A DNA stretch of 64,000 nucleotides from Streptomyces atratus (GTDB lineage: Bacteria > Actinomycetota > Actinomycetes > Streptomycetales > Streptomycetaceae): the NCBI RefSeq assembly GCF_014648655.1, contig NZ_BMRN01000002.1, forward strand, positions 186,001-250,000. Direction: 5' to 3'. Positions 1-64,000 of the stretch are shown here, piece by piece (positions within the stretch are counted from its first letter, which is position 1; each line of letters begins with the position of its first letter). The translations under genes and the position numbers were made by a program. The notes beneath the pieces are model-generated. The model was not told the origin of the DNA. It was given only the letters and a program-made list of their open reading frames with translations, and ran no database searches.

Positions 1-206
1 GGGATGCCCTGCGCGCGCATGATCTCCAGTGACTGGTTGATCCAGTTGCTGACGCTGCTGCCGGACTGGGCGGGAGTGGCCGAGGCGGCCGGAGCACCGA
101 CAAGGGAACCGGCGACGACTGCGGCTCCTGCGGCGGCCATGCCCAGTGAGATCTTCTTGGTCTGGGTCATGTGAGCGAACTTCTTGGACATCGCGGAGAT
201 CTGCAT
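1..206 (-). CDS. Secreted lytic transglycosylase (SLT-domain) protein, N-terminal part
   Basis: Only the first 68 codons are in the window; the gene runs off the left edge. The start at 206 is preceded by a GAAGAGG ribosome site. The translation begins with basic residues, then an Ala/Gly/Val-rich hydrophobic stretch ending APAASA, a clear Sec signal peptide. The mature part starts ATPAQSGSSVSNWINQSLEI, which I recognise as the beginning of small Streptomyces transglycosylase SLT-domain proteins. Those cleave peptidoglycan outside the cell. The catalytic domain itself is not visible, so the family call rests on the N-terminal pattern alone. Confidence 0.65.
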   Translation of the reverse strand, partial: MQISAMSKKFAHMTQTKKISLGMAAAGAAVVAGSLVGAPAASATPAQSGSSVSNWINQSLEIMRAQGI

Positions 207-987
207 CGGAAATTACCTCTTCCGTGGGGATGCCAAGAATTGTTAAGCCGGGTTCAAGTTTCGGTCAATCACTCTCTTTACTATCGGAATACGTACAGAG
301 AACGGGCAACGGCTTCCGAAATCGCCGCAAACGGGCCATGAAGCGGGCTCTTTGTCCTACTAAGTCGCATCGTGGTGACGTGCGCCATATTGGCCACATC
401 ACACGACGGAAGTGTTAAATCGCCCCAAAACGGACATCGTTATGTGGCCCATGGTGCGCGAAAATAAGCCCTCTATTCATCCCGTGTAATGAATGAAATG
501 CGCGGCGCATTTGGAGCGCGGTCGGGCCATTTGAAGTGGCCTGAGGGAACCCGCGGTCCCCACCGCGCACGACCGGCATCACGCTGCGGACAGACGGATC
601 TTTGTGGTTCCGAATGCGGATGCGTGCAGCCGTGGGCGGCGGTCGGCCGCGGTGCGGCGACGGCGGCGGACGCTGCGGCTCGCCGGGTGCGGTGCGGGCG
701 TGAAGTCCGCCGCGACGGAGTCACGGCGTGGCGCCGGACAAGTCGCGGCCGGGCGGGGAGGTGTGGGGGAACCGCCTCTTTCGTGGTCAACGAGGTCAAG
801 GCGGGTGCAAACCGGTCGACCGGCCCTTGCAGCGATGAAGAACCTGACAGACCCAAGGACCGATCACTGAGGAAGAGACCCTCGACCTGTTGCGCGACCC
901 GGCCCTGCGTGAGGGCTTCCTTTCGCGCGCATGACAGTGTCCCGCAACTGGCCGCCACTGCTGGCCAGGTGCGAGACGCAGCCTGGT
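207..987. other. Intergenic stretch with no convincing gene
   Basis: About 780 bases lie between the start of the transglycosylase gene and the end of the DUF397 gene. The part next to the transglycosylase start (roughly 210-480) is less GC-rich than the rest and is probably its leader and promoter region. I looked for a c-di-AMP (ydaO-type) riboswitch, which precedes several Streptomyces cell-wall hydrolase genes, and did not find its conserved blocks. The open frames at 473-998 on both strands are Arg/Ala/Pro-rich and lack protein-like sequence. Confidence 0.5.
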
Positions 988-1218
988 TCAGGGATTGATG
1001 CTGCCGTCCTTGACCGCCGAGACGAACGACGACCAGCCGTCGGCGGAGAAGGTGAGCGCGGGGCCGTTCGGGATCTTGCTGTCGCGGATGGGGACGTCGA
1101 CGTAGCCAGCGGCCGCCTCAAGACAGTCGCCCTGACCGCCACCGCTGTAGCTGGACTTGAACCACCCGGTGAGCGTGGACGAGTCCGAGACACTGAACTT
1201 ACTGCTGACCATGTTCAT
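988..1218 (-). CDS. DUF397 domain protein
   Basis: A 76-residue protein with the DUF397 signature: W-F-K-S-S-Y-S-G near the N-terminus, then GDCLEAA, a V-x-V-R-D-S-K block and a W-x-x-F-V-x-x-V-K motif near the C-terminus. In Streptomyces these proteins (BldB/WhiJ-associated type) are usually paired with an XRE regulator, as here. The start at 1218 follows AGAGGAAT and lies inside the last codons of the upstream regulator gene, so the two overlap by 20 bases and are probably translationally coupled. The biochemical role of DUF397 is unknown; the pair is thought to work as a developmental or antitoxin-like module. Confidence 0.85.
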   Translation of the reverse strand: MNMVSSKFSVSDSSTLTGWFKSSYSGGGQGDCLEAAAGYVDVPIRDSKIPNGPALTFSADGWSSFVSAVKDGSINP

Positions 1219-2023
1219 ATTCCTCTGCTGCTGCCCGCACGAGGGCCAGTGATTCCTGGTGCGACATCGCATCGCTCAAGGCAAGATCGTAGGCCGTCCG
1301 ACAGGCCTTCACCAGAGCTGGATCGTCCATCAGATGCCCTGTCAAGAAGCCCTCGACGTATGCCACCGAAGCGGAGTCCTCAAAGCCCATGAGGGATGCC
1401 AAACCCTCTTGCAGTGAATGGGCCCCCGCGCTGAACGGCAGGACATGCAGCCGCAGCCGTCCGGCGTCGGCCATGTCCGCGATTTTGCGCAGTTGCTCCG
1501 CCATGACCTGTGGCCCACCGACCTGACGCCTGAGCACGGCCTCGTCCAGCATGGTCCACAGGACAGGGTTCAACGGGCCGTCGAGGATATGCGCACGCTC
1601 GGTCCGGATGACGACATCTCTGTCAAGGTCCTCCTGCCGATGGTTCGGCCGGTACGCGCGGAACAGCGCACGCGCGTAACCGTCCGTCTGGAGCAGTCCG
1701 GGCACCAGAGAGAGGGCGAATTGCTGGATCAGCGTTGCCTGCCGCTCCAACTCCGCCATTACGGCGAAGTGATCTGCGTACTTCGTCTCCAGGTCCTCCA
1801 GCCATCGGGCGAAGAACCCATCCGTCTGAAGCGCCCGGTCGACCCTCTGGGCGTCATCCGGGTTCGGCAGTCGTCGCCCCGCCTCGTAATGACTGATCAG
1901 CGTCGGCGAGCATACGACCTGATCGCCCAGGGCCTCCTGTGTCAGCCCCGCCGCTGTCCGCCGTAGCCTCAGCTCCTCCCCGTACTTCTCCCTCGGTGTA
2001 CGCGCCTTCCGGTTCATCGCCAT
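1199..2023 (-). CDS. XRE-family regulator with DUF5753-type C-terminal domain
   Basis: 274 residues. An N-terminal helix-turn-helix (about residues 14-70, with GLTQEALGDQV and LISHYEAGRRLP) is followed by a long domain carrying V-P-G-L-L-Q-T, Y-A-R-A-L-F, and a later Q-V-V/G-G-P-x-V-M-A-E-Q-L block. This is the arrangement of Streptomyces WhiJ/AbaA-type regulators. It is followed by an overlapping DUF397 gene, the normal partner. The start at 2023 has an upstream AGGAG/GAGG; a second in-frame ATG lies two codons on. It probably regulates this pair or a divergent neighbour. Confidence 0.9.
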   Translation of the reverse strand: MAMNRKARTPREKYGEELRLRRTAAGLTQEALGDQVVCSPTLISHYEAGRRLPNPDDAQRVDRALQTDGFFARWLEDLETKYADHFAVMAELERQATLIQQFALSLVPGLLQTDGYARALFRAYRPNHRQEDLDRDVVIRTERAHILDGPLNPVLWTMLDEAVLRRQVGGPQVMAEQLRKIADMADAGRLRLHVLPFSAGAHSLQEGLASLMGFEDSASVAYVEGFLTGHLMDDPALVKACRTAYDLALSDAMSHQESLALVRAAAEEYEHGQQ

Positions 2024-2163
2024 CCAGCCTCAACTCCTGTGTCTGACCAGCGGGCTGTCAAGCCCGAACCCCTGGCAGCGTAGCCACGCCCGACCCCACT
2101 CTGTGATGAGTTCGCGACAGAGCGCATCCGTTCGTGGGTAAGTCAGAGGGAGAGCACGCCGAC

Positions 2164-2454
2164 ATGAAGGATCTCGTCCGCCGGTTCACCGAGTCGCTGG
2201 TGCGGTTGTTGCGCCCAGCCCCCGTCACCGTCCATCCGTACTCATGCGTATACGTGGCCGGCCCCACCGTCCGTCGTACCGGTGAGCGTCCGCTGTATGG
2301 AGAGGACGGCCCACTGGTGCGTCCCTATCTCGTGGCGCACGAGCGGCAGGTGGCCGAGGCGCGGCGGCGATCGCGCACGTTGTGGATCGCCGTGCACGCT
2401 GTGGACACCAGGCCCAGGCCCTGGCCCCTTCGCCGAGCCGAGGTCGCCGCGTGA
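2164..2454 (+). CDS. Small conserved actinobacterial protein of unknown function
   Basis: 96 residues from ATG 2164 (an earlier in-frame ATG at 2134 is less likely, because GGGAG sits about 14 bases upstream of 2164). The segment around LVRPYLVAHERQVAEARRRSR resembles small basic Streptomyces proteins often found next to XRE/DUF397 pairs. It has no membrane segment or recognisable catalytic motif. Its stop overlaps the next gene start as GTGA, so the two form an operon divergent from the XRE gene. The function is not known. Confidence 0.6.
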   Translation: MKDLVRRFTESLVRLLRPAPVTVHPYSCVYVAGPTVRRTGERPLYGEDGPLVRPYLVAHERQVAEARRRSRTLWIAVHAVDTRPRPWPLRRAEVAA

Positions 2455-2804
2455 ACGGGGAGCAGGGCGAAAGCCGCACGTTCAGGTTGCTGCCCTGGAC
2501 GGCGGCGGAGGGCAAGCCGTGTTATGTCCTGGGGGACGGCACCGGCTATGTGTCACGGATGGCCGACGGTATCGAGAGCATCCAACTCGGCATGGCGGAC
2601 GACCTGCTCGGCCACGCCGCCGACCTTCTGGCGGACCGGCGGGTCACAGGCGCGGAGCTCCACTTCCTCGCCAGTCGGCTGAGCGAGTCGTTGCAGGAGG
2701 TCAAGCGGGTCGCGGAGAGCCGGGGTTCGCGACTGAGCGCGAGTGGACCTGTTCCGGACAATGGCAGGCTGGGGCACCGAGAACCGGACATCGACAGCCG
2801 GTGA
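2451..2804 (+). CDS. Hypothetical protein coupled to the preceding gene
   Basis: 117 residues from GTG 2451, overlapping the upstream stop by four bases. The N-terminal half (FRLLPWTAAEGKPCYVLGDG) looks like a compact domain and the middle is helical (MADDLLGHAADLLADRR, then a helix ending EVKRVAESRG). I do not recognise a family with a known function. The reading frame after its TGA stop runs directly into a fragment resembling the RecD2 N-terminus, so the 3-prime end of this gene may mark a recombination junction. Confidence 0.6.
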   Translation: MNGEQGESRTFRLLPWTAAEGKPCYVLGDGTGYVSRMADGIESIQLGMADDLLGHAADLLADRRVTGAELHFLASRLSESLQEVKRVAESRGSRLSASGPVPDNGRLGHREPDIDSR

Positions 2805-2984
2805 GTCGGCAACCCGCCTGACGACGCCAACGAGGAGAACGGATACACCGTCGCCCACGTCGACACCGGGCACGGCAGTGGTGATCTCCTCGTGGCGGTC
2901 GGCGCGCGGCTCGGTGCCCAGGTGGGCGATTTCCTGCGGACGGAGGCGTGCTGGGGGCTGTTGCGGACAGGGACGGTGGTGTAG
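2805..2984 (+). pseudogene. Detached fragment of a recD2-like helicase gene
   Basis: Bases 2826-2958 translate to ANEENGYTVAHVDTG, then DLLVAVGARLGAQVGDFLR. This closely matches residues about 15-60 of the intact RecD2 encoded at 5671 (ANEENGYTVARVDTG, LLGAQVGESLR). The DNA is also clearly alignable with 5715-5847. There is no start codon or ribosome site, and the frame reaches TAG at 2984. It is a short diverged duplicate of the recD2 5-prime end lying 2.85 kb upstream of the real gene, in the same orientation. Confidence 0.8.
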
Positions 2985-3011
2985 CCCCGGGCGACTTCGA
3001 GGCACTCGCCG

Positions 3012-3518
3012 TCAGCGGAAGAGGTCGAGGAACCCGTTCACCCAGATCGCAACGAACGCGATTGCCAAGAGCGCGCAGCCCATGGCCGCCAAGGACTGGC
3101 GGAACGAACCCGTCTCCGGCGCGTCACCCCGCACCTCGGCGAGTGTGTCCCAGGTGACCGGATGGCCGAGGGCCTTGGCGGCGGCGGTCCGCACGGTTGC
3201 CAACTGCTCCTCGACGAAGGGTGAGTCGGCCGCCGATTCCGGGCCTTGCCAGGCCAGGGCGCGCATCCGGCGCACCGGGTCGCTGTACCTCTTCTCGAAC
3301 GCGGCGACCTCGTCCGGGAGCCTGTCCTCTTCGAGGTACGTCCAACGGCCGGCCTCGGCAGGGTCGCCGTACATCCGGTAGACGTCGGCCAGGCGTCGGC
3401 GCAGAGTCGGGTAGTGCGGGTAGGACGAGACCAGTCCGCGCAATCGTTGGCGGGCCATGGGCACACGTCCCGCGGCGAGGTCCGCGTCCACGCGCTCCAG
3501 CGTCTCTTTCAGTGCCAT
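3012..3518 (-). CDS. DUF6584 family protein with C-terminal membrane anchor
   Basis: 168 residues from ATG 3518. The N-terminal half is tetratricopeptide-like (ALKETLERVDADLAAG, ARQRLRGLVSSYPHYP, LRRRLADVYRMYGDPAEAGRW), as in the Streptomyces DUF6584 proteins. A single hydrophobic helix near the C-terminus (roughly residues 145-165, ALLAIAFVAIWVNGFL) would anchor it in the membrane. The long frame continues upstream, but that extension is Arg/Pro/His-rich and is antisense to the next gene. Function unknown. Confidence 0.75.
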   Translation of the reverse strand: MALKETLERVDADLAAGRVPMARQRLRGLVSSYPHYPTLRRRLADVYRMYGDPAEAGRWTYLEEDRLPDEVAAFEKRYSDPVRRMRALAWQGPESAADSPFVEEQLATVRTAAAKALGHPVTWDTLAEVRGDAPETGSFRQSLAAMGCALLAIAFVAIWVNGFLDLFR

Positions 3519-3680
3519 GCGCACATCATCGGGCGTGCCCGCGGATATGTGTAAGTGAATTGTTTCAAGGTGCCCCGAGACCGACTGGTTGTAGCTTCTG
3601 CGCATGGCCGGAAGTGCGCTCGATGCGGCAGAGGACGGTCCGAAGACGTGGGCGCACATGCGCAGGGGGAGGTCGGTGTG

Positions 3681-4136
3681 GTGCTGGGGTTGCTGGGTTT
3701 CTACGACGAGTTCAATGACGCGGGGGTGCGGCCGAACGGCCGGCTGCGTGACGCCGTGCGTCCTGCCGGCGAGGCCGACGAGGGCGAGATCGTGGCCTAC
3801 TTGGATGCCGGTCATGTGCTGCTGGACGTGATGGAAGCCGGGCGGGACGTCCTCACCGGGCTTCCGCACCGCTATTCCGCAGGGTGCTCGTCGCTGGTCA
3901 CGGACGGGTCCTGGCTGTGGCGGCAGGACTTCCCGCATTACCTCGCGACGCATCACGTTGTCCTGCCCGAAACGTTCCTGGCCCACGTCCGCGACTCCGA
4001 TTACCGCATGCCCGCACTGGTGTGCGCCGACTTCGCGCCGCACTATGACGAGACCATGCCGGTCGTCGGCTGGTCATCCGCGACTCCATGGCCGTTGACG
4101 AAGGACGTCATCCAGCCCGAGTCCCGCCGTGTGTGA
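3681..4136 (+). CDS. Conserved hypothetical protein
   Basis: 151 residues if it starts at GTG 3681, eight bases after a strong GGGGGAGG; GTG 3678 is the alternative. The sequence has a globular composition (GFYDEFNDAGV, EGEIVAYLDAGHVLLDVMEAG, WLWRQDFPHYLATHHVVLPE, TPWPLTKDVI). I recognise it only as a type of protein recurrent in actinobacteria, with no assigned reaction. It has no signal peptide or membrane segment. It is followed closely by a strong hairpin. Confidence 0.65.
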   Translation: MLGLLGFYDEFNDAGVRPNGRLRDAVRPAGEADEGEIVAYLDAGHVLLDVMEAGRDVLTGLPHRYSAGCSSLVTDGSWLWRQDFPHYLATHHVVLPETFLAHVRDSDYRMPALVCADFAPHYDETMPVVGWSSATPWPLTKDVIQPESRRV

Positions 4137-4152
4137 GCGCGGCGGCAGCCCC

Positions 4153-4190
4153 GGTGATCACTGCCCCTGTCAGCAGGGGCAGTGATCACC
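4153..4190. terminator. Perfect 17-bp inverted repeat with 4-base loop
   Basis: GGTGATCACTGCCCCTG is followed by loop TCAG and its exact complement. There is no T-tract, as is common for Streptomyces terminators. It lies 16 bases after the stop of the hypothetical gene and probably ends its transcript. The arm also contains an internal TGATCA palindrome. Confidence 0.65.
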
Positions 4191-4346
4191 CGGCGCCGGA
4201 CCGCCACGAGCTGCACCGTCGCCTTCTTCCGCCGGTACCTCATGGGCGACACGTCGGCGGAGGCACTCCTGACCGGCCGGGAGAAGCCGCCCGACGTGCC
4301 CGACGTGCCGGACGTGGTGAAGGTGGAGTACGTGAAGCCGCACTGA
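4182..4346 (+). pseudogene. Possible C-terminal remnant of an alpha/beta-hydrolase gene
   Basis: The frame ending TGA at 4346 reads TATSCTVAFFRRYLMGDTSA, then EALLTGREKPPDVPDV and a short tail. An aromatic-rich VAFFRRYLMGD helix before the stop is typical of the C-terminus of actinobacterial dienelactone/alpha-beta hydrolases. No upstream hydrolase core is present: the frame is closed at 4155 and runs through the inverted repeat. I read it as a gene end left after a deletion, but the fragment is too short to be sure. Confidence 0.35.
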
Positions 4347-4403
4347 AACGACGTCTTAAGCGGCGGTCCGGCCGGTCGCGGCGTGAGCGGGCGAGGAGGC
4401 GTG

Positions 4404-5318
4404 ATGCGAACCAGCGACGAGATCTATCACCGGGTCCGCTGGGACCCGCGGTTCGACCCGGCCCGGTTCGTGCTGGGGGTCAGCCAGCGCGGGGATGCCT
4501 GCAAACGCATCCCGCTGTCTTCGTTCGTGCCCGGGGGCGACATCCCGTGGCACCGGGTGGTGTTCATCGAGGCGGACGGCGAGGTGGTCTGGGACCGGGC
4601 CACGGGCGTGGACCGCATCGATGCGTCGGGCGCCGGCCGGGTGCGGGACCCGCAAGCGGACCTGAGCTTCGATACGAGCTCCGGCAGGGGCGATCCCGTC
4701 GGCGTCCTCGACGTGCCCCCGACGGCCCGCACAGCGGTGGCCTGGATCCCGCCTGCGGAGCTGTGGCCGCCGATCCAGGACATCCGCCGGGATTACGATC
4801 CGCAGATCCACCGATGGCCGCCGCACGTCAATGTGCTCTTCGGCTTCGTGCCGGAGTCCGACTTCGAGCGGGCCGCCCCGCTGCTCGCCGCGGCGACGGC
4901 CGAGACGCCGGTCTTCACCGCCCGGCTGGACGGGGTGCGCACCTTCCGGCACAGGGCGTACTTCACCGTGTGGCTCGACCCGACGGCAGCCGGCCAGGCG
5001 CCGTGGGCCCAGGTGCACCACCTGCTGCAGCAGCGGTTCCCGCGCTGCAGTGGGCCCGCCAAGAACTTCACCCCACATCTGTCCCTGGGCCGGACCCGGG
5101 ATCCGCGGCGAGTCACCGCCGACTGTGCCACCCGGCTCGACACCATGACGGCGACAGTCTGGGAACTCGTCCTGCTCTCACGCAGGGGCGACGGGCCGAT
5201 GCGGCCACGGGCCACGGTCGCCCTGCGAACGGGCGAGGTCCGCCGGCTGCCCGCGCCCGGCCTCGGAGCGCCGGGCCCGGAGGACACGGCGTGGCTCTCC
5301 GGGATCACCGACAGATGA
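4404..5318 (+). CDS. MJ1316 (DUF504) domain fused to a 2H phosphoesterase (2-5 RNA ligase-like)
   Basis: 304 residues from ATG 4404, just after GAGGAGG. Residues about 1-75 ([36 protein letters not shown]) match the MJ1316/DUF504 family, which is proposed to recognise RNA cyclic-phosphate ends. A linker leads to a 2H phosphoesterase domain from about residue 130, with motifs PHVNVLFGF (HxN) and PHLSLGR (HxS). The first motif has Asn where classical enzymes have Thr. The fusion suggests repair or processing of RNA 2-3 cyclic phosphate ends in the cytoplasm. No RNA ligase or tRNA-nuclease partner is adjacent. Confidence 0.8.
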
Positions 5319-5670
5319 GGCCATGGCCGGCTGGGGCAAAGCGCCGCCGGACAGTCGAGCCAGGCGGCGCGCCGCGACTCCGGGCTGAACCGGGCCGGCA
5401 GGCGGATGTCCGTCACCAGCTCCCGGACCCGTGGCACGGCTGCCTCGATAGGGACAACACTGTGCACGTTCGGACCATCTGCGTATTCCAAGGCGGCCTC
5501 CGCACGCGGGAGTTGCTGATCACTCTGATCCTGGACCACGGGCGCGAAAGGCCCTGGCCCGGCTGTGTTCCCGGCGGTCCGCACAGCGCTGCTCAGGCGC
5601 CGTCACCACAGGAAACGGGCGCCCCCGAGGCCGGGAATGCGTTGTCGGTGGGAACCGATACCGTCGGAAC
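5319..5670. other. Gap before recD2 without a supportable gene
   Basis: About 350 bases separate the RNA-repair fusion from recD2. On the minus strand around 5330-5560 there is a protein-like stretch (RVRELVTDIRLPARFSPESR), but it has no start signal and runs antisense into the neighbouring gene. It might be a decayed gene. No clear recD2 promoter could be read. Confidence 0.4.
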
Positions 5671-7971
5671 ATGTCCAACATGGCCGTCCTCGAAGGGGTC
5701 CTGGAGCGGATCACCTACGCCAACGAGGAGAACGGGTACACCGTCGCCCGCGTCGACACCGGTCGGGGCGCAGGTGATCTGCTCACCGTGGTCGGCTCGC
5801 TGCTCGGTGCCCAGGTCGGCGAGTCCCTGCGGATGGAGGGGCGCTGGAGCTCGCACTCCCAGTACGGCAAGCAGTTCACGGTGGAGAACTACACGACCGT
5901 GCTGCCCGCCACCATCCAGGGCATCCGCCGCTATCTCGGCTCCGGCCTGATCAAGGGCATCGGCCCGGTGATGGCGGACCGGATCACCACCCACTTCGGC
6001 GTCGACACCCTCGACGTCATCGAGCAGGAGCCGAAGCGGCTCGTCGAGGTCCCCGGGCTCGGGCCGAAGCGGACGAAGATGATCGCCGCCGCCTGGGAGG
6101 AACAGAAGGCGATCAAGGAGGTCATGGTCTTCCTCCAGGGGGTCGGCGTCTCCACCTCCATCGCCGTCCGTATCTACAAGAAGTACGAGGACGCGTCGAT
6201 CTCCGTCGTCAAGAACCAGCCCTACCGGCTGGCCGCCGACGTCTGGGGCATCGGCTTCCTCACCGCCGACAAGATCGCCCAGGCCGTCGGCATTCCGCAC
6301 GACAGCCCCGAGCGCGTGAAGGCCGGGCTGCAGTACGCGCTGTCGCAATCCACCGACCAGGGCCACTGCTTCCTCCCCGAGGAGCGGCTGATCGCCGACG
6401 GGGTGAAGCTGCTCCAGGTCGATACGGGGCTGGTCATCGAGTGCCTCGCCGAACTGGCCGAGGATCCGGAGGGTGTTGTACGGGAGAAGGTGCCCTCGCC
6501 CGAGGGCGGCGAGCCGATCACCGCCATCTACCTCGTGCCGTTCCACCGCGCCGAAGTCGCCCTCGCGGCCCAGGTGCAGCGGCTGCTGCGGACGCCCGAG
6601 GACCGGTTGCCTGCCTTCGTGGACGTCGACTGGGACAAGGCGCTGACCTGGCTCGCGGGCCGTACGGGGGCGAAGCTGGCCCCCGAGCAGGAGGCCGCGG
6701 TCCGGCTCGCGCTCAGCCGCAAGGTCGCCGTCCTGACCGGTGGGCCCGGCTGCGGGAAGTCGTTCACCGTCCGGTCCATCGTCGAGCTGGCCCGCGCCAA
6801 GAAGGCCAAGGTGGTGCTGGCCGCGCCCACCGGGCGGGCGGCCAAGCGGCTCTCCGAGCTGACCGGGGCCGAGGCGTCCACCGTGCACCGGCTGCTCGAA
6901 CTGAAACCGGGGGGCGATGCCGCGTACGACCGGGACCGGCCGCTGGACGCCGATCTGGTCGTCGTCGACGAGGCGTCGATGCTGGATCTGCTGCTCGCCA
7001 ACAAACTGCTGAAGGCCGTGGCACCCGGTGCCCATCTGCTGCTCGTGGGAGATGTCGACCAGTTGCCGTCGGTCGGCGCGGGGGAGGTGCTGCGCGATCT
7101 GCTCGCCGACGGCAGCCCCGTTCCGGCGGTCCGGCTGACCACGATCTTCCGCCAGGCCCAGCAGTCCGGAGTCGTCACCAACGCGCACCGGATCAACTCC
7201 GGAGTACCGCCCCTCACTCAGGGCCTCAACGACTTCTTCCTCTTCGTGGAGGACGAGACACAGGACGCGGGCGTGCTCGCGGTGGACGTCGCCGCCCGCC
7301 GCATTCCGGCCAAATTCGGGCTGGACGCGCGGCGTGACGTACAGGTCCTCGCCCCGATGCACCGTGGCCCGGCCGGGGCGGGCACGCTCAACGGGCTGCT
7401 CCAGCAGGCCATCACCCCGGGCCGCCCCGACCTGCCCGAGAAGCGGTTCGGCGGCCGGGTCTTCCGGGTCGGCGACAAGGTCACCCAGATCCGTAACAAC
7501 TACGACAAGGGGGAGAACGGTGTCTTCAACGGCACGGTCGGCGTCGTCACCGCCCTCGACCTGGACGAACAGCGGCTGACGGTACTGACCGACGAGGACG
7601 AGGAGATCGGTTACGACTTCGACGAGCTGGACGAACTGGCCCACGCGTACGCCATGACGATCCACCGCTCCCAGGGCAGCGAGTACCCCGCCGTCGTCAT
7701 CCCCGTCACCAAGAGCGCTTGGATGATGCTCCAGCGAAACCTGCTGTACACCGCCGTGACCAGGGCCAAGAAGCTCGTCGTGCTGGTCGGCTCGCGGCAG
7801 GCGATCGGCCAGGCAGTCCGCACGGTTTCCGCAGGCAGACGCTGTACGGCGCTGGATTACCGGCTGTCAGGGGGCTTGGGCGGAGGATCCCCGGAAAAAA
7901 TGATCGATCAAATCGGTGGGAAACATCACGGAGGCCTTCCGGAACCTGAGTCAAGGGGGCAGGATGAGTAA
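5671..7971 (+). CDS. recD2: RecD2-type superfamily 1B DNA helicase
   Basis: 766 residues, about normal for the family. An N-terminal OB-like region (ENGYTVARVDTG) precedes helix-hairpin-helix segments (GIGPVMADRITTHFGV, VPGLGPKRTKMI) and a RecA-like helicase core. Walker A is GGPGCGKSFT with Lys363; Walker B is VVVDEASMLD. Later motifs include VGDVDQLPSVGAGEVL and, near the C-terminus, YAMTIHRSQGSEYPAVVIP. RecD2 unwinds DNA 5-prime to 3-prime without RecBC and acts in repair and fork protection. The ribosome site is weak. A 5-prime fragment of a similar gene lies upstream at 2826-2958. Confidence 0.95.
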   Translation: MSNMAVLEGVLERITYANEENGYTVARVDTGRGAGDLLTVVGSLLGAQVGESLRMEGRWSSHSQYGKQFTVENYTTVLPATIQGIRRYLGSGLIKGIGPVMADRITTHFGVDTLDVIEQEPKRLVEVPGLGPKRTKMIAAAWEEQKAIKEVMVFLQGVGVSTSIAVRIYKKYEDASISVVKNQPYRLAADVWGIGFLTADKIAQAVGIPHDSPERVKAGLQYALSQSTDQGHCFLPEERLIADGVKLLQVDTGLVIECLAELAEDPEGVVREKVPSPEGGEPITAIYLVPFHRAEVALAAQVQRLLRTPEDRLPAFVDVDWDKALTWLAGRTGAKLAPEQEAAVRLALSRKVAVLTGGPGCGKSFTVRSIVELARAKKAKVVLAAPTGRAAKRLSELTGAEASTVHRLLELKPGGDAAYDRDRPLDADLVVVDEASMLDLLLANKLLKAVAPGAHLLLVGDVDQLPSVGAGEVLRDLLADGSPVPAVRLTTIFRQAQQSGVVTNAHRINSGVPPLTQGLNDFFLFVEDETQDAGVLAVDVAARRIPAKFGLDARRDVQVLAPMHRGPAGAGTLNGLLQQAITPGRPDLPEKRFGGRVFRVGDKVTQIRNNYDKGENGVFNGTVGVVTALDLDEQRLTVLTDEDEEIGYDFDELDELAHAYAMTIHRSQGSEYPAVVIPVTKSAWMMLQRNLLYTAVTRAKKLVVLVGSRQAIGQAVRTVSAGRRCTALDYRLSGGLGGGSPEKMIDQIGGKHHGGLPEPESRGQDE

Positions 7972-7972
7972 G

Positions 7973-7995
7973 CTCGCGGCACTCAGTGCCGCGAG
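7973..7995 (+). terminator. Hairpin terminator after recD2
   Basis: CTCGCGGCAC and GTGCCGCGAG flank a three-base loop, starting one base after the recD2 stop codon. It is a GC-rich stem without a T-run and should separate recD2 from citA. Confidence 0.7.
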
Positions 7996-8100
7996 TAGGT
8001 CCAATGGACGACCCCGAGTGCACTCTCCTGAGCCAAATGGGGGAGGGTGGAGACAGTCAGGGAACCTCGAAGAAGAGGCACTATCTCGGTGAGGGATGAC

Positions 8101-9399
8101 GTGAGCGAGCACACCAACAACGCTGTAGTACTGCGGTATGGCGATGGCGAGTACACCTACCCGGTGGTCGACAGCACCGTCGGCGACAAGGGCTTCGACA
8201 TCGGGAAGCTCCGGGCCAATACCGGCCTGGTCACGCTGGACAGCGGATACGGCAACACCGCAGCGTATAAATCCGCCATCACCTACCTCGACGGTGAGCA
8301 GGGCATCCTGCGCTACCGCGGCTACCCGATCGAGCAGCTCGCCGAGCGCTCGACGTTCCTCGAGGTCGCGTACACGCTCATCAACGGTGAGCTTCCCAAG
8401 GTCGACGAGCTGTCGACCTTCAAGAACGAGATCACCCAGCACACGCTGCTGCACGAGGACGTCAAGCGGTTCTTCGACGGCTTCCCGCGCGACGCCCACC
8501 CGATGGCCATGCTGTCCTCGGTCGTCAGCGCGCTGTCCACGTTCTACCAGGACAGCCACAACCCGTTCGACGAGGAGCAGCGCCACCTCTCGACGATCCG
8601 TCTGCTGGCCAAGCTGCCGACGATCGCCGCGTACGCGTACAAGAAGTCGATCGGCCACCCCTTCGTCTACCCGCGCAACGACCTCGGGTACGTCGAGAAC
8701 TTCCTGCGCATGACCTTCTCGGTCCCCGCCCAGGAGTACGACCTGGACCCGGTCGTCGTCTCCGCGCTCGACAAGCTGCTCATCCTGCACGCGGACCACG
8801 AGCAGAACTGTTCGACCTCCACCGTGCGTCTGGTCGGCTCCTCGCAGGCGAACATGTTCGCCTCGATCTCCGCCGGTATCTCGGCGCTGTGGGGCCCGCT
8901 GCACGGTGGCGCCAACCAGTCGGTGCTGGAGATGCTCGAAGGCATCCAGGCCAACGGCGGCGATGTCGACTCCTTCATCCGCAAGGTGAAGAACAAGGAG
9001 GACGGCGTCCGGCTGATGGGCTTCGGCCACCGCGTCTACAAGTCCTTCGACCCGCGCGCCAAGATCATCAAGGCTGCGGCCCACGACGTGCTGTCCGCGC
9101 TCGGCAAGTCCGACGAGCTGCTCGACATCGCGCTGAAGCTGGAGGAGCACGCGCTCTCCGACGAGTACTTCGTCTCGCGCAACCTCTACCCCAACGTGGA
9201 CTTCTACACGGGCCTGATCTACCGGGCCATGGGCTTCCCGACCGAGATGTTCACCGTGCTCTTCGCGCTCGGCCGGCTCCCCGGCTGGATCGCCCAGTGG
9301 CACGAGATGATCAAGGAGCCGGGTTCCCGCATCGGCCGCCCGCGCCAGATCTACACCGGCGAGGTCCTGCGTGACTTCGTCCCGGTCGAGGGCCGCTGA
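8101..9399 (+). CDS. citA: Citrate synthase
   Basis: 432 residues from GTG 8101 (GAGGGA six bases upstream), matching the usual type II citrate synthase length; an in-frame GTG at 8089 is less likely. The enzyme condenses acetyl-CoA with oxaloacetate, the entry step of the TCA cycle. Hallmarks are visible: ITYLDGEQGILRYRGYPIEQ, the catalytic-His motif GPLHGGANQ, the FGHRVYKSFDPRAK block, and NVDFYTG with the catalytic Asp. It stands alone between recD2 and the convergent copper genes. Nothing is unusual in the sequence. Confidence 0.97.
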   Translation: MSEHTNNAVVLRYGDGEYTYPVVDSTVGDKGFDIGKLRANTGLVTLDSGYGNTAAYKSAITYLDGEQGILRYRGYPIEQLAERSTFLEVAYTLINGELPKVDELSTFKNEITQHTLLHEDVKRFFDGFPRDAHPMAMLSSVVSALSTFYQDSHNPFDEEQRHLSTIRLLAKLPTIAAYAYKKSIGHPFVYPRNDLGYVENFLRMTFSVPAQEYDLDPVVVSALDKLLILHADHEQNCSTSTVRLVGSSQANMFASISAGISALWGPLHGGANQSVLEMLEGIQANGGDVDSFIRKVKNKEDGVRLMGFGHRVYKSFDPRAKIIKAAAHDVLSALGKSDELLDIALKLEEHALSDEYFVSRNLYPNVDFYTGLIYRAMGFPTEMFTVLFALGRLPGWIAQWHEMIKEPGSRIGRPRQIYTGEVLRDFVPVEGR

Positions 9400-9423
9400 G
9401 CCTCGTACCGACCCCTGCACCAC

Positions 9424-9491
9424 CCCGGCCGCCGAGGCCGGTCGTCTTCGCCCCGAGTACCGCGCTTTCGCACAGAGCGCGGTGTCCGGGG
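9424..9491 (+). terminator. Tandem GC hairpins after citrate synthase
   Basis: A small hairpin (CCGGCC/GGCCGG, 9425-9441) is followed by a larger imperfect one at 9451-9491. In the larger one CCCCG...ACCGCGCT pairs with AGCGCGGT...CGGGG around a nine-base loop. They lie between the convergent citA and copA genes and could serve both. Confidence 0.65.
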
Positions 9492-9908
9492 CGATTTGCG
9501 TGACCGGCGCAGCCGTGCGCGGTGCCGCCCGCCGGGAGGGCAGCAAGAAGCGCCCCGCCATCGATCCCCCCACGGGCCGACAGCGAGGCGCTTCCCATAT
9601 CCCGGAGCGGATTCCCCCCACGGGATCCGGCCGGGCGTCTGCGGGAGCCGAAGCTCCTGGGCGCTCCTCACCTACTGCGAGCTGCGCTCTTCACTTGTAC
9701 TTCCAGTGCGGTCCGCCGGGGTACGTACGCACGGGAGGGCCGCTCAAAGCTCCCCGGTGCACGTGCCCCGGCCAACGCTTGCCCGAAGCATCCCCCAAGA
9801 CGCTTCGATGGACGTCCCCCAAGACATCCTTGGCATCGCACTCTTAGACTCGCGAACCCACCGGATGGTTACCCTGAAACCGGTGTGATCTAAATCTCTT
9901 TGTGGAAG
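9492..9908. other. Convergent intergenic spacer
   Basis: About 420 bases between the citA terminators and the end of copA. Plus-strand open frames here are Arg/Pro/Ser-rich and overlap each other; none looks like a protein. A CCCCCAAGAC element occurs twice (about 9790-9825). I see no RNA gene. Confidence 0.5.
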
Positions 9909-12359
9909 TTACGTGAAGGCGCGCAACCGCAGGCTGTTCGTCACGACGAAGACCGATGAGAACGCCATCGCCGCTCCCGCAATCATAGGGTTGAGCAGGC
10001 CAAATGCCGCAAGGGGTAGGGCGGCTACGTTATAGCCGAATGCCCAGAAGAGATTGCCCTTGATGGTCGCCAGGGTGCGCCGGGAGAGCCGGATCGCATC
10101 GGCCGCCACCTTGAGATCTCCACGAACGAGGGTCAGATCGCTCGCCTCGATCGCGGCGTCCGTACCGGTCCCCATCGCCAGGCCGAGATCGGCGGTGGCG
10201 AGAGCGGCCGCGTCGTTGACCCCGTCACCGACCATGGCTACGGAGTGCCCCTGGGCCCGGAGCCGCTCGATGACGTGGACCTTCTCCTCGGGCAGGACCT
10301 CGGCATGGACCTCGTCGATTCCGACGGCGCGGGCCACGGCGTCCGCCACGGCCCGGTTGTCGCCGGTCAGCAGAACGGGGCGGAGGCCGAGTGCGCGCAG
10401 CTCGGCGACGGCTGCCGCGCTGGACTCCTTGACCGCGTCGGCGACGGCGAGGACGCCGCGTGCCTGCCCGTCCCAGGCGACCACGATCGCGGTACGGCCC
10501 TGAGCCGCCGCGTCCGCCACGGCACAGGACAGGGTGTCGGGGATGACGATGCCCGCGTCGGCGAGCAGTTGCGGGCGGCCGACCAGTACCTGGTGTCCGT
10601 CGACCGTGCCGCGTACGCCGAGGCCCGCGACGTTGGCGAAGTCCTCGGGGGTGGGGAGGGGGCCGCCGATGCGTTCCGTGGCTCCGGCGGCGACGGCCTG
10701 GGCGATGGGGTGCTCGGAGGAGTGCTCCAGCGCGCCGGCCAGCCGCAGGAGCCGGGTCTCGTCGGTGCCGGGTGCGGGGTGGATGTCCTGGAGGGCCATC
10801 CGGCCGGTGGTGACCGTGCCGGTCTTGTCGAGGACGATCGTGTCGATGCGGTGTGTGGTCTCCAGGACCTCGGGGCCCTTGATCAGGATGCCGAGCTGGG
10901 CGCCGCGTCCCGTACCGACCATGAGGGCGGTGGGAGTGGCGAGGCCCAGGGCGCAGGGGCAGGCGATGATCAGTACGGCGACGGCGGCGGTGAACGCGGC
11001 GGTCACGTCGTCCGTGAGGAGCAGCCACGCGATCAGGGTGGCCACTGCGAGCACCAGCACCACGGGGACGAAGACCGCGGAGATCCGGTCGGCGAGGCGC
11101 TGCACCTCGGCCTTGCCGTTCTGGGCGTCCTCGACGAGCTTCGCCATCCGGGCCAGTTGGGTGTCGGCGCCGATGCGGGTGGCTTCGACGACGAGCCGGC
11201 CGGAGGCGTTCACGGTGGCCCCGGTGACCCGGTCGCCGACGCCCACGTCGACCGGGACGGACTCGCCGGTGAGCATGGACGCGTCCACGGCGGACGCGCC
11301 CTCGACGACGGTGCCGTCGGTGGCGATCTTCTCGCCGGGGCGGACGACGAAACGGTCGCCGACGGTGAGCCGGCCGACGGGGACACGTACCTCGGTGCCG
11401 CCCCGGAGGACGGAGACGTCCTTCGCGCCCAGGTGCATCAGCGCGCGCAGGGCGGAACCGGCCTTCCGCTTGGACTTCGCCTCCAGATAGCGGCCCAGCA
11501 GGATGAAGGTGACGACGCCGGCCGCGACCTCCAGATAGATGGTGGACGAGCCTTCCCCGAGCTCTCGGCTCCGTTCGAGCAGGGGAGACCCCATTGCGTG
11601 CGAGACCGTGAAGTCGAAGCCGTGCCGCATCCCGGTCATGCCTGCGTCACCGAGGAACAGCGCCCACAGGGACCAGCCGAAGGCGGCGAGGGTGCCGACC
11701 GAGACCAGGGTGTCCATGGTGGCCGCGCCGTGCCGGAGATTGGTCCAGGTGGCACGGTGGAAGGGCAGTCCGCCCCAGACGACGACGGGGGCGGCGAGGG
11801 TCAGGGAGAGCCACTGCCAGTTGTCGAACTGGAGGGCAGGGACCATCGCGAGCACGACGACGGGGGCGGCGAGGACGGCCGAGATGATCAGACGCTGACG
11901 CAGTGATGCGAGGGCGCCGGCGGCCTTCCGCTCGGCGATGTCGTCGGCGCCGGTCTCGGAGCCGGCCTCGGTGCCGGTCCGGCTCTCGGTGGCTCGTCCG
12001 GTGCGGACTCGGGTGCTGTCCGGGCCGCCGCCGTCAAGGGCTCCTGTGACGGTGCTTGCGGGCGTGACCGGTGCGGCGGCCCGTGCCGGAGCGGGCGGGG
12101 TCGGTTCGGGGCGGCGTACCGGCTGCGCCGTATAGCCGGTCTTCTCGACCGTGGCGATCAGATCCGCGAGGTCGGTCCCTGAGCCGAAGGAGACACGGGC
12201 CTTCTCGGTCGCGTAGTTGACGGTGGCGGTGACGCCGTCCATCCGGTTGAGCTTCTTCTCGACGCGGGCCGCGCAGGAGGCGCAGGTCATCCCGCCGATC
12301 GTGAGTTCGGCCCGCGAACTCTCCGCTGATGGGGGCGCGGCCTCTGTTGCGCTGTGCAT
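9909..12359 (-). CDS. copA: Copper-exporting P1B-type ATPase
   Basis: 816 residues. An N-terminal heavy-metal-associated domain ([16 protein letters not shown]) is followed by an Ala/Thr-rich linker of about 90 residues, membrane helices, the actuator motif [10 protein letters not shown], and the transmembrane metal motif CPC ([13 protein letters not shown]). Then come the phosphorylation site DKTGTVTTG and the hinge [12 protein letters not shown], ending with two membrane helices. CPC with an N-terminal CxxC domain indicates Cu(I) export. It lies downstream of copZ on the same strand, so both probably answer to the CsoR-type site at 12871. The low-complexity linker between HMA and membrane domain is unusually long. 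Confidence 0.95.
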
Positions 12360-12480
12360 GTCCGAACTCCTGAAACGCCGACCGGGCCGTACCCCACCAG
12401 TATCTGCTGGTCGGTCCGGCCCGGCGGCAAAAGGGGGTGGTGCGGGTGTACGCGGCGTACCGGGTTCGCCCCGAGCGTGT

Positions 12481-12789
12481 TCAGGCCCGGCCGACGAGCT
12501 CGTAGCCGGCCTCGTCGACCGCGGCGCGCACGGCGTCCTCGGCCAGCGGGGCCCGGGAGACGACGGTCACCTGGCCGGTGGAGGCGACGGCCTTGACCGA
12601 GGTGACACCCTCGATGCCGGAGATCTCCTCGGAGACGGCGCCTTCACAGTGCCCGCAGGTCATGCCGGTCACCTGGTAGACGGTGGTCACCCCGCCCGCC
12701 GGGGCGCCGGAGTCCGCACCGTCGTGGCAGGAGCCGCTGGGCGAGCAGCAGGATCCGGTGGCCTGGGGGAGCTGGGTCTCGGTGGTCAT
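12481..12789 (-). CDS. copZ: Copper chaperone (HMA domain)
   Basis: 102 residues from ATG 12789, after AGGAG. The C-terminal 65 residues form an HMA fold with the metal motif GMTCGHC and the usual ending [11 protein letters not shown]. An extra N-terminal segment carries a Cys cluster ([13 protein letters not shown]) that could bind additional metal. It would pass Cu(I) to the ATPase encoded 121 bases downstream on the same strand. The longer frame upstream reads through the promoter and operator and is not used. Confidence 0.92.
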
Positions 12790-12870
12790 GGTGTTCTCCT
12801 CATCGACGAGCGCAAGGGTGTGATGTCGGGAACCCCGGGAGACCCGGTGTGCCCCGACACTCATCACACT

Positions 12871-12887
12871 ATACCCCTAGGGGGTAT
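12871..12887. promoter_or_regulatory. CsoR-type copper operator overlapping the copZ promoter
   Basis: ATACCCCTAGGGGGTAT is a near-perfect palindrome of the kind bound by the copper-sensing repressor CsoR. On the minus strand it is immediately followed by TATAGT, a good -10, so the repressor would sit between -35 and -10. The csoR gene is not in this window. Confidence 0.8.
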
Positions 12888-13091
12888 GAATGCGAGTGAG
12901 GCGTGGCCCGCGCTCTCGACGGCGGCGAATCCGAATCCGACCGTATTTGTCCGAATCGTATGGCGTGTGGAGCTGTCGGGCATGTGGGGAGTGGGCATTC
13001 GGGGGAGCCGGGAGGTGCGGCATCGCGGACCGGCCGGCGAAGCCCCGTACGGCGGCAGGTGGGAGCCGTTCCCCGCACGGGGCCGGAGGTG

Positions 13092-13289
13092 TCAGTCCCT
13101 GCGTCCTCGGTTGCCGGGTCTTGAGGCGACCCAGGCGCGGATGGTGTCCGCGTACCAATAGGGCTTGCCGCTCTCCACATGGTCGGGTGACGGGAGGTGG
13201 CCGTGTTTGCGGTAGGAGCGGACGGTGTCCGGCTGCACCCGGATGTGCGCGGCAATGTCCTTGTAGGACCAGAGTTTTCTGTCCGTCAT
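13092..13289 (-). CDS. Small AlpA/MerR-like helix-turn-helix protein
   Basis: 65 residues from ATG 13289, with AGAGGTG upstream. The sequence KLWSYKDIAAHIRVQPDTVR, then YRKHGHLPSPDHVE and YWYADTIRAWVASRPG, is the winged-helix fold of excisionase/AlpA and minimal MerR proteins: recognition helix, then a wing with a beta hairpin. Such single-domain proteins are common in Streptomyces as stand-alone regulators. No integrase or other mobile-element gene is nearby, so an excisionase role is unlikely. Confidence 0.8.
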   Translation of the reverse strand: MTDRKLWSYKDIAAHIRVQPDTVRSYRKHGHLPSPDHVESGKPYWYADTIRAWVASRPGNRGRRD

Positions 13290-13532
13290 GTATGACACCT
13301 CTCTGCGCCGCAGCGCAGCCGGGCAGGCCGTCGGGGGGAGCTGCGGGCGGACGCTGACGATCACTCGGCCTGCGCCCGGTGCAACGACAGGGGGAGAGCT
13401 CCGGGGAGGGGCTGTCGAGCGCCTGTGACGGAAGACCCGCGTAACGGAGACATGTGTGACGAGGATGTGATCTCTGTTACAGAACGCATGCATGCCCAAC
13501 GGGGCTGTGGGAGAGGAGTCCGGCGTGCCGGC

Positions 13533-13946
13533 TTACGCCGGTGGGTAGGGGAGAGGGCTCGTGCGGGTCGGTCCCGCGTGCCAGAGCGCCGACCAGGTGA
13601 CCGGGGTGACGAGGCCGTCCGGCACGAGCGGTGGGTTGTCCGCCTGGAAGCGCTGTACGGCGAGGAGGGTCTGCGGTCCGAACGTTCCGTCGAGCGCCGA
13701 CCACGGCAGATAGTGGCGGTTGGCCAGCATGCACTGCACCTGGGAGACCCGATCGCCCCGCTCGCCGTACATGGTGAGCCCGTCGCCGTCGTAGAAGGCG
13801 CAGACCGGGCTGGAGCCGGGCGGTGGCGGCGGGTTGTACTCGTCGGCCGAGGCGCCCGGGGCGGCGGCGAGGGCGACGGCCAGGGCGACGACGGTCAGGG
13901 CCGAGGCACCGGCCGTCCTGCGGGACGACAACATCTTCCGGATCAT
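13533..13946 (-). CDS. Secreted peptidoglycan-binding protein
   Basis: 137 residues from ATG 13946 with AGGAG upstream. It has a Sec signal peptide (RKMLSSRRTAGASALTVVAL, ending GASADE), a short Pro-rich spacer, and a PG_binding_1 domain (VSQVQCMLANRHYLP, DGTFGPQTLLAVQRFQ). It would bind cell-wall peptidoglycan outside the membrane and has no catalytic domain. Much longer antisense reading of this region is spurious. Confidence 0.88.
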   Translation of the reverse strand: MIRKMLSSRRTAGASALTVVALAVALAAAPGASADEYNPPPPPGSSPVCAFYDGDGLTMYGERGDRVSQVQCMLANRHYLPWSALDGTFGPQTLLAVQRFQADNPPLVPDGLVTPVTWSALWHAGPTRTSPLPYPPA

Positions 13947-14044
13947 GGCGAGTTGCTCCTGGTGCGGTGGTGGTGCGTGCGGTGGTGGGGCGCGGCCGGG
14001 GCCGCGCACCGGCTTCTCGTCGAGGACAACACCACGTACCGCCG

Positions 14045-15001
14045 CTACGTCACTTCCCGGGGCGGCTCGGCGTGTCGGAGTGCCCGGTGCGGGCTGCCGC
14101 AGGAGCGGAGGAAGTCCCGGGTGCGGCGGGCGATGGGGAAGGGCTTGTCGGGCGGGCAGGGATACATGTCCTGCTCGACGATGGCGAAGAGATCGACGTC
14201 CAGCTTGCGGGCGGCCGCGAGTACGGGCTCCAGCGCGGGCACCCCGCCCGGCGGTTCGCACATCACTCCGCGCGCCACGGCGGGGCCGAACGGCACTTCG
14301 TCCGCCACGACTTCGGCCAGGACCTCCGGGTCGACCTGCTTGAGGTGCAGATAGCCGATCCGTTCGCCGTAGGTCTCGATCAGCTTGACGCTGTCGCCGC
14401 CGCAGTAGGCGTAGTGGCCGGTGTCGAGGCAGAGCGAGACCAGTTCGGGATCGGTGGCGTCGAGGAAGCGGCTGACGTTCTCCTCGCTGTCGATATGGGT
14501 GTCGGCATGCGGATGGACGACGATGCGCAGCCCGAAACGGTCCTGCACCTCGCGGCCCAGCCGTTCCGTCTGGGTGGTGAGGCTGCGCCACTGCTCCGCG
14601 GTGAGGCTGCGGTCCTCCAGGATCTCGCCCGTCCTGTCGTCGCGCCAGAACGACGGGATGACCACGAGATGCCCGGCGCCCATCGCCCGGGTGAGTGCCG
14701 CGATGTCGGCGACATGCGCCCAGGTCCGATCCCAGACGTCCGTTCCGTGGTGCAATCCGGTGAAAACGGTCCCGGCCGAGACCGTGAGCCCGCGGCGGCG
14801 GGTCTCGTCGGCGAGGCGGGCCGGGTCGGTCGGGAGGTAGCCGTACGGGCCGAGCTCGATCCACTCGTAACCCGCCTCGGACACCTCGTCGAGGAAGCGC
14901 TGCCAGGGCACTTGCTGCGGATCGTCGGGGAACCACACACCCCACGAGTCGGGTGCCGAACCGATACGGATACGGGCCGGAGCCACTGCGGAGGAGGTCA
15001 T
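14045..15001 (-). CDS. Sugar phosphate isomerase/epimerase (IolE/IolI-like TIM barrel)
   Basis: 318 residues from ATG 15001. The protein begins with a first strand (IGSAPDSWGVWFP) and the block GYEWIELGPYGYLPTDP, and carries metal-binding residues in VVIPSFW, VVHPHADTHID, CLDTGHYAYCGGD and LHLKQVDP. These are typical of the xylose-isomerase-like AP endonuclease 2 fold used by 2-keto-myo-inositol dehydratase (IolE) and inosose isomerase (IolI). Divergent transcription from iolC through a shared operator region supports a role in inositol catabolism. I cannot separate IolE from IolI by sequence alone. Confidence 0.8.
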   Translation of the reverse strand: MTSSAVAPARIRIGSAPDSWGVWFPDDPQQVPWQRFLDEVSEAGYEWIELGPYGYLPTDPARLADETRRRGLTVSAGTVFTGLHHGTDVWDRTWAHVADIAALTRAMGAGHLVVIPSFWRDDRTGEILEDRSLTAEQWRSLTTQTERLGREVQDRFGLRIVVHPHADTHIDSEENVSRFLDATDPELVSLCLDTGHYAYCGGDSVKLIETYGERIGYLHLKQVDPEVLAEVVADEVPFGPAVARGVMCEPPGGVPALEPVLAAARKLDVDLFAIVEQDMYPCPPDKPFPIARRTRDFLRSCGSPHRALRHAEPPREVT

Positions 15002-15017
15002 GCGGCCAGCCTTCCGG

Positions 15018-15086
15018 CCCGGACAACGCGTGTCAATCATTCGTCCTTATGTCCGGACAAAGCATTGACAGGGTTCCGGGGGAGGG
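15018..15086. promoter_or_regulatory. Divergent iol promoters with a GntR-like palindrome
   Basis: TTGACA at 15065-15070 (plus) is followed after 17 bases by TAGACC, a plausible promoter for iolC. TGTCAA at 15031-15036 is the mirror-image -35 facing the iolE-like gene; its -10 would lie so close to the ATG that the transcript may be leaderless. Between them is TGTCCGGACA (15050-15059). The half-site CCGGACAA with a following GC recurs at 15019 and 15053. Confidence 0.65.
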
Positions 15087-15132
15087 CTAGACCTGGGAGC
15101 AGCCGCCCCGGTCGCCGGTCGAAGGGATGCAT

Positions 15133-16134
15133 ATGCCTGAGCTGTACGACGTGATCACCATGGGCCGGATCGGTGTGGATCTCTACCCCCTGCAGACCGG
15201 TGTGCCGCTGGCCCGGGTCGAGACGTTCGGGAAGTTCCTCGGCGGCTCACCGGCCAATGTCGCCGTCGCGGCAGCCCGGCTCGGCCGGCGGACCGCCGTG
15301 GTGACCCGCACGGGCCGGGATGCCTTCGGGGAGTATCTCCACCACGAGTTGCGGGAGTTCGGGGTGGACGACCGGTGGGTGACGCCCGTCGACGCGTATC
15401 CGACACCGGTCACCTTCTGCGAGATCTTCCCGCCCGACGACTTCCCGCTCTACTTCTACCGGCAGCCCAAGGCCCCCGACCTGGAGATCCACGAGTCGGA
15501 GCTGGATCTCGACGCGGTGCGGTCCGCCCGGGTCTTCTGGATGACCGGCACCGGGCTGTGCGCCGAACCGAGCCGCACATCGACCCTCGCCGCACTGCGC
15601 GCCCGCGACCGGTCCGGCATCACCGTCTTCGACCTCGACTGGCGCCCGATGTTCTGGGACACCACAGAAGCGATCCCCAAGGCCGCGTCCGATCCCGCCG
15701 CCCGCTACCGCGAGGCCCTCGCCCATGCCACCGTCGCCGTCGGCAATCTCGACGAATGCGAGATCGCGACCGGCGAGCGCGAACCGTACGCGGCCGCCCG
15801 CGCCCTGATCGCCGCGGGCGTCGAGCTCGCCGTCGTCAAACAGGGCCCCAAGGGCGTACTCGCCGTCCACCGCGACGGCACGGTGGCCGATGTGCCGCCG
15901 CTGCCCGTCGAGGTCGTCAACGGCCTCGGTGCCGGTGACGCCTTCGGCGGGGCGCTCTGCCACGGGCTGCTCGCAGGATGGGAGACCGAACGCGTCATGC
16001 GGTACGCCAACGCCGCCGGCGCCATCGTCGCCTCCCGGCTCGCCTGCTCGTCCGCCATGCCGTTCCCGTACGAAGTCGAAGCGGCCCTGACCGAAGGTGC
16101 CGTCACCTCCCGCCCCACCGGAGCCACCCCATGA
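15133..16134 (+). CDS. iolC: 5-dehydro-2-deoxygluconokinase
   Basis: 333 residues from ATG 15133; the ATG six bases earlier leaves no gap after the AAGGG ribosome site. It is a PfkB/ribokinase-family sugar kinase: N-terminal DVITMGRIGVDLYP, the GGSPANVAVAAARLG motif, and the ATP/anion-hole motif NGLGAGDAFGGAL near the C-terminus with the catalytic Asp. It would phosphorylate 5-dehydro-2-deoxy-D-gluconate in the cytoplasm. Its stop overlaps the next start as ATGA, beginning a tightly coupled operon. Confidence 0.93.
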   Translation: MPELYDVITMGRIGVDLYPLQTGVPLARVETFGKFLGGSPANVAVAAARLGRRTAVVTRTGRDAFGEYLHHELREFGVDDRWVTPVDAYPTPVTFCEIFPPDDFPLYFYRQPKAPDLEIHESELDLDAVRSARVFWMTGTGLCAEPSRTSTLAALRARDRSGITVFDLDWRPMFWDTTEAIPKAASDPAARYREALAHATVAVGNLDECEIATGEREPYAAARALIAAGVELAVVKQGPKGVLAVHRDGTVADVPPLPVEVVNGLGAGDAFGGALCHGLLAGWETERVMRYANAAGAIVASRLACSSAMPFPYEVEAALTEGAVTSRPTGATP

Positions 16135-17066
16135 CGCCCCCGGCCTCCTCGGTCTCCGAACTCGTCCAGCTGCGCATGCGCCACCCCGAGGCCGTCGCCG
16201 AAGCCGCCGCGCGACGCCGCAGACGCCCCCTCGTCGGCAGCGGCGGCCGTCTGATGATCATCGCGGCGGACCATCCGGCCCGCGGTTCCCTCGCCGTCGG
16301 CGACCGCGAACTGGCCATGGCCAACCGCTTCGAGCTCCTGGACCGGCTCTGCCTCGCCCTCTCCCGTCCCGGCGTGGACGGCGTCCTCGCCACCGCCGAC
16401 ATCCTCGACGACCTGCTGCTCCTCGGCGCACTGGAGAACAAGGTCGTCGTCGGCTCGATGAACCGCGGCGGACTCGCGGGCGCCGCCTTCGAACTCGACG
16501 ACCGCTTCACCGGCCACCGCCCCGAGGACCTCGCCCGGCTCCGCTTCGACGCGGGCAAGCTGCTGCTCCGTATCGACTACGACGACCCCGGCTCGCTCGA
16601 CACCATGCACGCCACCGCCCGTGCCATCGACGCCATGGCCGCGCACCGGCTGCCCGTCTTCGTCGAGCCGTTCCTCTGCCGCCGCATGGATGGCCACGTC
16701 CGCAACGACCTCGGCGCGGAGGCGGTCACCACCTCGATCGCCATCGCCTCGGGGCTGGCCGGGACATCCGCGTACACCTGGCTCAAGGTCCCCGTCACCG
16801 AGAACCCCGACGACATGGCCCGGGTGATGGAGGCTTCGACGCTGCCCGCCGTGCTGCTGGGCGGCGAGGTGGGCGACGACCTGGACGGCGCGTTCGAGAA
16901 GTGGCGCACGACGCTGCAACTGCCGACCGTCCAGGGCTTGGTGGTGGGGCGTTCGCTGCTCTATCCGGCCGACGGTGAGGTGGCCGCGGCCGTCGACACG
17001 GCCGTATCGCTGCTGGAGCCGAGAGGAACGGGCGGGGACCGGGTATCAAGTAGGGAATGGGTATGA
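16131..17066 (+). CDS. Cgl0159-type (beta/alpha)8 aldolase of the iol operon
   Basis: 311 residues. The sequence includes LMIIAADHPARGSLAVGD, DGVLATADILDDLLLLG, a TIM-barrel strand with LLLRIDYDDP, FVEPFLCRR and TWLKVPVTENP, the pattern of the Cgl0159 family. By position it replaces IolJ, splitting 6-phospho-5-dehydro-2-deoxygluconate into DHAP and malonate semialdehyde; that role is inferred from context. It overlaps both neighbours by four bases (ATGA on each side). Confidence 0.8.
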   Translation: MTPPASSVSELVQLRMRHPEAVAEAAARRRRRPLVGSGGRLMIIAADHPARGSLAVGDRELAMANRFELLDRLCLALSRPGVDGVLATADILDDLLLLGALENKVVVGSMNRGGLAGAAFELDDRFTGHRPEDLARLRFDAGKLLLRIDYDDPGSLDTMHATARAIDAMAAHRLPVFVEPFLCRRMDGHVRNDLGAEAVTTSIAIASGLAGTSAYTWLKVPVTENPDDMARVMEASTLPAVLLGGEVGDDLDGAFEKWRTTLQLPTVQGLVVGRSLLYPADGEVAAAVDTAVSLLEPRGTGGDRVSSREWV

Positions 17067-17944
17067 CGACGCACAACGAACCGCGGTACCACCTCGGCGC
17101 CGGGAGCGCGGCGAGCGGCCCCTACGCCCTCGACATCGACCCGAAGCGTGCCGGCTGGGACCGGTCGAGCCTGCGTGTGCTGGAGTTGGGACCGGGCGGA
17201 GTTCACACGCTTGTCACTGGGGAGAGCGAATGGATCGTTCTGCCGTTGACCGGTGGCTGTACGGTGCACACCTCAGGTGAGATCTTTGAACTGCTGGGCC
17301 GGGAAAGCGTGTTCAGCGGGGTATCCGACTTCGCGTATGTACCGCGTGACGCCCATGCACAGATCGCCTCCGGCGCAGGAGGCCGCTTCGCCCTGGCAGG
17401 AGCGAAGTGCGAGCGACGACTCCCCGCTCGCTACGGCCCCGCGCCGGAGGTACCCGTCGAGCTGCGCGGCTCCGGGAACTGCTCCCGACAGGTCAACAAC
17501 TTCGCCGCCGCCGACACCTTCGAGTGCGACCGGCTGATCGCCGTCGAGGTACTCACCCCGGGCGGCAACTGGTCGTCCTACCCACCGCACAAGCACGACG
17601 AGCACCGCCCCGGAGTCGAGTCCGTGCTGGAGGAGATCTACTACTTCGAGGTGGAGAACGACGGCCTCGGCTACCACCGTGTGTCGCCGTCGAGGGACGG
17701 CGGTACGGACGTCCTCGCCGAGGTCCGCAGCGGCGACGCGGTCCTGGTTCCCGACGGCTGGCACGGTCCGTCCATCGCCGCCCCCGGCCGCACGCTCTAC
17801 TACCTCAATGTGATGGCGGGCCCGGGGGAGCACCGGGAGTGGCTGATCAGCGACCACCCCGACCACGGCTGGATCCGCGACACCTGGCCGTCGCAGCCGG
17901 TGGACCCCAGACTCCCGCTCCACGGACCGGAGGCGACCTCGTGA
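17063..17944 (+). CDS. iolB: 5-deoxy-glucuronate isomerase
   Basis: 293 residues from ATG 17063, which forms an ATGA overlap with the aldolase stop and has GGGA six bases upstream (the ATG at 17057 is too close to it). KduI/IolB bicupin motifs are clear: ecially the metal-binding block YPPHKHDEHRP, then EEIYYFEVEN and VPDGWHGPSIAAPG. It converts 5-deoxy-glucuronate to 5-dehydro-2-deoxygluconate, supplying IolC. The following gene begins with a GTGA overlap. Confidence 0.95.
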   Translation: MTTHNEPRYHLGAGSAASGPYALDIDPKRAGWDRSSLRVLELGPGGVHTLVTGESEWIVLPLTGGCTVHTSGEIFELLGRESVFSGVSDFAYVPRDAHAQIASGAGGRFALAGAKCERRLPARYGPAPEVPVELRGSGNCSRQVNNFAAADTFECDRLIAVEVLTPGGNWSSYPPHKHDEHRPGVESVLEEIYYFEVENDGLGYHRVSPSRDGGTDVLAEVRSGDAVLVPDGWHGPSIAAPGRTLYYLNVMAGPGEHREWLISDHPDHGWIRDTWPSQPVDPRLPLHGPEATS

Positions 17945-19830
17945 GCGCACCACGCACCCGCAGGCTCACCACCGCCCAGGCCCTGGTGTCCTTCCTGTCC
18001 CGCCAGTACACCGAGCGCGACGGCCGGCGACAGCGCCTGATCAGCGCCACCTGGGGCATCTTCGGCCACGGCAATGTCGCCGGAGTCGGTCAGGCGCTCG
18101 TCGAGTCGGGCCGGGCGATGCCCTATCTCCAGGGCCGCAACGAGCAGGCCATGGTGCATGCCGCCGTCGGCTACGCCCGCCAGTCCGGTCGGCTCTCCGC
18201 GCATGCCGTCACCACCTCCATCGGCCCCGGCGCCACGAACCTCGTGACCGGCGCCGCCCTCGCCACCATCAACCACATCCCCGTCCTCCTCCTGCCCGGG
18301 GACACCTTCGCGACCCGGCCCGCCGACCCCGTGCTCCAGCAGCTCGAAGTCCCGTCCGCGGGCGACGTCTCGGTCAACGACTGTCTGCGTCCCGTCTCCC
18401 GCTACTTCGACCGGATCACCCGCCCCGAGGCCCTGATCCCGGCCGCACTCCAGGCCATGCGGACCCTCGCCGACCCGGCGGAGACCGGCGCGGTCACGCT
18501 CGCGCTGCCGCAGGACGTGCAGGCCCAGGCACATGACTGGCCCCAGGAGTTCTTCGCCGAGCGCATCTGGTACGTACGCCGGCCGGCCCCCGATCCGCAT
18601 GAGCTCGACCGGGCGGTACGGGCCGTGCGCAGCGCCCGCCGGCCGCTCATCGTGGCGGGCGGCGGCGTCCATCACAGCGCGGCGCAGGAGACCCTCGCCG
18701 CGTTCGCCGCCGCCACCCGTATCCCCGTGGCCGCCACCCAGGCCGGCAAGGGCTCCCTGCGTCACGACCACCCCGCCGATGTCGGCGGCATCGGCCACAC
18801 CGGCACCGCGACCGCCGACGAGCTGGCCCGCACCGCCGACCTGGTGATCGGCATCGGCACCCGCTACTCCGATTTCACCACCGCCTCCGCCACGCTCTTC
18901 GCCGACCCGGCGGTCCGCTTCCTCAACCTCAACATCACCGGCTTCGACGCGCACAAGCTCGGAGCGCTCCCGCTCGTCGCCGACGCCCGTACCGCCCTCG
19001 AAGCCCTCACCGCCGCGCTCGCCGCACGCAACCACCGCGTCGACCCGTCCTACGAGGCCGAGTACACCGAGGCCAAGGAGAAATGGGAGCGGCGCGTCAC
19101 CGCCGCGTTCACCGCCGACGACCCGCACGCCCGCCCCACCCAGGCCCAGGTCCTCGGCCTGCTCGACGCCCTCGTCACCGAGGACGACATCCTGATCAAC
19201 GCGGCCGGATCACTCCCCGGTGACCTGCACAAACTCTGGCGGGCCCGCTCCCCGCACCAGTACCACGTCGAATACGGCTACTCCTGCATGGGCTACGAGA
19301 TCCCGGCCGCGATCGGGGTCCAGCTGGCCGCCCCCGACCGCCCCGTCTGGGCCCTCGTCGGCGACGGCACCTATCTGATGAATCCCACCGAGATCGTCAC
19401 CGCGGTGCAGCAGGAACTCCCCGTGAAGCTGGTCATCCTGCAGAACCACGGCTACGCGTCCATCGGCGGCCTGTCCGAGACGGTCGGCGGTGAGCGCTTC
19501 GGAACGGCCTACCGTCACCGCGCCGCGGACGGCGCCTTCACCGGCCCCCCGCTCCCCGTCGACCTCGCGGCCAACGCCGGCTCGCTGGGGATGCGGGTGC
19601 TGCGCGCCAAGACCGTGCGTGACCTGCGCGAAGCCCTTGCCGAGGCGCGCGTCGCGGACCGTCCCACTTGTGTCTACGTCGAGACCGAAACGGCAGACAC
19701 AGTGTCGGGCCCCCCTCCGGCGCAGGCGTGGTGGGATGTTCCCGTAGCCGAAACGGCCACCCGGCCGTCGGCCGTGAAAGCCCGGGAAGAGTACGACCGT
19801 CACGTCGCCGACCGACGCCACCACCTTTGA
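17941..19830 (+). CDS. iolD: 3D-(3,5/4)-trihydroxycyclohexane-1,2-dione hydrolase
   Basis: 629 residues from GTG 17941. It is a thiamine-diphosphate enzyme of the acetolactate synthase fold. The N-terminal PYR domain has the catalytic Glu in YLQGRNEQAMVHAAVGYARQ and the SIGPGATNLVTGAALA segment. The central domain has PLIVAGGGVHHS. The C-terminal PP domain has the ThDP motif VGDGTYLMNPTEIVTA, ending QNHGYASIGGLSE. It opens the inositol-derived ring to 5-deoxy-glucuronate, the substrate of IolB. It is the last of four overlapping genes. Confidence 0.95.
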   Translation: MSAPRTRRLTTAQALVSFLSRQYTERDGRRQRLISATWGIFGHGNVAGVGQALVESGRAMPYLQGRNEQAMVHAAVGYARQSGRLSAHAVTTSIGPGATNLVTGAALATINHIPVLLLPGDTFATRPADPVLQQLEVPSAGDVSVNDCLRPVSRYFDRITRPEALIPAALQAMRTLADPAETGAVTLALPQDVQAQAHDWPQEFFAERIWYVRRPAPDPHELDRAVRAVRSARRPLIVAGGGVHHSAAQETLAAFAAATRIPVAATQAGKGSLRHDHPADVGGIGHTGTATADELARTADLVIGIGTRYSDFTTASATLFADPAVRFLNLNITGFDAHKLGALPLVADARTALEALTAALAARNHRVDPSYEAEYTEAKEKWERRVTAAFTADDPHARPTQAQVLGLLDALVTEDDILINAAGSLPGDLHKLWRARSPHQYHVEYGYSCMGYEIPAAIGVQLAAPDRPVWALVGDGTYLMNPTEIVTAVQQELPVKLVILQNHGYASIGGLSETVGGERFGTAYRHRAADGAFTGPPLPVDLAANAGSLGMRVLRAKTVRDLREALAEARVADRPTCVYVETETADTVSGPPPAQAWWDVPVAETATRPSAVKAREEYDRHVADRRHHL

Positions 19831-19842
19831 AGGAGTTCTGTC

Positions 19843-21342
19843 ATGAAGACCGTCAACCACTGGATCGGTGGCAAGACCGTCGAGGGTGCGTCGGGCAACT
19901 ACGGCCCGGTCACCGACCCGGCCACCGGCGCCGTCACCACCCAGGTCGCGCTCGCCTCGCTCGAAGAGGTCGACGCCGCGGTCGCCGCCGCCAAGGACGC
20001 CTACGCCACCTGGGGCACGTCCTCGCTGGCCGCCCGCACCGCGGTCCTCTTCCGCTACCGCGCGCTGCTCGACGCCCACCGCGACGAGATCGCCGCGCTG
20101 ATCACCGCCGAGCACGGCAAGGTGCACTCGGACGCGCTGGGCGAGGTCGCCCGCGGTCTGGAGATCGTCGAGCTGGCCTGTGGCATCACCACCCAGCTCA
20201 AGGGCGAGCTGTCCACCCAGGTCTCCAGCCGGGTCGACGTCTCCTCGATCCGCCAGTCGCTCGGCGTCGTCGCCGGCATCACCCCGTTCAACTTCCCGGC
20301 CATGGTGCCGATGTGGATGTTCCCGCTCGCCATCGCCTGCGGAAACACCTTCGTCCTCAAGCCCAGCGAGAAGGACCCGTCGGCCGCCAACCTGCTGGCC
20401 GAGCTGGCCGCCGAGGCCGGTCTGCCGGACGGCGTGCTGAACGTCCTGCACGGCGACAAGATCGCGGTCGACGGGCTGCTGAACCACCCGGACGTCGCCG
20501 CGGTCTCCTTCGTCGGCTCCACCCCGATCGCCCGCTACATCCACACCACCGCCTCCGCCAACGGCAAGCGCGTCCAGGCGCTCGGCGGCGCGAAGAACCA
20601 CATGCTGGTGCTGCCGGACGCGGACCTCGACGCCGCGGCCGACGCCGCCGTCTCCGCCGCGTACGGCTCCGCCGGTGAGCGCTGCATGGCGATCTCCGCG
20701 GTCGTCGCGGTCGGCTCCATCGCCGACGAGCTCGTCGCCAAGATCAAGGAGCGCGCCGAGAAGATCAAGATCGGCCCCGGCAACGACCCGGCGTCCGAGA
20801 TGGGCCCGCTGATCACCGCCGCCCACCGCGACAAGGTCGCCTCCTACGTCAAGGGCGCGGCCGCCCAGGGCGCCGACGTCGTCCTCGACGGCACCGGCTT
20901 CACCGTCGAGGGCTTCGAGGACGGCCACTGGATCGGCCTCTCCCTCCTCGACAACGTGTCCACCGACTCGGACGCGTACAAGGACGAGATCTTCGGCCCG
21001 GTCCTGTGCGTCCTGCGCACCGAGACGTACGAAGAGGGCGTCGCCCTCATGAACGCCTCGCCGTTCGGCAACGGCACCGCGATCTTCACCCGTGACGGCG
21101 GCGCCGCCCGCCGCTTCCAGCTGGAGATCGAGGCCGGCATGGTCGGCGTCAACGTGCCGATCCCGGTGCCGGTCGGCTACCACTCCTTCGGTGGCTGGAA
21201 GGACTCCCTCTTCGGCGACCACCACATCTACGGCAACGACGGCGTGCACTTCTACACCCGCGGCAAGGTCGTCACCACCCGCTGGCCGGACCCGGCCGAC
21301 GCCCCGGCGGGCGTGGACCTGGGCTTCCCGCGCAACCACTGA
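19843..21342 (+). CDS. mmsA: CoA-acylating (methyl)malonate-semialdehyde dehydrogenase
   Basis: 499 residues, with AAGGAG upstream and 12 bases after iolD. Aldehyde dehydrogenase fold: cofactor segment ITPFNFPAMVPMWMFPLAIA, glycine motif FVGSTPIARYIH, and catalytic Cys in SAGERCMAISAVV. The lack of the usual second Glu general-base motif (ALGGAKNHMLVLP instead of ELGG) fits the CoA-acylating MmsA/IolA group. It converts malonate semialdehyde from inositol, or methylmalonate semialdehyde from valine, to acetyl- or propionyl-CoA. Confidence 0.95.
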   Translation: MKTVNHWIGGKTVEGASGNYGPVTDPATGAVTTQVALASLEEVDAAVAAAKDAYATWGTSSLAARTAVLFRYRALLDAHRDEIAALITAEHGKVHSDALGEVARGLEIVELACGITTQLKGELSTQVSSRVDVSSIRQSLGVVAGITPFNFPAMVPMWMFPLAIACGNTFVLKPSEKDPSAANLLAELAAEAGLPDGVLNVLHGDKIAVDGLLNHPDVAAVSFVGSTPIARYIHTTASANGKRVQALGGAKNHMLVLPDADLDAAADAAVSAAYGSAGERCMAISAVVAVGSIADELVAKIKERAEKIKIGPGNDPASEMGPLITAAHRDKVASYVKGAAAQGADVVLDGTGFTVEGFEDGHWIGLSLLDNVSTDSDAYKDEIFGPVLCVLRTETYEEGVALMNASPFGNGTAIFTRDGGAARRFQLEIEAGMVGVNVPIPVPVGYHSFGGWKDSLFGDHHIYGNDGVHFYTRGKVVTTRWPDPADAPAGVDLGFPRNH

Positions 21343-21362
21343 CGCCACTGCCCTTCTGCACC

Positions 21363-21399
21363 GACGGCCCGTACGGAAGCTGTATCCGTACGGGCCGTC
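21363..21399 (+). terminator. 15-bp hairpin ending the iol operon
   Basis: GACGGCCCGTACGGA pairs perfectly with TCCGTACGGGCCGTC across a seven-base loop, 20 bases after the mmsA stop. It probably also marks the left boundary of the biosynthetic cluster. Confidence 0.8.
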
Positions 21400-21574
21400 G
21401 TCATGCCCGCGGCAGCCCCGCGCTGACGTGTCGCTGACGCCGGGGACACATGCCCGTACCGCCGTTCCGACGGCGCTGGACTGCTCTCGTGCCCGTCGAC
21501 TGGAATGGAGCAGGCACCCACGAAGCGCGGTACGGGGGCTCTTGCGGAGGCTCGACCTGGCGGAGGCGATGGCA

Positions 21575-22033
21575 GTGAGTGCGGTGGACGAACGCCCTTC
21601 GGGGCCCGAGACGGTGGGCACCGCCACGGTTGTGGACGACCTGCTCGATCTGCCCCGGTCCGAGCGACGGCAGGCATTGGAGGATCTCGTCGTCACCGAG
21701 TTCAAGATCGTGCTGCTCATGGACGAAGGTGACGAACTCCCTTTGGACGAGAGCTACTTCGACCTGGGGCTCACCTCGCTGACGATCACCGATCTGAAGC
21801 AGTCCCTGGAGTCGATGATCGGACATGAACTCAGCGCGAGCCTGCTGTTCAACAGCCCCACCGTGGGTCAGCTGATGGACCACATCTGCGACGAGCTGCT
21901 CCCCGGCCTGTTCCGCCCCGCGAGCGTGTCCGCACCCGCGAACGGCCCCGCATCCGCCGCTGCCTCCCGTTCGGCGGACCACTCGGCGGACGCGCTGGTC
22001 GACGAAGCCCTCAAGAACCTCTACCAGGGGTAG
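21575..22033 (+). CDS. Discrete acyl carrier protein
   Basis: 152 residues from GTG 21575, which has GGAGG at good distance (the ATG at 21569 is only two bases after it). The carrier motif is DLGLTSLTITDLKQSL with the phosphopantetheine Ser at about residue 68, preceded by LEDLVVTEFKIVLLMDEGDE. The 45-residue C-terminal extension is Ala/Ser-rich and ends in a short helix (DEALKNLYQG) that may dock to the next protein. It lies five bases upstream of the PKS gene and likely works with it and with the AMP-ligase. Confidence 0.88.
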   Translation: MSAVDERPSGPETVGTATVVDDLLDLPRSERRQALEDLVVTEFKIVLLMDEGDELPLDESYFDLGLTSLTITDLKQSLESMIGHELSASLLFNSPTVGQLMDHICDELLPGLFRPASVSAPANGPASAAASRSADHSADALVDEALKNLYQG

Positions 22034-22038
22034 GAGAC

Positions 22039-25000
22039 ATGGCAGATCCGGACGACGCGACCACCGAAAGCGCCCTGAAGCAGGCTCACGAGGAACTGCG
22101 CAAGCAGCGCGAACTCCTGAAGGAGCTGCTGCGGGAGAAGTACGAACCGATCGCGATCGTGGGCGTCGGTCTGCGCTTTCCCGGCGGAAACAACTCCCTG
22201 GAGGAATTCACCGAGTTCCTGCGCGAGGGACGCAGCGCCATCGGACCGCTCCCGAAGGACCGCTGGGACGTCGAGGCATACGCGTCCGGCGAAGGCCGCG
22301 GCGTCATCCGGACCTCGGGCGGTGGCTTCCTCGACGGGCTCGAACGGTTCGACCCCAAGTTCTTCAGGACGGCCCCCGCCGAGGCGCACTGCCTGGACCC
22401 GCAGCAGCGGCTGGTGCTGGAGACCGCGTGGGAGTCCCTCGAACACGCCGGAATCGACCCGACCGGGCTGCGGCACGGCAACGGCGGCATCTACGTGGGG
22501 GCCAGCTCCCTCGACTACGTGATGGAGATGGATGAGCTCCGCGACGACGAACTGGACGGCCGGATCGCGGCCGGTGTCTCGCACTCGGGCATCTGCGGCA
22601 GACTCTCGTACTTCCTGGGCTGGCGCGGTCCCTCCATCACCGTGGACACCGCCTGTTCGGCCTCCCTCGTCGCACTCCACCTCGCCGTCCAGGGGCTGCG
22701 CCGCGGCGAGTGCGACATCGCCCTGGCCGGCGGGGTCAACGCCATTCACCACCCCCGCAGCACCGCGCTCTTCTCCGATCTGAGCGCGCTCTCGCCCGAC
22801 GGCCGGTGCAAGACCTTCGACGACGCGGCCGACGGCTACGGCCGGGCCGAGGGCTGCGGCATGATCGTGCTGAAGCGGCTGTCGGACGCCCGGCGCGACG
22901 GCGACACCGTGCTGGCACTCGTCCGCGGCAGCGCCGTCGGGCAGGACGGGGAGAGCGCCGGGCTCACCGTGCCCAACGGTGCCGCACAGGAGGCCCTGTT
23001 ACGGAGGGCGCTCGGCAGCGCCCGGCTGGAGCCCGGCGACATCCAGTACGTGGAGGCGCACGGCACCGGAACCCCTCTCGGGGACCCGATCGAGATCGGT
23101 GCGATCAGCGAGGTCTTCGCGGACTCGCACAGCAGGAACGATCCACTGATCGTCGGCTCGTCCAAGACCAACATCGGACACATGGAGCCGGCCGCGGGGA
23201 TCGGCGGAGTCATCAAGGCCGTTGCCCAGCTGCAAAGCGGCGAGATCTTCCCCCACCTCAACTTCGAGAAGCCGTCGACACGCATTCCCTGGGAGGTCTC
23301 CCCGGTCGAGATCCCCACCGAGACCCGACCCTGGAAATCCGGCACCCGACGGGCGATGGTCAACTCCTTCGGCTTCGCCGGCACCCTGGCGTCCGCCGTG
23401 CTCGAAGAGGCTCCCGCAGGTGCGGACGGTCCCGCCCCCCAAGACGTCGGGCAGGCCGGGGGCGGGAGGGACACGAACCGCGAAAGCGGCCATGTCTTCA
23501 CGCTGTCCGCCAAGTCGGCCCGCTCGCTCGCCCTGCAGATCGAGCGCTACCAGCGACTGCTGGCCGACCGCCCCGACCTTCCGGTCTCCGCCATCTGCTG
23601 CACGGGCAACACCGGGCGCGCCCACTTCGACCACCGGATCGCCGGAGTCGTCCGCGACCACGCCGGCCTCTCCGCGCTGCTCGCCGACCGGGCCGCCCGG
23701 TCCGCGACGGCCAGGCCGGAGGTCGTACGCAAGGCGGTCTTCCTGTTCACCGGTCAGGGCGCGCAGCACCCGGGCATGGGCCTCGCCCTGTACGGGCGCC
23801 ACCCGCTGTTCCGCCGGACCGTCGACGAGCTGGACGAACTCTTCACCCCGTATCTGGGCCGTTCCATCAGGGAGTTGATGTTCGGCCGCACCGAGGACGC
23901 CGGAGAACTGCACCGCACCCGGTACACCCAGCCCGCCCTGTTCGTCCTGGAGTACGCGCTGGCACGGCTGTGGCTGTCCTGGGGCGTGCGGCCCTCGGCC
24001 GTCATCGGGCACAGCATCGGCGAGGTGGTCGCCGCCGCCGTCGCCGGCCTCTTCGGTGTGGGCGACGCGGTCCGGCTGGTCGCGGTCCGGGCCCGGCTCA
24101 TGGACTCGGTCACCGCCCCCGGCGGCATGGCGGCCGTCGGGGCCGACGCGGAGACGGCGAACGCTCTGGTGGAGCCGTACGACGACCTCGCCGTCGCCGC
24201 GTACAACGCACCCACGCAGTGCGTCATTTCGGGAGGAGCCGCTTCGCTGGACGCGGCGATCGCCGAGCTGTCCGCCAAGGGCGTGCGGGTCAAGCGGCTG
24301 CCCGTCTCGCACGCCTTCCACTCGCCCCTGATGGGCGCGGTCACCGAGGAGTTCCGCGCGGCCTTCGACGACATCGCCTTCCACGAGCCCGAGTTCACCC
24401 TGATCTCCAACCTCACGGGCCAGGTCGCCAGGTGGCGGGACATCTCCAAACCCGACTACTGGGTACGGCACATCTGCGAACCGGTGGACTTCGCGGCCGG
24501 TATGCGGACCGTGGCCCGGCGCGGCAGGCACGCGTTCATCGAGATCGGGCCGTCCGCCACCCTGTCGTCGCTGGCCCGGGAGAACCTCGACGCCGCGGGC
24601 GACACCTGGCTGACCAGCCTGCGCCCCGCTCAGCAGGACGACCTGGCACTGCTGTCCTCGGTGGCCAAGCTGTACGCCGCCGGATACCCGGTGTCGTGGT
24701 CCGGTTTCCACGCGGAGCGGCGGGTGCGCCGGGTGGTGCTGCCGGGCTACGCGTTCGACCGCCAGGAGTACTGGCTCAGGTCGGCGAACCCCCGCCGCTC
24801 CGCGCCCGGGACCGGAGCGGACGCACGGCCGGGCACCGCCCCGGACGCCCCCGCGGCCGGTCCCGTCGTCACCGCCCCCGCGGAGCTGGACACCGAGCGG
24901 CTGCTCTCCATGGACCGGGGCGAACGGCTCGCCGCCCTCACCGGACACATCCGTGCGCTGATGGCCGCCGAGCTGCAGTTCGACGACCCCACGGAGATAG

Positions 25001-25170
25001 AGCCCGGTGCGCACTTCCTCGACCTGGGCCTCGACTCGCTGGCCGCCGCCCGGCTCAGCGGACAGCTGGGCACGGCCCTGGGCCGCAGGACCACAGTGTC
25101 CGAGGTCATGGACCACCCCAGCGCACGCTCCCTGGCCGAGTTCGCCGAGCACCGGCTGACCTCGGACTGA
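22039..25170 (+). CDS. Modular type I PKS: KS-AT-ACP without reductive domains
   Basis: 1043 residues. A coiled-coil docking region (about 8-34) leads to a ketosynthase with catalytic Cys206 (VDTACSASL), His341 (HGTGTPLGDP) and His381 (KTNIGH). The acyltransferase spans about 570-870 with Ser659 (GHSIGEV) and HAFH near SHAFHSPLMG, which indicates malonyl-CoA. After an Ala/Pro linker the ACP carries Ser1000 (LGLDSLAAARL). There is no KR, DH, ER or thioesterase, so one turn gives a beta-keto thioester. The gene has a TTA codon at 22999-23001, implying bldA control. A discrete ACP precedes it and an AMP-ligase follows. Confidence 0.93.
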   Translation: MADPDDATTESALKQAHEELRKQRELLKELLREKYEPIAIVGVGLRFPGGNNSLEEFTEFLREGRSAIGPLPKDRWDVEAYASGEGRGVIRTSGGGFLDGLERFDPKFFRTAPAEAHCLDPQQRLVLETAWESLEHAGIDPTGLRHGNGGIYVGASSLDYVMEMDELRDDELDGRIAAGVSHSGICGRLSYFLGWRGPSITVDTACSASLVALHLAVQGLRRGECDIALAGGVNAIHHPRSTALFSDLSALSPDGRCKTFDDAADGYGRAEGCGMIVLKRLSDARRDGDTVLALVRGSAVGQDGESAGLTVPNGAAQEALLRRALGSARLEPGDIQYVEAHGTGTPLGDPIEIGAISEVFADSHSRNDPLIVGSSKTNIGHMEPAAGIGGVIKAVAQLQSGEIFPHLNFEKPSTRIPWEVSPVEIPTETRPWKSGTRRAMVNSFGFAGTLASAVLEEAPAGADGPAPQDVGQAGGGRDTNRESGHVFTLSAKSARSLALQIERYQRLLADRPDLPVSAICCTGNTGRAHFDHRIAGVVRDHAGLSALLADRAARSATARPEVVRKAVFLFTGQGAQHPGMGLALYGRHPLFRRTVDELDELFTPYLGRSIRELMFGRTEDAGELHRTRYTQPALFVLEYALARLWLSWGVRPSAVIGHSIGEVVAAAVAGLFGVGDAVRLVAVRARLMDSVTAPGGMAAVGADAETANALVEPYDDLAVAAYNAPTQCVISGGAASLDAAIAELSAKGVRVKRLPVSHAFHSPLMGAVTEEFRAAFDDIAFHEPEFTLISNLTGQVARWRDISKPDYWVRHICEPVDFAAGMRTVARRGRHAFIEIGPSATLSSLARENLDAAGDTWLTSLRPAQQDDLALLSSVAKLYAAGYPVSWSGFHAERRVRRVVLPGYAFDRQEYWLRSANPRRSAPGTGADARPGTAPDAPAAGPVVTAPAELDTERLLSMDRGERLAALTGHIRALMAAELQFDDPTEIEPGAHFLDLGLDSLAAARLSGQLGTALGRRTTVSEVMDHPSARSLAEFAEHRLTSD

Positions 25171-25232
25171 ACCCCGTGCCGCACACGGCCGGGCCAACCT
25201 CCGGATCAGCCGGACCTGTTGATGGAGAGACC

Positions 25233-26801
25233 ATGGACGAGGCCACGCCAGAGACACTCGCCGCCATCCCCGGACACCACGCCGCCGTCCGGCCCGATCA
25301 TGTCGCCATGATCCACCTCGGCACCGAGGTGACGTACGCCGAACTCGACCGCGAGAGCAACCGTGCCGCGCACGCCCTGCTCGCCGCAGGGCTCGCTTCC
25401 GGCGACCGGGTCGCGTTCCTCGGCATGGAGTCGCAGCACTACTACGAGATCGCCTTCGCCTGCGCCAAGAGCGGCACCGTCCTGGTGCCGGTCAACTGGC
25501 GGCTCACCGAGAGCGAGGTCGAGCACCAGCTGCGGGACTCCTGCGCCCGGCTGCTCTTCGTGGAGGAGGAGTACCGCGCCACCGTCGAGCGGATCGAGGC
25601 CGATCTGCCGGAACTGAAATGCGTCGTCGGCATGGACACCGCCGGGCGGCGCGGCGCGGGCTTCCTGGACTGGAAGTCCGCCTTCCCGGACACCGGCACC
25701 GGGTACCGCCCCGATCCCGCCCAGCCCGTCGCCCAGATGTACACGAGCGGCACCACCGGGCTGCCGAAGGGCGTGGTCCTGCCGCACCGCAGCTTCTTCG
25801 CACTGGGCCGGGCCATGGACGACAACGGACTCGACTGGGTGGACTGGAAGCCGGACGACAAGAGCCTGATCGGGCTGCCGGGACTGCACATCGCCGGGCT
25901 CTCCTGGTCCATGCAGGGCTTCACCGCAGGCGTGACGAACGTGATCATGCGGATGTTCGTCGCCCAGGACGCGGTCGCCCTGATCCGGGACGTGGGTGTC
26001 ACCACCACCTTCGTCGCCCCGGCCATGCTCCAGATGATGCTGGCCGAGCCCGCCGCGTCCAAGGAGACCTTCGCGACGCTGCGCAAGGCGGTCTACGGCG
26101 GCTCGCCGATCGCCGAGGAACTGCTGGTCCGCTCCATCGAGGTGCTGGAGGCCGACCTGGTGCAGGCGTACGCCGCCACCGAGACGGGCAACGCGGTGGC
26201 CCTGCTGCCGATGCCCGACCACATACCGGGCAGCCCGCGGCTGCGCGCCGCCGGGCGTGCCTGCCCGGGGGTGGAGATACGGATCGTCGCCGACGGCAGA
26301 ACCTGTGCCACCGGTGAGACCGGCGAGGTATGGGTGCGGTCGCCCGCGGCCATGCTCGGCTACTGGAACCTGCCGGAGGCCACCGCGCAGACCCTGACGG
26401 ACGGCTGGCTGCGGATGGGCGACGCCGGCCATCTCGACGAGGACGGCTATCTCCACCTCTGCGACCGGATCAAGGACACGATCATCGTCGCGGGGGAGAA
26501 CGTCTACCCCGGCGAGGTCGAGGAGGCACTCGGCAAGCACCCCGCGGTGGCCGAGGTGGCGGTCATCGGGGCCCCGCACCCCCGCTGGGGCGAGGCGGTG
26601 CACGCCTGCGTGGTGCTGCACGAGGGAATGCGGGCGACCCCGAGGGAACTGATGCTGTCCCTGAAGGGGCGGATCGCCGACTTCAAGATCCCCGTCCGGT
26701 ACGACTTCCTGGACGGCCTGCCCCGCAATTCGACCGGCAAGGTGCTCCGTCGCGAACTGCGGGACCGGTTCTGGGCGGGACGGGCCAGCAAGATCCACTG
26801 A
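25233..26801 (+). CDS. Acyl-AMP/CoA ligase (ANL superfamily)
   Basis: 522 residues from ATG 25233, with GGAGAG upstream. Adenylate-forming motifs in order: YTSGTTGLPKGVVLPHRSF, YGGSPIAEELLVRSIE, the YAATETGNAVALLP region, WLRMGDAGHLDEDGYL, DRIKDTIIVAGENVYPGEVE, and the C-terminal Lys motif RNSTGKVLRREL. It activates a carboxylic acid as an acyl-AMP for transfer to CoA or a carrier protein. By position it probably loads the discrete ACP or PKS; the substrate cannot be read from sequence. It is convergent with the thioesterase gene. Confidence 0.92.
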   Translation: MDEATPETLAAIPGHHAAVRPDHVAMIHLGTEVTYAELDRESNRAAHALLAAGLASGDRVAFLGMESQHYYEIAFACAKSGTVLVPVNWRLTESEVEHQLRDSCARLLFVEEEYRATVERIEADLPELKCVVGMDTAGRRGAGFLDWKSAFPDTGTGYRPDPAQPVAQMYTSGTTGLPKGVVLPHRSFFALGRAMDDNGLDWVDWKPDDKSLIGLPGLHIAGLSWSMQGFTAGVTNVIMRMFVAQDAVALIRDVGVTTTFVAPAMLQMMLAEPAASKETFATLRKAVYGGSPIAEELLVRSIEVLEADLVQAYAATETGNAVALLPMPDHIPGSPRLRAAGRACPGVEIRIVADGRTCATGETGEVWVRSPAAMLGYWNLPEATAQTLTDGWLRMGDAGHLDEDGYLHLCDRIKDTIIVAGENVYPGEVEEALGKHPAVAEVAVIGAPHPRWGEAVHACVVLHEGMRATPRELMLSLKGRIADFKIPVRYDFLDGLPRNSTGKVLRRELRDRFWAGRASKIH

Positions 26802-26813
26802 ATTCGGTCGGCG

Positions 26814-26850
26814 GCACCGGCACCGGCACCGGCACCGGCACCGGTGCCGG
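26814..26850. terminator. GGCACC hexanucleotide repeat folding as a terminator
   Basis: Five tandem GGCACC units run straight into GGTGCCGGTGTC, so the end of the array can pair with it (ACCGGCACC against GGTGCCGGT). It lies between the convergent ligase and thioesterase genes and likely terminates both. Repeat number may vary between strains. Confidence 0.6.
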
Positions 26851-26852
26851 TG

Positions 26853-27635
26853 TCAGCCCCGTCGAGGGCCCGCCGCGCTCCGCCGCAGCCGGCGCGCCAG
26901 GTCCGCGGCCACCGCCATGGCGTGCTCGTAGAGGTAGAAGTGACCGCCCGGCAGCTCGTTGAGCCCCTGGAACGCATCCGCCCGGTCGGCCCAGGCACCC
27001 ATGGCACCCGCTCCCAGGAGCGGATCCGAGGCCCCGCCGTAGGCCACGACCGGGCAGTCGACCCGTGCGCGGTCGTCCGTATAGCCATTGACCACGGTGA
27101 AATCGGCGCGCAGCGCCGGGAGTACGAGGTCGAGCAGCTCGCGGTTCCCGGTGACCTCCGGCGGCAGGCCCCCGAACTCCGCGACGCGGGCCAGGAATTC
27201 CTCGTCGGAGAGCTGTGCGACGGGCACCGGGCTCGGCCGGTGCGCGCTCCCCTCCCACCCCGAGACCGCGAGCAGAGCGGGAGCGGGGGCACCGTCCTTC
27301 TGCAGGGCGAGGGTCAGCCGGTAGGCGATCAGCGCGCCCATGCTGTGCCCGAAGAACGCGAAGCGGCGTCCGTCGAGGTCGCCCTCCAGGGCCTCGTACA
27401 CGGCCTCGACGAGTGTGTCCAGATCGGTGAACGCGGGCGTGGAGCGGCGGTTCTGCCGGCCGGGCAGCTGGACCGCGGCGACCTCCACGTCGTCGGGCAG
27501 CATCTGTGCCCAGCGGGCGTACGTCGCGGCCGATCCGCCCGCGTGGTGGAAGACGTACAGCCTGCACGCCGCGTCGGGCCGTGCCCGGCCGGTGTGGAAC
27601 CAAGCGGCGCCGAGCCCCGCGTTCTCCTGGACCAT
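26853..27635 (-). CDS. Type II thioesterase
   Basis: 260 residues from ATG 27635, following GGGAGGGG. Alpha/beta-hydrolase fold: YVFHHAGGSAATYARWA, the nucleophile motif FFGHSMGALIAYRL, catalytic Asp in VVAYGGASDPLLG, and His in LPGGHFYLYEH. These stand-alone RifR-like enzymes remove stalled acyl groups from carrier proteins of PKS/NRPS lines. It faces away from the MFS gene; the ATTAC-N7-GTAAT site at 27737 lies in the divergent promoter region. Confidence 0.92.
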   Translation of the reverse strand: MVQENAGLGAAWFHTGRARPDAACRLYVFHHAGGSAATYARWAQMLPDDVEVAAVQLPGRQNRRSTPAFTDLDTLVEAVYEALEGDLDGRRFAFFGHSMGALIAYRLTLALQKDGAPAPALLAVSGWEGSAHRPSPVPVAQLSDEEFLARVAEFGGLPPEVTGNRELLDLVLPALRADFTVVNGYTDDRARVDCPVVAYGGASDPLLGAGAMGAWADRADAFQGLNELPGGHFYLYEHAMAVAADLARRLRRSAAGPRRG

Positions 27636-27736
27636 CTGCCCCTCCCGCGCTTGTGCCGCAATGGGCGGGGACCTTGCCGCGGCCCCGCCTCGCGTCCGTA
27701 CCGTTCGACGCTAGGCAGCGGGCGGTGGCCCGGACA

Positions 27737-27753
27737 ATTACCTGCCAGGTAAT
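27737..27753. promoter_or_regulatory. Operator copy 1: ATTAC-N7-GTAAT palindrome
   Basis: ATTACCTGCCAGGTAAT is palindromic except for its central base and lies between the divergent thioesterase and transporter genes. Sites with the same outer arms and spacing occur at 41268 and 46481, all upstream of cluster genes. The likely binder is one of the two MmyB-type XRE proteins. Confidence 0.7.
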
Positions 27754-27821
27754 CGACGCCGTTGCCACCGTGCGCGGAAGGTGAGCGCACTCGTACCGGT
27801 TCGAGCGCGGGGAGGAACGCT

Positions 27822-29267
27822 GTGCCCGACGTCAACACCGCACCACCGAAACCTGGCCGGGCCGCTGCCGACCGGCCCGGCTCCCTGGCGCTGCCGGTGA
27901 TCCTGGCCGGCACCTTCATGGTCGTCCTCGACTTCTTCATCGTGAACGTCGCGATTCCCGCGATGCAGAGCGAGCTCGGTGCGAGTACGGCCCAGGTCCA
28001 GCTGATCGTGGCCGGATACGGTCTGGCGTACGCCTGCGGTCTGATCACGGCGGGGCGGCTGGGCGACATCTTCGGGCGGCGCCGTCTCTACGTCATCGGG
28101 CTGCTGCTGTTCACGGCGGCCTCGCTGGTGTGCGGGATCGCGCCGAACGCCCCGGTGCTGGTGCTCGCCAGGGTCGCCCAGGGCATCGGGGCCGCAGTGC
28201 TCTCCCCGCAGGTGCTGACCATCCTCGGAGTCACCTACACCGGAGCCTCCCGTGTCCGGGCGTTCACGGCGTACGGCCTGGTCCTGGCCTCGGCTTCGGT
28301 CGGCGGCCAGCTGATAGGCGGGGCGCTGATCCAGGCCGATGCCGCGGGTCTGGGCTGGCGCAGCTGCTTCCTGATCAATGTGCCGATCGGGGCAGCCGCG
28401 CTGCTGCTGACCCCCAGGCTGATCACGGAGTCACGCGCGGAGGGGGCCGGCCGGCTCGACATCCCCGGGATGCTGCTGGTCACGCTGGGCCTGGTGGCCG
28501 TGGTGCTGCCGCTGGTCGAAGGACGGGAGGCGGGCTGGCCGGCCTGGACCTGGGCGTGTCTGATCCTCGCCGTGCCGTTCCTCGGAGCCTTCGTACTGCA
28601 TCAGCGACGGCTGTCGGCGAGGGGCGGCTCGCCCCTGCTGGATCCGGGGCTCTTCCGTCAGCGCGCCTTCACCGTCGGACTGTTCGCAGTGATCGTCTTC
28701 TACTCGGGGATGGCCTCGTTCTTCCTCGTCCTCGCGCTGTATCTCCAGCAGGGACGCGGGCTGAGCGCGCTGGACTCCGGTCTCACCTTCACCATCATGG
28801 GAGCCGGATTCTTCGTCACGTCCGTGTTCGGACGGAGGATCGGGGCATGGCTGGGGCGACAGGCGCTGACCCTGGGCGGGGTGCTGATCGCGGTCGGTCA
28901 GCTGCTGCTCTTCCTCACGGTGTCCCGCATCGGCGTCGAAGGGAACATCTGGCTGCTCGCCCCGGCCCTGCTGCTCGACGGGGCGGGGATGGGGATGGTG
29001 ATGGCGCCGCTCAACTCGACGGTCCTGGCGGGCATTCCGCCCCGTCTGGCCGGTGCGGCCTCCGGGGTTCTGACCACGATGATGCAGGTGGGCAACGCGC
29101 TGGGTGTCGCATTGATCGGCATCATCTACTACGGCAGGGCCGACGCCGTCCCGGCGAGCGCGGCGGACGGGCTGGATGCCGGGCTGGTGTATCTGACCGC
29201 CCTCGCGCTGCTGCTCGTCGTCGCCATCCAGCTGCTGCCGAAGAGGGCCGCCGGGGAAACCGACTGA
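27822..29267 (+). CDS. MFS drug exporter (DHA2, 14-helix type)
   Basis: 481 residues from GTG 27822, seven bases after GGAGG. Helix 1 contains FMVVLDFFIVNVAIPAM, the DHA2 signature, followed by GRLGDIFGRRRLYVIG (motif A) and a helix with ARVAQGIGAAVLSPQ. The length and hydrophobic pattern fit 14 membrane helices. It probably exports the cluster product and contributes self-resistance. Its promoter region contains operator copy 1, so export may be tied to the MmyB-type regulators. Confidence 0.9.
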   Translation: MPDVNTAPPKPGRAAADRPGSLALPVILAGTFMVVLDFFIVNVAIPAMQSELGASTAQVQLIVAGYGLAYACGLITAGRLGDIFGRRRLYVIGLLLFTAASLVCGIAPNAPVLVLARVAQGIGAAVLSPQVLTILGVTYTGASRVRAFTAYGLVLASASVGGQLIGGALIQADAAGLGWRSCFLINVPIGAAALLLTPRLITESRAEGAGRLDIPGMLLVTLGLVAVVLPLVEGREAGWPAWTWACLILAVPFLGAFVLHQRRLSARGGSPLLDPGLFRQRAFTVGLFAVIVFYSGMASFFLVLALYLQQGRGLSALDSGLTFTIMGAGFFVTSVFGRRIGAWLGRQALTLGGVLIAVGQLLLFLTVSRIGVEGNIWLLAPALLLDGAGMGMVMAPLNSTVLAGIPPRLAGAASGVLTTMMQVGNALGVALIGIIYYGRADAVPASAADGLDAGLVYLTALALLLVVAIQLLPKRAAGETD

Positions 29268-29276
29268 GCCCGGTTC

Positions 29277-29306
29277 GCGCGCACCCGCGACCCGGCGGGT
29301 GCGCGC
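29277..29306. terminator. 12-bp bidirectional terminator hairpin
   Basis: GCGCGCACCCGC pairs with GCGGGTGCGCGC over a six-base loop, filling the gap between the convergent transporter and XRE genes. Confidence 0.8.
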
Positions 29307-29308
29307 GT

Positions 29309-30196
29309 TCAACGGGCGGTCGGCAGCAGGGGAGAGCCCTCCGGCACCGCGGCGTGCAGGTGGTCGTTCCAGTGGTGGGAGTGGAGCGTGCCCGCGGTGT
29401 GCGTGTCGGCGGGGTAGAACGTCTCGATGGTCAGCTCGGCCAGCGTGATGTCGACGGGCGCCACGAAAGTGGTCACGGCGCTGAAGAAACTCAGCTCGGT
29501 CCCGAGCGCGCGGATGTGCAGCGGCATCGCGACCTGGTGGATGTCCGAGCCGTCCGGGAAGACCGGCTCCGTCTCCAGCAGGCCGGGAGGGTACCGGTAG
29601 GCGCGGACCTCCTCGTACAGGCAGTTGAGCCGCTCGTCATCGGTGAACGCGGCGTCGCGCCGCAGCCGGGAGAGCAGATGCCGGCGCCACTCGGTGAAAT
29701 TGGTGATCCGCCGCGCCATGCCCTGCGGATGCAGCCCGAGCCGCACGACGTTGACCGGCGGCATCAGCAGCTCTTCGGCCACACCGTCCAGCAGTGCCAT
29801 CGCCGACCGGTTGGCCCGGCACAGATCCGAGGCGGTGTCGAAGACCAGGGCGGGGTACGGCTCATGGCCGGTGAGGAGCCGTTCGACGGCCTCATTGGCC
29901 CGATCCATGTGTGACTCGCCGATGGGTGTCTCCTCATAGGCCGGCGCGTAACCCGCGGCCATCAACAGGCGGTTGCGCTGACGTACGGGCACGTCCAACT
30001 GGTCACAGAGCCTCAGGAGCAGTTCGCGACTCGGCCTGGCGCGCCCGGTCTCTATGAAGCTCAGATGGCGGCTGGACGTCTCGGCCAGCAGGGCGAGTGC
30101 CAATTGGCTCAGATTGCGTCGGTGGCGCCACTCCCGGAGCAAGGGGCCGATTCGATGGGGCTTCGTGTGTCCGCTGGGCATCGTGTGTCCGCGCAT
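29309..30196 (-). CDS. MmyB-type XRE transcriptional regulator (first copy)
   Basis: 295 residues from ATG 30196 (ATG 30181 is the alternative; neither has a strong ribosome site). An N-terminal helix-turn-helix (LREWRHRRNLSQLALALLAE, SRHLSFIETGRARPSRELLL) is followed by the MmyB-like ligand domain: VERLLTGHEPYPALVFDTAS, VVRLGLHPQGMARRITNFTE, VAMPLHIRALGTELSFFSAV, ETFYPADTHT. That PAS-like domain can bind fatty-acid-like ligands in the MltR/MmyB group. It probably regulates the adjacent exporter or the cluster. It shares architecture with the regulator at 45510. Confidence 0.9.
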   Translation of the reverse strand: MRGHTMPSGHTKPHRIGPLLREWRHRRNLSQLALALLAETSSRHLSFIETGRARPSRELLLRLCDQLDVPVRQRNRLLMAAGYAPAYEETPIGESHMDRANEAVERLLTGHEPYPALVFDTASDLCRANRSAMALLDGVAEELLMPPVNVVRLGLHPQGMARRITNFTEWRRHLLSRLRRDAAFTDDERLNCLYEEVRAYRYPPGLLETEPVFPDGSDIHQVAMPLHIRALGTELSFFSAVTTFVAPVDITLAELTIETFYPADTHTAGTLHSHHWNDHLHAAVPEGSPLLPTAR

Positions 30197-30620
30197 TCGC
30201 CCATCGTAAGCAGCTCGACTTCGCCGCTCCGGGCCAGGCCGTGAGCTGTAATAAACTTTGGCCGGAATGATTCGCCCGTGGCCGCAGGGGCTGTTTATCC
30301 CCCGGCCTGCCGCGTTGCTGACTTCCTTGTAAATAAACGGAGATCGGCGACAAGAATCCAGGCTTTCCGATCCCGGGCTTCCCGATACCGACTTCCTGAT
30401 CCCCGGCCTCCCGATCCCGGGCTTCGTGATCCCGGGCTTACGTCGCCACGCGTCTGTCCAGCATCCGGATGGGTCAGTCGACCGTCAGGGCCGTATCAGT
30501 GCCCCCTGCCAGAATCGCCGACGTGCCGAGTCGCGCAACTTCCGGCCACCTCCGTGTATCCGCAGCTTTTGTCTCCGCAGTGTCGAGTGCCCAGCACCTC
30601 GGAAGGAAGACGTCGAAATC
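30197..30620. other. Intergenic region upstream of the aldehyde dehydrogenase operon
   Basis: 424 bases between two divergent transcription units. The left part is relatively AT-rich (CTGTAATAAACTTTGG at about 30246) and is a plausible promoter zone. The middle contains a five-unit tandem repeat (30369-30442). The open frame through it is Arg/Pro-rich and probably non-coding. The real start of the dehydrogenase is placed at GTG 30621 after GGAAGGAAG. Confidence 0.5.
30369..30442. repeat. About 15-bp tandem repeat, five units
   Basis: Units begin GAT at 30369, 30384, 30398, 30413 and 30428. Units 1, 4 and 5 share GATCCCGGGCTT; units 2 and 3 are diverged, and one is 14 bases long. It sits about 180 bases upstream of the dehydrogenase start and could be a clustered binding site or simply a slippage array. 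Confidence 0.7.
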
Positions 30621-32342
30621 GTGGAATCTCCCATCGGGACCTTCGGACAAGTCGCCGCGAGTGGTTCGCGACCGTCCCGACCCGTGTTCCTCAGCTACGA
30701 CTCGTATATCGCCGGACATGAGGTGCCAGCAGGAAGACATGTCTACACGGTGAAGACTTCATCCATTCTTGATGACGTCTTCAAGAGCCTGACACTCAAG
30801 CGAAAACTGGAACGTGGCAAAGCCGATCCTGCGGACGCGGCGGACTTTGTCGTGGGGCGCTGCGCGCTGGCCGACGACGAAACGGTCGAGGAGGCATCCC
30901 GCAAAGCAGCCGAGGCCGCTCCGGTATGGGCACGGTTTCCGCTGGAACAGCGCCTGCGGCTGGGCCAGGGAATCCGCGAACGGCTGCTCCGCCACCACCT
31001 GGAGTTCGTCGATCTGCTCATCGCCGAGGGCAACCCGCGGGCGCTGGCCGAATGGCAGGTGGCCGGACTGCTGGAGATCTTCAGCGAGGAGACCCTCGGC
31101 TGGTGCGCCCGGCAGATGGAGCAGAGCATCGAGCACGGCAACCGGCGGATGACCGTACGGCGCGTGGCGGACGGTGTGGTCGCCGTCAACCCGCCGCAGA
31201 ACGCGCCCGCCAGCAGCGCGCTGTTCGGGATCACCCCGCTGATCGCCGGCAACGCCGTGGTCGTGCGGGCCCCGCGCAGCGCACCGCTCGGCGTCATGTA
31301 CGCGATGCGTGAGCTGGTGGCCCCGGCGCTCGACGACATCGGCGCTCCCCCCGGCACGCTCAACGTCTTCTGCTCCCGCCCCGGGCCCGCCATCAAGAGC
31401 TGGCTGGAGAGCCCGCACATCAACGACATCTTCTACACCGGAGGCGTGACCACCGGGCTGGAGCTGGAGCGCGACTGCGTCGCGCACGGCAAGAAGCCCG
31501 TCCTCGAACTCGCCGGCAACGACGCCGTGCTGGTCTGGCACGACGCCGATCTGGAGGCCGCCTGCGAGGCCCTCGTGGAGTGCTTCTTCGGCTCAGGTCA
31601 GATCTGCATGGTGCCCAACCAGGTGATCGTGCACCCCGCCGTCGCCGAACAGCTGCTGGAACGGCTGCGGCTGACCGCGTCACTGATCCGCCCGGGACTG
31701 CCCGAGGACCCCGGCGCGCTGCTCTCCCCCGTACTGCGCAGCGAGCGCTTCTACGCCTATGTCCAGGACGCCCTCGACAAGGGCGCCACCCTGGTGCACG
31801 GCGCCCGGCGGATGGAGACCGACGGCACGCCCTCCGACACCGGCCTCTTCCTCGAACCGACCGTCCTGCGGGTGGACGGCCTCGACCACTGCCGCGACAT
31901 CGAGGCGGTCGCCGAGGAGACGTTCTTCCCGCTGCTGCCGGTCATCGTCCCCGAGGCGGCCCCCGACGACGAACTGCTGGACCGGATGCTCGCCTACGTC
32001 AACAGCAACCCCTACGGGCTCCGCAACTCGCTGTGGACCCGGGACGAGGCCGTCGCCGACCGCTTCGTGGACGAGGTGTCCAACGGCGGCCTGCTCAAGG
32101 TCAACGACTCGCACATCGGCTTCCTGCCCTATCTGCCGACGCACGGCGGCACCGGACGCACCGGCGGCGCCTTCGGTGAGGCCAACTACCCGATGCTGCG
32201 CACCACTCATCTGCAGGGCGTCTCGCGTGCCACCGGGGTACGGCCGCGCGAGGCGGTGTTCGGAGCGTACGCCGAGCTCGCCGGGATGCGCCCGGGGTCA
32301 CTGCCGACCGCCACGCCGGATCACAACTCTGAGGAGCAGTAA
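30621..32342 (+). CDS. Aldehyde dehydrogenase-fold enzyme, candidate acyl thioester reductase
   Basis: 573 residues from GTG 30621. A non-standard N-terminal region of about 90 residues precedes the NAD-binding segment (VAVNPPQNAPASSALFGITP), a general-base-like Glu in VLELAGNDAVLVWHDADLE and the catalytic Cys329 (GSGQICMVPNQV). The C-terminal part (NPYGLRNSLWTRDEAVADRF, GGTGRTGGAFGE) is normal for the fold. In this cluster it could reduce an acyl-ACP or acyl-CoA to the aldehyde consumed by the aminotransferase three genes on. Ordinary aldehyde oxidation is equally possible from sequence. Its stop overlaps the next start (TAATG). Confidence 0.85.
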   Translation: MESPIGTFGQVAASGSRPSRPVFLSYDSYIAGHEVPAGRHVYTVKTSSILDDVFKSLTLKRKLERGKADPADAADFVVGRCALADDETVEEASRKAAEAAPVWARFPLEQRLRLGQGIRERLLRHHLEFVDLLIAEGNPRALAEWQVAGLLEIFSEETLGWCARQMEQSIEHGNRRMTVRRVADGVVAVNPPQNAPASSALFGITPLIAGNAVVVRAPRSAPLGVMYAMRELVAPALDDIGAPPGTLNVFCSRPGPAIKSWLESPHINDIFYTGGVTTGLELERDCVAHGKKPVLELAGNDAVLVWHDADLEAACEALVECFFGSGQICMVPNQVIVHPAVAEQLLERLRLTASLIRPGLPEDPGALLSPVLRSERFYAYVQDALDKGATLVHGARRMETDGTPSDTGLFLEPTVLRVDGLDHCRDIEAVAEETFFPLLPVIVPEAAPDDELLDRMLAYVNSNPYGLRNSLWTRDEAVADRFVDEVSNGGLLKVNDSHIGFLPYLPTHGGTGRTGGAFGEANYPMLRTTHLQGVSRATGVRPREAVFGAYAELAGMRPGSLPTATPDHNSEEQ

Positions 32343-33481
32343 TGCAGTTCATGCAAGCCGACCGCGAAACCTGTGAGGCGCTGCTGCCCGGCCTGCTGGA
32401 CCGGCTGGACGAAGTCCCCTTCGCCGAGCTGGAGTCCGACAACAGCCCCGCCGTCGGGATCTTCCGGGACCACGGCGGATCCAACCTGCTGGTGCCCGCT
32501 GCGTTCGGAGGGGCGGACGCCACCGCGCTGCAGGCGGCCCGGGTGGTGCGCGCCCTGGGCGCCGCGGCCCCCTCGCTCGCCGTGGCGACCGCCATGCACC
32601 ACTTCTCGATCGGCACGCTCTTCGGCGTCGCCGACACCTTCGCGGACGGCACCGACCTCGACGACCTGCTGCTGAAGCGGGTCTCCCAGGAACGCCTGCT
32701 GGTGGCCTCGGCCTTCGCCGAGGGCCGCACCGAACAGGGCATCCTCAGCCCCACCATGGAGGCCCGGCCGGTGGACGGCGGGTATCTGCTGACCGGCTCC
32801 AAGAAGCCGTGCAGCCTGTCGAAATCCATGGACCTGATCACCGCGAGTGTCGGAATGCGCCGGCCGGACGGCTCGGTCGACATGGGCTTCCTGATCCTGC
32901 CCGCCGACACCCCCGGCATCAGCGTGCACCCCTTCTGGAAGACCAGCGCACTGCTGGGCACCGAGAGCAACGAAGTGCGCCTGGATGACGTGTTCGTGAC
33001 CGACCGCCAGATACTCCAGCCGCCGGCCGAGCTGGCCGAGGAGCTCAGCGAGCTCCAGGAGGTCGGACTCATCTGGTTCCAGATGATCGTGTGCGCGGCG
33101 TACACCGGCATGGCCAGCTCCCTGGTCGACCGGGTGCTGCGGCGCGGACGCGGCTCCGCGTCCGACCGCGGCGCGCTCGCCGTCGGCATCGAGACCGCGG
33201 CCGCGCTCACCGAGGGACTGGCCCGGCGCGTCATGGACGGCGACACCGACAACGACGGGCTCGCGGCCGCCCTGGTCACCCGGTTCGGCGTGCAGAAGCT
33301 GGTCGCCGAGACCACCGCACAGGCCGTGGAGATGCTCGGAGGCATGGCCTTCATCTCCTCCTCCGACATCGCGTACCTCGCCTCGGCGACCCACGCGATC
33401 GCCTTCCACCCGCCGTCGCGCACCAGCACCGTCGACGGCCTCCTCGACTACTACGCGGGCCAGCCGCTGGTTGTGGCATGA
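32342..33481 (+). CDS. Acyl-CoA dehydrogenase-fold flavin N-hydroxylase (VlmH-like)
   Basis: 379 residues, coupled to the preceding stop, with GAGGAG upstream. The fold is acyl-CoA dehydrogenase-like: SNLLVPAAFGGADATALQAA, MHHFSIGTLF, AEGRTEQGILSP, and GGYLLTGSKKPCSLSKSMDL. That last motif I associate with the isobutylamine N-hydroxylase (VlmH)/DszC-type flavin monooxygenases rather than with beta-oxidation enzymes. VlmH hydroxylates a primary amine using reduced flavin from VlmR; a flavin reductase lies five genes downstream in the same operon. The likely substrate is an alkylamine. A true acyl-CoA dehydrogenase remains possible. Confidence 0.8.
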   Translation: MQFMQADRETCEALLPGLLDRLDEVPFAELESDNSPAVGIFRDHGGSNLLVPAAFGGADATALQAARVVRALGAAAPSLAVATAMHHFSIGTLFGVADTFADGTDLDDLLLKRVSQERLLVASAFAEGRTEQGILSPTMEARPVDGGYLLTGSKKPCSLSKSMDLITASVGMRRPDGSVDMGFLILPADTPGISVHPFWKTSALLGTESNEVRLDDVFVTDRQILQPPAELAEELSELQEVGLIWFQMIVCAAYTGMASSLVDRVLRRGRGSASDRGALAVGIETAAALTEGLARRVMDGDTDNDGLAAALVTRFGVQKLVAETTAQAVEMLGGMAFISSSDIAYLASATHAIAFHPPSRTSTVDGLLDYYAGQPLVVA

Positions 33482-33498
33482 CAACGGGAGCGACCACG

Positions 33499-34767
33499 AT
33501 GACCACCACGTACACCGGCACCGCAGCGGCGCCCGCCACGGACCCGTACGCCGACCTCGGCACCCGCTACCGCCGCTACCTGAGCAAGGGCCGCGCATCA
33601 CTCGGCGAGATGTTCGGCGGTGACGTGGAGGTCGCCGCCGAGGGCCCCTGGATCCACACCGCCTCCGGAAGCCGCATCCTCAACTGCGGCGGATACGGGG
33701 TCTTCCTGATGGGCGCCCGGCACCCCCGGGTCGTCGCCGAGGTGACCCGGCAGCTCAACACCAATCCGGTCGCCACCCGGCTGCTCCTCGAACCCGCCGT
33801 CGTCGACGCGGCCGAGGCACTGATCGACGTCGTCCCCGCCGGGCTGCAGAAGGTGCACTTCGCGGGCTCCGGAGCGGAGGCCGTGGAAGGTGCCATCAAG
33901 CTGGCGCGCGCCCAGGGCCGCAGACGGCTGATCTCCATGGATCTCGGCTACCACGGCAAGACCATGGGCGCCCTCAGCCTCACCGCGAAGGATGTCTTCC
34001 AGGAGCCGTTCCGGCCGCTGCTGCCGCAGGTCTCGCACGTCCCGTACGGCGACGCGGCCGCCCTTGAGGCCGAGCTGGCGCGCTACCCCGGAGAGGGCTG
34101 CGTCATCGTCGAGCCGGTGCAGGGCGAGGCCGGTGTGATCGTGCCGCCCGAGGGCTATCTGCGGGACGTCGCACGGCTGTGCCGTGAGTACGGGGCGCTC
34201 TTCGTGCTCGACGAGATCCAGACCGGACTCGGCCGCCTCGGCACCTGGTGGGGCGCCGACCGGGAGGGCGTGGTGCCGGACATCCTCCTGGTGGGCAAGG
34301 GGCTGGCCGGCGGCGTGGTGCCGGTCTCGGCCCTGGTGGCGACGCCCGAGGCGTTCCGGCCATTCGACAAGGACCCGTTCATCCACACCTCGACCTTCTC
34401 CGGCAACCCGCTGGCGATGGCCGCGGCCCGCGGTGCGCTCGCCGCCATCAAGGAGGACTCCCTGGTGGAACGGTCCGACGAGCTGGGTCGGCTGCTGCTG
34501 ACCGAGCTGGACCGGATCGCCCGCAAGGTACTCGGCCACCGGCTGCTAGAGGTACGCGGAGCGGGCCTGCTCATCGGCCTGGAGTTCACCGTGCCGGGAC
34601 TGGCGGGGGACCTGCTCCTGGAGCTGATCGGCGCCGGTGTCCTCGCCAACCACTCGCTGAACTCCTCCACCGTCATGCGGCTGACACCACCGGCGGTGCT
34701 CGGCCCGGACGACGTGCAGTTCCTTCTCGACGCCTTCGAGAAGGCCGCCCTCGCCGTCCTCGCCTGA
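33499..34767 (+). CDS. Class III PLP-dependent aminotransferase
   Basis: 422 residues from ATG 33499, eight bases after GGGAG; an ATG at 33478 overlapping the previous stop has no ribosome site. Fold-type I, class III motifs: VHFAGSGAEAVEGAIKLARA, DLGYHGKTMGAL, VIVEPVQGEAGVIVPPEGYL, LFVLDEIQTGLGRLGTWWG, and the PLP Lys267 in LVGKGLAGGVVP. The IHTSTFSGNPLA block resembles putrescine/omega-amine aminotransferases. It would convert a long-chain aldehyde to the primary amine that the neighbouring N-hydroxylase needs. Confidence 0.92.
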   Translation: MTTTYTGTAAAPATDPYADLGTRYRRYLSKGRASLGEMFGGDVEVAAEGPWIHTASGSRILNCGGYGVFLMGARHPRVVAEVTRQLNTNPVATRLLLEPAVVDAAEALIDVVPAGLQKVHFAGSGAEAVEGAIKLARAQGRRRLISMDLGYHGKTMGALSLTAKDVFQEPFRPLLPQVSHVPYGDAAALEAELARYPGEGCVIVEPVQGEAGVIVPPEGYLRDVARLCREYGALFVLDEIQTGLGRLGTWWGADREGVVPDILLVGKGLAGGVVPVSALVATPEAFRPFDKDPFIHTSTFSGNPLAMAAARGALAAIKEDSLVERSDELGRLLLTELDRIARKVLGHRLLEVRGAGLLIGLEFTVPGLAGDLLLELIGAGVLANHSLNSSTVMRLTPPAVLGPDDVQFLLDAFEKAALAVLA

Positions 34768-34892
34768 CCCCGGGGCCGGTCCTCCGGCCGCCCGCGCCCG
34801 ACCTCCGGGCCGGCCCTCGACCACCCCCGCCGTTCTCGCCCGACCCTCCGGACCGTCAGACCGACTCCCCCGACAACTGGAGAAGTATCACC

Positions 34893-35423
34893 GTGAGAAG
34901 CATTCACCTCCTGGTGGCCCTGGACGCCGAGAACCCCTCGGCGGCCTTCGGGACCATCGCGGACTTCACCCGCTTCGCGGACATCGCGGAGGACATCCAC
35001 GTCGTCGAGACCCACCCGCCCGCCACCCCGGACACGCCGCGCGACAGCGACTGGGAGGTGAACTTCCGGCGCGGCATCATGCGCTGGAACGAGGCGGAGA
35101 CCCTCGATCCGGAACGGCTGAGGATCGAATTCGACCAGACCGACGGCGACTTCGAGGAATTCAGGGGCAGCTGGCAGCTCGCCCCGGCCGGCTCCGGCTC
35201 CGGCACCGAGGTCCGCTTCGAGGTCACCTACGACTTCGGCATCGAAAGCCTGGTGGGAATCATGGACCCCATCGCCGAACGCGTGATCAAACGGGCCATC
35301 TGCTCCGTACTCGAAGGGCTCTTCGGCTCCATCACGGTGCTGGAGGGCGGCGAGGCGCTCACCGATCTGCCCGGACCCTCCCCGGAAGCGGCCCCCTCGC
35401 TCTCCGCCCGAGGAGGTGCCTGA
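34893..35423 (+). CDS. SRPBCC (polyketide cyclase/coenzyme Q-binding-like) protein
   Basis: 176 residues from GTG 34893, with GGAGAAG upstream. SRPBCC/START-like pattern: VRSIHLLVALDAENPSAAFG, TIADFTRFADIAEDIHVVET, FRGSWQLAPAGSGSGTEVRF, VTYDFGIESLVGIMDPIAER, and a closing C-terminal helix. The fold gives a deep hydrophobic pocket, suited to a lipid-like intermediate. No catalytic residues can be assigned. It is coupled (TGATG) to the membrane protein gene that follows, suggesting the two act together. Confidence 0.8.
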   Translation: MRSIHLLVALDAENPSAAFGTIADFTRFADIAEDIHVVETHPPATPDTPRDSDWEVNFRRGIMRWNEAETLDPERLRIEFDQTDGDFEEFRGSWQLAPAGSGSGTEVRFEVTYDFGIESLVGIMDPIAERVIKRAICSVLEGLFGSITVLEGGEALTDLPGPSPEAAPSLSARGGA

Positions 35424-35926
35424 TGGATGCGCTCAACCGCTTCGACACCAAGGCCACCTACCGGTTGATCCGGCTCGAATACCTCTTCGCCCTCGGCGTC
35501 AGCTTCTACTTCTTCTTCCGGCACCTGGGCGACATCCGCTGGTGGCCCTTCGCCCTGCTCTTCGTCTACATCGACCTGATCGGCTACATCCCCGGCGCCA
35601 TCGCCTACCACCGCAGCAGGACCAAGCGGATTCCGAAGGCGTACTACGTGCTGTACAACACCATGCACAGCATGGCGACCCAGGGCGCCGTCGCCCTGCT
35701 GTGGATCCTGCTGATCGGCAACGAGTGGGCGCTGCTCGCCCTCCCCATCCATCTGTGCGGGGACCGGGCCCTGTTCGGCAACTTCCTGAAACCGTTCGGC
35801 GTCAGCTTCGAGCCCGTCGTCCATCCGAAGTTCGCCGCACTGGAAGCGGCCGTGGAGCAGGGATCCGGCCGGGCCCCGGCCCCCGTTCCCGCCCCGGCCC
35901 CCGCCCGTCAGTCCGCCACCTCATGA
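35423..35926 (+). CDS. Small integral membrane protein, VlmO-like candidate
   Basis: 167 residues with GAGGAGG upstream. Four likely membrane segments: LEYLFALGVSFYFFF, WWPFALLFVYIDLIGYIPGA, QGAVALLWILLIG, and WALLALPIHL. Polar conserved-looking patches include YHRSRTKRIPKAYYVLYNTMH and LCGDRALFGNFLKPFG. The tail is Ala/Pro-rich. It lies between an SRPBCC gene and a flavin reductase, overlapping both, in an operon with other valanimycin-type genes. In valanimycin an integral membrane protein (VlmO) is needed after seryl transfer. The assignment here is from context and topology, not proven homology. Confidence 0.7.
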   Translation: MDALNRFDTKATYRLIRLEYLFALGVSFYFFFRHLGDIRWWPFALLFVYIDLIGYIPGAIAYHRSRTKRIPKAYYVLYNTMHSMATQGAVALLWILLIGNEWALLALPIHLCGDRALFGNFLKPFGVSFEPVVHPKFAALEAAVEQGSGRAPAPVPAPAPARQSATS

Positions 35927-36459
35927 CCTCGCCGATCGGCACGGCGCGGCGGCCGGTCGTCGAAACCACGGTGTGGAGCGCCGCCCGGAGATTCCCCACC
36001 GGGGTGTCGGTGGTGACCGTGGGCAGCGGGGACGCGGTGCACGGCAGCACCGTCAGCGCGTTCTCCTTCGTCTCCCACGAACCGCCGCTGATCTCCGTCT
36101 GTCTGCAGAACGACAGTTCACTGCTCCCACGCATCACGCAGCACCGCGTCTTCACCGTCAACGTGCTCGCCGCCCACCAGGCCGCGCTGGCCCGGCACTT
36201 CGCCAGCCGCACCAGAAGTCCGGGGCGCGCCCAGTTCCAAGCGGTGCAGTGGACACCGGGCGAGGACGGTGTGCCCCGGCTGCGGTCCGCCCTCAGCTGG
36301 CTGCACTGCCGGGTCCACGAATGCGTCCCGGCCGGGGACCACGTGGTCGTGCTGGCCACTGTGACGGCCTGTGCGGCCGAGAGCGACCAGGCCCCACTGC
36401 TGTACTTCGCCGGGCATCTTCACCCCGGTCACATCCGGATCGAGGAGGAAACCACATGA
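35923..36459 (+). CDS. Flavin reductase (VlmR-like)
   Basis: 178 residues; the ATGA overlap fixes the start. Flavin-reductase-like split-barrel: ARRFPTGVSVVTVGSGDAVH, GSTVSAFSFVSHEPPLISVC, FTVNVLAAHQAALARHFASR, and LHCRVHECVPAGDHVVVLAT, ending in YFAGHLHPG. It would supply free reduced FMN or FAD to the two-component N-hydroxylase encoded by 32342-33481, as VlmR does for VlmH. It also overlaps the following diiron gene (ATGA). Confidence 0.92.
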   Translation: MTSPIGTARRPVVETTVWSAARRFPTGVSVVTVGSGDAVHGSTVSAFSFVSHEPPLISVCLQNDSSLLPRITQHRVFTVNVLAAHQAALARHFASRTRSPGRAQFQAVQWTPGEDGVPRLRSALSWLHCRVHECVPAGDHVVVLATVTACAAESDQAPLLYFAGHLHPGHIRIEEETT

Positions 36460-37412
36460 CCACGCCGATTCCCGCCGAGGCGGACTGGGACCAGGCCCCC
36501 GGACTGCTCGAAGGCGCCATGGACCTGGAGCTCACCGCGGCGGACTGCAACCTCCGCTACTGGCTGCAGGCCGTACCGCAGGGCACCCTGCGCGGCCGAC
36601 CGGACGGACACGACCCCGCCCTCACCGTGGCCCCGTACATGCTGGAGGGGCCGTTCCACGAGGCCATCACCCAGGAGTACGCCTTCCGGGCACTGGCCGA
36701 GGAGAAGGCCACCCGGGTGCTGTCGTACCTGGTCCCGATCGCGCCGGACAACGACACCATGGAGTTCTACGCCACCCAGGTGCTGGACGAGTGCCGGCAC
36801 GCCATGGTCTTCCGCAACCACCTGCTGGCGCTCGGCATCGCCCCCGAGCGGCTGGTCGAGGCGGTCGACACCTTCGCCTCCCCGTACAAGGAGAGCGTGC
36901 TGGGCCCGCTGGAGCAGCGCAGCCTGGAAATCATGCGCGACGACCGGGACTTCATCGGCGGCGTGGTGATGATGACGATCATCCTGGAGGGCGCCCTCGC
37001 CCCCGCGGCCGAACTGAGCGAGCGCAAGTGGCGGCCGCTCGACCCGGCGGCCGCGGAGATCGACAAGGGCGCGGGCATCGACGAGATCCGGCATCTGACG
37101 GTCGGGGCGGACATCGCTCGCCGCCATCTGATCGACCACCCGCAGGACAAGGACCGGGTCGTGGAGCTGATCCGCCGTGGCATGGACATGTGGGAGGAGC
37201 TCCCCACCCACGACATGGTGCACTGGCGCGAGGAGCGGTTCCAGGAGGGGCTGCGCCGCCACGGTGACGTGGTGGGCGACTACGAGATCTGGCCGGGCCG
37301 CCGGCTGATCGACACCACCCCGCAGGAGCGTCAGGACACCGCCGACAAGTGGTCCGACGACATGAAGGCCAAGCGCCTGAAGTACATGGGGCTGGAAGAG
37401 GCCCTCATATGA
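36456..37412 (+). CDS. Ferritin-like diiron oxygenase, VlmB-like candidate
   Basis: 318 residues. Two ExxH iron-ligand motifs are explicit: LDECRHAMVF (Glu112/His115) and IDEIRHLTVG (Glu210/His213). Additional Glu-bearing helices (ITQEYAFRALAEEKATRVLS, MTIILEGALAPAAELSE) supply the remaining carboxylates. This is the four-helix diiron oxygenase arrangement, as in AurF/CmlI-type N-oxygenases. In an N-N bond pathway the natural role is oxidation of a hydrazine or hydroxylamine intermediate to the azoxy group. It is translationally coupled on both sides, between flavin reductase and KAS III. Confidence 0.85.
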   Translation: MTTPIPAEADWDQAPGLLEGAMDLELTAADCNLRYWLQAVPQGTLRGRPDGHDPALTVAPYMLEGPFHEAITQEYAFRALAEEKATRVLSYLVPIAPDNDTMEFYATQVLDECRHAMVFRNHLLALGIAPERLVEAVDTFASPYKESVLGPLEQRSLEIMRDDRDFIGGVVMMTIILEGALAPAAELSERKWRPLDPAAAEIDKGAGIDEIRHLTVGADIARRHLIDHPQDKDRVVELIRRGMDMWEELPTHDMVHWREERFQEGLRRHGDVVGDYEIWPGRRLIDTTPQERQDTADKWSDDMKAKRLKYMGLEEALI

Positions 37413-38440
37413 CGGGCGCTCCCACGGCCGGGCGGACGCCCGGACCGGCCGCGGTGCTGTGCGGGCTCGGCGGCTGGCTGCCGCCGAAGGTGGTGACCAA
37501 CGAGGAACTCGTCGCCCGGCTCGACACCTCGGACGAGTGGATCCGCACCCGTACCGGCATCCGGCAGCGCCATGTGATCGAGCCCGGCATGTCCACCGGT
37601 TCGCTCGCCGTCGAGGCCGGGGCCAGGGCCCTGAAGTCGGCGCAGCAGGACTCCGTCGGCGCGGTGGTCCTCGCCACCACCACCCCGGACCGCCCCTGCC
37701 CGGCGACCGCCCCCGAGGTGGCCGCGCGGCTCGGCCTGGCCGGCGTACCGGCCTTCGACATCGGGGCCGTCTGCGCCGGATTCGTCTACGCACTGGCGAC
37801 CGGCGCCGGTCTGATCGCCACCGGGACGGCCGACGACGTCCTGGTGATCGGCGCGGACGCCTACTCGACGCTGCTCGATCCCGAGGACCGTACGACAGGA
37901 CCGATCTTCGGGGACGGCGCCGGAGCTGTCGTGCTGCGCCGCGGCGAGCCGGACGAGCCCGGGGCGCTCGGCGGATTCGACCTGGGCACCGACGGACACC
38001 TCTCCGATCTGATCGAGGTGCCGGCCGGGGGCTCGCGCCAGCGGGGCAGCGGCGTACCGGCCGGACCCCGCGACCACTACTTCGCCATGCAGGGCAAGCA
38101 GGTGTTCCGGCACGCCGTGCTGCGGATGACCGGCTCCGTGCACAAGGCCGTCGGCCGGGCCGGCTGGACCGTCGCCGGCATCGACCGGCTCGCCGCCCAC
38201 CAGGCCAACTCCCGCATCCTGGACGCCCTGACCGATCAGCTCGAGCTGCCCAGGGAACGCGCCCTGTCCAACATCGACCGGGTCGGCAACACCGCTGCGG
38301 CATCGGTCCCGCTGCTGCTGGCCGACTCCGTGAACGAAGGCTCCCTGCGGGCCGGCCACTCGGTGGTGCTCACCTCCTTCGGAGGCGGCCTCGCCTGGGG
38401 CTCCACCACGCTGCGCTGGCCGCAGCTGGACGCCGTCTGA
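37409..38440 (+). CDS. 3-oxoacyl-ACP synthase III (KAS III, FabH-like)
   Basis: 343 residues. FabH hallmarks: SDEWIRTRTGIRQRHV, the nucleophile Cys122 in FDIGAVCAGFVYAL, FGDGAGAVVL, the His of LAAHQANSRIL and the Asn of IDRVGNTAAASVPL. It starts a fatty acyl chain by condensing an acyl-CoA with malonyl-ACP. With the following ACP and KAS II it forms a dedicated chain-building set, presumably drawing reductases from primary fatty-acid synthesis because none is encoded here. Confidence 0.92.
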   Translation: MTGAPTAGRTPGPAAVLCGLGGWLPPKVVTNEELVARLDTSDEWIRTRTGIRQRHVIEPGMSTGSLAVEAGARALKSAQQDSVGAVVLATTTPDRPCPATAPEVAARLGLAGVPAFDIGAVCAGFVYALATGAGLIATGTADDVLVIGADAYSTLLDPEDRTTGPIFGDGAGAVVLRRGEPDEPGALGGFDLGTDGHLSDLIEVPAGGSRQRGSGVPAGPRDHYFAMQGKQVFRHAVLRMTGSVHKAVGRAGWTVAGIDRLAAHQANSRILDALTDQLELPRERALSNIDRVGNTAAASVPLLLADSVNEGSLRAGHSVVLTSFGGGLAWGSTTLRWPQLDAV

Positions 38441-38501
38441 CCCGCACCACCCCACCCGCTCATCCCGTCCCGCCCTGTGCGTACACCGTAAGGAGACAGA
38501 C

Positions 38502-38741
38502 ATGCCCAGCGTTCTCGACCGGATCACCGAGGTCCTCGTCAGCCGGTTCGGAGTCGAGCCGGAGGAGGTCACCGAGGACACCACGATGCGCGATCTCGAC
38601 CTGGACTCCCTGGCCCTGGTCGAATTCGCCCTGGTCGCCGGTGGTGAGTTCAACATCCAGATCGACGACGAGGAAGTCGGCGCGGAATCGTCGGTCAAGG
38701 ACCTGATCTCCCTGATCGACAGCAAGAGCGCGGTGCTGTGA
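38502..38741 (+). CDS. Acyl carrier protein
   Basis: 79 residues, with AAGGAG upstream. The motif DLDLDSLALVEFAL carries the phosphopantetheine Ser36, and the helix pattern (VLDRITEVLVSRFGV, VKDLISLIDS) is a normal type II ACP. It sits between KAS III and KAS II and overlaps the KAS II start as GTGA, so it is the carrier for the alkyl chain rather than for the PKS. Confidence 0.93.
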   Translation: MPSVLDRITEVLVSRFGVEPEEVTEDTTMRDLDLDSLALVEFALVAGGEFNIQIDDEEVGAESSVKDLISLIDSKSAVL

Positions 38742-39982
38742 GCCCCGGCCGCGACGACGCCGGGGCCCGTGACATCGCGGTCACCGGTCTCGGCCTGCTG
38801 ACCCCGGCGGGCAACGGGGTGGCGGAGAACTGGGCGCGGGTCCTGGACGCCGAACCGACCGCGGCCACCGACCCCGGTCTGGCGGGGCTGCTGGTCGACT
38901 TCAGCTGCCGCGCCGCGGACTTCGACCCGGTGGCCCACTTCGGCAGGCGACGGGCCTGGCGGCTCGACCGCTACGTACAACTGGCCCTGATCGCTGCGGC
39001 GGAGGCCGTCCACGACAGCGGGCTCGACCCTGCCGACTGGGACGGAGCCCGGGTCGGCGTGGTCCTGGGCAACGCCCTCGGCGGCACCGCCACGTTCGAG
39101 CAACAGGTCCGCACCCTCGACCGGCAGGGGGCGGCGGCCGTCTCACCGATGCTGGTGCCGATGTCCGCGGTCAACATGGTGTCCGGTTACGCGGCCATGG
39201 AGTTCGGCGCCCTCGGCCCCAACCTCGTCACCGCCACGGCGTGCGCCTCGGCCTCCACCGCCATCGGCACGGCACGGGACCTGCTGCGGTCCGGTACGTG
39301 CGACGTGGTGATCACGGGAGGCACCGAGGCGAGCCTGACCCCGGCGGTGCTGTCCGGCTTCGCCCGGATGGGAGCACTCTCGCGGCGGTGCGACGATCCG
39401 GCCGCGGCCTCCCGCCCGTTCGACACCGACCGGGACGGGTTCGTGGCGGCGGAGGGCGCGGGGATGCTGGTCCTGGAGCGGTCGGCCGACGCCCGCGCCC
39501 GCGGCGCCCGGGTAAGGGCCCGGCTGAGCGGATACGGAGCATCGGCCGACGCCCACCACGCCACCGCTCCCGACCCGGAGGGGCGGGGCGCCGAACGCGC
39601 GATCCGCACGGCGCTGCGCGACGCGGGCGTGGCCCCCGACGAGGTCGACCATGTGAACGCGCACGGCACCTCGACCCCGCTCAACGACCTCACCGAGGCC
39701 CGGGTGCTGAAACGGGTGCTCGGCACGCGTCCCGTGGTGACGTCGTCCAAGGGCGTGACCGGGCACTCGCTCGGTGCCGCGGGCGCCATCGAAGCGGTGC
39801 TCACCGTCCTCGCGCTGGAGCAGGGGACCGTGCCGCCCACCGCGAACCTCGACAGCGTCGACCCCGCCATCGAGGTCGACATCGTGGCGAAGGCGCCCCG
39901 GGCCCTGCCGATCGGAGTCGCCCTGAGCAACTCCTTCGGATTCGGGGGGCAGAACGCCGTACTCGTGTTCACCGCGGCCTGA
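38738..39982 (+). CDS. 3-oxoacyl-ACP synthase II (KAS II, FabF-like)
   Basis: 414 residues from the overlapping GTG. Motifs: ITGLGLLTPAGNGV-type N-terminus (here VTGLGLLTPAGNG), catalytic Cys169 in TACASASTAIGTA, VNAHGTSTPLNDLTEA with the first His, and SSKGVTGHSLGAAGAIEAV with the second. SNSFGFGGQNAVLVF closes the fold. It elongates acyl-ACP with malonyl-ACP. Both catalytic His and the Cys are present, so it is an active condensing enzyme and not a chain-length factor. Confidence 0.93.
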   Translation: MSPGRDDAGARDIAVTGLGLLTPAGNGVAENWARVLDAEPTAATDPGLAGLLVDFSCRAADFDPVAHFGRRRAWRLDRYVQLALIAAAEAVHDSGLDPADWDGARVGVVLGNALGGTATFEQQVRTLDRQGAAAVSPMLVPMSAVNMVSGYAAMEFGALGPNLVTATACASASTAIGTARDLLRSGTCDVVITGGTEASLTPAVLSGFARMGALSRRCDDPAAASRPFDTDRDGFVAAEGAGMLVLERSADARARGARVRARLSGYGASADAHHATAPDPEGRGAERAIRTALRDAGVAPDEVDHVNAHGTSTPLNDLTEARVLKRVLGTRPVVTSSKGVTGHSLGAAGAIEAVLTVLALEQGTVPPTANLDSVDPAIEVDIVAKAPRALPIGVALSNSFGFGGQNAVLVFTAA

Positions 39983-40033
39983 CGGCGGCGCCATCCGGCC
40001 CGGCAATTCGGCCCGACATGAAGGAGAACGCTC

Positions 40034-41083
40034 ATGCCCGCCCGACAGGACTCCCTGACCATCTCGCCGACAGGATCCTTCGAGGAGCTGTCCGAACTGG
40101 TCAAGCAGGCCGGGCTGATGGATCCCCGGAAGGACTACTTCACCTTCAAGATAATCTCCAACCTCGTTCTGTTCGGGGCCTGCTGGGCGGCCCTGTTCTG
40201 GTTCGGGGACACCTGGTGGCAACTGGTGACCGCGGTCGCGCTGGGACTGGCGTTCGTCCAGACCGGCTTCATCGCGCACGACACGGGCCACAAGCAGATC
40301 AGCAAGGCCAAGGTGCCCTCCGAGGTACTCGGCGCCATCCACATGAACCTGCTGATGGGCACCGCGTACGGCTGGTGGATCAACCACCACAACCGGCACC
40401 ACAGCAACCCCAACAACCTCGACCGCGACCCGGACACGATGCGTCGTCAGGTCATCTTCGACGTGGACGAGATGCCGGCGAAGGCGACGAGCGGATTTCG
40501 GCGGTTCGTCATCCGCTTCCAGTCGGTGATGTTCTTCGTGCTGCTGGGGCAGGAGGCCTGGCGGCTGCACGCGTCCGGCTTCAAGGCGGCACGGGCGGGT
40601 GGGCTGCGCCGCCCCGTCCTGGAGCTCGGGCTGATCGGGGTGCACGCCGTGGTCTGTCTGGCAGCCGTGTTCACCGTGCTGTCACCGCTGACCGGTGTGG
40701 TGTTCGTGCTCGTCAACCAGGCGGTGTTCGGCCTGTATCTGGGTGCCGTCTTCGCCCCGAACCACAAGGGCATGGTGGTCTACCGCAGCGATGTCCAGCT
40801 CGACTGGCTCCACCGTCAGGTACTGACGTCACGCAACATCCGGTCCAGCCGGCTGACCGATTTCCTGTACGGGGGGCTGAACTACCAGATCGAGCATCAT
40901 CTCTTCCCCGCCATGCCCCGGGTCAATCTGCGGTACGTACGGCCGATGGTCATCGACTACTGCGCGGAGCACTCCATTCCGTACCGGGAGGTGTCCGCCT
41001 GGGCCTCGTACCGTGAGGTGGCACGCTTCCTCGGGAAGGTCAGTGACGAGGCCCGCAACGGCGCGGAACCGCAGGCTGCGTGA
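40034..41083 (+). CDS. Membrane fatty acid desaturase
   Basis: 349 residues, AAGGAG upstream. The three histidine boxes of front-end/acyl-lipid desaturases are present: HDTGHKQ, NHHNRHHSNPN and YQIEHHLFP, with paired membrane segments before and after. These ligate a diiron centre that inserts a cis double bond in an acyl or alkyl chain. In this pathway it could provide the alkenyl unit next to an azoxy group. It is 51 bases after KAS II and is the last gene of the 30.6-41.1 kb operon. Confidence 0.92.
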   Translation: MPARQDSLTISPTGSFEELSELVKQAGLMDPRKDYFTFKIISNLVLFGACWAALFWFGDTWWQLVTAVALGLAFVQTGFIAHDTGHKQISKAKVPSEVLGAIHMNLLMGTAYGWWINHHNRHHSNPNNLDRDPDTMRRQVIFDVDEMPAKATSGFRRFVIRFQSVMFFVLLGQEAWRLHASGFKAARAGGLRRPVLELGLIGVHAVVCLAAVFTVLSPLTGVVFVLVNQAVFGLYLGAVFAPNHKGMVVYRSDVQLDWLHRQVLTSRNIRSSRLTDFLYGGLNYQIEHHLFPAMPRVNLRYVRPMVIDYCAEHSIPYREVSAWASYREVARFLGKVSDEARNGAEPQAA

Positions 41084-41400
41084 GTGTCCCGGCCGGGTCC
41101 GCCGGTGCCCGATCCGGCGGCATCGCACGGCATCGGATGCCGCTGGGCCCGCGTGCCGGATGGTACGTGGGCCCTCAGCCGCACCGGCCGGCGCCCAGGC
41201 GTTCTTGGGTATTTTTTTGCATTCCCCGCTGAGAATGGGTTTTATCACGCTCCCCGGTGAGGCGTCAATTACTGGATGGGTAATGGACTTTGCCAATTGC
41301 CGTACTGCACAGTTGGCTGAACGGGGGGCGTGCTCGACAGACCTTCAACGAGTTACGGCCCTTCCCGACGGTCAACGGATGATTGGACACGGGGGGATTC
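41084..41400. other. Regulatory gap between the main operon and the SARP gene
   Basis: 317 bases. At 41197-41219 a short CCCAG/TTGGG stem is followed by TATTTTTTT, a possible intrinsic terminator for the desaturase operon. The right half is AT-richer than its surroundings and carries operator copy 3 at 41268. No gene is seen. Confidence 0.5.
41268..41284. promoter_or_regulatory. Operator copy 3: ATTAC-N7-GTAAT upstream of the SARP gene
   Basis: ATTACTGGATGGGTAAT keeps both outer arms and spacing of the sites at 27737 and 46481, but its inner arms are not complementary. It lies 117 bases before the SARP start, so the MmyB-type regulators may control the activator. Confidence 0.55.
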
Positions 41401-42219
41401 GTGACATTCAGGGTTCTTGGCTCAGTGGGAATAATGAACGGAACCAGTTTGACCGCTTTACGGGGTGCGCGTCAGTGCACGCTGCTCGCGCTGCTGCTCC
41501 TGAAGGCGGGGGAGCCGGTGACCAAGGAGCAGTTCTTCGAGGAGCTGTGGGAGGAAGGTATACCGAGTCAGCCCGGGAACGCCTTGCAGGCCCAAGTGGC
41601 CCGGCTGCGAAAAGTGCTCCGCGCCGAGCTCGGTGACGAGTTCGTCTGCCGGCGGCTGATCACCCGCCCGTCGAGCTATGTGCTGGACGTCGACCCGCTC
41701 GAAGTGGACGTGCACCTCTTCGGGTCCCTGACGAAACAGGCGCGCGCTTCGATGCGTAACGATCCGGCGGGCGCGAGGGAGCTGTTCGACCGGGCCCTGT
41801 CGCTCTGGCACGGTGCGCCGCTGGAGGGGGTCACCGGCGGCCCGATCTGCCAGAGTGCCGCCGCGCAGTTCGAGGAGAACCGGCTCTCGGCCGTGGAGGC
41901 ACGGATACAGCTCGATATCGCGATCGACGGATACGCCCAGGCTGTCAGCGAGTTGAAGATGCTCGCCTACCTCGCCCCCTGGCGGGAGCGGCTGTTCGAG
42001 CTGCTGATGGTGTGCCTCTACCGCCTCGGTCGTCAGGCCGAGGCCATACAGACCTACAACCAGCTGCGCAGCCGTCTGGTCGAGGAGTTCGGGATGGAAC
42101 CCTCGCCGAGCGTCAAGAGCTGCATGATGGCGATCCTCAACCAGGACCCGGCGCTCGGCGGCGCCGAACGGCTCGTGGTGGCACGTACTCCGCTGGCCGG
42201 TTCCGCGGTCGCGTCCTGA
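41401..42219 (+). CDS. SARP-family pathway activator with a TTA codon
   Basis: 272 residues from GTG 41401, after a G-rich ribosome site. An OmpR-like winged helix (VTFRVLGSVGIMNGTS, LLLLKAGEPVTKEQFFEELW, NALQAQVARLRKVL, YVLDVDPLEVDVHLF) is followed by a bacterial transcriptional activation domain (YLAPWRERLFELLMVCLYRL, QAEAIQTYNQLRSRLVEEFG). These activators switch on antibiotic clusters through direct repeats near -35. Codon 20 (41458-41460) is TTA, so translation should depend on the bldA tRNA-Leu. Valanimycin also uses a SARP (VlmI). Confidence 0.92.
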   Translation: MTFRVLGSVGIMNGTSLTALRGARQCTLLALLLLKAGEPVTKEQFFEELWEEGIPSQPGNALQAQVARLRKVLRAELGDEFVCRRLITRPSSYVLDVDPLEVDVHLFGSLTKQARASMRNDPAGARELFDRALSLWHGAPLEGVTGGPICQSAAAQFEENRLSAVEARIQLDIAIDGYAQAVSELKMLAYLAPWRERLFELLMVCLYRLGRQAEAIQTYNQLRSRLVEEFGMEPSPSVKSCMMAILNQDPALGGAERLVVARTPLAGSAVAS

Positions 42220-42297
42220 CCCGCAGTCCCGGCGCGCCGCTCCCCGCCCCACCCCCACGCATCCCGGAAGCGATTGTCGATGACGGAGGATTTTCTC

Positions 42298-43419
42298 GTG
42301 ACGAAGCCCGACCGGTCCCCTTCGCCGAATGCGCCGAAGACGGAACTCGACGAAGTGCGCGATCTGATTCTGCGATACCCCGGAGTCGCCCGTGTGCGAC
42401 TGGACCACACGTCCGCGGGCCGGCTGACTGCGTGCATCCAGGGCTGGGAAAATGCGAATGACCTGTCACCCGCCGGGCCGCTGAGCGAACTCGCCGAGAT
42501 CAATCCGCACGAGACACGCTTTCTCTACGACGAGATATTCTCCGCCGAATCCTACTTACAGGGCGGCATCACCCTGCGCGAGGACGCGGTCGTCTTCGAC
42601 GTGGGCGCGAACATCGGAATGTTCAGCCTCTTCGTCGGGGCCCGCTGCCCTTCGGCCAGTGTCTTCGCGTACGAGCCGGTGCCCGATGTCTTCGATGTGC
42701 TGCGCCGCAACGTCGAGCGGCACGGAGTGTCAGCACGGCTGCTCCCCTTCGGGCTGTCCGACCGGGAGCAGGAGATCGTCTTCAACTTCTACCCGGGCAT
42801 CTCGATCATGTCGTGCCGCAGTGACTACGCGGACCTGGACAACGAGGTCGATCTGATCAAGCAGTACGTCGTGAACACCCGGGAGGCCGGTGCCGCGGGC
42901 CGGGACGATCATCTGGCCCAGGTGGAGGCCCTGGTCTCCAAGGACTTCGAACTCACCGAGCGGCGCTGCCGGCTGCGGCCGCTCTCCGATGTGATCGAGG
43001 AGACCGGAGTGACGCGCATCGATCTGCTGAAGATCGATGTGCAGCGGGCCGAGCTGGATGTCCTGCGGGGCGTCGCAGACCGTCACTGGCCCTTGATCCA
43101 GCAGATCAGCATGGAGGTCCACGACGAGAAGGGCACCCCGACCGAAGGCCGGGTGCAACTCGTGCGGGACCTGCTGACCGCGAACGGTTTCCGGGCCACC
43201 GTGGCCGAGGAGGACCTGCTGCGTGGCACCGGCCGGTACGCCGTGCAGGCGGTGCGCCCCGAGTACGCGGACGATCCCCGCCCGGTGGTGGCCTCGGCCG
43301 AGTCCGGCAGGCCGCGCCTCGACCCCCGGGCCATCGCCGACTGGCTGGCCGCACGCCTGCCTGCCGGACGCCTTCCGGACGAGGTCGTGCTGGTCGACGC
43401 CCTGCCCCCGCAGAGCTGA
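42298..43419 (+). CDS. FkbM-family SAM methyltransferase
   Basis: 373 residues from GTG 42298, eight bases after GGAGG; this ribosome site decides against the earlier ATG 42280. The SAM motif is VVFDVGANIGMFSLFVGARC, followed by VFAYEPVPDVFDVLRRN and IDLLKIDVQRAELDVLRGV, diagnostic of FkbM. It probably O-methylates a hydroxyl of the product. The last 35 residues (PRAIADWLAARLPAGRLPDE, VVLVDALPPQS) resemble the extreme end of an NRPS adenylation domain. A TTA codon at 42556-42558 implies bldA dependence. It is convergent with the small gene at 43503. Confidence 0.88.
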   Translation: MTKPDRSPSPNAPKTELDEVRDLILRYPGVARVRLDHTSAGRLTACIQGWENANDLSPAGPLSELAEINPHETRFLYDEIFSAESYLQGGITLREDAVVFDVGANIGMFSLFVGARCPSASVFAYEPVPDVFDVLRRNVERHGVSARLLPFGLSDREQEIVFNFYPGISIMSCRSDYADLDNEVDLIKQYVVNTREAGAAGRDDHLAQVEALVSKDFELTERRCRLRPLSDVIEETGVTRIDLLKIDVQRAELDVLRGVADRHWPLIQQISMEVHDEKGTPTEGRVQLVRDLLTANGFRATVAEEDLLRGTGRYAVQAVRPEYADDPRPVVASAESGRPRLDPRAIADWLAARLPAGRLPDEVVLVDALPPQS

Positions 43420-43447
43420 GCGACCGGGCCGCCGCCCGCACAGCTGA

Positions 43448-43479
43448 AAGACCCCCGGGCCTGCGGGCCAGGGGGTCTT
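43448..43479. terminator. Hairpin between convergent genes
   Basis: AAGACCCCC and GGGGGTCTT form the outer stem, with a further GGCC/GGCC pairing inside. It separates the methyltransferase gene from the small minus-strand gene and can act in both directions. Confidence 0.8.
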
Positions 43480-43502
43480 CCGCGCGGCGAGAGGGCAATC
43501 CG

Positions 43503-43670
43503 TCAGGCGGTGGCCTCCCCGGGCACCGCATCCAGCAGGGCGTCCAGTTCCGCCAGTGCCAGGTCTGCCGCCGCGGCGGCGGCAGCGCTGTCCGGGTCGC
43601 CGGCCAGGCCGAAGAACGAGTTCAGCAGCTGGCCTTCGGCGGCCTCCAACTGCTCCGGTGTCGGTCCCAT
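43503..43670 (-). CDS. 55-residue acidic, Ala-rich small protein
   Basis: From ATG 43670, with GGGAGC seven bases upstream. The sequence starts GPTPEQLEAAEGQLLNSFFG, continues with a seven-Ala run and ends LAELDALLDAVPGEATA. It should be mostly helical and strongly acidic. It follows the VlmA-like gene by 91 bases on the same strand. There is no leader-peptide cleavage motif or Cys/Ser/Thr-rich core that would suggest a RiPP. It may be a small helical partner protein; the function is unknown. Confidence 0.6.
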   Translation of the reverse strand: MGPTPEQLEAAEGQLLNSFFGLAGDPDSAAAAAAADLALAELDALLDAVPGEATA

Positions 43671-43761
43671 GACAAGCTCCCGGGTCTCGGAACGGATCGG
43701 TTTGCTTACTCCGTACGTCACGAAGGGACGGCGGGCCGCACCGGGCAGGTGCGGCGCGTCC

Positions 43762-44763
43762 TCAAATGGCGTTGGCCGCCTTGAAGATGTGAAGAAGCCC
43801 GCTCAACCGGGCCTCGCCCTGGAAGGCCACGTACTCCGGCAGCACCAGCGGTGCCCACTTCTGCTTGTACGCCAGCTGTGTCTGAGCCGGGTACACGGCG
43901 GCGCCGTTGGCCAGCATCCACCGCATGAACCAGGCGAAACCCCTGCTGGATCCGGGTACTTCGTACTCCTCGGCAAGCCCGGTGAACGGGGTGAAGCCGA
44001 AGTGCAGCCAGTCGGCCCCCTCGGCGACGAAGGTGTCGATGGCCGTCCTGTTGATGGCCTCCATGATGCCCGGCACCTTGTCCGGAAGACGGCGGCTGAG
44101 GTCGTGCAGCCAGCCGCTGCGACTGCCGTGGGCGGGGGAGTAGGAGATGTACCCGACGGGCTTGCCGTCGATCCGGCCCACGAAGAGCCGGCGCAACGCC
44201 TGTGCCTCGCCGCCCAGTTCACCCACCAGGAACTCCAGCGGCTTGGCGTGCTCGCCCTTGCTGCCCAGCCAGGCGCGGTCGACCTCCGCCACCGCCTCCG
44301 CGCACTCCGCCAGCGGGCTCTCCGTCACGGTGAGCCCGGCCCGGAACGAGCGGGCGATCTTGTTCCGCAGCTGCATGAAGCGCGTGCCGCGCAGGCTGAA
44401 GTCGGCCAGGTCGATGGCGTACGAGGCGCCCACCTGGTTCACGGTGAAGCCCTGTTCGGCGTACAGGCCGGTCTCCGCCCGCTGGAGCTGGACCGACACG
44501 ACCAGGCGCTCCTGGGCCGCGGCGAAATCCAGAAAGCCCTTCAGTAGCCGGCCTGCGGCCTCCGGGGGAGAAATGGGGCCGCCGAACTGCACCAGATACG
44601 GTCCGGAGGTCCGGTACACGATCACTCCGGGCAGCCCCGGCAGCGAGAAGCGGGCATTTCCGCTGCTGAGGGCCAGGAATCCGCTGGGATTGTCGCTGAA
44701 CTCCGCCACCGCGCGGAGCGTGTTGTCGAAGTCGGTGCTGTCTGCCGTGACACTGGAAGTCAT
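43762..44763 (-). CDS. DUF2156/GNAT-fold aminoacyl-tRNA-dependent transferase (VlmA-like)
   Basis: 333 residues. Two GNAT-like halves are visible. The second has RNKIARSFRAGLTVTE, DRAWLGSKGEHAKPLEFLVG, the block GYISYSPAHGSRSGWLHDLS, and IDTFVAEGADWLHFGFTPF, the pattern of DUF2156 (the catalytic domain of MprF-type lysyl-phosphatidylglycerol synthases). VlmA of valanimycin, which transfers serine from seryl-tRNA to an alkylhydroxylamine, is to my knowledge in this superfamily. Here it lies in an N-hydroxylase cluster and 117 bases downstream of a tRNA-Ser-like gene, so seryl transfer is the natural role. The ribosome site is weak; a terminator separates it from the tRNA. Confidence 0.82.
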   Translation of the reverse strand: MTSSVTADSTDFDNTLRAVAEFSDNPSGFLALSSGNARFSLPGLPGVIVYRTSGPYLVQFGGPISPPEAAGRLLKGFLDFAAAQERLVVSVQLQRAETGLYAEQGFTVNQVGASYAIDLADFSLRGTRFMQLRNKIARSFRAGLTVTESPLAECAEAVAEVDRAWLGSKGEHAKPLEFLVGELGGEAQALRRLFVGRIDGKPVGYISYSPAHGSRSGWLHDLSRRLPDKVPGIMEAINRTAIDTFVAEGADWLHFGFTPFTGLAEEYEVPGSSRGFAWFMRWMLANGAAVYPAQTQLAYKQKWAPLVLPEYVAFQGEARLSGLLHIFKAANAI

Positions 44764-44827
44764 CCTGCACGCCCCACGAGAATAGACGGGTAATGCGGTC
44801 TGCCGCCGCGCAGCGGGAAATCAGAAA

Positions 44828-44865
44828 GATCCGGCCCTGCTCCTGATGGAGTGCAGGGCCGGATC
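44828..44865 (-). terminator. 13-bp intrinsic terminator after the tRNA-like gene
   Basis: GATCCGGCCCTGC and GCAGGGCCGGATC form a perfect stem with a 12-base loop. On the minus strand the stem is followed by TTTCTGATTT. It lies 15 bases after the tRNA-like 3-prime end, so the RNA is made as a short separate transcript. Confidence 0.85.
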
Positions 44866-44880
44866 CATTGCTGCGTGCTG

Positions 44881-44971
44881 CGGAGAGGGCAGGATTCGAA
44901 CCTGCGTGGACCGTTGCGGGCCCGACCTTGCTTGCGCGCGGTCCCCGATAAACCACTCCGGGCACCTCTCC
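44881..44971 (-). tRNA. tRNA-Ser-like gene with abnormal anticodon arm
   Basis: A 91-base class II tRNA fold is readable: acceptor GGAGAGG/CCTCTCC (perfect), D stem CCCG/CGGG with loop GAGTGGTTTAT, a 5-bp long variable arm (GGGCC/GGTCC, one G-U), T arm GCAGG-TTCGAAT-CCTGC (perfect), and G as discriminator. All these fit seryl-tRNA identity. The anticodon arm is wrong: only GACC/GGTC pair, enclosing a 12-base loop GCGCGCAAGCAA that contains no T, so the invariant U33 is missing. CCA is not encoded. It should be chargeable by SerRS, which ignores the anticodon, but unable to decode. A decaying ordinary tRNA is the alternative. Confidence 0.75.
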
Positions 44972-45050
44972 GTGTTCCCGGTCCGGTTTCCCGTCCCGTT
45001 CACAAGTAAGAGTCTGCCAGAGGGGCCTGACATGGCTCTGACGCCCCGCT

Positions 45051-45092
45051 GATGGTGTGCCGGGCCGGGCGGACCCGGCCCGGCGCACCATC
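45051..45092 (-). terminator. 19-bp hairpin at the end of the membrane protein gene
   Basis: GATGGTGTGCCGGGCCGGG pairs with CCCGGCCCGGCGCACCATC with a single T-G wobble and loop CGGA. The right arm overlaps the stop of the gene at 45091-45513. It isolates that transcript from the tRNA-like gene downstream. Confidence 0.8.
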
Positions 45093-45513
45093 ACATGCGC
45101 CGCAGGCCCACGTACTGGAGCGCACCCATGGCCGCCACCACCAGGCCCTGGAACACGATCCATCCGTCGCCGATGTTCGTCGCGGTCAGCGCGTCCACGG
45201 CGACCGTCGCGACGCTGGCCACGGCCCAGGTCACGTTCAGGGTGATGATGGCGAGGACAGCGCCGCGGTTGATGTTCTCCTGGCGGGAGACGACCAGCAC
45301 CCACAGGGCGTACACGGTGAGGAACACACCCACCGGGTACTGCACCGAGAGGTTCACGCCGAGGAACGAGTCGAGGACCGTGGCGAGCACGAGATATCCG
45401 ATGCCGTTCGCACCGGTGAGGATCACGTCCGCCACGAGGGCGAAGCGGAGAAGGCCGTCGGAACGGGCGGCGCCCGTCACCGGGACCGTACCCGCGTTCT
45501 GGGACGACGTCAT
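45091..45513 (-). CDS. Four-helix integral membrane protein
   Basis: 140 residues from ATG 45513, overlapping the stop of the XRE gene (ATGA). Four hydrophobic segments: LRFALVADVILTGANGIGYL, YPVGVFLTVYALWVLVVS, VLAIITLNVTWAVASVATVA and WIVFQGLVVAAMGALQYVGL. I see no catalytic residues or transport motif. Its coupling to an MmyB-type regulator suggests a sensor or stress-membrane role, or it may be the first target of that regulator. It is a second candidate for a membrane component of the azoxy pathway. Confidence 0.75.
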   Translation of the reverse strand: MTSSQNAGTVPVTGAARSDGLLRFALVADVILTGANGIGYLVLATVLDSFLGVNLSVQYPVGVFLTVYALWVLVVSRQENINRGAVLAIITLNVTWAVASVATVAVDALTATNIGDGWIVFQGLVVAAMGALQYVGLRRM

Positions 45514-46445
45514 GAGGTCTTCCTTTCGTTGTCGTGCTGCTGATGACCTGGAGGTGGGGGCTGAGTGGCCCCGGAGGTACTCCCCGTATCGGGGGACACC
45601 GGGGCGGGCGAACCGAGGAGGAACCGGGTCTCGGTATTCGCCGGCAGGAATGATTCGAGCGCGATACCGCCCAGTGGACCGGAGGGGAGATCGGAGAACA
45701 GGGTGCCGGGGCGCTCGCCGAACGAGGTGACGATGTGGAAGAACGTCAGCAGGTGCCCCTCCCGGTACAGCTCGATGGGCAGAAGCAGCCGGTCCGCTTC
45801 CCCGGAGCCGTCGAATTCGGCATCCGCCGATCCGGAGAATTCCGCGTCCCGCCCCGATGGAAGGTCGGCTATGGACACTTCCAATTCCCGGAGGCGTTCG
45901 TCCCCTGTGATTGCGCTCCAGCGCCGCAGCATGCGCATGACGTGGTATCTCACCTGAGCGAGATTGGTCAGATGCGGCGCCAGCCCGTCCGGGTGAAGAA
46001 TGATGCGGAGAAAATTGGCGGGCGCCAGGAGATGACCGGCGACCTCACTCATCAGTGTTTCCATCGTGTGATTGAGGGCCACGATGTTCCAGCAGCTGTC
46101 GGTGACCATGGCCGGATATGGCTCATGACCGGTCAGCACCTTCTCCAGAACCGGGCGGGCATCATCCGGCAGCGGGGGAACGCTGTCGTACCAGCGCAGC
46201 CTCCCCGCCGCGGTCGCGCGGTCGACGAGCTGCTGCCGGTGCGCAGGCGGCAGCCCGAGGGCCTGGGCGATGTGGAGAACCGTCTCGGCATCGGGCGTCT
46301 GCTCGCTGGCCTCGATTCTCCTCAGATGGTTGAGGGAAAAGCCGGCCCGCTCGGCAAGTACCTGCTTGCTGAGCGATCTCTGGCGCCGCAGGTCACGCAG
46401 GAGCAGCCCCAGGACTCCGTCGTCTTCTGTGGAACGCATGCCCAT
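45510..46445 (-). CDS. MmyB-type XRE transcriptional regulator (second copy)
   Basis: 311 residues from ATG 46445; ATG 46439 is possible, and neither has a ribosome site, so the transcript may be leaderless. Helix-turn-helix: LRDLRRQRSLSKQVLAERAG, FSLNHLRRIEASEQTPDAET. Ligand domain: LTGHEPYPAMVTDSCWNIVA, NFLRIILHPDGLAPHLTNLA, LLLPIELYREGHLLTFFHIV, ALESFLPANTETRFLL. The tail is Pro/Gln/His-rich. It shares architecture with the regulator at 29309. Operator copy 2 lies 36 bases upstream of its start, which points to autoregulation. Confidence 0.9.
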   Translation of the reverse strand: MGMRSTEDDGVLGLLLRDLRRQRSLSKQVLAERAGFSLNHLRRIEASEQTPDAETVLHIAQALGLPPAHRQQLVDRATAAGRLRWYDSVPPLPDDARPVLEKVLTGHEPYPAMVTDSCWNIVALNHTMETLMSEVAGHLLAPANFLRIILHPDGLAPHLTNLAQVRYHVMRMLRRWSAITGDERLRELEVSIADLPSGRDAEFSGSADAEFDGSGEADRLLLPIELYREGHLLTFFHIVTSFGERPGTLFSDLPSGPLGGIALESFLPANTETRFLLGSPAPVSPDTGSTSGATQPPPPGHQQHDNERKTS

Positions 46446-46480
46446 GCGGGGACGGTAATGACCGGCACGGGGCCACCTCA

Positions 46481-46497
46481 ATTACCTCCCAGGTAAT
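46481..46497. promoter_or_regulatory. Operator copy 2: ATTAC-N7-GTAAT upstream of the second XRE gene
   Basis: ATTACCTCCCAGGTAAT differs from the copy at 27737 by one central base. It lies 36 bases upstream of the XRE start, and an extra GGTAAT half-site occurs at 46454-46459. Confidence 0.7.
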
Positions 46498-46550
46498 GCT
46501 CGTAGGGGCTGCACCGGCTCGCGGGACGTGTCGGGGCCCGCCCGCCCCAG

Positions 46551-46590
46551 CCGGAAAAGGGGAGCCGCGAAAGCAGCTCCCCTTTTCCGG
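46551..46590 (-). terminator. 15-bp hairpin terminator
   Basis: CCGGAAAAGGGGAGC pairs perfectly with GCTCCCCTTTTCCGG over a ten-base loop. It lies 10 bases beyond the stop of the VC0807-like gene and marks the right edge of the biosynthetic cluster. Confidence 0.85.
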
Positions 46591-46600
46591 CCTCACCATG

Positions 46601-47329
46601 TCAACGCGTACCGTCCGCGGTCCTCTCGGTACCGACCGCCTGGGCGATCATCCGTTCCATCGGAACGGCGCCCACCCGCCCCGAGACCAGGAACGCGAAC
46701 ACCATCGTCGCGACCATGATCACCGTGCCGAGCCACACCATCGTCCCGACCGGCACGGTGTACGCCCCCACGGTCCGCACCACGCACTCACCCAGCAGCG
46801 CCGCACCCCACACCGTCGAGAACCGCATCTCCGCCCGCCGGAACGCCGCCGACCGAGCCGAGAGCCGCTGCCAGGCGCTGTCCTTGGCGGCATCGCCCTT
46901 GGTCAGCCACGGCCGCACCCCCGCGCTCATCATCGGCTGTCCCTTCAGCGCGGTCACCAGAATGACGATCCCGATGATGCTGCTCACCCCGCTGTCCTTG
47001 GCGAGCATCAGCCGCGGGTCACCGACCACCAGACTCGTCAGCAGCCCGACCGCGTTGACCGTCACCATCAGTGCCGCCAGCCCGTTGAGCCGGCGCTTCT
47101 GGACGACACCCCACACGGTGCGCACGGCCGGCACCACGCTGCTCCAGGCCAGCGCGGCGAAAGTACCCATGCCCGCCGCCTTCAACGCGTAGTACGAGAC
47201 GAGCGGCACCCCCACATCCACGAGCAGCGGCATCACGCTGTCCAGCAGCGCCTTGCGCGGAGCGAACGGGGCGGCGGCGACCGGAGCATCTGCGACAGGG
47301 GCGGTGGCTGTGGCGGCCGGGCTGGTCAT
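46601..47329 (-). CDS. VC0807-family integral membrane protein
   Basis: 242 residues with about six membrane segments (LLVDVGVPLVSYYALKAAG, GLAALMVTVNAVGLLTSLVV, SSIIGIVILVTALKGQPMMS, VWGAALLGECVVRTVGAY, WLGTVIMVATMVFAFLVSG). The VPLVSYYALKAAGM...AALAWSSVVPA start and VQKRRLNGLAALMV segment fit the VC0807/intracellular-septation-like family of unknown function. The N-terminal 25 residues are Ala/Pro-rich. It has its own terminator and is divergent from the DUF4291 gene, so it is probably outside the cluster. Confidence 0.75.
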   Translation of the reverse strand: MTSPAATATAPVADAPVAAAPFAPRKALLDSVMPLLVDVGVPLVSYYALKAAGMGTFAALAWSSVVPAVRTVWGVVQKRRLNGLAALMVTVNAVGLLTSLVVGDPRLMLAKDSGVSSIIGIVILVTALKGQPMMSAGVRPWLTKGDAAKDSAWQRLSARSAAFRRAEMRFSTVWGAALLGECVVRTVGAYTVPVGTMVWLGTVIMVATMVFAFLVSGRVGAVPMERMIAQAVGTERTADGTR

Positions 47330-47558
47330 GACGGGTTCCTCTCCCGTATCGGCGGGCGCCTTCGCGGCCCCGCTCTCGATACGTACAGACTGGCCGCCGG
47401 AGCCCGGTGCCCGGCAGAGCCGCGTGTACCGAGGTCCGTATGACGAATGTCAGTCCCTGCCGGTGACAGCGGCTGCTCACCGATCGAGGGAGGCCGGGGG
47501 CTCCGACGCACCCGAAACTCGCTCGCCGCGCCGGTCGTACCGGTGCTGTGATGAGGCC

Positions 47559-48164
47559 ATGACCGCCCCGACCAGGCCACAGCACGAGATCCGCGCCCAG
47601 TACACGGATACGACCGTCACCGTCTACCAGGCGTACGCCCCGTTCATCGGCCTTCCGGCCGCACGCGACGGGCGCTTCCCGGAAGTCTGGAAGCGCGACC
47701 GCATGACATGGATCAAGCCGAGCTTCCTGTGGATGATGTACCGCTGTGGCTGGGCCACGAAGGAGGGCCAGGAGACCGTTTTGGCCGTCGAGATCACCCG
47801 TGAGGGCTTCGACTGGGCCCTGGCGAACTCCGAACTCTCGCATTACGTGAGGGGAGTTCACCCCGACCGCGCCGCCTGGCAGCGCAACCTGCGCCGGAGC
47901 CCGGCCCGTGTCCAGTGGGACCCCGAGCGCGACCTCCGCCTCAACCGGCTGCCTTACCGTTCCCTCCAGCTCGGGCTCTGCGGTGAAGCGGCGCGGCGAT
48001 ACGCGGACGAGTGGACGGTGTCGATCCGTGACGTCACCCCGCTCGCCCGGCAGATCCACGAACGGGTGCGGGCCGGGCGGCTCGACGACGCGGCGGAACT
48101 CCTGCCGCGGGAGTCCCCGTACCCGCCGTCCGGCGCCGCGCTCCCGGCGGGGGCGACAGCCTGA
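47559..48164 (+). CDS. DUF4291 family protein
   Basis: 201 residues from ATG 47559, with GAGG close upstream. Family pattern: HEIRAQYTDTTVTVYQAYAP, DRMTWIKPSFLWMMYRCGWA, REGFDWALANSELSHYV, VQWDPERDLRLNRLPYRSLQ, LGLCGEAARRYADEW. DUF4291 proteins are widespread, single-domain and cytoplasmic; their reaction is not known. No operon partner is evident. Confidence 0.88.
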   Translation: MTAPTRPQHEIRAQYTDTTVTVYQAYAPFIGLPAARDGRFPEVWKRDRMTWIKPSFLWMMYRCGWATKEGQETVLAVEITREGFDWALANSELSHYVRGVHPDRAAWQRNLRRSPARVQWDPERDLRLNRLPYRSLQLGLCGEAARRYADEWTVSIRDVTPLARQIHERVRAGRLDDAAELLPRESPYPPSGAALPAGATA

Positions 48165-48227
48165 CCCGTAACCCGGGCAAAAGAGTTAATACCCCATAAG
48201 GAACATGCCTGGCGTTACGCTCCGCGC

Positions 48228-48950
48228 ATGACCCACCACGCCATCCTCCTGGCGGCATCCGGCCTGAAGATCGACTGGGCCAGGATGCCGACGTACAACA
48301 CAATCATGGCGGTGGCCGCCGGTGTCGGGCTGTTGCTCGTGGTGGCGCTGGGGCGTCAGCTCCTTGCGCCCGAGCGCATCATCACCCCCGACGGCTGGGT
48401 GCTGGCGTTCGGGGCCGTCGGCTTCATTCTTGTCACCACCGGCCTCCATATGACCCTGACCTGGCCGCTCGCCGGACAGGGCTTCCCGTTCGACAACGTC
48501 ATCTTCGGCGAGCCGGCACTCGCCTTCGGCGTCTTTCTGCTGGCCGCGTCCTTCTACCTCTGGAAACGCGGCGCCGAACTCAACAGCGCCGACCGCATCG
48601 TCCGCACGGCCCGCGTCGCCTCGCCCATCTCCGTCTTCGTGTTCGGCCTCGGGCTCGCCTGCTTCGGGATCGCCGCCGCGGGCTGGAAATACACCCTCTT
48701 CGCCGCGCCGCCCGAGGAACCCGTCTCCGGAGAATTCGCGAAGTGGCCGATGGTGGAAGCGAGCTTCATGTCCGGGCTGTACGTCCTCGTGGGCATCGGC
48801 GCACTCCTGTTCCCGTTCGCGCTGCACCGGCCCAAGAGCTGGATGGCTCCGGTCATCGGAGTCGTCTGGGGTCTGGCCGGACTGGCGTTCCTGTTCTTCG
48901 GAGGCCTCAACTACTTCACCCACATCGGCCTCATCGTCAACACGATGTGA
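48228..48950 (+). CDS. DUF981 family membrane protein
   Basis: 240 residues with about seven hydrophobic segments, including NTIMAVAAGVGLLLVVALG, WVLAFGAVGFILVTTGLHMT, VIFGEPALAFGVFLLAASFY, and MAPVIGVVWGLAGLAFLFFG. The TTGLHMTLTWPL and NVIFGEP blocks are typical of DUF981. Function unknown. A 63-base gap follows the DUF4291 gene, with no shared signals. Confidence 0.8.
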   Translation: MTHHAILLAASGLKIDWARMPTYNTIMAVAAGVGLLLVVALGRQLLAPERIITPDGWVLAFGAVGFILVTTGLHMTLTWPLAGQGFPFDNVIFGEPALAFGVFLLAASFYLWKRGAELNSADRIVRTARVASPISVFVFGLGLACFGIAAAGWKYTLFAAPPEEPVSGEFAKWPMVEASFMSGLYVLVGIGALLFPFALHRPKSWMAPVIGVVWGLAGLAFLFFGGLNYFTHIGLIVNTM

Positions 48951-48955
48951 GTCAC

Positions 48956-49528
48956 TCAGGACCGCGGTGGGCCCGGTCGGACGGCCGGGCCCACCGGGTC
49001 CCCCCACCCCGTGACGGCCACCACCTCGCGCGCGATGTCCGTCACCTTCCGCCCGTCCGTCGCCACCCGGACCGTGTCCGCCGGTGAATGCTCGTCCAGG
49101 AGACGGGCCTTGCGGACACTGTTCGCCACCTCACGGTCCAGTTCCGAGCCGATCTCGCGTCCCGAGAGCCGGCCGTACGTCGTGGCGTCGGAGGCGGTGA
49201 GCAGGACGCGGACGATCCGCACGTCCGCACCCATCGCACGCTCGAACATCGCCGCCGACTCCGGCAGCACACTCACCGTGTTCGTGTAGATCAGGCGCCG
49301 GCAGCCGAGTTCCGCGAAGTTGGACCAGACCGCCGTCAGATTGCGCTCGGTGATCCCCGCGCGGTGCGGATCGCCCTCCGGCGCCGGATGGACCTGGCCC
49401 ATCAGATCGCCCTCCACGACCGCGTGCGCCGCCTCCACGGCCTGCAGTTGCGCCGAGACCTCCCAGGCCACGGTCGACTTGCCGACGCCCGCGCGCCCGC
49501 CGATGAGCAGTACCTCTGCGTGATTCAT
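48956..49528 (-). CDS. P-loop kinase-like ATP-binding protein
   Basis: 190 residues from ATG 49528. Walker A is LLIGGRAGVGKSTVAWEVSA; a nucleotide-kinase-like pattern follows (HAVVEGDLMG, LIYTNTVSVLPE, IVRVLLTASDATTYGRLSGR, ADTVRVATDGRKVTDIAREV). It resembles the chloramphenicol-phosphotransferase/adenylylsulfate-kinase-like group, and the substrate cannot be assigned. The ribosome site is poor. It is convergent with the DUF981 gene, only five bases away. Confidence 0.8.
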   Translation of the reverse strand: MNHAEVLLIGGRAGVGKSTVAWEVSAQLQAVEAAHAVVEGDLMGQVHPAPEGDPHRAGITERNLTAVWSNFAELGCRRLIYTNTVSVLPESAAMFERAMGADVRIVRVLLTASDATTYGRLSGREIGSELDREVANSVRKARLLDEHSPADTVRVATDGRKVTDIAREVVAVTGWGDPVGPAVRPGPPRS

Positions 49529-49718
49529 GTCGGCAGGGTGCCAGCCCACTAGGGCTCCCACGATCCGATTGCGCGGCCGTGTCGAACGCGCCCGCCCGAA
49601 CGGCACGGCATACCGCGCATGGAGTACGGCGGGGGAGTGCCGTACACCGCAAGAAGGCCGGAGAGTTCCCCCTGGCGGCTGCCTGCGCACGGCGACTGTC
49701 GGCTTAGGGTCGTGAACC

Positions 49719-52379
49719 ATGGAGACCCCTATTGCGCGTACGTCCCGGTGGCGGCGACCGCTGCCCCGTAAACGCGGCCGGTGGGCCGCGGGCCTCGCGG
49801 CGCTCGTCGTGCTGGCCGGTGCGGGCACCTGGACCGCAACTGCCGACGACGGCGGGGCCGCCGTGCACCGCCAGGACCGGATGATGCGCGTGGACGGCGT
49901 GTCCATCGACACCTCGTACTTCGCCACCGGGGGGACGCAGCGCAGGCCCGCCGTGCTGATCGGGCACGGATTCGGCGGCAGCAAGAACGACGTACGGGCG
50001 CAGGCCGAACAACTGGCCGGTGCCGGGTACGCCGTGCTGACCTGGTCCGCCCGCGGGTTCGGGAAGTCGGGCGGGGAGATCGCACTCAACGCCCCCGACC
50101 GCGAGGTCAAGGACGTGTCCCGGCTGATCGACTGGCTGGCGGACCGGCCCGAGGTGGAGCTCGACGCCAAGGGCGACCCCCGGGTCGGGGTCACCGGGGC
50201 CTCCTACGGCGGAGCCGTCTCGCTCCTCGCCGCCGGGTACGACAAGCGCGTCGATGCCATCGCACCGCAGATCACCTACTGGAACCTGGCCGACGCCCTC
50301 TTCCCCGACGGGGTCTTCAAGAAGCTCTGGGCCGGAATCTTCGTCACCACCGGTGGCGGCTGCCAGAAGTTCGAGAAGCGGCTCTGCGACATGTACGAAC
50401 GGGTCGCCGTCAGCGGGAAGCCGGATGCCGCCGCCCGAGCGCTGCTGACCGAGCGTTCCCCGAGCGCCGTCGCCGACCGGATCAAGGTGCCCGCGCTCAT
50501 CGTGCAGGGGCAGTCCGACTCGCTCTTCCCGCTCGGCCAGGCCGACGGCATGGCCGAGGCGATAAGCGGCAACGGCGCGCCGGTCGCCGTCGACTGGATC
50601 GCCGGTGGGCACGACGGCGGTGACCTGGAGACCGACCGGGTGCGGCAACGGATCGACGGATGGTTCGACCGGTATCTGAAGGGCGACAAGGGCGCCGACA
50701 CCGGGCCCGGCTTTCGCGTCACCCGGACCGGAGGTATCGACTCCACCGACGGGGCCGCCCTCACGCGCGGGGCGAGCAGCGATACGTATCCGGGGCTGAG
50801 CAGTGGAGGAGAAACGATCGACCTCGGGCGTCGGACGCAGTCGTTCCGTAACCCGGCCGGGGCCAACCCGCCCGCCATCTCGGCCGTTCCCGGCGTCGGC
50901 GGCGGGCTCTCCCAGCTGTCGTCCCTCGGCGTCGGCCTCTCGATCGACTTCCCGGGGCAGTACGCCCGCTTCGACTCGGCCCCGCTGGACAAGTCCCTGC
51001 GCGTCACCGGCTCACCGACCGCGCGTGTCGTCGTCGATGCGGAACGGGGCGACGCCGTGCTGTTCGGGAAGGTGTACGACGTGTCGCCGGACGGCAAGCA
51101 GCAGGTGCTGCCCTCCCAGCTGGTCGCACCCTTCCGGATCCCGCAGTCTCAGCAGGGCAAGGGCGTGCAGCTGACGCTCCCCGCCATCGACCACCAATTC
51201 GACGCAGGACACCGGCTCCGCCTGGTCCTCTCCGCCACCGACCTCGGCTACGCCTCACCGGCCGAGCCGACGACGTACAAGGTGACCGCAGACGGCCCGC
51301 TGAGCGTCCCCACCGCCCCCGCCCTGAAGACCGCAGCGGCCACCTTGCCCTGGTGGACCTGGGGGCTCCCGGCCGGCGCCGTCGTGATCGCCGCCGCGTT
51401 GCTTTTCACCGCCCGCCGCCGCACTGTGACCCCCGCACCCGATCCGACGCTCGCCGGTGTCCCTCTCCAGATCACCGGCCTGTCGAAGAAGTACGCCAGG
51501 TCCGCCGACCGGTACGCCGTGAAGGAACTGTCCTTCCGGGTCGAGAAGGGGCAGGTGCTCGGCCTCCTCGGACCCAACGGCGCGGGCAAGACCACCACCC
51601 TGCGCATGCTCATGGGGCTCATCACGCCCGACGACGGCGAGATCCGCGTCTTCGGGCAGGCCATCCGGCCGGGAGCGCCCGTGCTGTCCCGGGTCGGCTC
51701 GTTCGTCGAAGGAGCCGGCTTCCTGCCGCACCTGTCCGGGCGCGCCAACCTGGAGCTGTACTGGCAGGCCACCGGACGGCCCGCCGAGGACGCCCACATC
51801 GAGGAGGCCCTGGAGATCGCCGGGCTTGGTGAGGCACTGGCCCGCGCCGTCCGTACGTACTCGCAAGGCATGCGGCAACGGCTGGCCATCGCCCAGGCCA
51901 TGCTCGGGATGCCGGACCTGCTCATCCTCGACGAACCGACCAACGGACTCGACCCGCCCCAGATCCGCGAGATGCGCGACGTGATGATCCGGTACGCGGC
52001 CGGGGGCCGGACCGTCATCGTCTCCAGCCACCTCCTCTCCGAGGTCGAACAGTCCTGCACCCACCTCGTGGTCATGGACCGCGGCCGGCTCGTCCAGACG
52101 GGCCCGGTCGCCGAGATCACCGGCTCCGGCGACATGCTGCTCGCCACCAGCGCGCAGGACATCGCCGAACCCCTCGTGGGGAAGGTCGCCGCACTGCCGG
52201 GGATCGGCTCGGCCGTCCGTACGGACGACGGCCGCGGACTGCTCGTACGGCTCGACGGCGCCACCTCGTCCGAGCTGATCGCCGAACTGGTGCGGCTGGA
52301 CATGCCGTTGACCGGTGTCGGGCCGCACCGCCGCCTGGAGGACGCGTTCCTCACCCTGATCTCCGGAGGCTCCGCATGA
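49719..52379 (+). CDS. Fusion of a CocE/X-Pro-peptidase-like hydrolase and an ABC ATPase
   Basis: 886 residues. A basic N-terminus and one membrane helix (about 22-43) lead to an alpha/beta hydrolase with oxyanion loop VLIGHGFGGSKND, nucleophile VTGASYGGAVSLL, acid region LIVQGQSDSLFP and His in GGHDGG. A jelly-roll-like X-Pro-peptidase C-domain follows (about 350-540). A second membrane helix (WWTWGLPAGAVVIAAALLF) precedes a complete ABC ATPase: Walker A GLLGPNGAGKTTT, signature YSQGMRQRLAIAQA, Walker B LLILDEPTNGLDPP. Topology would place the hydrolase outside and the ATPase inside. The permease gene follows with an ATGA overlap. Confidence 0.9.
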   Translation: METPIARTSRWRRPLPRKRGRWAAGLAALVVLAGAGTWTATADDGGAAVHRQDRMMRVDGVSIDTSYFATGGTQRRPAVLIGHGFGGSKNDVRAQAEQLAGAGYAVLTWSARGFGKSGGEIALNAPDREVKDVSRLIDWLADRPEVELDAKGDPRVGVTGASYGGAVSLLAAGYDKRVDAIAPQITYWNLADALFPDGVFKKLWAGIFVTTGGGCQKFEKRLCDMYERVAVSGKPDAAARALLTERSPSAVADRIKVPALIVQGQSDSLFPLGQADGMAEAISGNGAPVAVDWIAGGHDGGDLETDRVRQRIDGWFDRYLKGDKGADTGPGFRVTRTGGIDSTDGAALTRGASSDTYPGLSSGGETIDLGRRTQSFRNPAGANPPAISAVPGVGGGLSQLSSLGVGLSIDFPGQYARFDSAPLDKSLRVTGSPTARVVVDAERGDAVLFGKVYDVSPDGKQQVLPSQLVAPFRIPQSQQGKGVQLTLPAIDHQFDAGHRLRLVLSATDLGYASPAEPTTYKVTADGPLSVPTAPALKTAAATLPWWTWGLPAGAVVIAAALLFTARRRTVTPAPDPTLAGVPLQITGLSKKYARSADRYAVKELSFRVEKGQVLGLLGPNGAGKTTTLRMLMGLITPDDGEIRVFGQAIRPGAPVLSRVGSFVEGAGFLPHLSGRANLELYWQATGRPAEDAHIEEALEIAGLGEALARAVRTYSQGMRQRLAIAQAMLGMPDLLILDEPTNGLDPPQIREMRDVMIRYAAGGRTVIVSSHLLSEVEQSCTHLVVMDRGRLVQTGPVAEITGSGDMLLATSAQDIAEPLVGKVAALPGIGSAVRTDDGRGLLVRLDGATSSELIAELVRLDMPLTGVGPHRRLEDAFLTLISGGSA

Positions 52380-53251
52380 GTGCCGCAGTCGATGCCACAG
52401 AAGCCGCCGAGGCCCCCGGCTACCGCGCCCGGCGCACCCTGCCGCTGCGTGTCGAGGCGGTACGTCAGCTGCGCAGGCGCCGCACCCTGCTCATGGGCGG
52501 GGTGCTGGCGGCGCTGCCGTTCATCCTGATCGCCGCGTTCGCGATCGGCGGCACGCCGTCCTCCCGGGGCGGCGGTGACCGGCTGACCCTGATGGACACC
52601 GCGACCGCGTCCGCCGCGAACTTCGCCGCGACATGTCTGTTCGTGTCCGCCGGTTTCCTGCTCGTCGTCCCGGTGGCGCTGTTCTGCGGGGACACCGTCG
52701 CCTCCGAGGCCAGTTGGTCCTCGCTGCGCTATCTGCTGGCGGCGCCCGTGCCACGGGCCAGGCTGCTGTGGAGCAAGCTCGTCGTGGCGCTCGGCTTCAG
52801 TCTGGCCGCGATGGTGCTGCTGCCGCTCGTGGCGCTGGCCGCGGGAGCCGCCGCGTACGGCTGGGGGCCGCTCGAACTTCCCACCGGCGGGGCGCTGGCG
52901 GCCTCGGACACCGTGCCGCGCCTCGCGCTCGTCGTCGCGTTCATCTTCGTCTCCCAACTGGTCACCGCCGGGCTGGCGTTCTGGCTGTCGACGAAGACCG
53001 ACGCCCCGCTGGGCGCGGTCGGCGGGGCGGTCGGGCTGACCATTGTCGGCAATGTGCTGGACGCCGTCACCGCGCTCGGGTCCTGGCGCGAATTCCTGCC
53101 CGCGCACTGGCAGTTCGCCAGGGCTGACGCGCTCCAGCCCGATCTGGAATGGGGCGGCATGGCGAAGGGCGCGGCGATCTCGGTGACCTATGCCCTGATC
53201 CTGTTCGCCTTCGCCTTCCGGGGGTTCAGTCGTAAGGACATCGTGTCCTGA
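52376..53251 (+). CDS. ABC transporter permease
   Basis: 291 residues, start fixed by the ATGA overlap with the fusion gene. About six membrane segments: LLMGGVLAALPFILIAAFAI, CLFVSAGFLLVVPVALFCGD, LVVALGFSLAAMVLLPLVAL, LALVVAFIFVSQLVTAGLAF, GAVGGAVGLTIVGNVLDAVT and ISVTYALILFAFAFRGF. The ABC-2-type pattern SEASWSSLRYLLAAPVPRAR occurs between the second and third segments. It forms an exporter with the ATPase half of the preceding fusion; the substrate is unknown. Confidence 0.9.
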   Translation: MSAAVDATEAAEAPGYRARRTLPLRVEAVRQLRRRRTLLMGGVLAALPFILIAAFAIGGTPSSRGGGDRLTLMDTATASAANFAATCLFVSAGFLLVVPVALFCGDTVASEASWSSLRYLLAAPVPRARLLWSKLVVALGFSLAAMVLLPLVALAAGAAAYGWGPLELPTGGALAASDTVPRLALVVAFIFVSQLVTAGLAFWLSTKTDAPLGAVGGAVGLTIVGNVLDAVTALGSWREFLPAHWQFARADALQPDLEWGGMAKGAAISVTYALILFAFAFRGFSRKDIVS

Positions 53252-53383
53252 GCTTGACGTTCCGCCGATTTCCCGGCCTCCGTTGCCGCATCGAGATTCA
53301 TCCGCAACGTCTTCGTCTGCTCCCCGGCACCGTCTCGCACGTCACATTCACAAGTGCTGACACGACGACGTTGGGGGCAGGGC

Positions 53384-54979
53384 ATGGAACGCCGGACACG
53401 GAAGTACGTACGGACCTGGCGTGGGGCCCTCGGCGTGCTGCTGACGGGCGGGGTGCTGCTCACCGGGTGCTCGGGGGCATCCGACGGAACGGAGTACTCC
53501 TCCGCCGACCGCCGGGCCGCCCCGGCCCCCGCACCCGCCGCGTCGGGCGGTGCGGCCGACAACGACGGCGCGAAAGGTGCGGACGGCTCGAAGAAACAGG
53601 ACGGGCTGCGGGAGTCCGCGCCGCCCGACTACCTGTCCACCTTCGCCCTGGACGTCGACACCGCCTCGTACGGGTATGCGCGCCGCACCCTCGCCGACGG
53701 CAACCTGCCGGAGCCGGCCACCGTGCGGCCCGAGGAGTTCGTCAACAGCTTCCGCCAGGGCTACCGGCGCCCGGCCGGCAACGGCTTCACCGTGAACGTC
53801 GACGGCGCCCGTGCCGGGGCCGACGGCTGGTCGCTGGTACGGGTCGGCCTGGCCGCCCGGGCGGCTCCCGCCCGTGACGAACGCCCGCCCGCCGCGCTCA
53901 CCTTCGTCGTCGACATCTCCGGCTCGATGGCCGAACCGGGCCGCCTCGACCTGGTGAAGAGGTCCCTGGGCATCCTCACCGACGAACTCCGCGACGACGA
54001 CTCGGTCTCCCTGGTCACCTTCAGCGACGAGGCTAAGACGCTGCTGCCGATGACCCGGCTGCGGGACCACCGCGGCAGGATCCGCGACCGGGTCGACTCC
54101 ATGGAACCCACCGACTCCACGAACGTGGAAGCAGGCATCCGGCGCGGGTACGACGAGGCCGTCGACGGCCGGGTCAAGGGCGCCAACAACCGGGTCGTCC
54201 TGCTCTCCGACGCCCTCGCCAACACCGGGGAGACCGATGCCGAAGCCATCCTCGAACGCATCGACTCCGCCCGCCGCGAGTACGGCATCACCCTCTTCGG
54301 CGTCGGCGTCGGCAGCGACTACGGCGACGCGCTGATGGAACAGCTCACCAACAAGGGCGACGGCCACACCACGTACATCGCCGACGAGACCCAGGCCCGA
54401 AAGGTCTTCGTCGACCAGCTGCCCGCACACCTCGAACTGACGGCGCGCGACGCCAAGGCCCAGGTCGCCTTCGACCCGAAGACCGTCGAGAAGTTCAAGC
54501 TGATCGGTTACGAGGACCGGAAGGTCGCCGACGAGGACTTCCGCAACGACCGCGTCGACGGCGGCGAGGTCGGCCCCGGCCACACGGTGACGGCGCTCTA
54601 CGCCGTACACCTCCGGGACGGCGCCTTCGGGCATGTGGCGACCGCGACCGTGCGCTGGCTGGACCCCAGGACCCGGGCCCCGCACGAGCAGACGGGGGCG
54701 GTCGGGACGGAAGCGATCGACGGTCCGCTGTGGGGCGGCGACAGCAAGCGGCTCCAAGTGACGGCGGTCGCCGCCTACTTCGCCGAGGCGCTGCGCGGGG
54801 GCCGGCTGCCGGGCGCGCCCGGACTCGGTGAACTCGCCTCACGGGCTGACACGTTGGCCTCCGGGACCGAGGACGATTCGGTACGGAAGCTGGCGACCGC
54901 GATCGGACGGGCCGACCGGCTCAAGGGCGGCGGGGACGACAACGGGTCCGGGGGCGCGCCGGAAGGCGAGATGGACTGA
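53384..54979 (+). CDS. vWA-domain lipoprotein (YfbK-like)
   Basis: 531 residues from ATG 53384. The lipobox is LLTGC after a short hydrophobic stretch, so it is membrane-anchored outside the cell. An N-terminal YfbK-type domain (DYLSTFALDVDTASYGYARR, VRPEEFVNSF) is followed by a von Willebrand A domain with an intact metal site (VVDISGSMAEPGRLDLVK, STNVEAGIRRGYDEAV, LLSDALANTGETD). A C-terminal DUF3520-like domain has VEKFKLIGYEDRKVADEDF and GGEVGPGHTVTALYAV. The role is probably adhesive or in envelope assembly. Low-complexity Ala/Gly/Asp stretches flank the folded part. Confidence 0.9.
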   Translation: MERRTRKYVRTWRGALGVLLTGGVLLTGCSGASDGTEYSSADRRAAPAPAPAASGGAADNDGAKGADGSKKQDGLRESAPPDYLSTFALDVDTASYGYARRTLADGNLPEPATVRPEEFVNSFRQGYRRPAGNGFTVNVDGARAGADGWSLVRVGLAARAAPARDERPPAALTFVVDISGSMAEPGRLDLVKRSLGILTDELRDDDSVSLVTFSDEAKTLLPMTRLRDHRGRIRDRVDSMEPTDSTNVEAGIRRGYDEAVDGRVKGANNRVVLLSDALANTGETDAEAILERIDSARREYGITLFGVGVGSDYGDALMEQLTNKGDGHTTYIADETQARKVFVDQLPAHLELTARDAKAQVAFDPKTVEKFKLIGYEDRKVADEDFRNDRVDGGEVGPGHTVTALYAVHLRDGAFGHVATATVRWLDPRTRAPHEQTGAVGTEAIDGPLWGGDSKRLQVTAVAAYFAEALRGGRLPGAPGLGELASRADTLASGTEDDSVRKLATAIGRADRLKGGGDDNGSGGAPEGEMD

Positions 54980-55043
54980 CCGGGGGAGGCGTCGGGCCGC
55001 ACCGGCATATGAAAGTGGGCTGTGCGGCCCGTCCGCCGACGCC

Positions 55044-55505
55044 ATGATGTGCACCATGTCCTCCCTGTTGCCGACGCTCGCCGTGATCACGACCGGCCTC
55101 TATGCCGGCTTCCTGCTGACGTTCCTGATCGCGATCATGCCCGGCATCGCGGCACTGCCGGACGAACGGTTCACGGCCGCGATGCGCCGCTTCAACGAGA
55201 AGGTGCCCTCACCGGCCTTCCTGGTCCTCTTCCTCGGTGTGATCGCGCTCCCGGCCGCCGTGGTCGTGGGAGCCGACGGCGACGCGGACCGGGCGCTCGC
55301 AGTGGCGGCGCTGGTCTGCGCGGTCGGCAGCCACCTGATCACGATCACCGGGAACATCCCGCTGAACAAGGCACTCGCGTCGTCCGAGGGCGGCGGTGAC
55401 AGCGCTGCCCGCGAGGCGTTCGAGTCCCGCTGGAACAACCTCCACCGGGTCCGGACGGCCCTGTCCCTCGCCGCGTTCGCGCTGCTGGCCGTGGCCGCCG
55501 GGTAG
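55044..55505 (+). CDS. DUF1772 membrane protein
   Basis: 153 residues from ATG 55044; ATGs at 55047 and 55056 are alternatives and none has a clear ribosome site. Family pattern: TTGLYAGFLLTFLIAIMPGI, FTAAMRRFNEKVPSPAFLVL, GSHLITITGNIPLNKALASS, and ESRWNNLHRVRTALSLAAFA. Four membrane helices are expected. Function unknown, sometimes associated with anthrone oxygenase-like folds. Its end abuts a truncated nucleotidyltransferase remnant on the other strand. Confidence 0.85.
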   Translation: MMCTMSSLLPTLAVITTGLYAGFLLTFLIAIMPGIAALPDERFTAAMRRFNEKVPSPAFLVLFLGVIALPAAVVVGADGDADRALAVAALVCAVGSHLITITGNIPLNKALASSEGGGDSAAREAFESRWNNLHRVRTALSLAAFALLAVAAG

Positions 55506-55658
55506 GGCGACGAGGTCGAGGTCGCTGCGGCCGGGCCGGTGGTCCCCCGGCGCGAGGGAGCCGTGCGCCCAGACCGCTTCAAGGGGCACGGCGCGACCGG
55601 CGTCGGCGATGAAGCGGTCCAGGAGGAGCCGGGTGGGCTGCGCCTCGTCGGCATGCAT
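55500..55658 (-). pseudogene. Truncated nucleotidyltransferase gene (5-prime stub)
   Basis: The minus-strand frame from ATG 55658 reads HADEAQPTRLLLDRFIADAG, then VWAHGSLAPGDHRPGRSDLD and LVALPG. This is the start of an aminoglycoside-type nucleotidyltransferase domain with its GS...D-x-D motif. After about 53 codons the sequence becomes antisense to the DUF1772 gene and homology stops, so most of the gene, including its substrate domain, is missing. Confidence 0.65.
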
Positions 55659-55906
55659 GGCACCGACTGCGGCACGGGTGCCGGGGCGCCGAAATGACGG
55701 ACGACCGGATCAGGCCTCCGTACCGGGACCGAGGTGGAGGAGCTGTGACGGTCCGCCCGGGAACGCAACCCTCGGACGGGACCGCCGGTCTGAGTCTGCA
55801 AAGTGCCGGCGCGACGCATGATGTGCCCCCGCACTCCCGTACATCCCGGAAGCCCACCGAGCCCCGCACCCACCCCCCTCATCGCTCATCGAACGAAGGA
55901 GCCCAC

Positions 55907-57415
55907 GTGGCAACCCGCGCTTTAGGAATATCCGTGGCCCTCGCCATCGCCGTGGCGGCCGCCGTGACCACCTTCCCCGCCGTGGCCCAGGCGTCGACGC
56001 CCGCCCCCGTGACAGCCTCCGCGACCCCTGCGGCGGCTGTGCCCGCCCCGACCCCGCGCCGCGACGACTTCAACGGGGACGGCTACCCGGACGTGGCGTT
56101 CACCGCGCCCGGTGCCACCGTCGGGGGCGCGGCGAAGGCCGGGTACGTGGGTGTGGTGTACGGCTCCAAGAGCGGTCTGAAGACCTCCACCAAGCAGGTC
56201 TTCACCCAGGACTCGCCCGGAATCCCGGACACCGCCGAGGCAGGGGACGCGTTCGGCAGCTCGATGGTCTCCGCCGACCTGGACCGGGACGGGTACAGCG
56301 ACCTGGTGGTCGGCGCGCCGAAGGAGGCGATCGGCTCGTTCAAGTCGGCCGGTTCGCTCACCGTCATCTGGGGCGGCGCGCACGGGCTGTCGGGTGGCGC
56401 GACCCTCCTGACGGGCGACGAACTGTACGACGAGATCGGCGGCAAGGCCGCCGTCGGCGACTTCGACGGCGACGGCGCCCCGGACGTCGTCACCCTCGGG
56501 ATGGGCAACACCCACATCCTGTCCGGCCCGTTCGAACGCGACGGCAGCGCGGCCGCTCCCGTCAGGGAGATCCTGGACATGGACGATCTGCGCCACCTGG
56601 ACCTCGCCGCGGGCGACTTCAACGGTGACGGCCGCGACGACCTGGCCGGTGTCGTCCACGACGGCGACGAGTTCGACGCCCGGCGCATCCTCATCCGTAA
56701 CGGCGGTGCCACCGGCCTCAGCGACAAGTACACCGTCGTCAACAGGCCGAATGGCTACCGCCTCCAGGGCGGCGAGACCATCGCGGCCGGCCACATCAAC
56801 GGGGACAAGTACGCCGACCTCGTCGTGGGCCGCACGATCGAGGGCTACGACAGCGATCTGGACTATCCGCTCGCCCTGGGCGGCATGATCACCTACGTAC
56901 CGGGCAGCGCCACCGGCCCGCGGGGCGACCGGGCCAAGGTCTTCAACCAGGACAGCGCCGGTGTCCCCGGTGTCGCCGAAGTGCACGACGGATTCGGCGC
57001 GTCGCTGTCGATCGGTGACATGAACGGTGACGGCTACGGCGACATCGCCGTCGGCGTGCCCTACGAGGACCTCGGCACGACGAAGAACGCGGGTTCGGTC
57101 CTGGTCCTCCCCGGCACCGCATCCGGTCCCACCGGGAAGGGCACCGTGGGCTTCAACCAGGACACGGCGAACGTCCCCGGGGCGGCCGAGGCGAACGACG
57201 GGTTCGGCGGCGCCGCCAAGCCGGTCGACGCCAACCGCGACGGCCGCACCGAACTGGTCGTCGGCGCCCCCGGCGAGAACGCGCACGCGGGCTCCCTGTG
57301 GGTCTTCCCGACCACGGCCTCCGGTGTGACGGCCAAGGGATCGTTCACGTTCGGCCACGGGACGCTGGGCACGGTGGCGACAGCCGCGGGGCTGGGTTCG
57401 TCGTTCAACCGCTGA
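55907..57415 (+). CDS. Secreted FG-GAP repeat (integrin-alpha-like) protein
   Basis: 502 residues from GTG 55907, with AAGGAG five bases upstream. A Sec signal peptide (ATRALGISVALAIAVAAAVT, ending AQAST) leads to a series of FG-GAP repeats. Each has a calcium-binding DxNxDGxxDL-type loop: DDFNGDGYPDVAF, ADLDRDGYSDLVVG, GDFDGDGAPDVV, GDFNGDGRDDLAG, GHINGDKYADLVVG, GDMNGDGYGDIAVG, DANRDGRTELVVG. That makes seven blades, a beta-propeller. It probably binds carbohydrate or protein ligands outside the cell. No catalytic motif. Confidence 0.92.
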   Translation: MATRALGISVALAIAVAAAVTTFPAVAQASTPAPVTASATPAAAVPAPTPRRDDFNGDGYPDVAFTAPGATVGGAAKAGYVGVVYGSKSGLKTSTKQVFTQDSPGIPDTAEAGDAFGSSMVSADLDRDGYSDLVVGAPKEAIGSFKSAGSLTVIWGGAHGLSGGATLLTGDELYDEIGGKAAVGDFDGDGAPDVVTLGMGNTHILSGPFERDGSAAAPVREILDMDDLRHLDLAAGDFNGDGRDDLAGVVHDGDEFDARRILIRNGGATGLSDKYTVVNRPNGYRLQGGETIAAGHINGDKYADLVVGRTIEGYDSDLDYPLALGGMITYVPGSATGPRGDRAKVFNQDSAGVPGVAEVHDGFGASLSIGDMNGDGYGDIAVGVPYEDLGTTKNAGSVLVLPGTASGPTGKGTVGFNQDTANVPGAAEANDGFGGAAKPVDANRDGRTELVVGAPGENAHAGSLWVFPTTASGVTAKGSFTFGHGTLGTVATAAGLGSSFNR

Positions 57416-57452
57416 CACAGGTTCTCTGCCGCGCGTCACGATCACGGCCGGG

Positions 57453-57470
57453 GGTAGGGCCGGCCCTACC
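57453..57470. promoter_or_regulatory. Perfect 18-bp palindrome before the kinase gene
   Basis: GGTAGGGCCGGCCCTACC lies 37 bases after the FG-GAP stop and 58 bases before the histidine kinase start. It could terminate the first gene or be an operator for autoregulation by the downstream response regulator. Confidence 0.5.
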
Positions 57471-57528
57471 TCCGGGACTCGGGCAGCACGGATGTACCCG
57501 CCCCGAGACCGTCTCCTACGGTGAGGCC

Positions 57529-58821
57529 ATGCGCCCTCGCACCGTGTGGCAGGCCCTGCCGACCGCCCGCTATCTGCTGACGTCCTGGCCCTGGAGGTCG
57601 GCCGGTTACCTGGTCAGCGGTGCTCTGGCCGGCGCGGCCGTCCTGGTGCTGATCGTGATCGGCGTGGCCGTGGGCGGTGCGCTGTCCCTCGCACTGATCG
57701 GACTGCCGCTGCTCGCCCTCCTCGCTCTGACCGGGATTCCGGTCGCGGCCCTGGAGCGGCGCAGGCTCCGCCTCATGGACCGCATCCCGGCCCCCGACCC
57801 GCACCGCCGGCCGGAGGAACCGGGGCTGTGGAGCTGGACGACGTGCCGGTTCCGGGAGCGGGCGACCTGGCGGGAACTCGGGTACGTGCTGCTGCTTGGC
57901 GTGGTCCTGTGGCCGCTCGACGCCCTCGCGGTGGGCGTCTGCACGGTCGTCCCGCTGGCGGTGGTGAGCACTCCCGTGGTGATGGAGGTGTACGGGGACG
58001 GCGCGGAGGCCCGGGTGGTGAAGCTGTGGACGGTCACGACGTGGCCCGAAGCCTTCGCGACCGCGGCGGGCGGACTCGTCACTCTGATGCTCGGCTGCTA
58101 CTTCCTGGGCCTGCTGGCCGGAGCGAGGTCGGAGCTGACCCGCTACCTGCTCACAAACCGATCAGCCGAGCCGGACGCCCGGGTCGTGGAACTCACCCGT
58201 TCCCGGGTCAGGTTGGTCGATGCCTTCGAGGCGGAGCGCCGCCGTATCGAACGCGATCTGCACGACGGGGCCCAACAGCGCATTGTCGCGCTCACCATGA
58301 TGCTCGGGCTGGCCCGTCTGGACACTCCGTCCGGCCCCCTGGCCGACCAACTGGCCCGGGCCCACGAAGAGGCCGGCAAGGCACTTTCGGAGCTGCGCGA
58401 GCTGATCCACGGCATCCATCCCCAGGTCCTCGCCGACTACGGCCTCCGGGCCGCAGTCGCCGACGCCGCCGATCGTTCCGTGATCCCCGTCGACCTGGAC
58501 CTCGAACTGCCCGGCAGATTCCCCGAAGCCGTCGAGGCAGCCGCGTACTTCGTGGTCTGCGAGGCACTGGCCAACGTCGCCAGACACAGCGGCGCGCACC
58601 GCGTCGCAGTCAGCGGCGGCCACGCCGGAGGCCGGATGTTCCTGGAGATCCACGACGACGGACGGGGCGGTGCGAGCACATCCGGCGGCGGCAGCGGACT
58701 GACCGGCTTGGCCGACCGGGTGTCCGTACTGGATGGCAGACTTTCCCTGTCCAGTCCGGCCGGGGGCCCGACCCGATTGCGTGTGGAGATTCCTTGCGAG
58801 TGGACCGATCGCTCCGCGTAG
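57529..58821 (+). CDS. Sensor histidine kinase (NarL-type partner)
   Basis: 430 residues from ATG 57529. Two pairs of membrane helices ([79 protein letters not shown]) form a sensor-like membrane region. A HisKA_3 dimerisation helix follows with phospho-acceptor His245 ([19 protein letters not shown]). The ATPase domain has the N box [16 protein letters not shown] and the G box [18 protein letters not shown]. The stimulus is unknown. It overlaps the response regulator gene. Confidence 0.92.
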
Positions 58822-59453
58822 TTCTGGCCGAGGACAGCGTGCTGCTGCGCGAGGGTCTCATCGGCCTGCTCACCCGCTTCGGCCACGAGGTGGTCGCGGC
58901 CGTCGGCGACGCGGAGGCGCTCACGGCGGCAGTGGCCGAGCACGGCCCGGACATCGTCGTGACCGATGTCCGGATGCCGCCCGGCTTCCAGGACGAGGGC
59001 CTGCACGCGGCGGTGAGGCTCCGCGAGAAGCAGCCCGCCCTCCCGGTACTGGTCCTGAGCCAGTACGTGCAACGTACGTACGCCGCAGACCTCCTCGACT
59101 CCGGGGACGGCTCGGGCGTCGGCTATCTGCTCAAGGACCGCGTCGGCCAGATCGAGGAGTTCACCGACGCCCTGCAGGAGGTCGCCGACGGCGGCACGGT
59201 CGTCGACCCGGAGGTCGTACGCCAACTCCTGCGCCGCCGCCGCGATCCACTGGAGCGCCTCACCGCCAGGGAGCGCGAGGTGCTCGCCCTGGTGGCCCAG
59301 GGCAGGTCCAACGGTTCGATCGCCCGTGACCTGGTGGTCTCCGAGGCCGCGGTGGGCAAGCACATCGGCAACATCCTTGCCAAGCTGGACCTCCCGCCGG
59401 CCGACGAGACACACCGCAGGGTGCTGGCCGTACTGGCCTTCCTGCGCGCGTAA
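58794..59453 (+). CDS. LuxR/NarL-family response regulator
   Basis: 219 residues if it starts at TTG 58794, five bases after GGAG; GTG 58800 is the alternative with a poorer ribosome site. Receiver domain: [20 protein letters not shown], phospho-Asp58 in [47 protein letters not shown]. The LuxR helix-turn-helix is [20 protein letters not shown], then [19 protein letters not shown]. It is translationally coupled to the kinase and is its cognate regulator; targets are not visible beyond the palindrome at 57453. Confidence 0.92.
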
Positions 59454-59462
59454 CCACAGGCT

Positions 59463-59698
59463 GTGGCGGCCGTGCTGAAGAACCTCGAAGAACGCGGCCC
59501 GGTCACCAGGTCGGCGCACCCGTGGCACCAGAAGATCCGGGAGACCCGGCTCACCGGCACCGGCCGCGAAACAGCACGCCTGGCCGACGAACGGGCCGTG
59601 CGCATCGAACACCGCCTCGCCGACGAGTTCACCCCCAGGAACGCGACACCCTGCGAGGGCTGCTCGCGCGCTGCGTCACAGCCATCGAGCAGGACTGA
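59463..59698 (+). pseudogene. MarR-family regulator remnant, truncated and frameshifted
   Basis: The frame reads AAVLKNLEERGPVTRSAHPW, HQKIRETRLTGTGRETARLA, DERAVRIEHRLADEFTP, the C-terminal half of a Streptomyces MarR protein. After FTP the frame breaks. Shifting by one restores ERDTLRGLLARCVTAIEQD and a TGA at 59696-59698, so one base is lost at about 59637. The DNA-binding N-terminal half is absent, and the preceding bases belong to the response regulator end. Confidence 0.75.
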
Positions 59699-60143
59699 AA
59701 TCAGCCCCGGCCGGCCAACCGGAGGGGCTGAACGGTGCTCGCGGAAAGCTGTGGCCGACAGGTCAGGTGTGTGCCGTTCGCCCACTCGGCAGGCCCGCGT
59801 GGTGCGGCAGCGAACCGGCATGTGCCAACGAAACGCCCGCGGCGTGACCCGAAGAAGCGGCGGTCGTGCGCGGCAGCGTCGTTACGCTGCCGAAGGAGGG
59901 CTGGGGCGAACTGCCCGTCCACACCGCCGAAACCGAAGTCGGCGGTCTTGGACCGACGACGGTCGGGCCCACGAGACCCGCGACCTCAAGGGCCGCGCCG
60001 CAGGCGACACCCGCCCGGTCCCCGCCGTAAAAAAGGTGAGGGGCGGGGCAACCCTGCCCCCGCCTCATGGGTCACACAGGCGTCACCTGTTTCACCTGTT
60101 TCACCTGTCTCCCATTGGTCCGGAAAGGGCCCCACTCTCTGTG
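59699..60143. other. Decayed or non-coding gap
   Basis: 445 bases between the MarR remnant and the FnIII-protein gene. All open frames are Arg/Pro/Lys-rich and I recognise none. The right end contains a 9-bp tandem repeat (60083-60109). Confidence 0.5.
60083..60109. repeat. 9-bp tandem repeat, three units
   Basis: TCACCTGTT occurs twice, followed by TCACCTGTC, ending 34 bases before the FnIII-protein start. It may be an operator array or simple slippage. Confidence 0.75.
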
Positions 60144-61907
60144 ATGACTCGTACCCGGCTGACCGCGCTGGCCGCGACGGCCGCCCTCGCCGCCGCCGGC
60201 GGCCTGATCACCGCCGCCCCGGCATCCGCGGCCGTCACCTGCACCTCTCCCGTCTGGAAGGCGCAGTACTTCGCCAACTCCACCTTCAGCGGCACGCCGA
60301 AGCTGACCGCCTGCGACTCCGCCATCGGCGAGAACTACGGGTACGGCGACCCGCCCGGCGTCACGCTGCCCAAGGACAACTTCTCCGTCCGCTGGTCCCT
60401 CACCCGGGACTTCGGCTCCGGCGGCCCCTTCCGGCTCTCCGCCGCGACGCAGGACGGCATGCGTGTCTACGTCGACGGCGTGCGGAAGATCGACCTGTGG
60501 AAGAACGTCTCCACCACCGCCCGCAAGACGGTCGACCTGGCCATCCCGGCGGGCAAGCACACGATCCGCGTGGACTACGTTGCCTGGACCGGCCTCGCCC
60601 ACGCCGGGTTCACGTACGCCCCGCGTACCGAGGCCGCCGTCGACACGGTCAAGCCGCTCGCCCCGGCCGGCCTCACCGCCGCGTACAACCGGGACACCAC
60701 GAAGACCACCCTGCGCTGGGCCGCGAACAAGGAGATGGACCTCGCCGGTTACCGCGTGTACCGCCGGCTGAGCACCACCCAGTGGGCGAAGGTCAGCGGC
60801 CCGTCGCTGCTCACCTCCCCGTCCTTCGGGGACGCGACGCCCGCCACGGGCCAGACCTTCCTGTACGAGGTCCGCGCCGTCGACAAGGCGGGCCGCGAGT
60901 CCGCCGGCAGCCTCGACGCCACCGTTGCGACCGCGGACCGCACGGGCCCGGCGGCGCCGACCGGTCTCACGGTCACTGGCGACGCGTGGTGGGCCACCCT
61001 GGCCTGGCAGGGGGTCGCCGACGCCGCGAAGTACGAGGTGTACGCCGCCTCCGCGGCCACCGGCCCGTTCGAGCTGCTGGGAACGACAACCACGACGTCG
61101 TACCGCACCGACGCACCCGTGAACACCGCCCGGTACTACCGGGTGCGGGCCCTCGACGCGCTCGGCAACCCGTCGGGGTACGCCGCCGTCACCGGCGACG
61201 GCCTCGACCGGACGCCGCCGAAGTCCCCGACCTCCCTCGGCTCCGTCGTCCGCGTCGGCTACACCGACGTGTACTGGAAGCAGCCCGACGGGTTCTATGA
61301 GGACTTCGACAACGGCGGGACCTACCGTGTCTACCGCTCGCCCGGCAAGACCCTCGACCCGGCCGCGCTCACCCGCGTGACCTGCGCCGAGGAGAGCGAC
61401 GAGACCAGCACCGGCGGCATCTGCCGCGACCTGGACATGCCCGCGGGCACGTACGTGACGTACGCGGTCGCGGCGGTGGACCCGGCCGGCAACGAGTCGG
61501 CGCTCTCCGCCCCGCTCGTCGTCCGCACCGGCGACCGCGTCGCGCCCGGCCCCGTCACCGGCGTGAAGGCCACCCCGCGCGCCGACGGCGTGCTGGTGAG
61601 CTGGGCGGCCTCGACCGAGGACGACGTCGAACGCTACGACGCCTGGACCGGAGCCCGGCAGGCCGACGGCACGGTCAAATGGCTCGGCACCAGCGACTGC
61701 CGGGAGGGTACGAGTGACCCGCTCGCGGTCGTCTGCGGCGACCTGCCGGACGGCGAGACGTACGTGTACGCGGTCGTCGCCAGGGACCGCTGGGACAACG
61801 CGCTGCCCCCGAGCGACCCGAAGGTCACGGTTGTCGAGGCCACCGAGCTGGACGTCCGGCCGTCCGTGACGGTCCCCCGGGACTGGGACCTCGGCAGCAT
61901 GAGCTGA
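60144..61907 (+). CDS. Secreted PA14-like/fibronectin III repeat protein, prematurely stopped
   Basis: 587 residues from ATG 60144 (GTG 60141 possible; no strong ribosome site). A Sec signal peptide (TRTRLTALAATAALAAAGGL, ending ASAAV) precedes a PA14-like domain (WKAQYFANSTFSGTPKLTAC, FRLSAATQDGMRVYVDGVRK, KHTIRVDYVAWTGLAHAGFT). Several FnIII-like repeats follow, with recurring DLAGYRVYRR and YEVRAVDKAGRES elements. A probable adhesin or carbohydrate-associated surface protein. The frame stops at TGA 61905-61907, but the same frame continues beyond with another FnIII-like repeat, so the C-terminus has been lost. Confidence 0.85.
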   Translation: MTRTRLTALAATAALAAAGGLITAAPASAAVTCTSPVWKAQYFANSTFSGTPKLTACDSAIGENYGYGDPPGVTLPKDNFSVRWSLTRDFGSGGPFRLSAATQDGMRVYVDGVRKIDLWKNVSTTARKTVDLAIPAGKHTIRVDYVAWTGLAHAGFTYAPRTEAAVDTVKPLAPAGLTAAYNRDTTKTTLRWAANKEMDLAGYRVYRRLSTTQWAKVSGPSLLTSPSFGDATPATGQTFLYEVRAVDKAGRESAGSLDATVATADRTGPAAPTGLTVTGDAWWATLAWQGVADAAKYEVYAASAATGPFELLGTTTTTSYRTDAPVNTARYYRVRALDALGNPSGYAAVTGDGLDRTPPKSPTSLGSVVRVGYTDVYWKQPDGFYEDFDNGGTYRVYRSPGKTLDPAALTRVTCAEESDETSTGGICRDLDMPAGTYVTYAVAAVDPAGNESALSAPLVVRTGDRVAPGPVTGVKATPRADGVLVSWAASTEDDVERYDAWTGARQADGTVKWLGTSDCREGTSDPLAVVCGDLPDGETYVYAVVARDRWDNALPPSDPKVTVVEATELDVRPSVTVPRDWDLGSMS

Positions 61908-62240
61908 GGCACCGTGATCGGCGGACCCGACGCGCACGGGCCGTCCATCAGCTGGCGGTGCGACAAGACGGCTGAGTGCGACACCGTCGCGGGCTACCGG
62001 GTCAGCAGGTGGAACGCGGCCACGAGGGCGTACCAGCCGCTGCACGCCGGACTGCTGTCGCCGGAGCCCCGCGCCTATACGGACACCACGGCCGCGCGGG
62101 GGACCACGCACTTCTACACGCTGGAGGCGGTGCGCGCCGACGGCAGCGTCGCGGGCACGCACATGTGGAGCTGCGTCTTCCAGGACCGCGTCCAGTCAGA
62201 GGCTCGCGCCGAAGTGGCTGCCCAAAGGCCAAGGCCGTGA
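61908..62240 (+). pseudogene. Lost C-terminal repeat of the FnIII protein
   Basis: In the same frame as the upstream gene, directly after its TGA: PDAHGPSISWRCDKTAECDT, VAGYRVSRWNAATRAYQPLH, AARGTTHFYTLEAVRADGSV. This is a continuing FnIII-like domain. It has no ribosome site of its own. A sequencing error at the TGA would restore one protein of about 700 residues. Confidence 0.7.
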
Positions 62241-62365
62241 AGTTACGGCTTGAGTGTGACAGTCCAGGCGGCTGTGATCTGTGGGTTTGCCGGACGTAGG
62301 AAGCGGAGCCCCGGTAGAACTGGCAGTCGATCAAGACAACCGTTCACTCACCGGAAGCTCTGCTG

Positions 62366-62575
62366 TCCGGACAGTCTGCCATCACGCGTGTCGTCACGGT
62401 GGCCGAAGGGCTCTATGCGCCGGGCCACCTGGGCGAGTTGACCGGGATCGTTCCGTTCGAGCTGGTCGATGCCGTGCTTGTCGAGTGCGGAACCGTCCAG
62501 CAGCGGCTGCGGAAACTGCCCGCACGGGTCGTGGTCGACCTGTCATCGACCTCGTCGGCGGGCTCCCCGTCGTGA
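62366..62575 (+). pseudogene. IS4-family transposase N-terminal remnant
   Basis: The frame reads SGQSAITRVVTVAEGLYAPG, HLGELTGIVPFELVDAVLVE, CGTVQQRLRKLPARVVV and then leaves the family pattern, reaching TGA at 62575. This is the start of the IS4-type transposases common in Streptomyces (APGHLGELT...VPFE, then LPARVVVYLLLA in intact copies). The catalytic DDE core is missing. It lies about 110 bases from tRNA-Arg, a plausible insertion hot spot. Confidence 0.7.
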
Positions 62576-62642
62576 CCTGGGACGGGTCCCGCGCTTATAC
62601 GTTCGCTACGCCGCCCTCGCTACGGTGCTGTGGCCTGCAAAA

Positions 62643-62664
62643 AGGCCCTCCCGAGGGAGGGCCT
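62643..62664 (-). terminator. Intrinsic terminator after tRNA-Arg
   Basis: AGGCCCTCC and GGAGGGCCT form a 9-bp stem with loop CGAG. On the minus strand the stem is followed by TTTTTGC. It lies about 20 bases after the tRNA 3-prime end. Confidence 0.88.
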
Positions 62665-62682
62665 GATGTCGTACGGGCAGAG

Positions 62683-62755
62683 CGCCCCCGGCAGGACTCG
62701 AACCTGCGGCCAAGCGCTTAGAAGGCGCCTGCTCTATCCACTGAGCTACGGGGGC
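62683..62755 (-). tRNA. tRNA-Arg (anticodon TCT)
   Basis: A standard cloverleaf: acceptor GCCCCCG/CGGGGGC, D arm with TAGCTCAGTGGATAGAGC, anticodon stem GCGCC-type with loop CTTCTAA (anticodon TCT), and T arm CAGGTTCGAGTCCTG. G is the discriminator and CCA is not encoded. It reads AGA codons, rare in this genome, and is followed by its own terminator. Confidence 0.95.
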
Positions 62756-63077
62756 CGGGTGGTGGCCTCGGTGGCCTGGAGCCCTGGGGCCGGGCCGGTC
62801 GATGACCCGCCGGGACAAGGATAGGGCTCCGATCGCCTCGACCCGGTTGCTTCACCTGCGTGGCACGATGTGGAGGTTCGGTGAAGCGAACCGATAATCG
62901 CAGGTAGGTGGGATTCCCGCATCGCTTTTGACGCCTCGCGCCCCGGGTGTTGTGCACTCGTTATGCCTGCGCCCCACTCGTCCCCTCTGTCCCGACTCCG
63001 TCCCAGCGGGAGAACCGGCGCGCAGAGGTGGCTATACGCTTCAAAAAGGCGCCAAAATTGGGCATTCTTCGCATGTG
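62756..63077. other. Intergenic region between tRNA-Arg and the GTPase gene
   Basis: 322 bases with no gene seen. It holds the tRNA promoter on the minus strand. A small hairpin (GGTTCG/CGAACC, 62874-62891) lies about in the middle. The AT-rich segment just before the GTPase start (around 63045-63070) may contain that gene promoter. Confidence 0.45.
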
Positions 63078-64000
63078 GTGACCTTGGACGTACGGCCTCA
63101 GCTCATCGACGCACTTTCCGCCCTGCGCGACCGTGTCGCTGCCGTGCGTCTTCCACTTCCGCTGCCGGGGGCCGCGCGCGCCCGCCAGACCCGTAGCGAG
63201 CTGCTCGCCCAGCTCGACGACTATCTGCTTCCCCGGCTCAGAGATCCTGAAGCGCCCCTGCTCGCGGTCATCGGCGGGTCCACCGGGGCGGGGAAGTCGA
63301 CGCTCGTCAATTCGCTGGTGGGGCGGCTGGTCAGCGAGGCCGGGGTGCTGCGCCCGACCACGCGGACGCCCGTGCTCGTCTGCCATCCGGATGATCACCA
63401 CTGGTTCGCGGGGGTCCGTGTACTGCCGCAGCTCACCAGGGTCTGGCTGCCCCCGGAGGAGAACGGGGACCCCGGTCGGTGCGACGAGCTCGACGGGAGC
63501 GAGGAGGCGGACGGGATCGCGCTGCGTGTCGAGACCGCCACCGGGCTGCCGCGCGGGCTCGCGCTGCTCGACGCGCCCGATATCGACTCGCTCGTGGTGC
63601 GGAACCGGGTCCTGGCCGCCGAGCTGATCTGCGCCGCGGATGTGTGGGTGATGGTGACCACGGCCTCCCGGTACGCGGACGCCGTGCCGTGGCACCTGCT
63701 GCGTACCGCCAAGGAGTACGACGCCTCGCTCGTCACCGTCCTCGACCGGGTGCCGCACCAGGTGATCGCCGAGGTGTCCCGGCAGTACGGGGCGCTGCTC
63801 ACCAAGGCGGGCCTCGGTGAGGTGCCGCGCTTCACCATTCCCGAGCTGCCCGAATCGGCCGGCGGCGGCAGCGGACTGCTGCCCACCACCGCGGTCGCCC
63901 CGCTGCGGGCCTGGCTAAGCCACCGCGCTCAGGACCCGGCGGCCCGTCAGCAGGCGGTCGGGCGCACGGCGGCCGGGGTCATCGACTCGCTGGACGTACG
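63078..64000 (+). CDS. Dynamin-like/GTPase domain ATP/GTP-binding protein, N-terminal part
   Basis: Open from GTG 63078 (or GTG 63075) to the window edge, at least 307 residues. The start [20 protein letters not shown] and the P-loop [20 protein letters not shown], followed by [20 protein letters not shown], fit a conserved Streptomyces GTPase usually near 540 residues. Further G-motifs are less canonical: [15 protein letters not shown] in place of DxxG, and [11 protein letters not shown] in the region of NKxD. Dynamin-like proteins of this type are often encoded as pairs; the partner would lie beyond the window. Confidence 0.82.

What the first reader, a model, noticed from the sequence alone, without database searches (positions are those of the whole stretch)
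44881..44971. A tRNA-Ser-like gene that appears unable to decode, embedded in an azoxy-type cluster
Seen: acceptor stem, T arm, long variable arm, D-loop GG and discriminator G are all intact for seryl identity, yet the anticodon arm has only four pairs and a 12-base loop without any T, so U33 and a usable anticodon are missing. It is 117 bases upstream of, and on the same strand as, a DUF2156 transferase of the VlmA kind, with its own terminator. Known: seryl-tRNA synthetase reads the variable arm and acceptor rather than the anticodon, and VlmA takes serine from seryl-tRNA. Inference: this may be a dedicated pathway tRNA that delivers serine to secondary metabolism and cannot enter translation usefully. 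I know of no described equivalent in an azoxy cluster.
Basis: partly seen in the sequence, partly recalled or inferred. Interest (0 to 1): 0.93.

Follow-up and report, generated by a model that had tools for sequence, protein, structure and literature searches.

The report
Anticodon-less tRNA serving azoxy biosynthesis
A Streptomyces gene cluster of the kind that makes nitrogen-nitrogen-bonded (azoxy) natural products carries a gene for a serine-type transfer RNA that has lost its codon-reading part; in the genomes searched its relatives go with the same kind of cluster, so it is likely a private serine carrier that feeds the pathway instead of protein synthesis.

Summary
At 44971-44881 (-) lies a class II tRNA-like gene with intact acceptor, D, variable and T arms and G73. 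It has no decoding anticodon loop, and ARAGORN does not call it. It is unlikely to be a pseudogene: 91 copies occur in 35 of 295 congeneric genomes; 34 of the 35 carry a VlmA homologue at E<=1e-30, and the 35th a divergent one 2.3 kb from its RNA. RNA-bearing genomes fall on one side of the VlmA tree (34 of 36 rows; 0 of 25 elsewhere). Sixteen of 29 base pairs show compensatory changes, including all seven of the anticodon-arm hairpin. Acceptor and T arms are ~99% conserved, while the anticodon is not kept. Sixty-seven of 78 lead copies have a SARP-type triple repeat upstream; the window holds two perfect ones, before the RNA and before the azoxy operon. A divergent SerRS accompanies the RNA in 17 genomes, mostly 5-6 kb from vlmA. 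Some genomes carry many dispersed copies; three have the promoter beside vlmA without the RNA. Best reading: a dedicated, non-decoding seryl carrier feeding VlmA. Expression, charging and transfer are untested.

The parts
44881..44971 (-). tRNA-Ser-like RNA without a decoding anticodon loop
   Evidence: Sequence, fold, model R1 match 91.5 bits (the window copy is one of the 20 that built the model), 90 relatives
45027..45053 (-). SARP-type triple direct repeat ((A/G)TCAG, 11-bp period) upstream of the RNA
   Evidence: one of two perfect matches in the window (a third has one mismatch; 0.05 expected for up to one mismatch); the architecture fits SARP targets as described in PMC10936776
44827..44866 (-). 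stable hairpin after the RNA, possible terminator (weak U tract)
   Evidence: -35.1 kcal/mol, z -5.3; consensus terminator scan negative
43762..44763 (-). vlmA homologue, DUF2156/PF09924 aminoacyl-tRNA-dependent transferase family
   Evidence: Pfam PF09924 E 1.2e-56; PDB kin include alanyl- and lysyl-tRNA-dependent phosphatidylglycerol synthases
41383..42219 (+). small SARP regulator (Trans_reg_C + BTAD)
   Evidence: Pfam
30473..30499 (+). second SARP-type triple repeat, upstream of the azoxy biosynthetic operon
30852..41083 (+). azoxy operon: aldehyde dehydrogenase, VlmH-like acyl-CoA-dehydrogenase fold, class III aminotransferase, SRPBCC, VlmO-like (weak DUF4260), VlmR-like flavin reductase, VlmB-like diiron protein, KAS III, ACP, KS, desaturase
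   Evidence: Pfam (the VlmH-, VlmO- and VlmB-like matches are below Pfam's cut-off); the ACP and KS were not scanned and are read from an annotated relative with the same order

Best explanation
The element is a gene for a tRNA-Ser-like RNA that lacks a usable anticodon, and it likely works as a private carrier that delivers serine to the VlmA-type transferase encoded beside it. Steps: (1) the cluster's SARP is predicted to switch on the RNA and the azoxy operon together through the same triple repeat (repeats shown; binding inferred). (2) The RNA is predicted to be serylated, by housekeeping SerRS in this genome and probably by the divergent SerRS found in about half of the RNA-bearing relatives (identity elements and co-occurrence shown; charging untested). 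(3) Without a decoding loop it would be useless to the ribosome, so its serine would be kept for VlmA, which would form the O-seryl-hydroxylamine ester that VlmO and VlmB turn into the azoxy group (known chemistry of valanimycin; transfer from this RNA untested). (4) Copies in tandem or scattered over the genome are predicted to raise the dose in trans.
For: Co-occurrence: RNA in 35 of 295 genomes, 34 of them with VlmA at E<=1e-30 (VlmA in 61 of 295; Fisher p 1e-26, relatedness ignored); the 35th has a divergent VlmA near the RNA. Five RNA-bearing genomes of Kitasatospora, Streptacidiphilus and Embleya, 5 of 5, carry VlmA. RNA tracks one side of the VlmA tree: 34 of 36 rows, 0 of 25 elsewhere; adding 7 rows leaves 2 changes. 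Covariation: 16 of 29 pairs with double changes, 0 of 500 shuffles as high, all 7 anticodon-arm pairs among them (alignment fitted to the structure). No anticodon: perfect 5-bp stem + 7-nt loop + U33 in 9 of 9 distinct ordinary class II tRNAs but 4 of 82 distinct copies; 13 of 82 at >=4/5 pairs against 14% in shuffles. Ser identity: G73 82 of 82, G2-C71 82, G4-C69 82, C11-G24 81 of 82, long variable arm; determinants from PMC9976931. Regulation: 67 of 78 lead copies with >=10/12 of the triple repeat, shuffles 0.18%. Promoter without RNA beside vlmA in 3 genomes that hold copies elsewhere. Weak-scoring second SerRS in 17 of 34 RNA+ and 0 of 27 RNA- vlmA genomes. RNA beside vlmA in clusters with VlmJ/VlmK-type genes.
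Against: No transcript, charging or transfer data. The determinant G30-C40 is not kept. Two vlmA loci on the RNA side of the tree (G112, G125) have no RNA in the 40 kb searched with filters off and none in the genome above ordinary-tRNA scores, so it is not strictly required. The window's genome has one SerRS only, the ordinary one. The SerRS class was split off by score after the fact; by identity (58% or more) the same SerRS family is also in one RNA-less vlmA genome, G192, on another contig than vlmA, and as a fragment in G118. The RNA-SerRS link lies on one side of the VlmA tree and is not independent. 4 of 82 copies do have a perfect 7-nt loop with U33. The T stem was not tested for EF-Tu escape.
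Confidence: 0.78

Rival explanations
1. A regulatory decoy or sensor: the uncharged or charged RNA binds SerRS, VlmA or another protein and tunes the pathway or serine supply without donating serine itself.
For: The anticodon region carries a maintained but variable hairpin. Many copies with one promoter type would also suit a sponge. No charging data exist.
Against: The parts needed for charging and donation (acceptor 98.8%, T arm 99.4%, G73 82 of 82) are the most conserved, and the rest drifts. The RNA tracks a group of enzymes from an aminoacyl-tRNA-using family.
Confidence: 0.12
2. An ordinary or suppressor tRNA that still decodes, with an unusual anticodon loop.
For: ARAGORN run on the isolated copies assigns many of them an anticodon, a few of them serine; 4 of 82 distinct copies have a perfect 7-nt loop with U33, and one imperfect register reads ACT.
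Against: In the printed part the assigned anticodons are scattered over Leu, Val, Ala, Met, Cys, Asp, Glu and others. None of the four perfect loops is a serine anticodon (TTT, TCG, GTG, TCA). The genome already has GCT, TGA, CGA and GGA tRNA-Ser.
Confidence: 0.03
3. A decaying pseudo-tRNA, or a tRNA fragment left by a mobile element.
For: Dispersed copies exist; one copy (L175) looks damaged in acceptor and T arm and lacks the repeat. Some clusters lie on linear plasmids.
Against: Covariation, near-invariant acceptor and T arms and promoter repeats on 67 of 78 lead copies, presence in four genera.
Confidence: 0.02
4. A dedicated carrier, but for an amino acid other than serine.
For: Alanyl-tRNA was proposed for azodyrecin (PMC9379638). 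G30-C40 is missing.
Against: G73, long variable arm, G2-C71, A3-U70 in 81 of 82 rather than G3-U70 (the alanine rule is recalled). A SerRS is the synthetase found with it (other synthetases were not searched). The clade with the azodyrecin-type methyltransferase lacks the RNA.
Confidence: 0.05

Closest known systems
Non-proteinogenic tRNA-Gly of Staphylococcus aureus (peptidoglycan; passage in PMC9976931)
   Same: A tRNA gene set aside for a non-ribosomal aminoacyl transferase.
   Different: Those escape EF-Tu through T-arm changes; that they keep a glycine anticodon is recalled. Here the anticodon loop itself is gone, and the gene belongs to a secondary-metabolite cluster with SARP-type repeats.
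Valanimycin VlmA/VlmL (seryl-tRNA transfer; cluster-encoded SerRS)
   Same: VlmA family, seryl donor, a cluster SerRS in about half of the relatives.
   Different: The passages seen speak of seryl-tRNA and mention no tRNA gene in the cluster; the 2008 VlmA paper was not held, and the vlm cluster itself was not examined for the RNA.
tmRNA (recalled)
   Same: An aminoacylated tRNA-like RNA without an anticodon.
   Different: tmRNA serves ribosome rescue and carries an mRNA part; this RNA is a complete class II tRNA body without one.
Pseudo-tRNA of Bacillus cereus (recalled)
   Same: A tRNA-like gene implicated outside decoding.
   Different: As far as recalled, not linked to a biosynthetic cluster, a SARP or a VlmA-type transferase.

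Membership tests
tRNA-Ser (class II) | G73, long variable arm, G2-C71, R4-Y69, C11-G24 | tested here: met
   determinants from PMC9976931
tRNA-Ser (class II) | G30-C40 in the anticodon stem | tested here: not met
   The rebuilt stem makes the numbering ambiguous, but its inner three pairs are mostly A-U, C-G and C-G; the fourth is C-G in 69 of 82 and never G-C
tRNA-Ser (class II) | 7-nt loop with U33 and a serine anticodon | tested here: not met
   None in the window copy; 0 of the 4 perfect arms among 82 copies has a Ser anticodon
Non-proteinogenic (dedicated) tRNA | Association with a non-ribosomal aminoacyl transferase | tested here: met
Non-proteinogenic (dedicated) tRNA | Charged, but not used by EF-Tu or the ribosome | not testable with these tools
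   Needs acid gel, EF-Tu binding, polysome profiling
VlmA family (DUF2156/PF09924) | PF09924 domain within a VlmB/H/O/R-type cluster | tested here: met
   (B, H and O matches weak)
SARP-controlled promoter | Direct repeats 11 bp apart | tested here: met
   rule from PMC10936776
SARP-controlled promoter | Last repeat 8 bp from the -10 element | tested here: inconclusive
   Looked at by eye only; no transcription start is known
SARP-controlled promoter | Binding by the cluster SARP | not testable with these tools
   Needs EMSA or reporter

The most novel reading that the evidence does not exclude
Azoxy clusters run a private, translation-orthogonal aminoacylation system: an anticodon-less seryl carrier RNA, in many lineages paired with its own SerRS, whose gene has multiplied over the chromosome and plasmids (at least 15 copies in one Kitasatospora) as a dispersed regulon of the cluster's SARP, so that a secondary-metabolite pathway owns its own aminoacyl-tRNA economy.
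Probability: 0.5. Interest if true: 0.96.

Novelty: new variant of a known kind. Interest (0 to 1): 0.93.

Why it matters
How enzymes that divert aminoacyl-tRNA from translation choose their tRNA is open; PMC9976931 says the identity elements for the valanimycin, pacidamycin and cyclodipeptide enzymes are still unknown (passage). A family of at least 82 distinct natural sequences in which acceptor and T arms are almost frozen while the decoding part has drifted points to the likely recognition surface and makes the question directly testable. It also offers a natural serine carrier, and in about half of the RNA-bearing genomes a divergent SerRS, that may be orthogonal to translation, and a marker (RNA plus TCAG repeats) for finding azoxy clusters, including ones whose RNA lies elsewhere in the genome.

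Tried and rejected
A decay reading and an ordinary-tRNA reading were tested and rejected. A free-energy test of the anticodon loop was dropped as evidence: it also fails to show the 7-nt loop in 3 of 5 ordinary tRNA-Ser controls; the combinatorial test replaced it. The idea that RNA-negative vlmA clusters use a dedicated SerRS instead was wrong: the SerRS goes with the RNA. On checking, I found that the SerRS class had been split by Pfam score after the fact, so I searched by sequence: the family (58% identity or more) is in the 17 genomes, in G207 and G152, and in RNA-less G192, with a fragment in RNA-less G118; other second SerRS genes (in G040, G102, G136, G156, G185, G208, G240) are 35-44% identical and not of it. 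The first DNA search gave three matches that are not family members (L007 in coding sequence; L008 and L009 read by me as ordinary tRNA-Gln); they were dropped before any count. Hits of 50.9 bits and less were taken as ordinary tRNAs without checking each; the cut was set after seeing the gap (57.6 against 50.9). The first repeat scoring let matches inside a neighbouring copy count; one search separates lead from downstream copies. Literature: searches found no paper; some gave the azoxy papers looked at (PMC9379638: passages and two sections; PMC12945691, PMC11705231, PMC6662830: passages); none mentions a tRNA gene in an azoxy cluster in what I saw, but the library lacks most subscription papers and preprints. 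Not used: structure prediction.

Full report
What is there. On the minus strand at 44971-44881 stands a 91-nt class II tRNA-like gene. It has a 7-bp acceptor stem, a D arm with GG, a long variable arm, a canonical T arm and G73, but where the anticodon arm should be there is GACC/GGTC closing a 12-nt loop with no T. ARAGORN does not call it, it is not among the Rfam matches at gathering score, and tRNA-Sec is the best weak match of its clan. It lies 117 bases upstream of a PF09924 (DUF2156) gene whose solved relatives include alanyl- and lysyl-tRNA-dependent phosphatidylglycerol synthases.

The neighbourhood is an azoxy cluster. Pfam gives an aldehyde dehydrogenase, a VlmH-like protein, an aminotransferase, an SRPBCC protein, a weak DUF4260 match as reported for VlmO/Ady6, a flavin reductase, a weak haem-oxygenase/AurF-like match as for VlmB, KAS III, a desaturase, a SARP and an FkbM methyltransferase. 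The gene order of the operon recurs, annotated, in Streptomyces sp. NBC_00887. The Vlm and Ady roles come from PMC9379638 (passages and sections 7-8) and PMC11705231 (passages).

It is a family. A DNA search of 100 relatives found homologues in five other congeneric genomes, two of them with eight scored copies each (26 matches in 9 genomes, of which 3 matches in 3 genomes are not family members and were dropped). A covariance model from 20 copies, run on 295 genomes of the genus, separated family members (57.6 bits and up) from lower hits taken as ordinary tRNAs (50.9 and down): 91 copies in 35 genomes, the window's included. Copy numbers are lower bounds because that search scored 14 candidates per genome.

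It goes with VlmA. VlmA homologues at E<=1e-30 occur in 61 of the same 295 genomes, at 62 loci. Thirty-four of the 35 RNA genomes are among them (Fisher p 1e-26, ignoring relatedness); the 35th, G207, has a 36.5% identical homologue 2.3 kb from its RNA. In 26 of the 35 an RNA copy lies within 25 kb of vlmA; in some others the contigs are short. On a quick tree of 61 VlmA rows (G192 and G207 left out) the RNA genomes sit on one side of a branch with 99% SH-aLRT: 36 rows, 34 with RNA; the other 25 rows have none. Adding G192, G207 and five rows from other genera gives 68 rows and still two changes of the label; G207 is a long branch. The two exceptions, G112 and one of two loci of G125, were searched again with filters off and show no trace. 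Five genomes of other genera, picked because they hold the RNA, all have VlmA at 55-62% identity; two carry 11 and 15 copies. Seven of ten plasmid records with the RNA also carry vlmA (searches compared by eye).

It does not decode. Nine of nine distinct ordinary class II tRNAs from the window's genome show a perfect 5-bp stem, 7-nt loop and U33; four of 82 distinct copies do, none with a serine anticodon, and 13 of 82 with four or more pairs is what shuffling gives, 14%. Yet the arm is kept as a hairpin: all seven pairs of its two helices show double changes, and over the whole structure 16 of 29 pairs do, 0 of 500 shuffles reaching that. The alignment was fitted to the structure and the rows are related, so the counts lean towards it; slid structures reach 4 to 8 pairs. 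Column identity is 98.8% in the acceptor, 99.4% in the T arm, 86.6% in the D arm, 69.5% in the anticodon arm and 66.7% in the variable region. The bacterial serine determinants listed in PMC9976931 (passages) are met except G30-C40.

It is wired to the cluster. Upstream of the RNA is a triple TCAG repeat with 11-bp period; the window holds two perfect matches, before the RNA and before the azoxy operon, and one with a mismatch (0.05 expected in all). Of 78 lead copies with upstream sequence, 67 score 10 or more of 12 and 50 are perfect; shuffles reach 10 in 0.18%. Eleven lead copies score 6 to 9. Twelve copies follow another in tandem, 10 of them at 124-125 nt; one more copy has no upstream sequence. 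In 20-kb contexts the repeat (14 of 15 letters or better) occurs 38 times around vlmA of RNA genomes and 8 times around the others, 7 of these 8 at the two RNA-less loci on the RNA side of the tree. The spacing rule for SARP targets is from PMC10936776 (passages). SARP homologues occur in 14 of 18, 9 of 15 and 2 of 2 contexts of the RNA side by my grouping, and in 0 of 25 others.

Copies act as if in trans. G033, G185 and G156 have the repeat promoter beside vlmA, but the RNA that should follow is missing, while they hold 8, 4 and 4 copies elsewhere, those of G156 on a 343-kb replicon separate from vlmA. This is what one expects if scattered copies replace the local one; loss and its order are inferred.

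A synthetase keeps company. Among 62 genomes tested, a second SerRS that scores weakly (24-39 bits) occurs in 17, all RNA-bearing, against 0 of the 27 RNA-negative vlmA genomes. In 14 of the 17 it lies on the contig of vlmA, 5.1-6.4 kb away in 12, 9.9 kb in G154 and 14.9 kb in G163; in G233 it shares the contig with the RNA, and in G268 and G252 it sits on another contig, in G268 with azoxy genes. The class was set by score after the fact. By sequence (58% identity or more to one member) the family is in these 17, in RNA-bearing G207 and G152, and in one RNA-less genome, G192, on another contig than vlmA; RNA-less G118 has an 87-residue stretch at 64%. Eleven of 12 read from the contexts are full 425-aa proteins; three compared are 37-43% identical to ordinary SerRS, and one matches solved SerRS over nearly its length. 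The window's genome has only the ordinary SerRS, so there the host enzyme would have to charge the RNA.

Which amino acid. RNA-bearing clusters include ones with genes annotated as diacylglycerol kinase and MmgE/PrpD, which I take as the VlmJ/VlmK types (PF19279/PF03972) that PMC9379638 links to the serine-derived unit. The main RNA-negative clade has a PF04072 methyltransferase of the Ady1 kind in 15 of 16 contexts (family clustered, also in 3 of 9 further RNA-less contexts; Pfam run on one representative), and alanyl-tRNA was proposed for azodyrecin. Against a simple rule, the two RNA-less loci on the RNA side also have a VlmJ-type gene.

Verdict. A dedicated non-decoding seryl carrier fits all of this; transcription, charging and transfer remain to be shown. 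The nearest known kind is the non-proteinogenic tRNA-Gly of S. aureus (PMC9976931, passage). I found no description of a tRNA gene in an azoxy cluster, with the limit that the library is open-licence only.

Noticed in passing
window 9576-9637 (-): Match to Streptomyces sRNA Scr2736 (RF02831), 71.3 bits.
   Followed up: no
window 22039-26801: A stand-alone PKS module and an AMP-ligase a few kb before the azoxy operon; may belong to it or to a neighbouring cluster.
   Followed up: no
window 45091-45513 (-); L112, L116, L117, L119: Small membrane-like protein beside the RNA; homologues in other azoxy clusters have their own TCAG triple repeat upstream.
   Followed up: partly
L175:2001-2098 (G321): A copy with damaged acceptor and T arm and no repeat upstream, probably a decaying member.
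   Followed up: partly
L027 and L038: Dispersed copies in G033 and G003 share several flanking gene families, so at least one dispersed site may be older than the split of these species.
   Followed up: no
NZ_CP108789.1, NZ_CP024986.1, NZ_CP108456.1: Azoxy clusters with the RNA on linear plasmids, including pSA3239 of S. lavendulae with a serS near vlmA.
   Followed up: partly
L396:11723-11814: The RNA falls in a gap where one locus tag (OG844_RS00465) is missing from the protein table, so it may be annotated as some tRNA.
   Followed up: no
G132, G152, G207, G192: SerRS genes about 58-59% identical to the cluster SerRS lie away from vlmA or on other contigs; their role is unknown.
   Followed up: no
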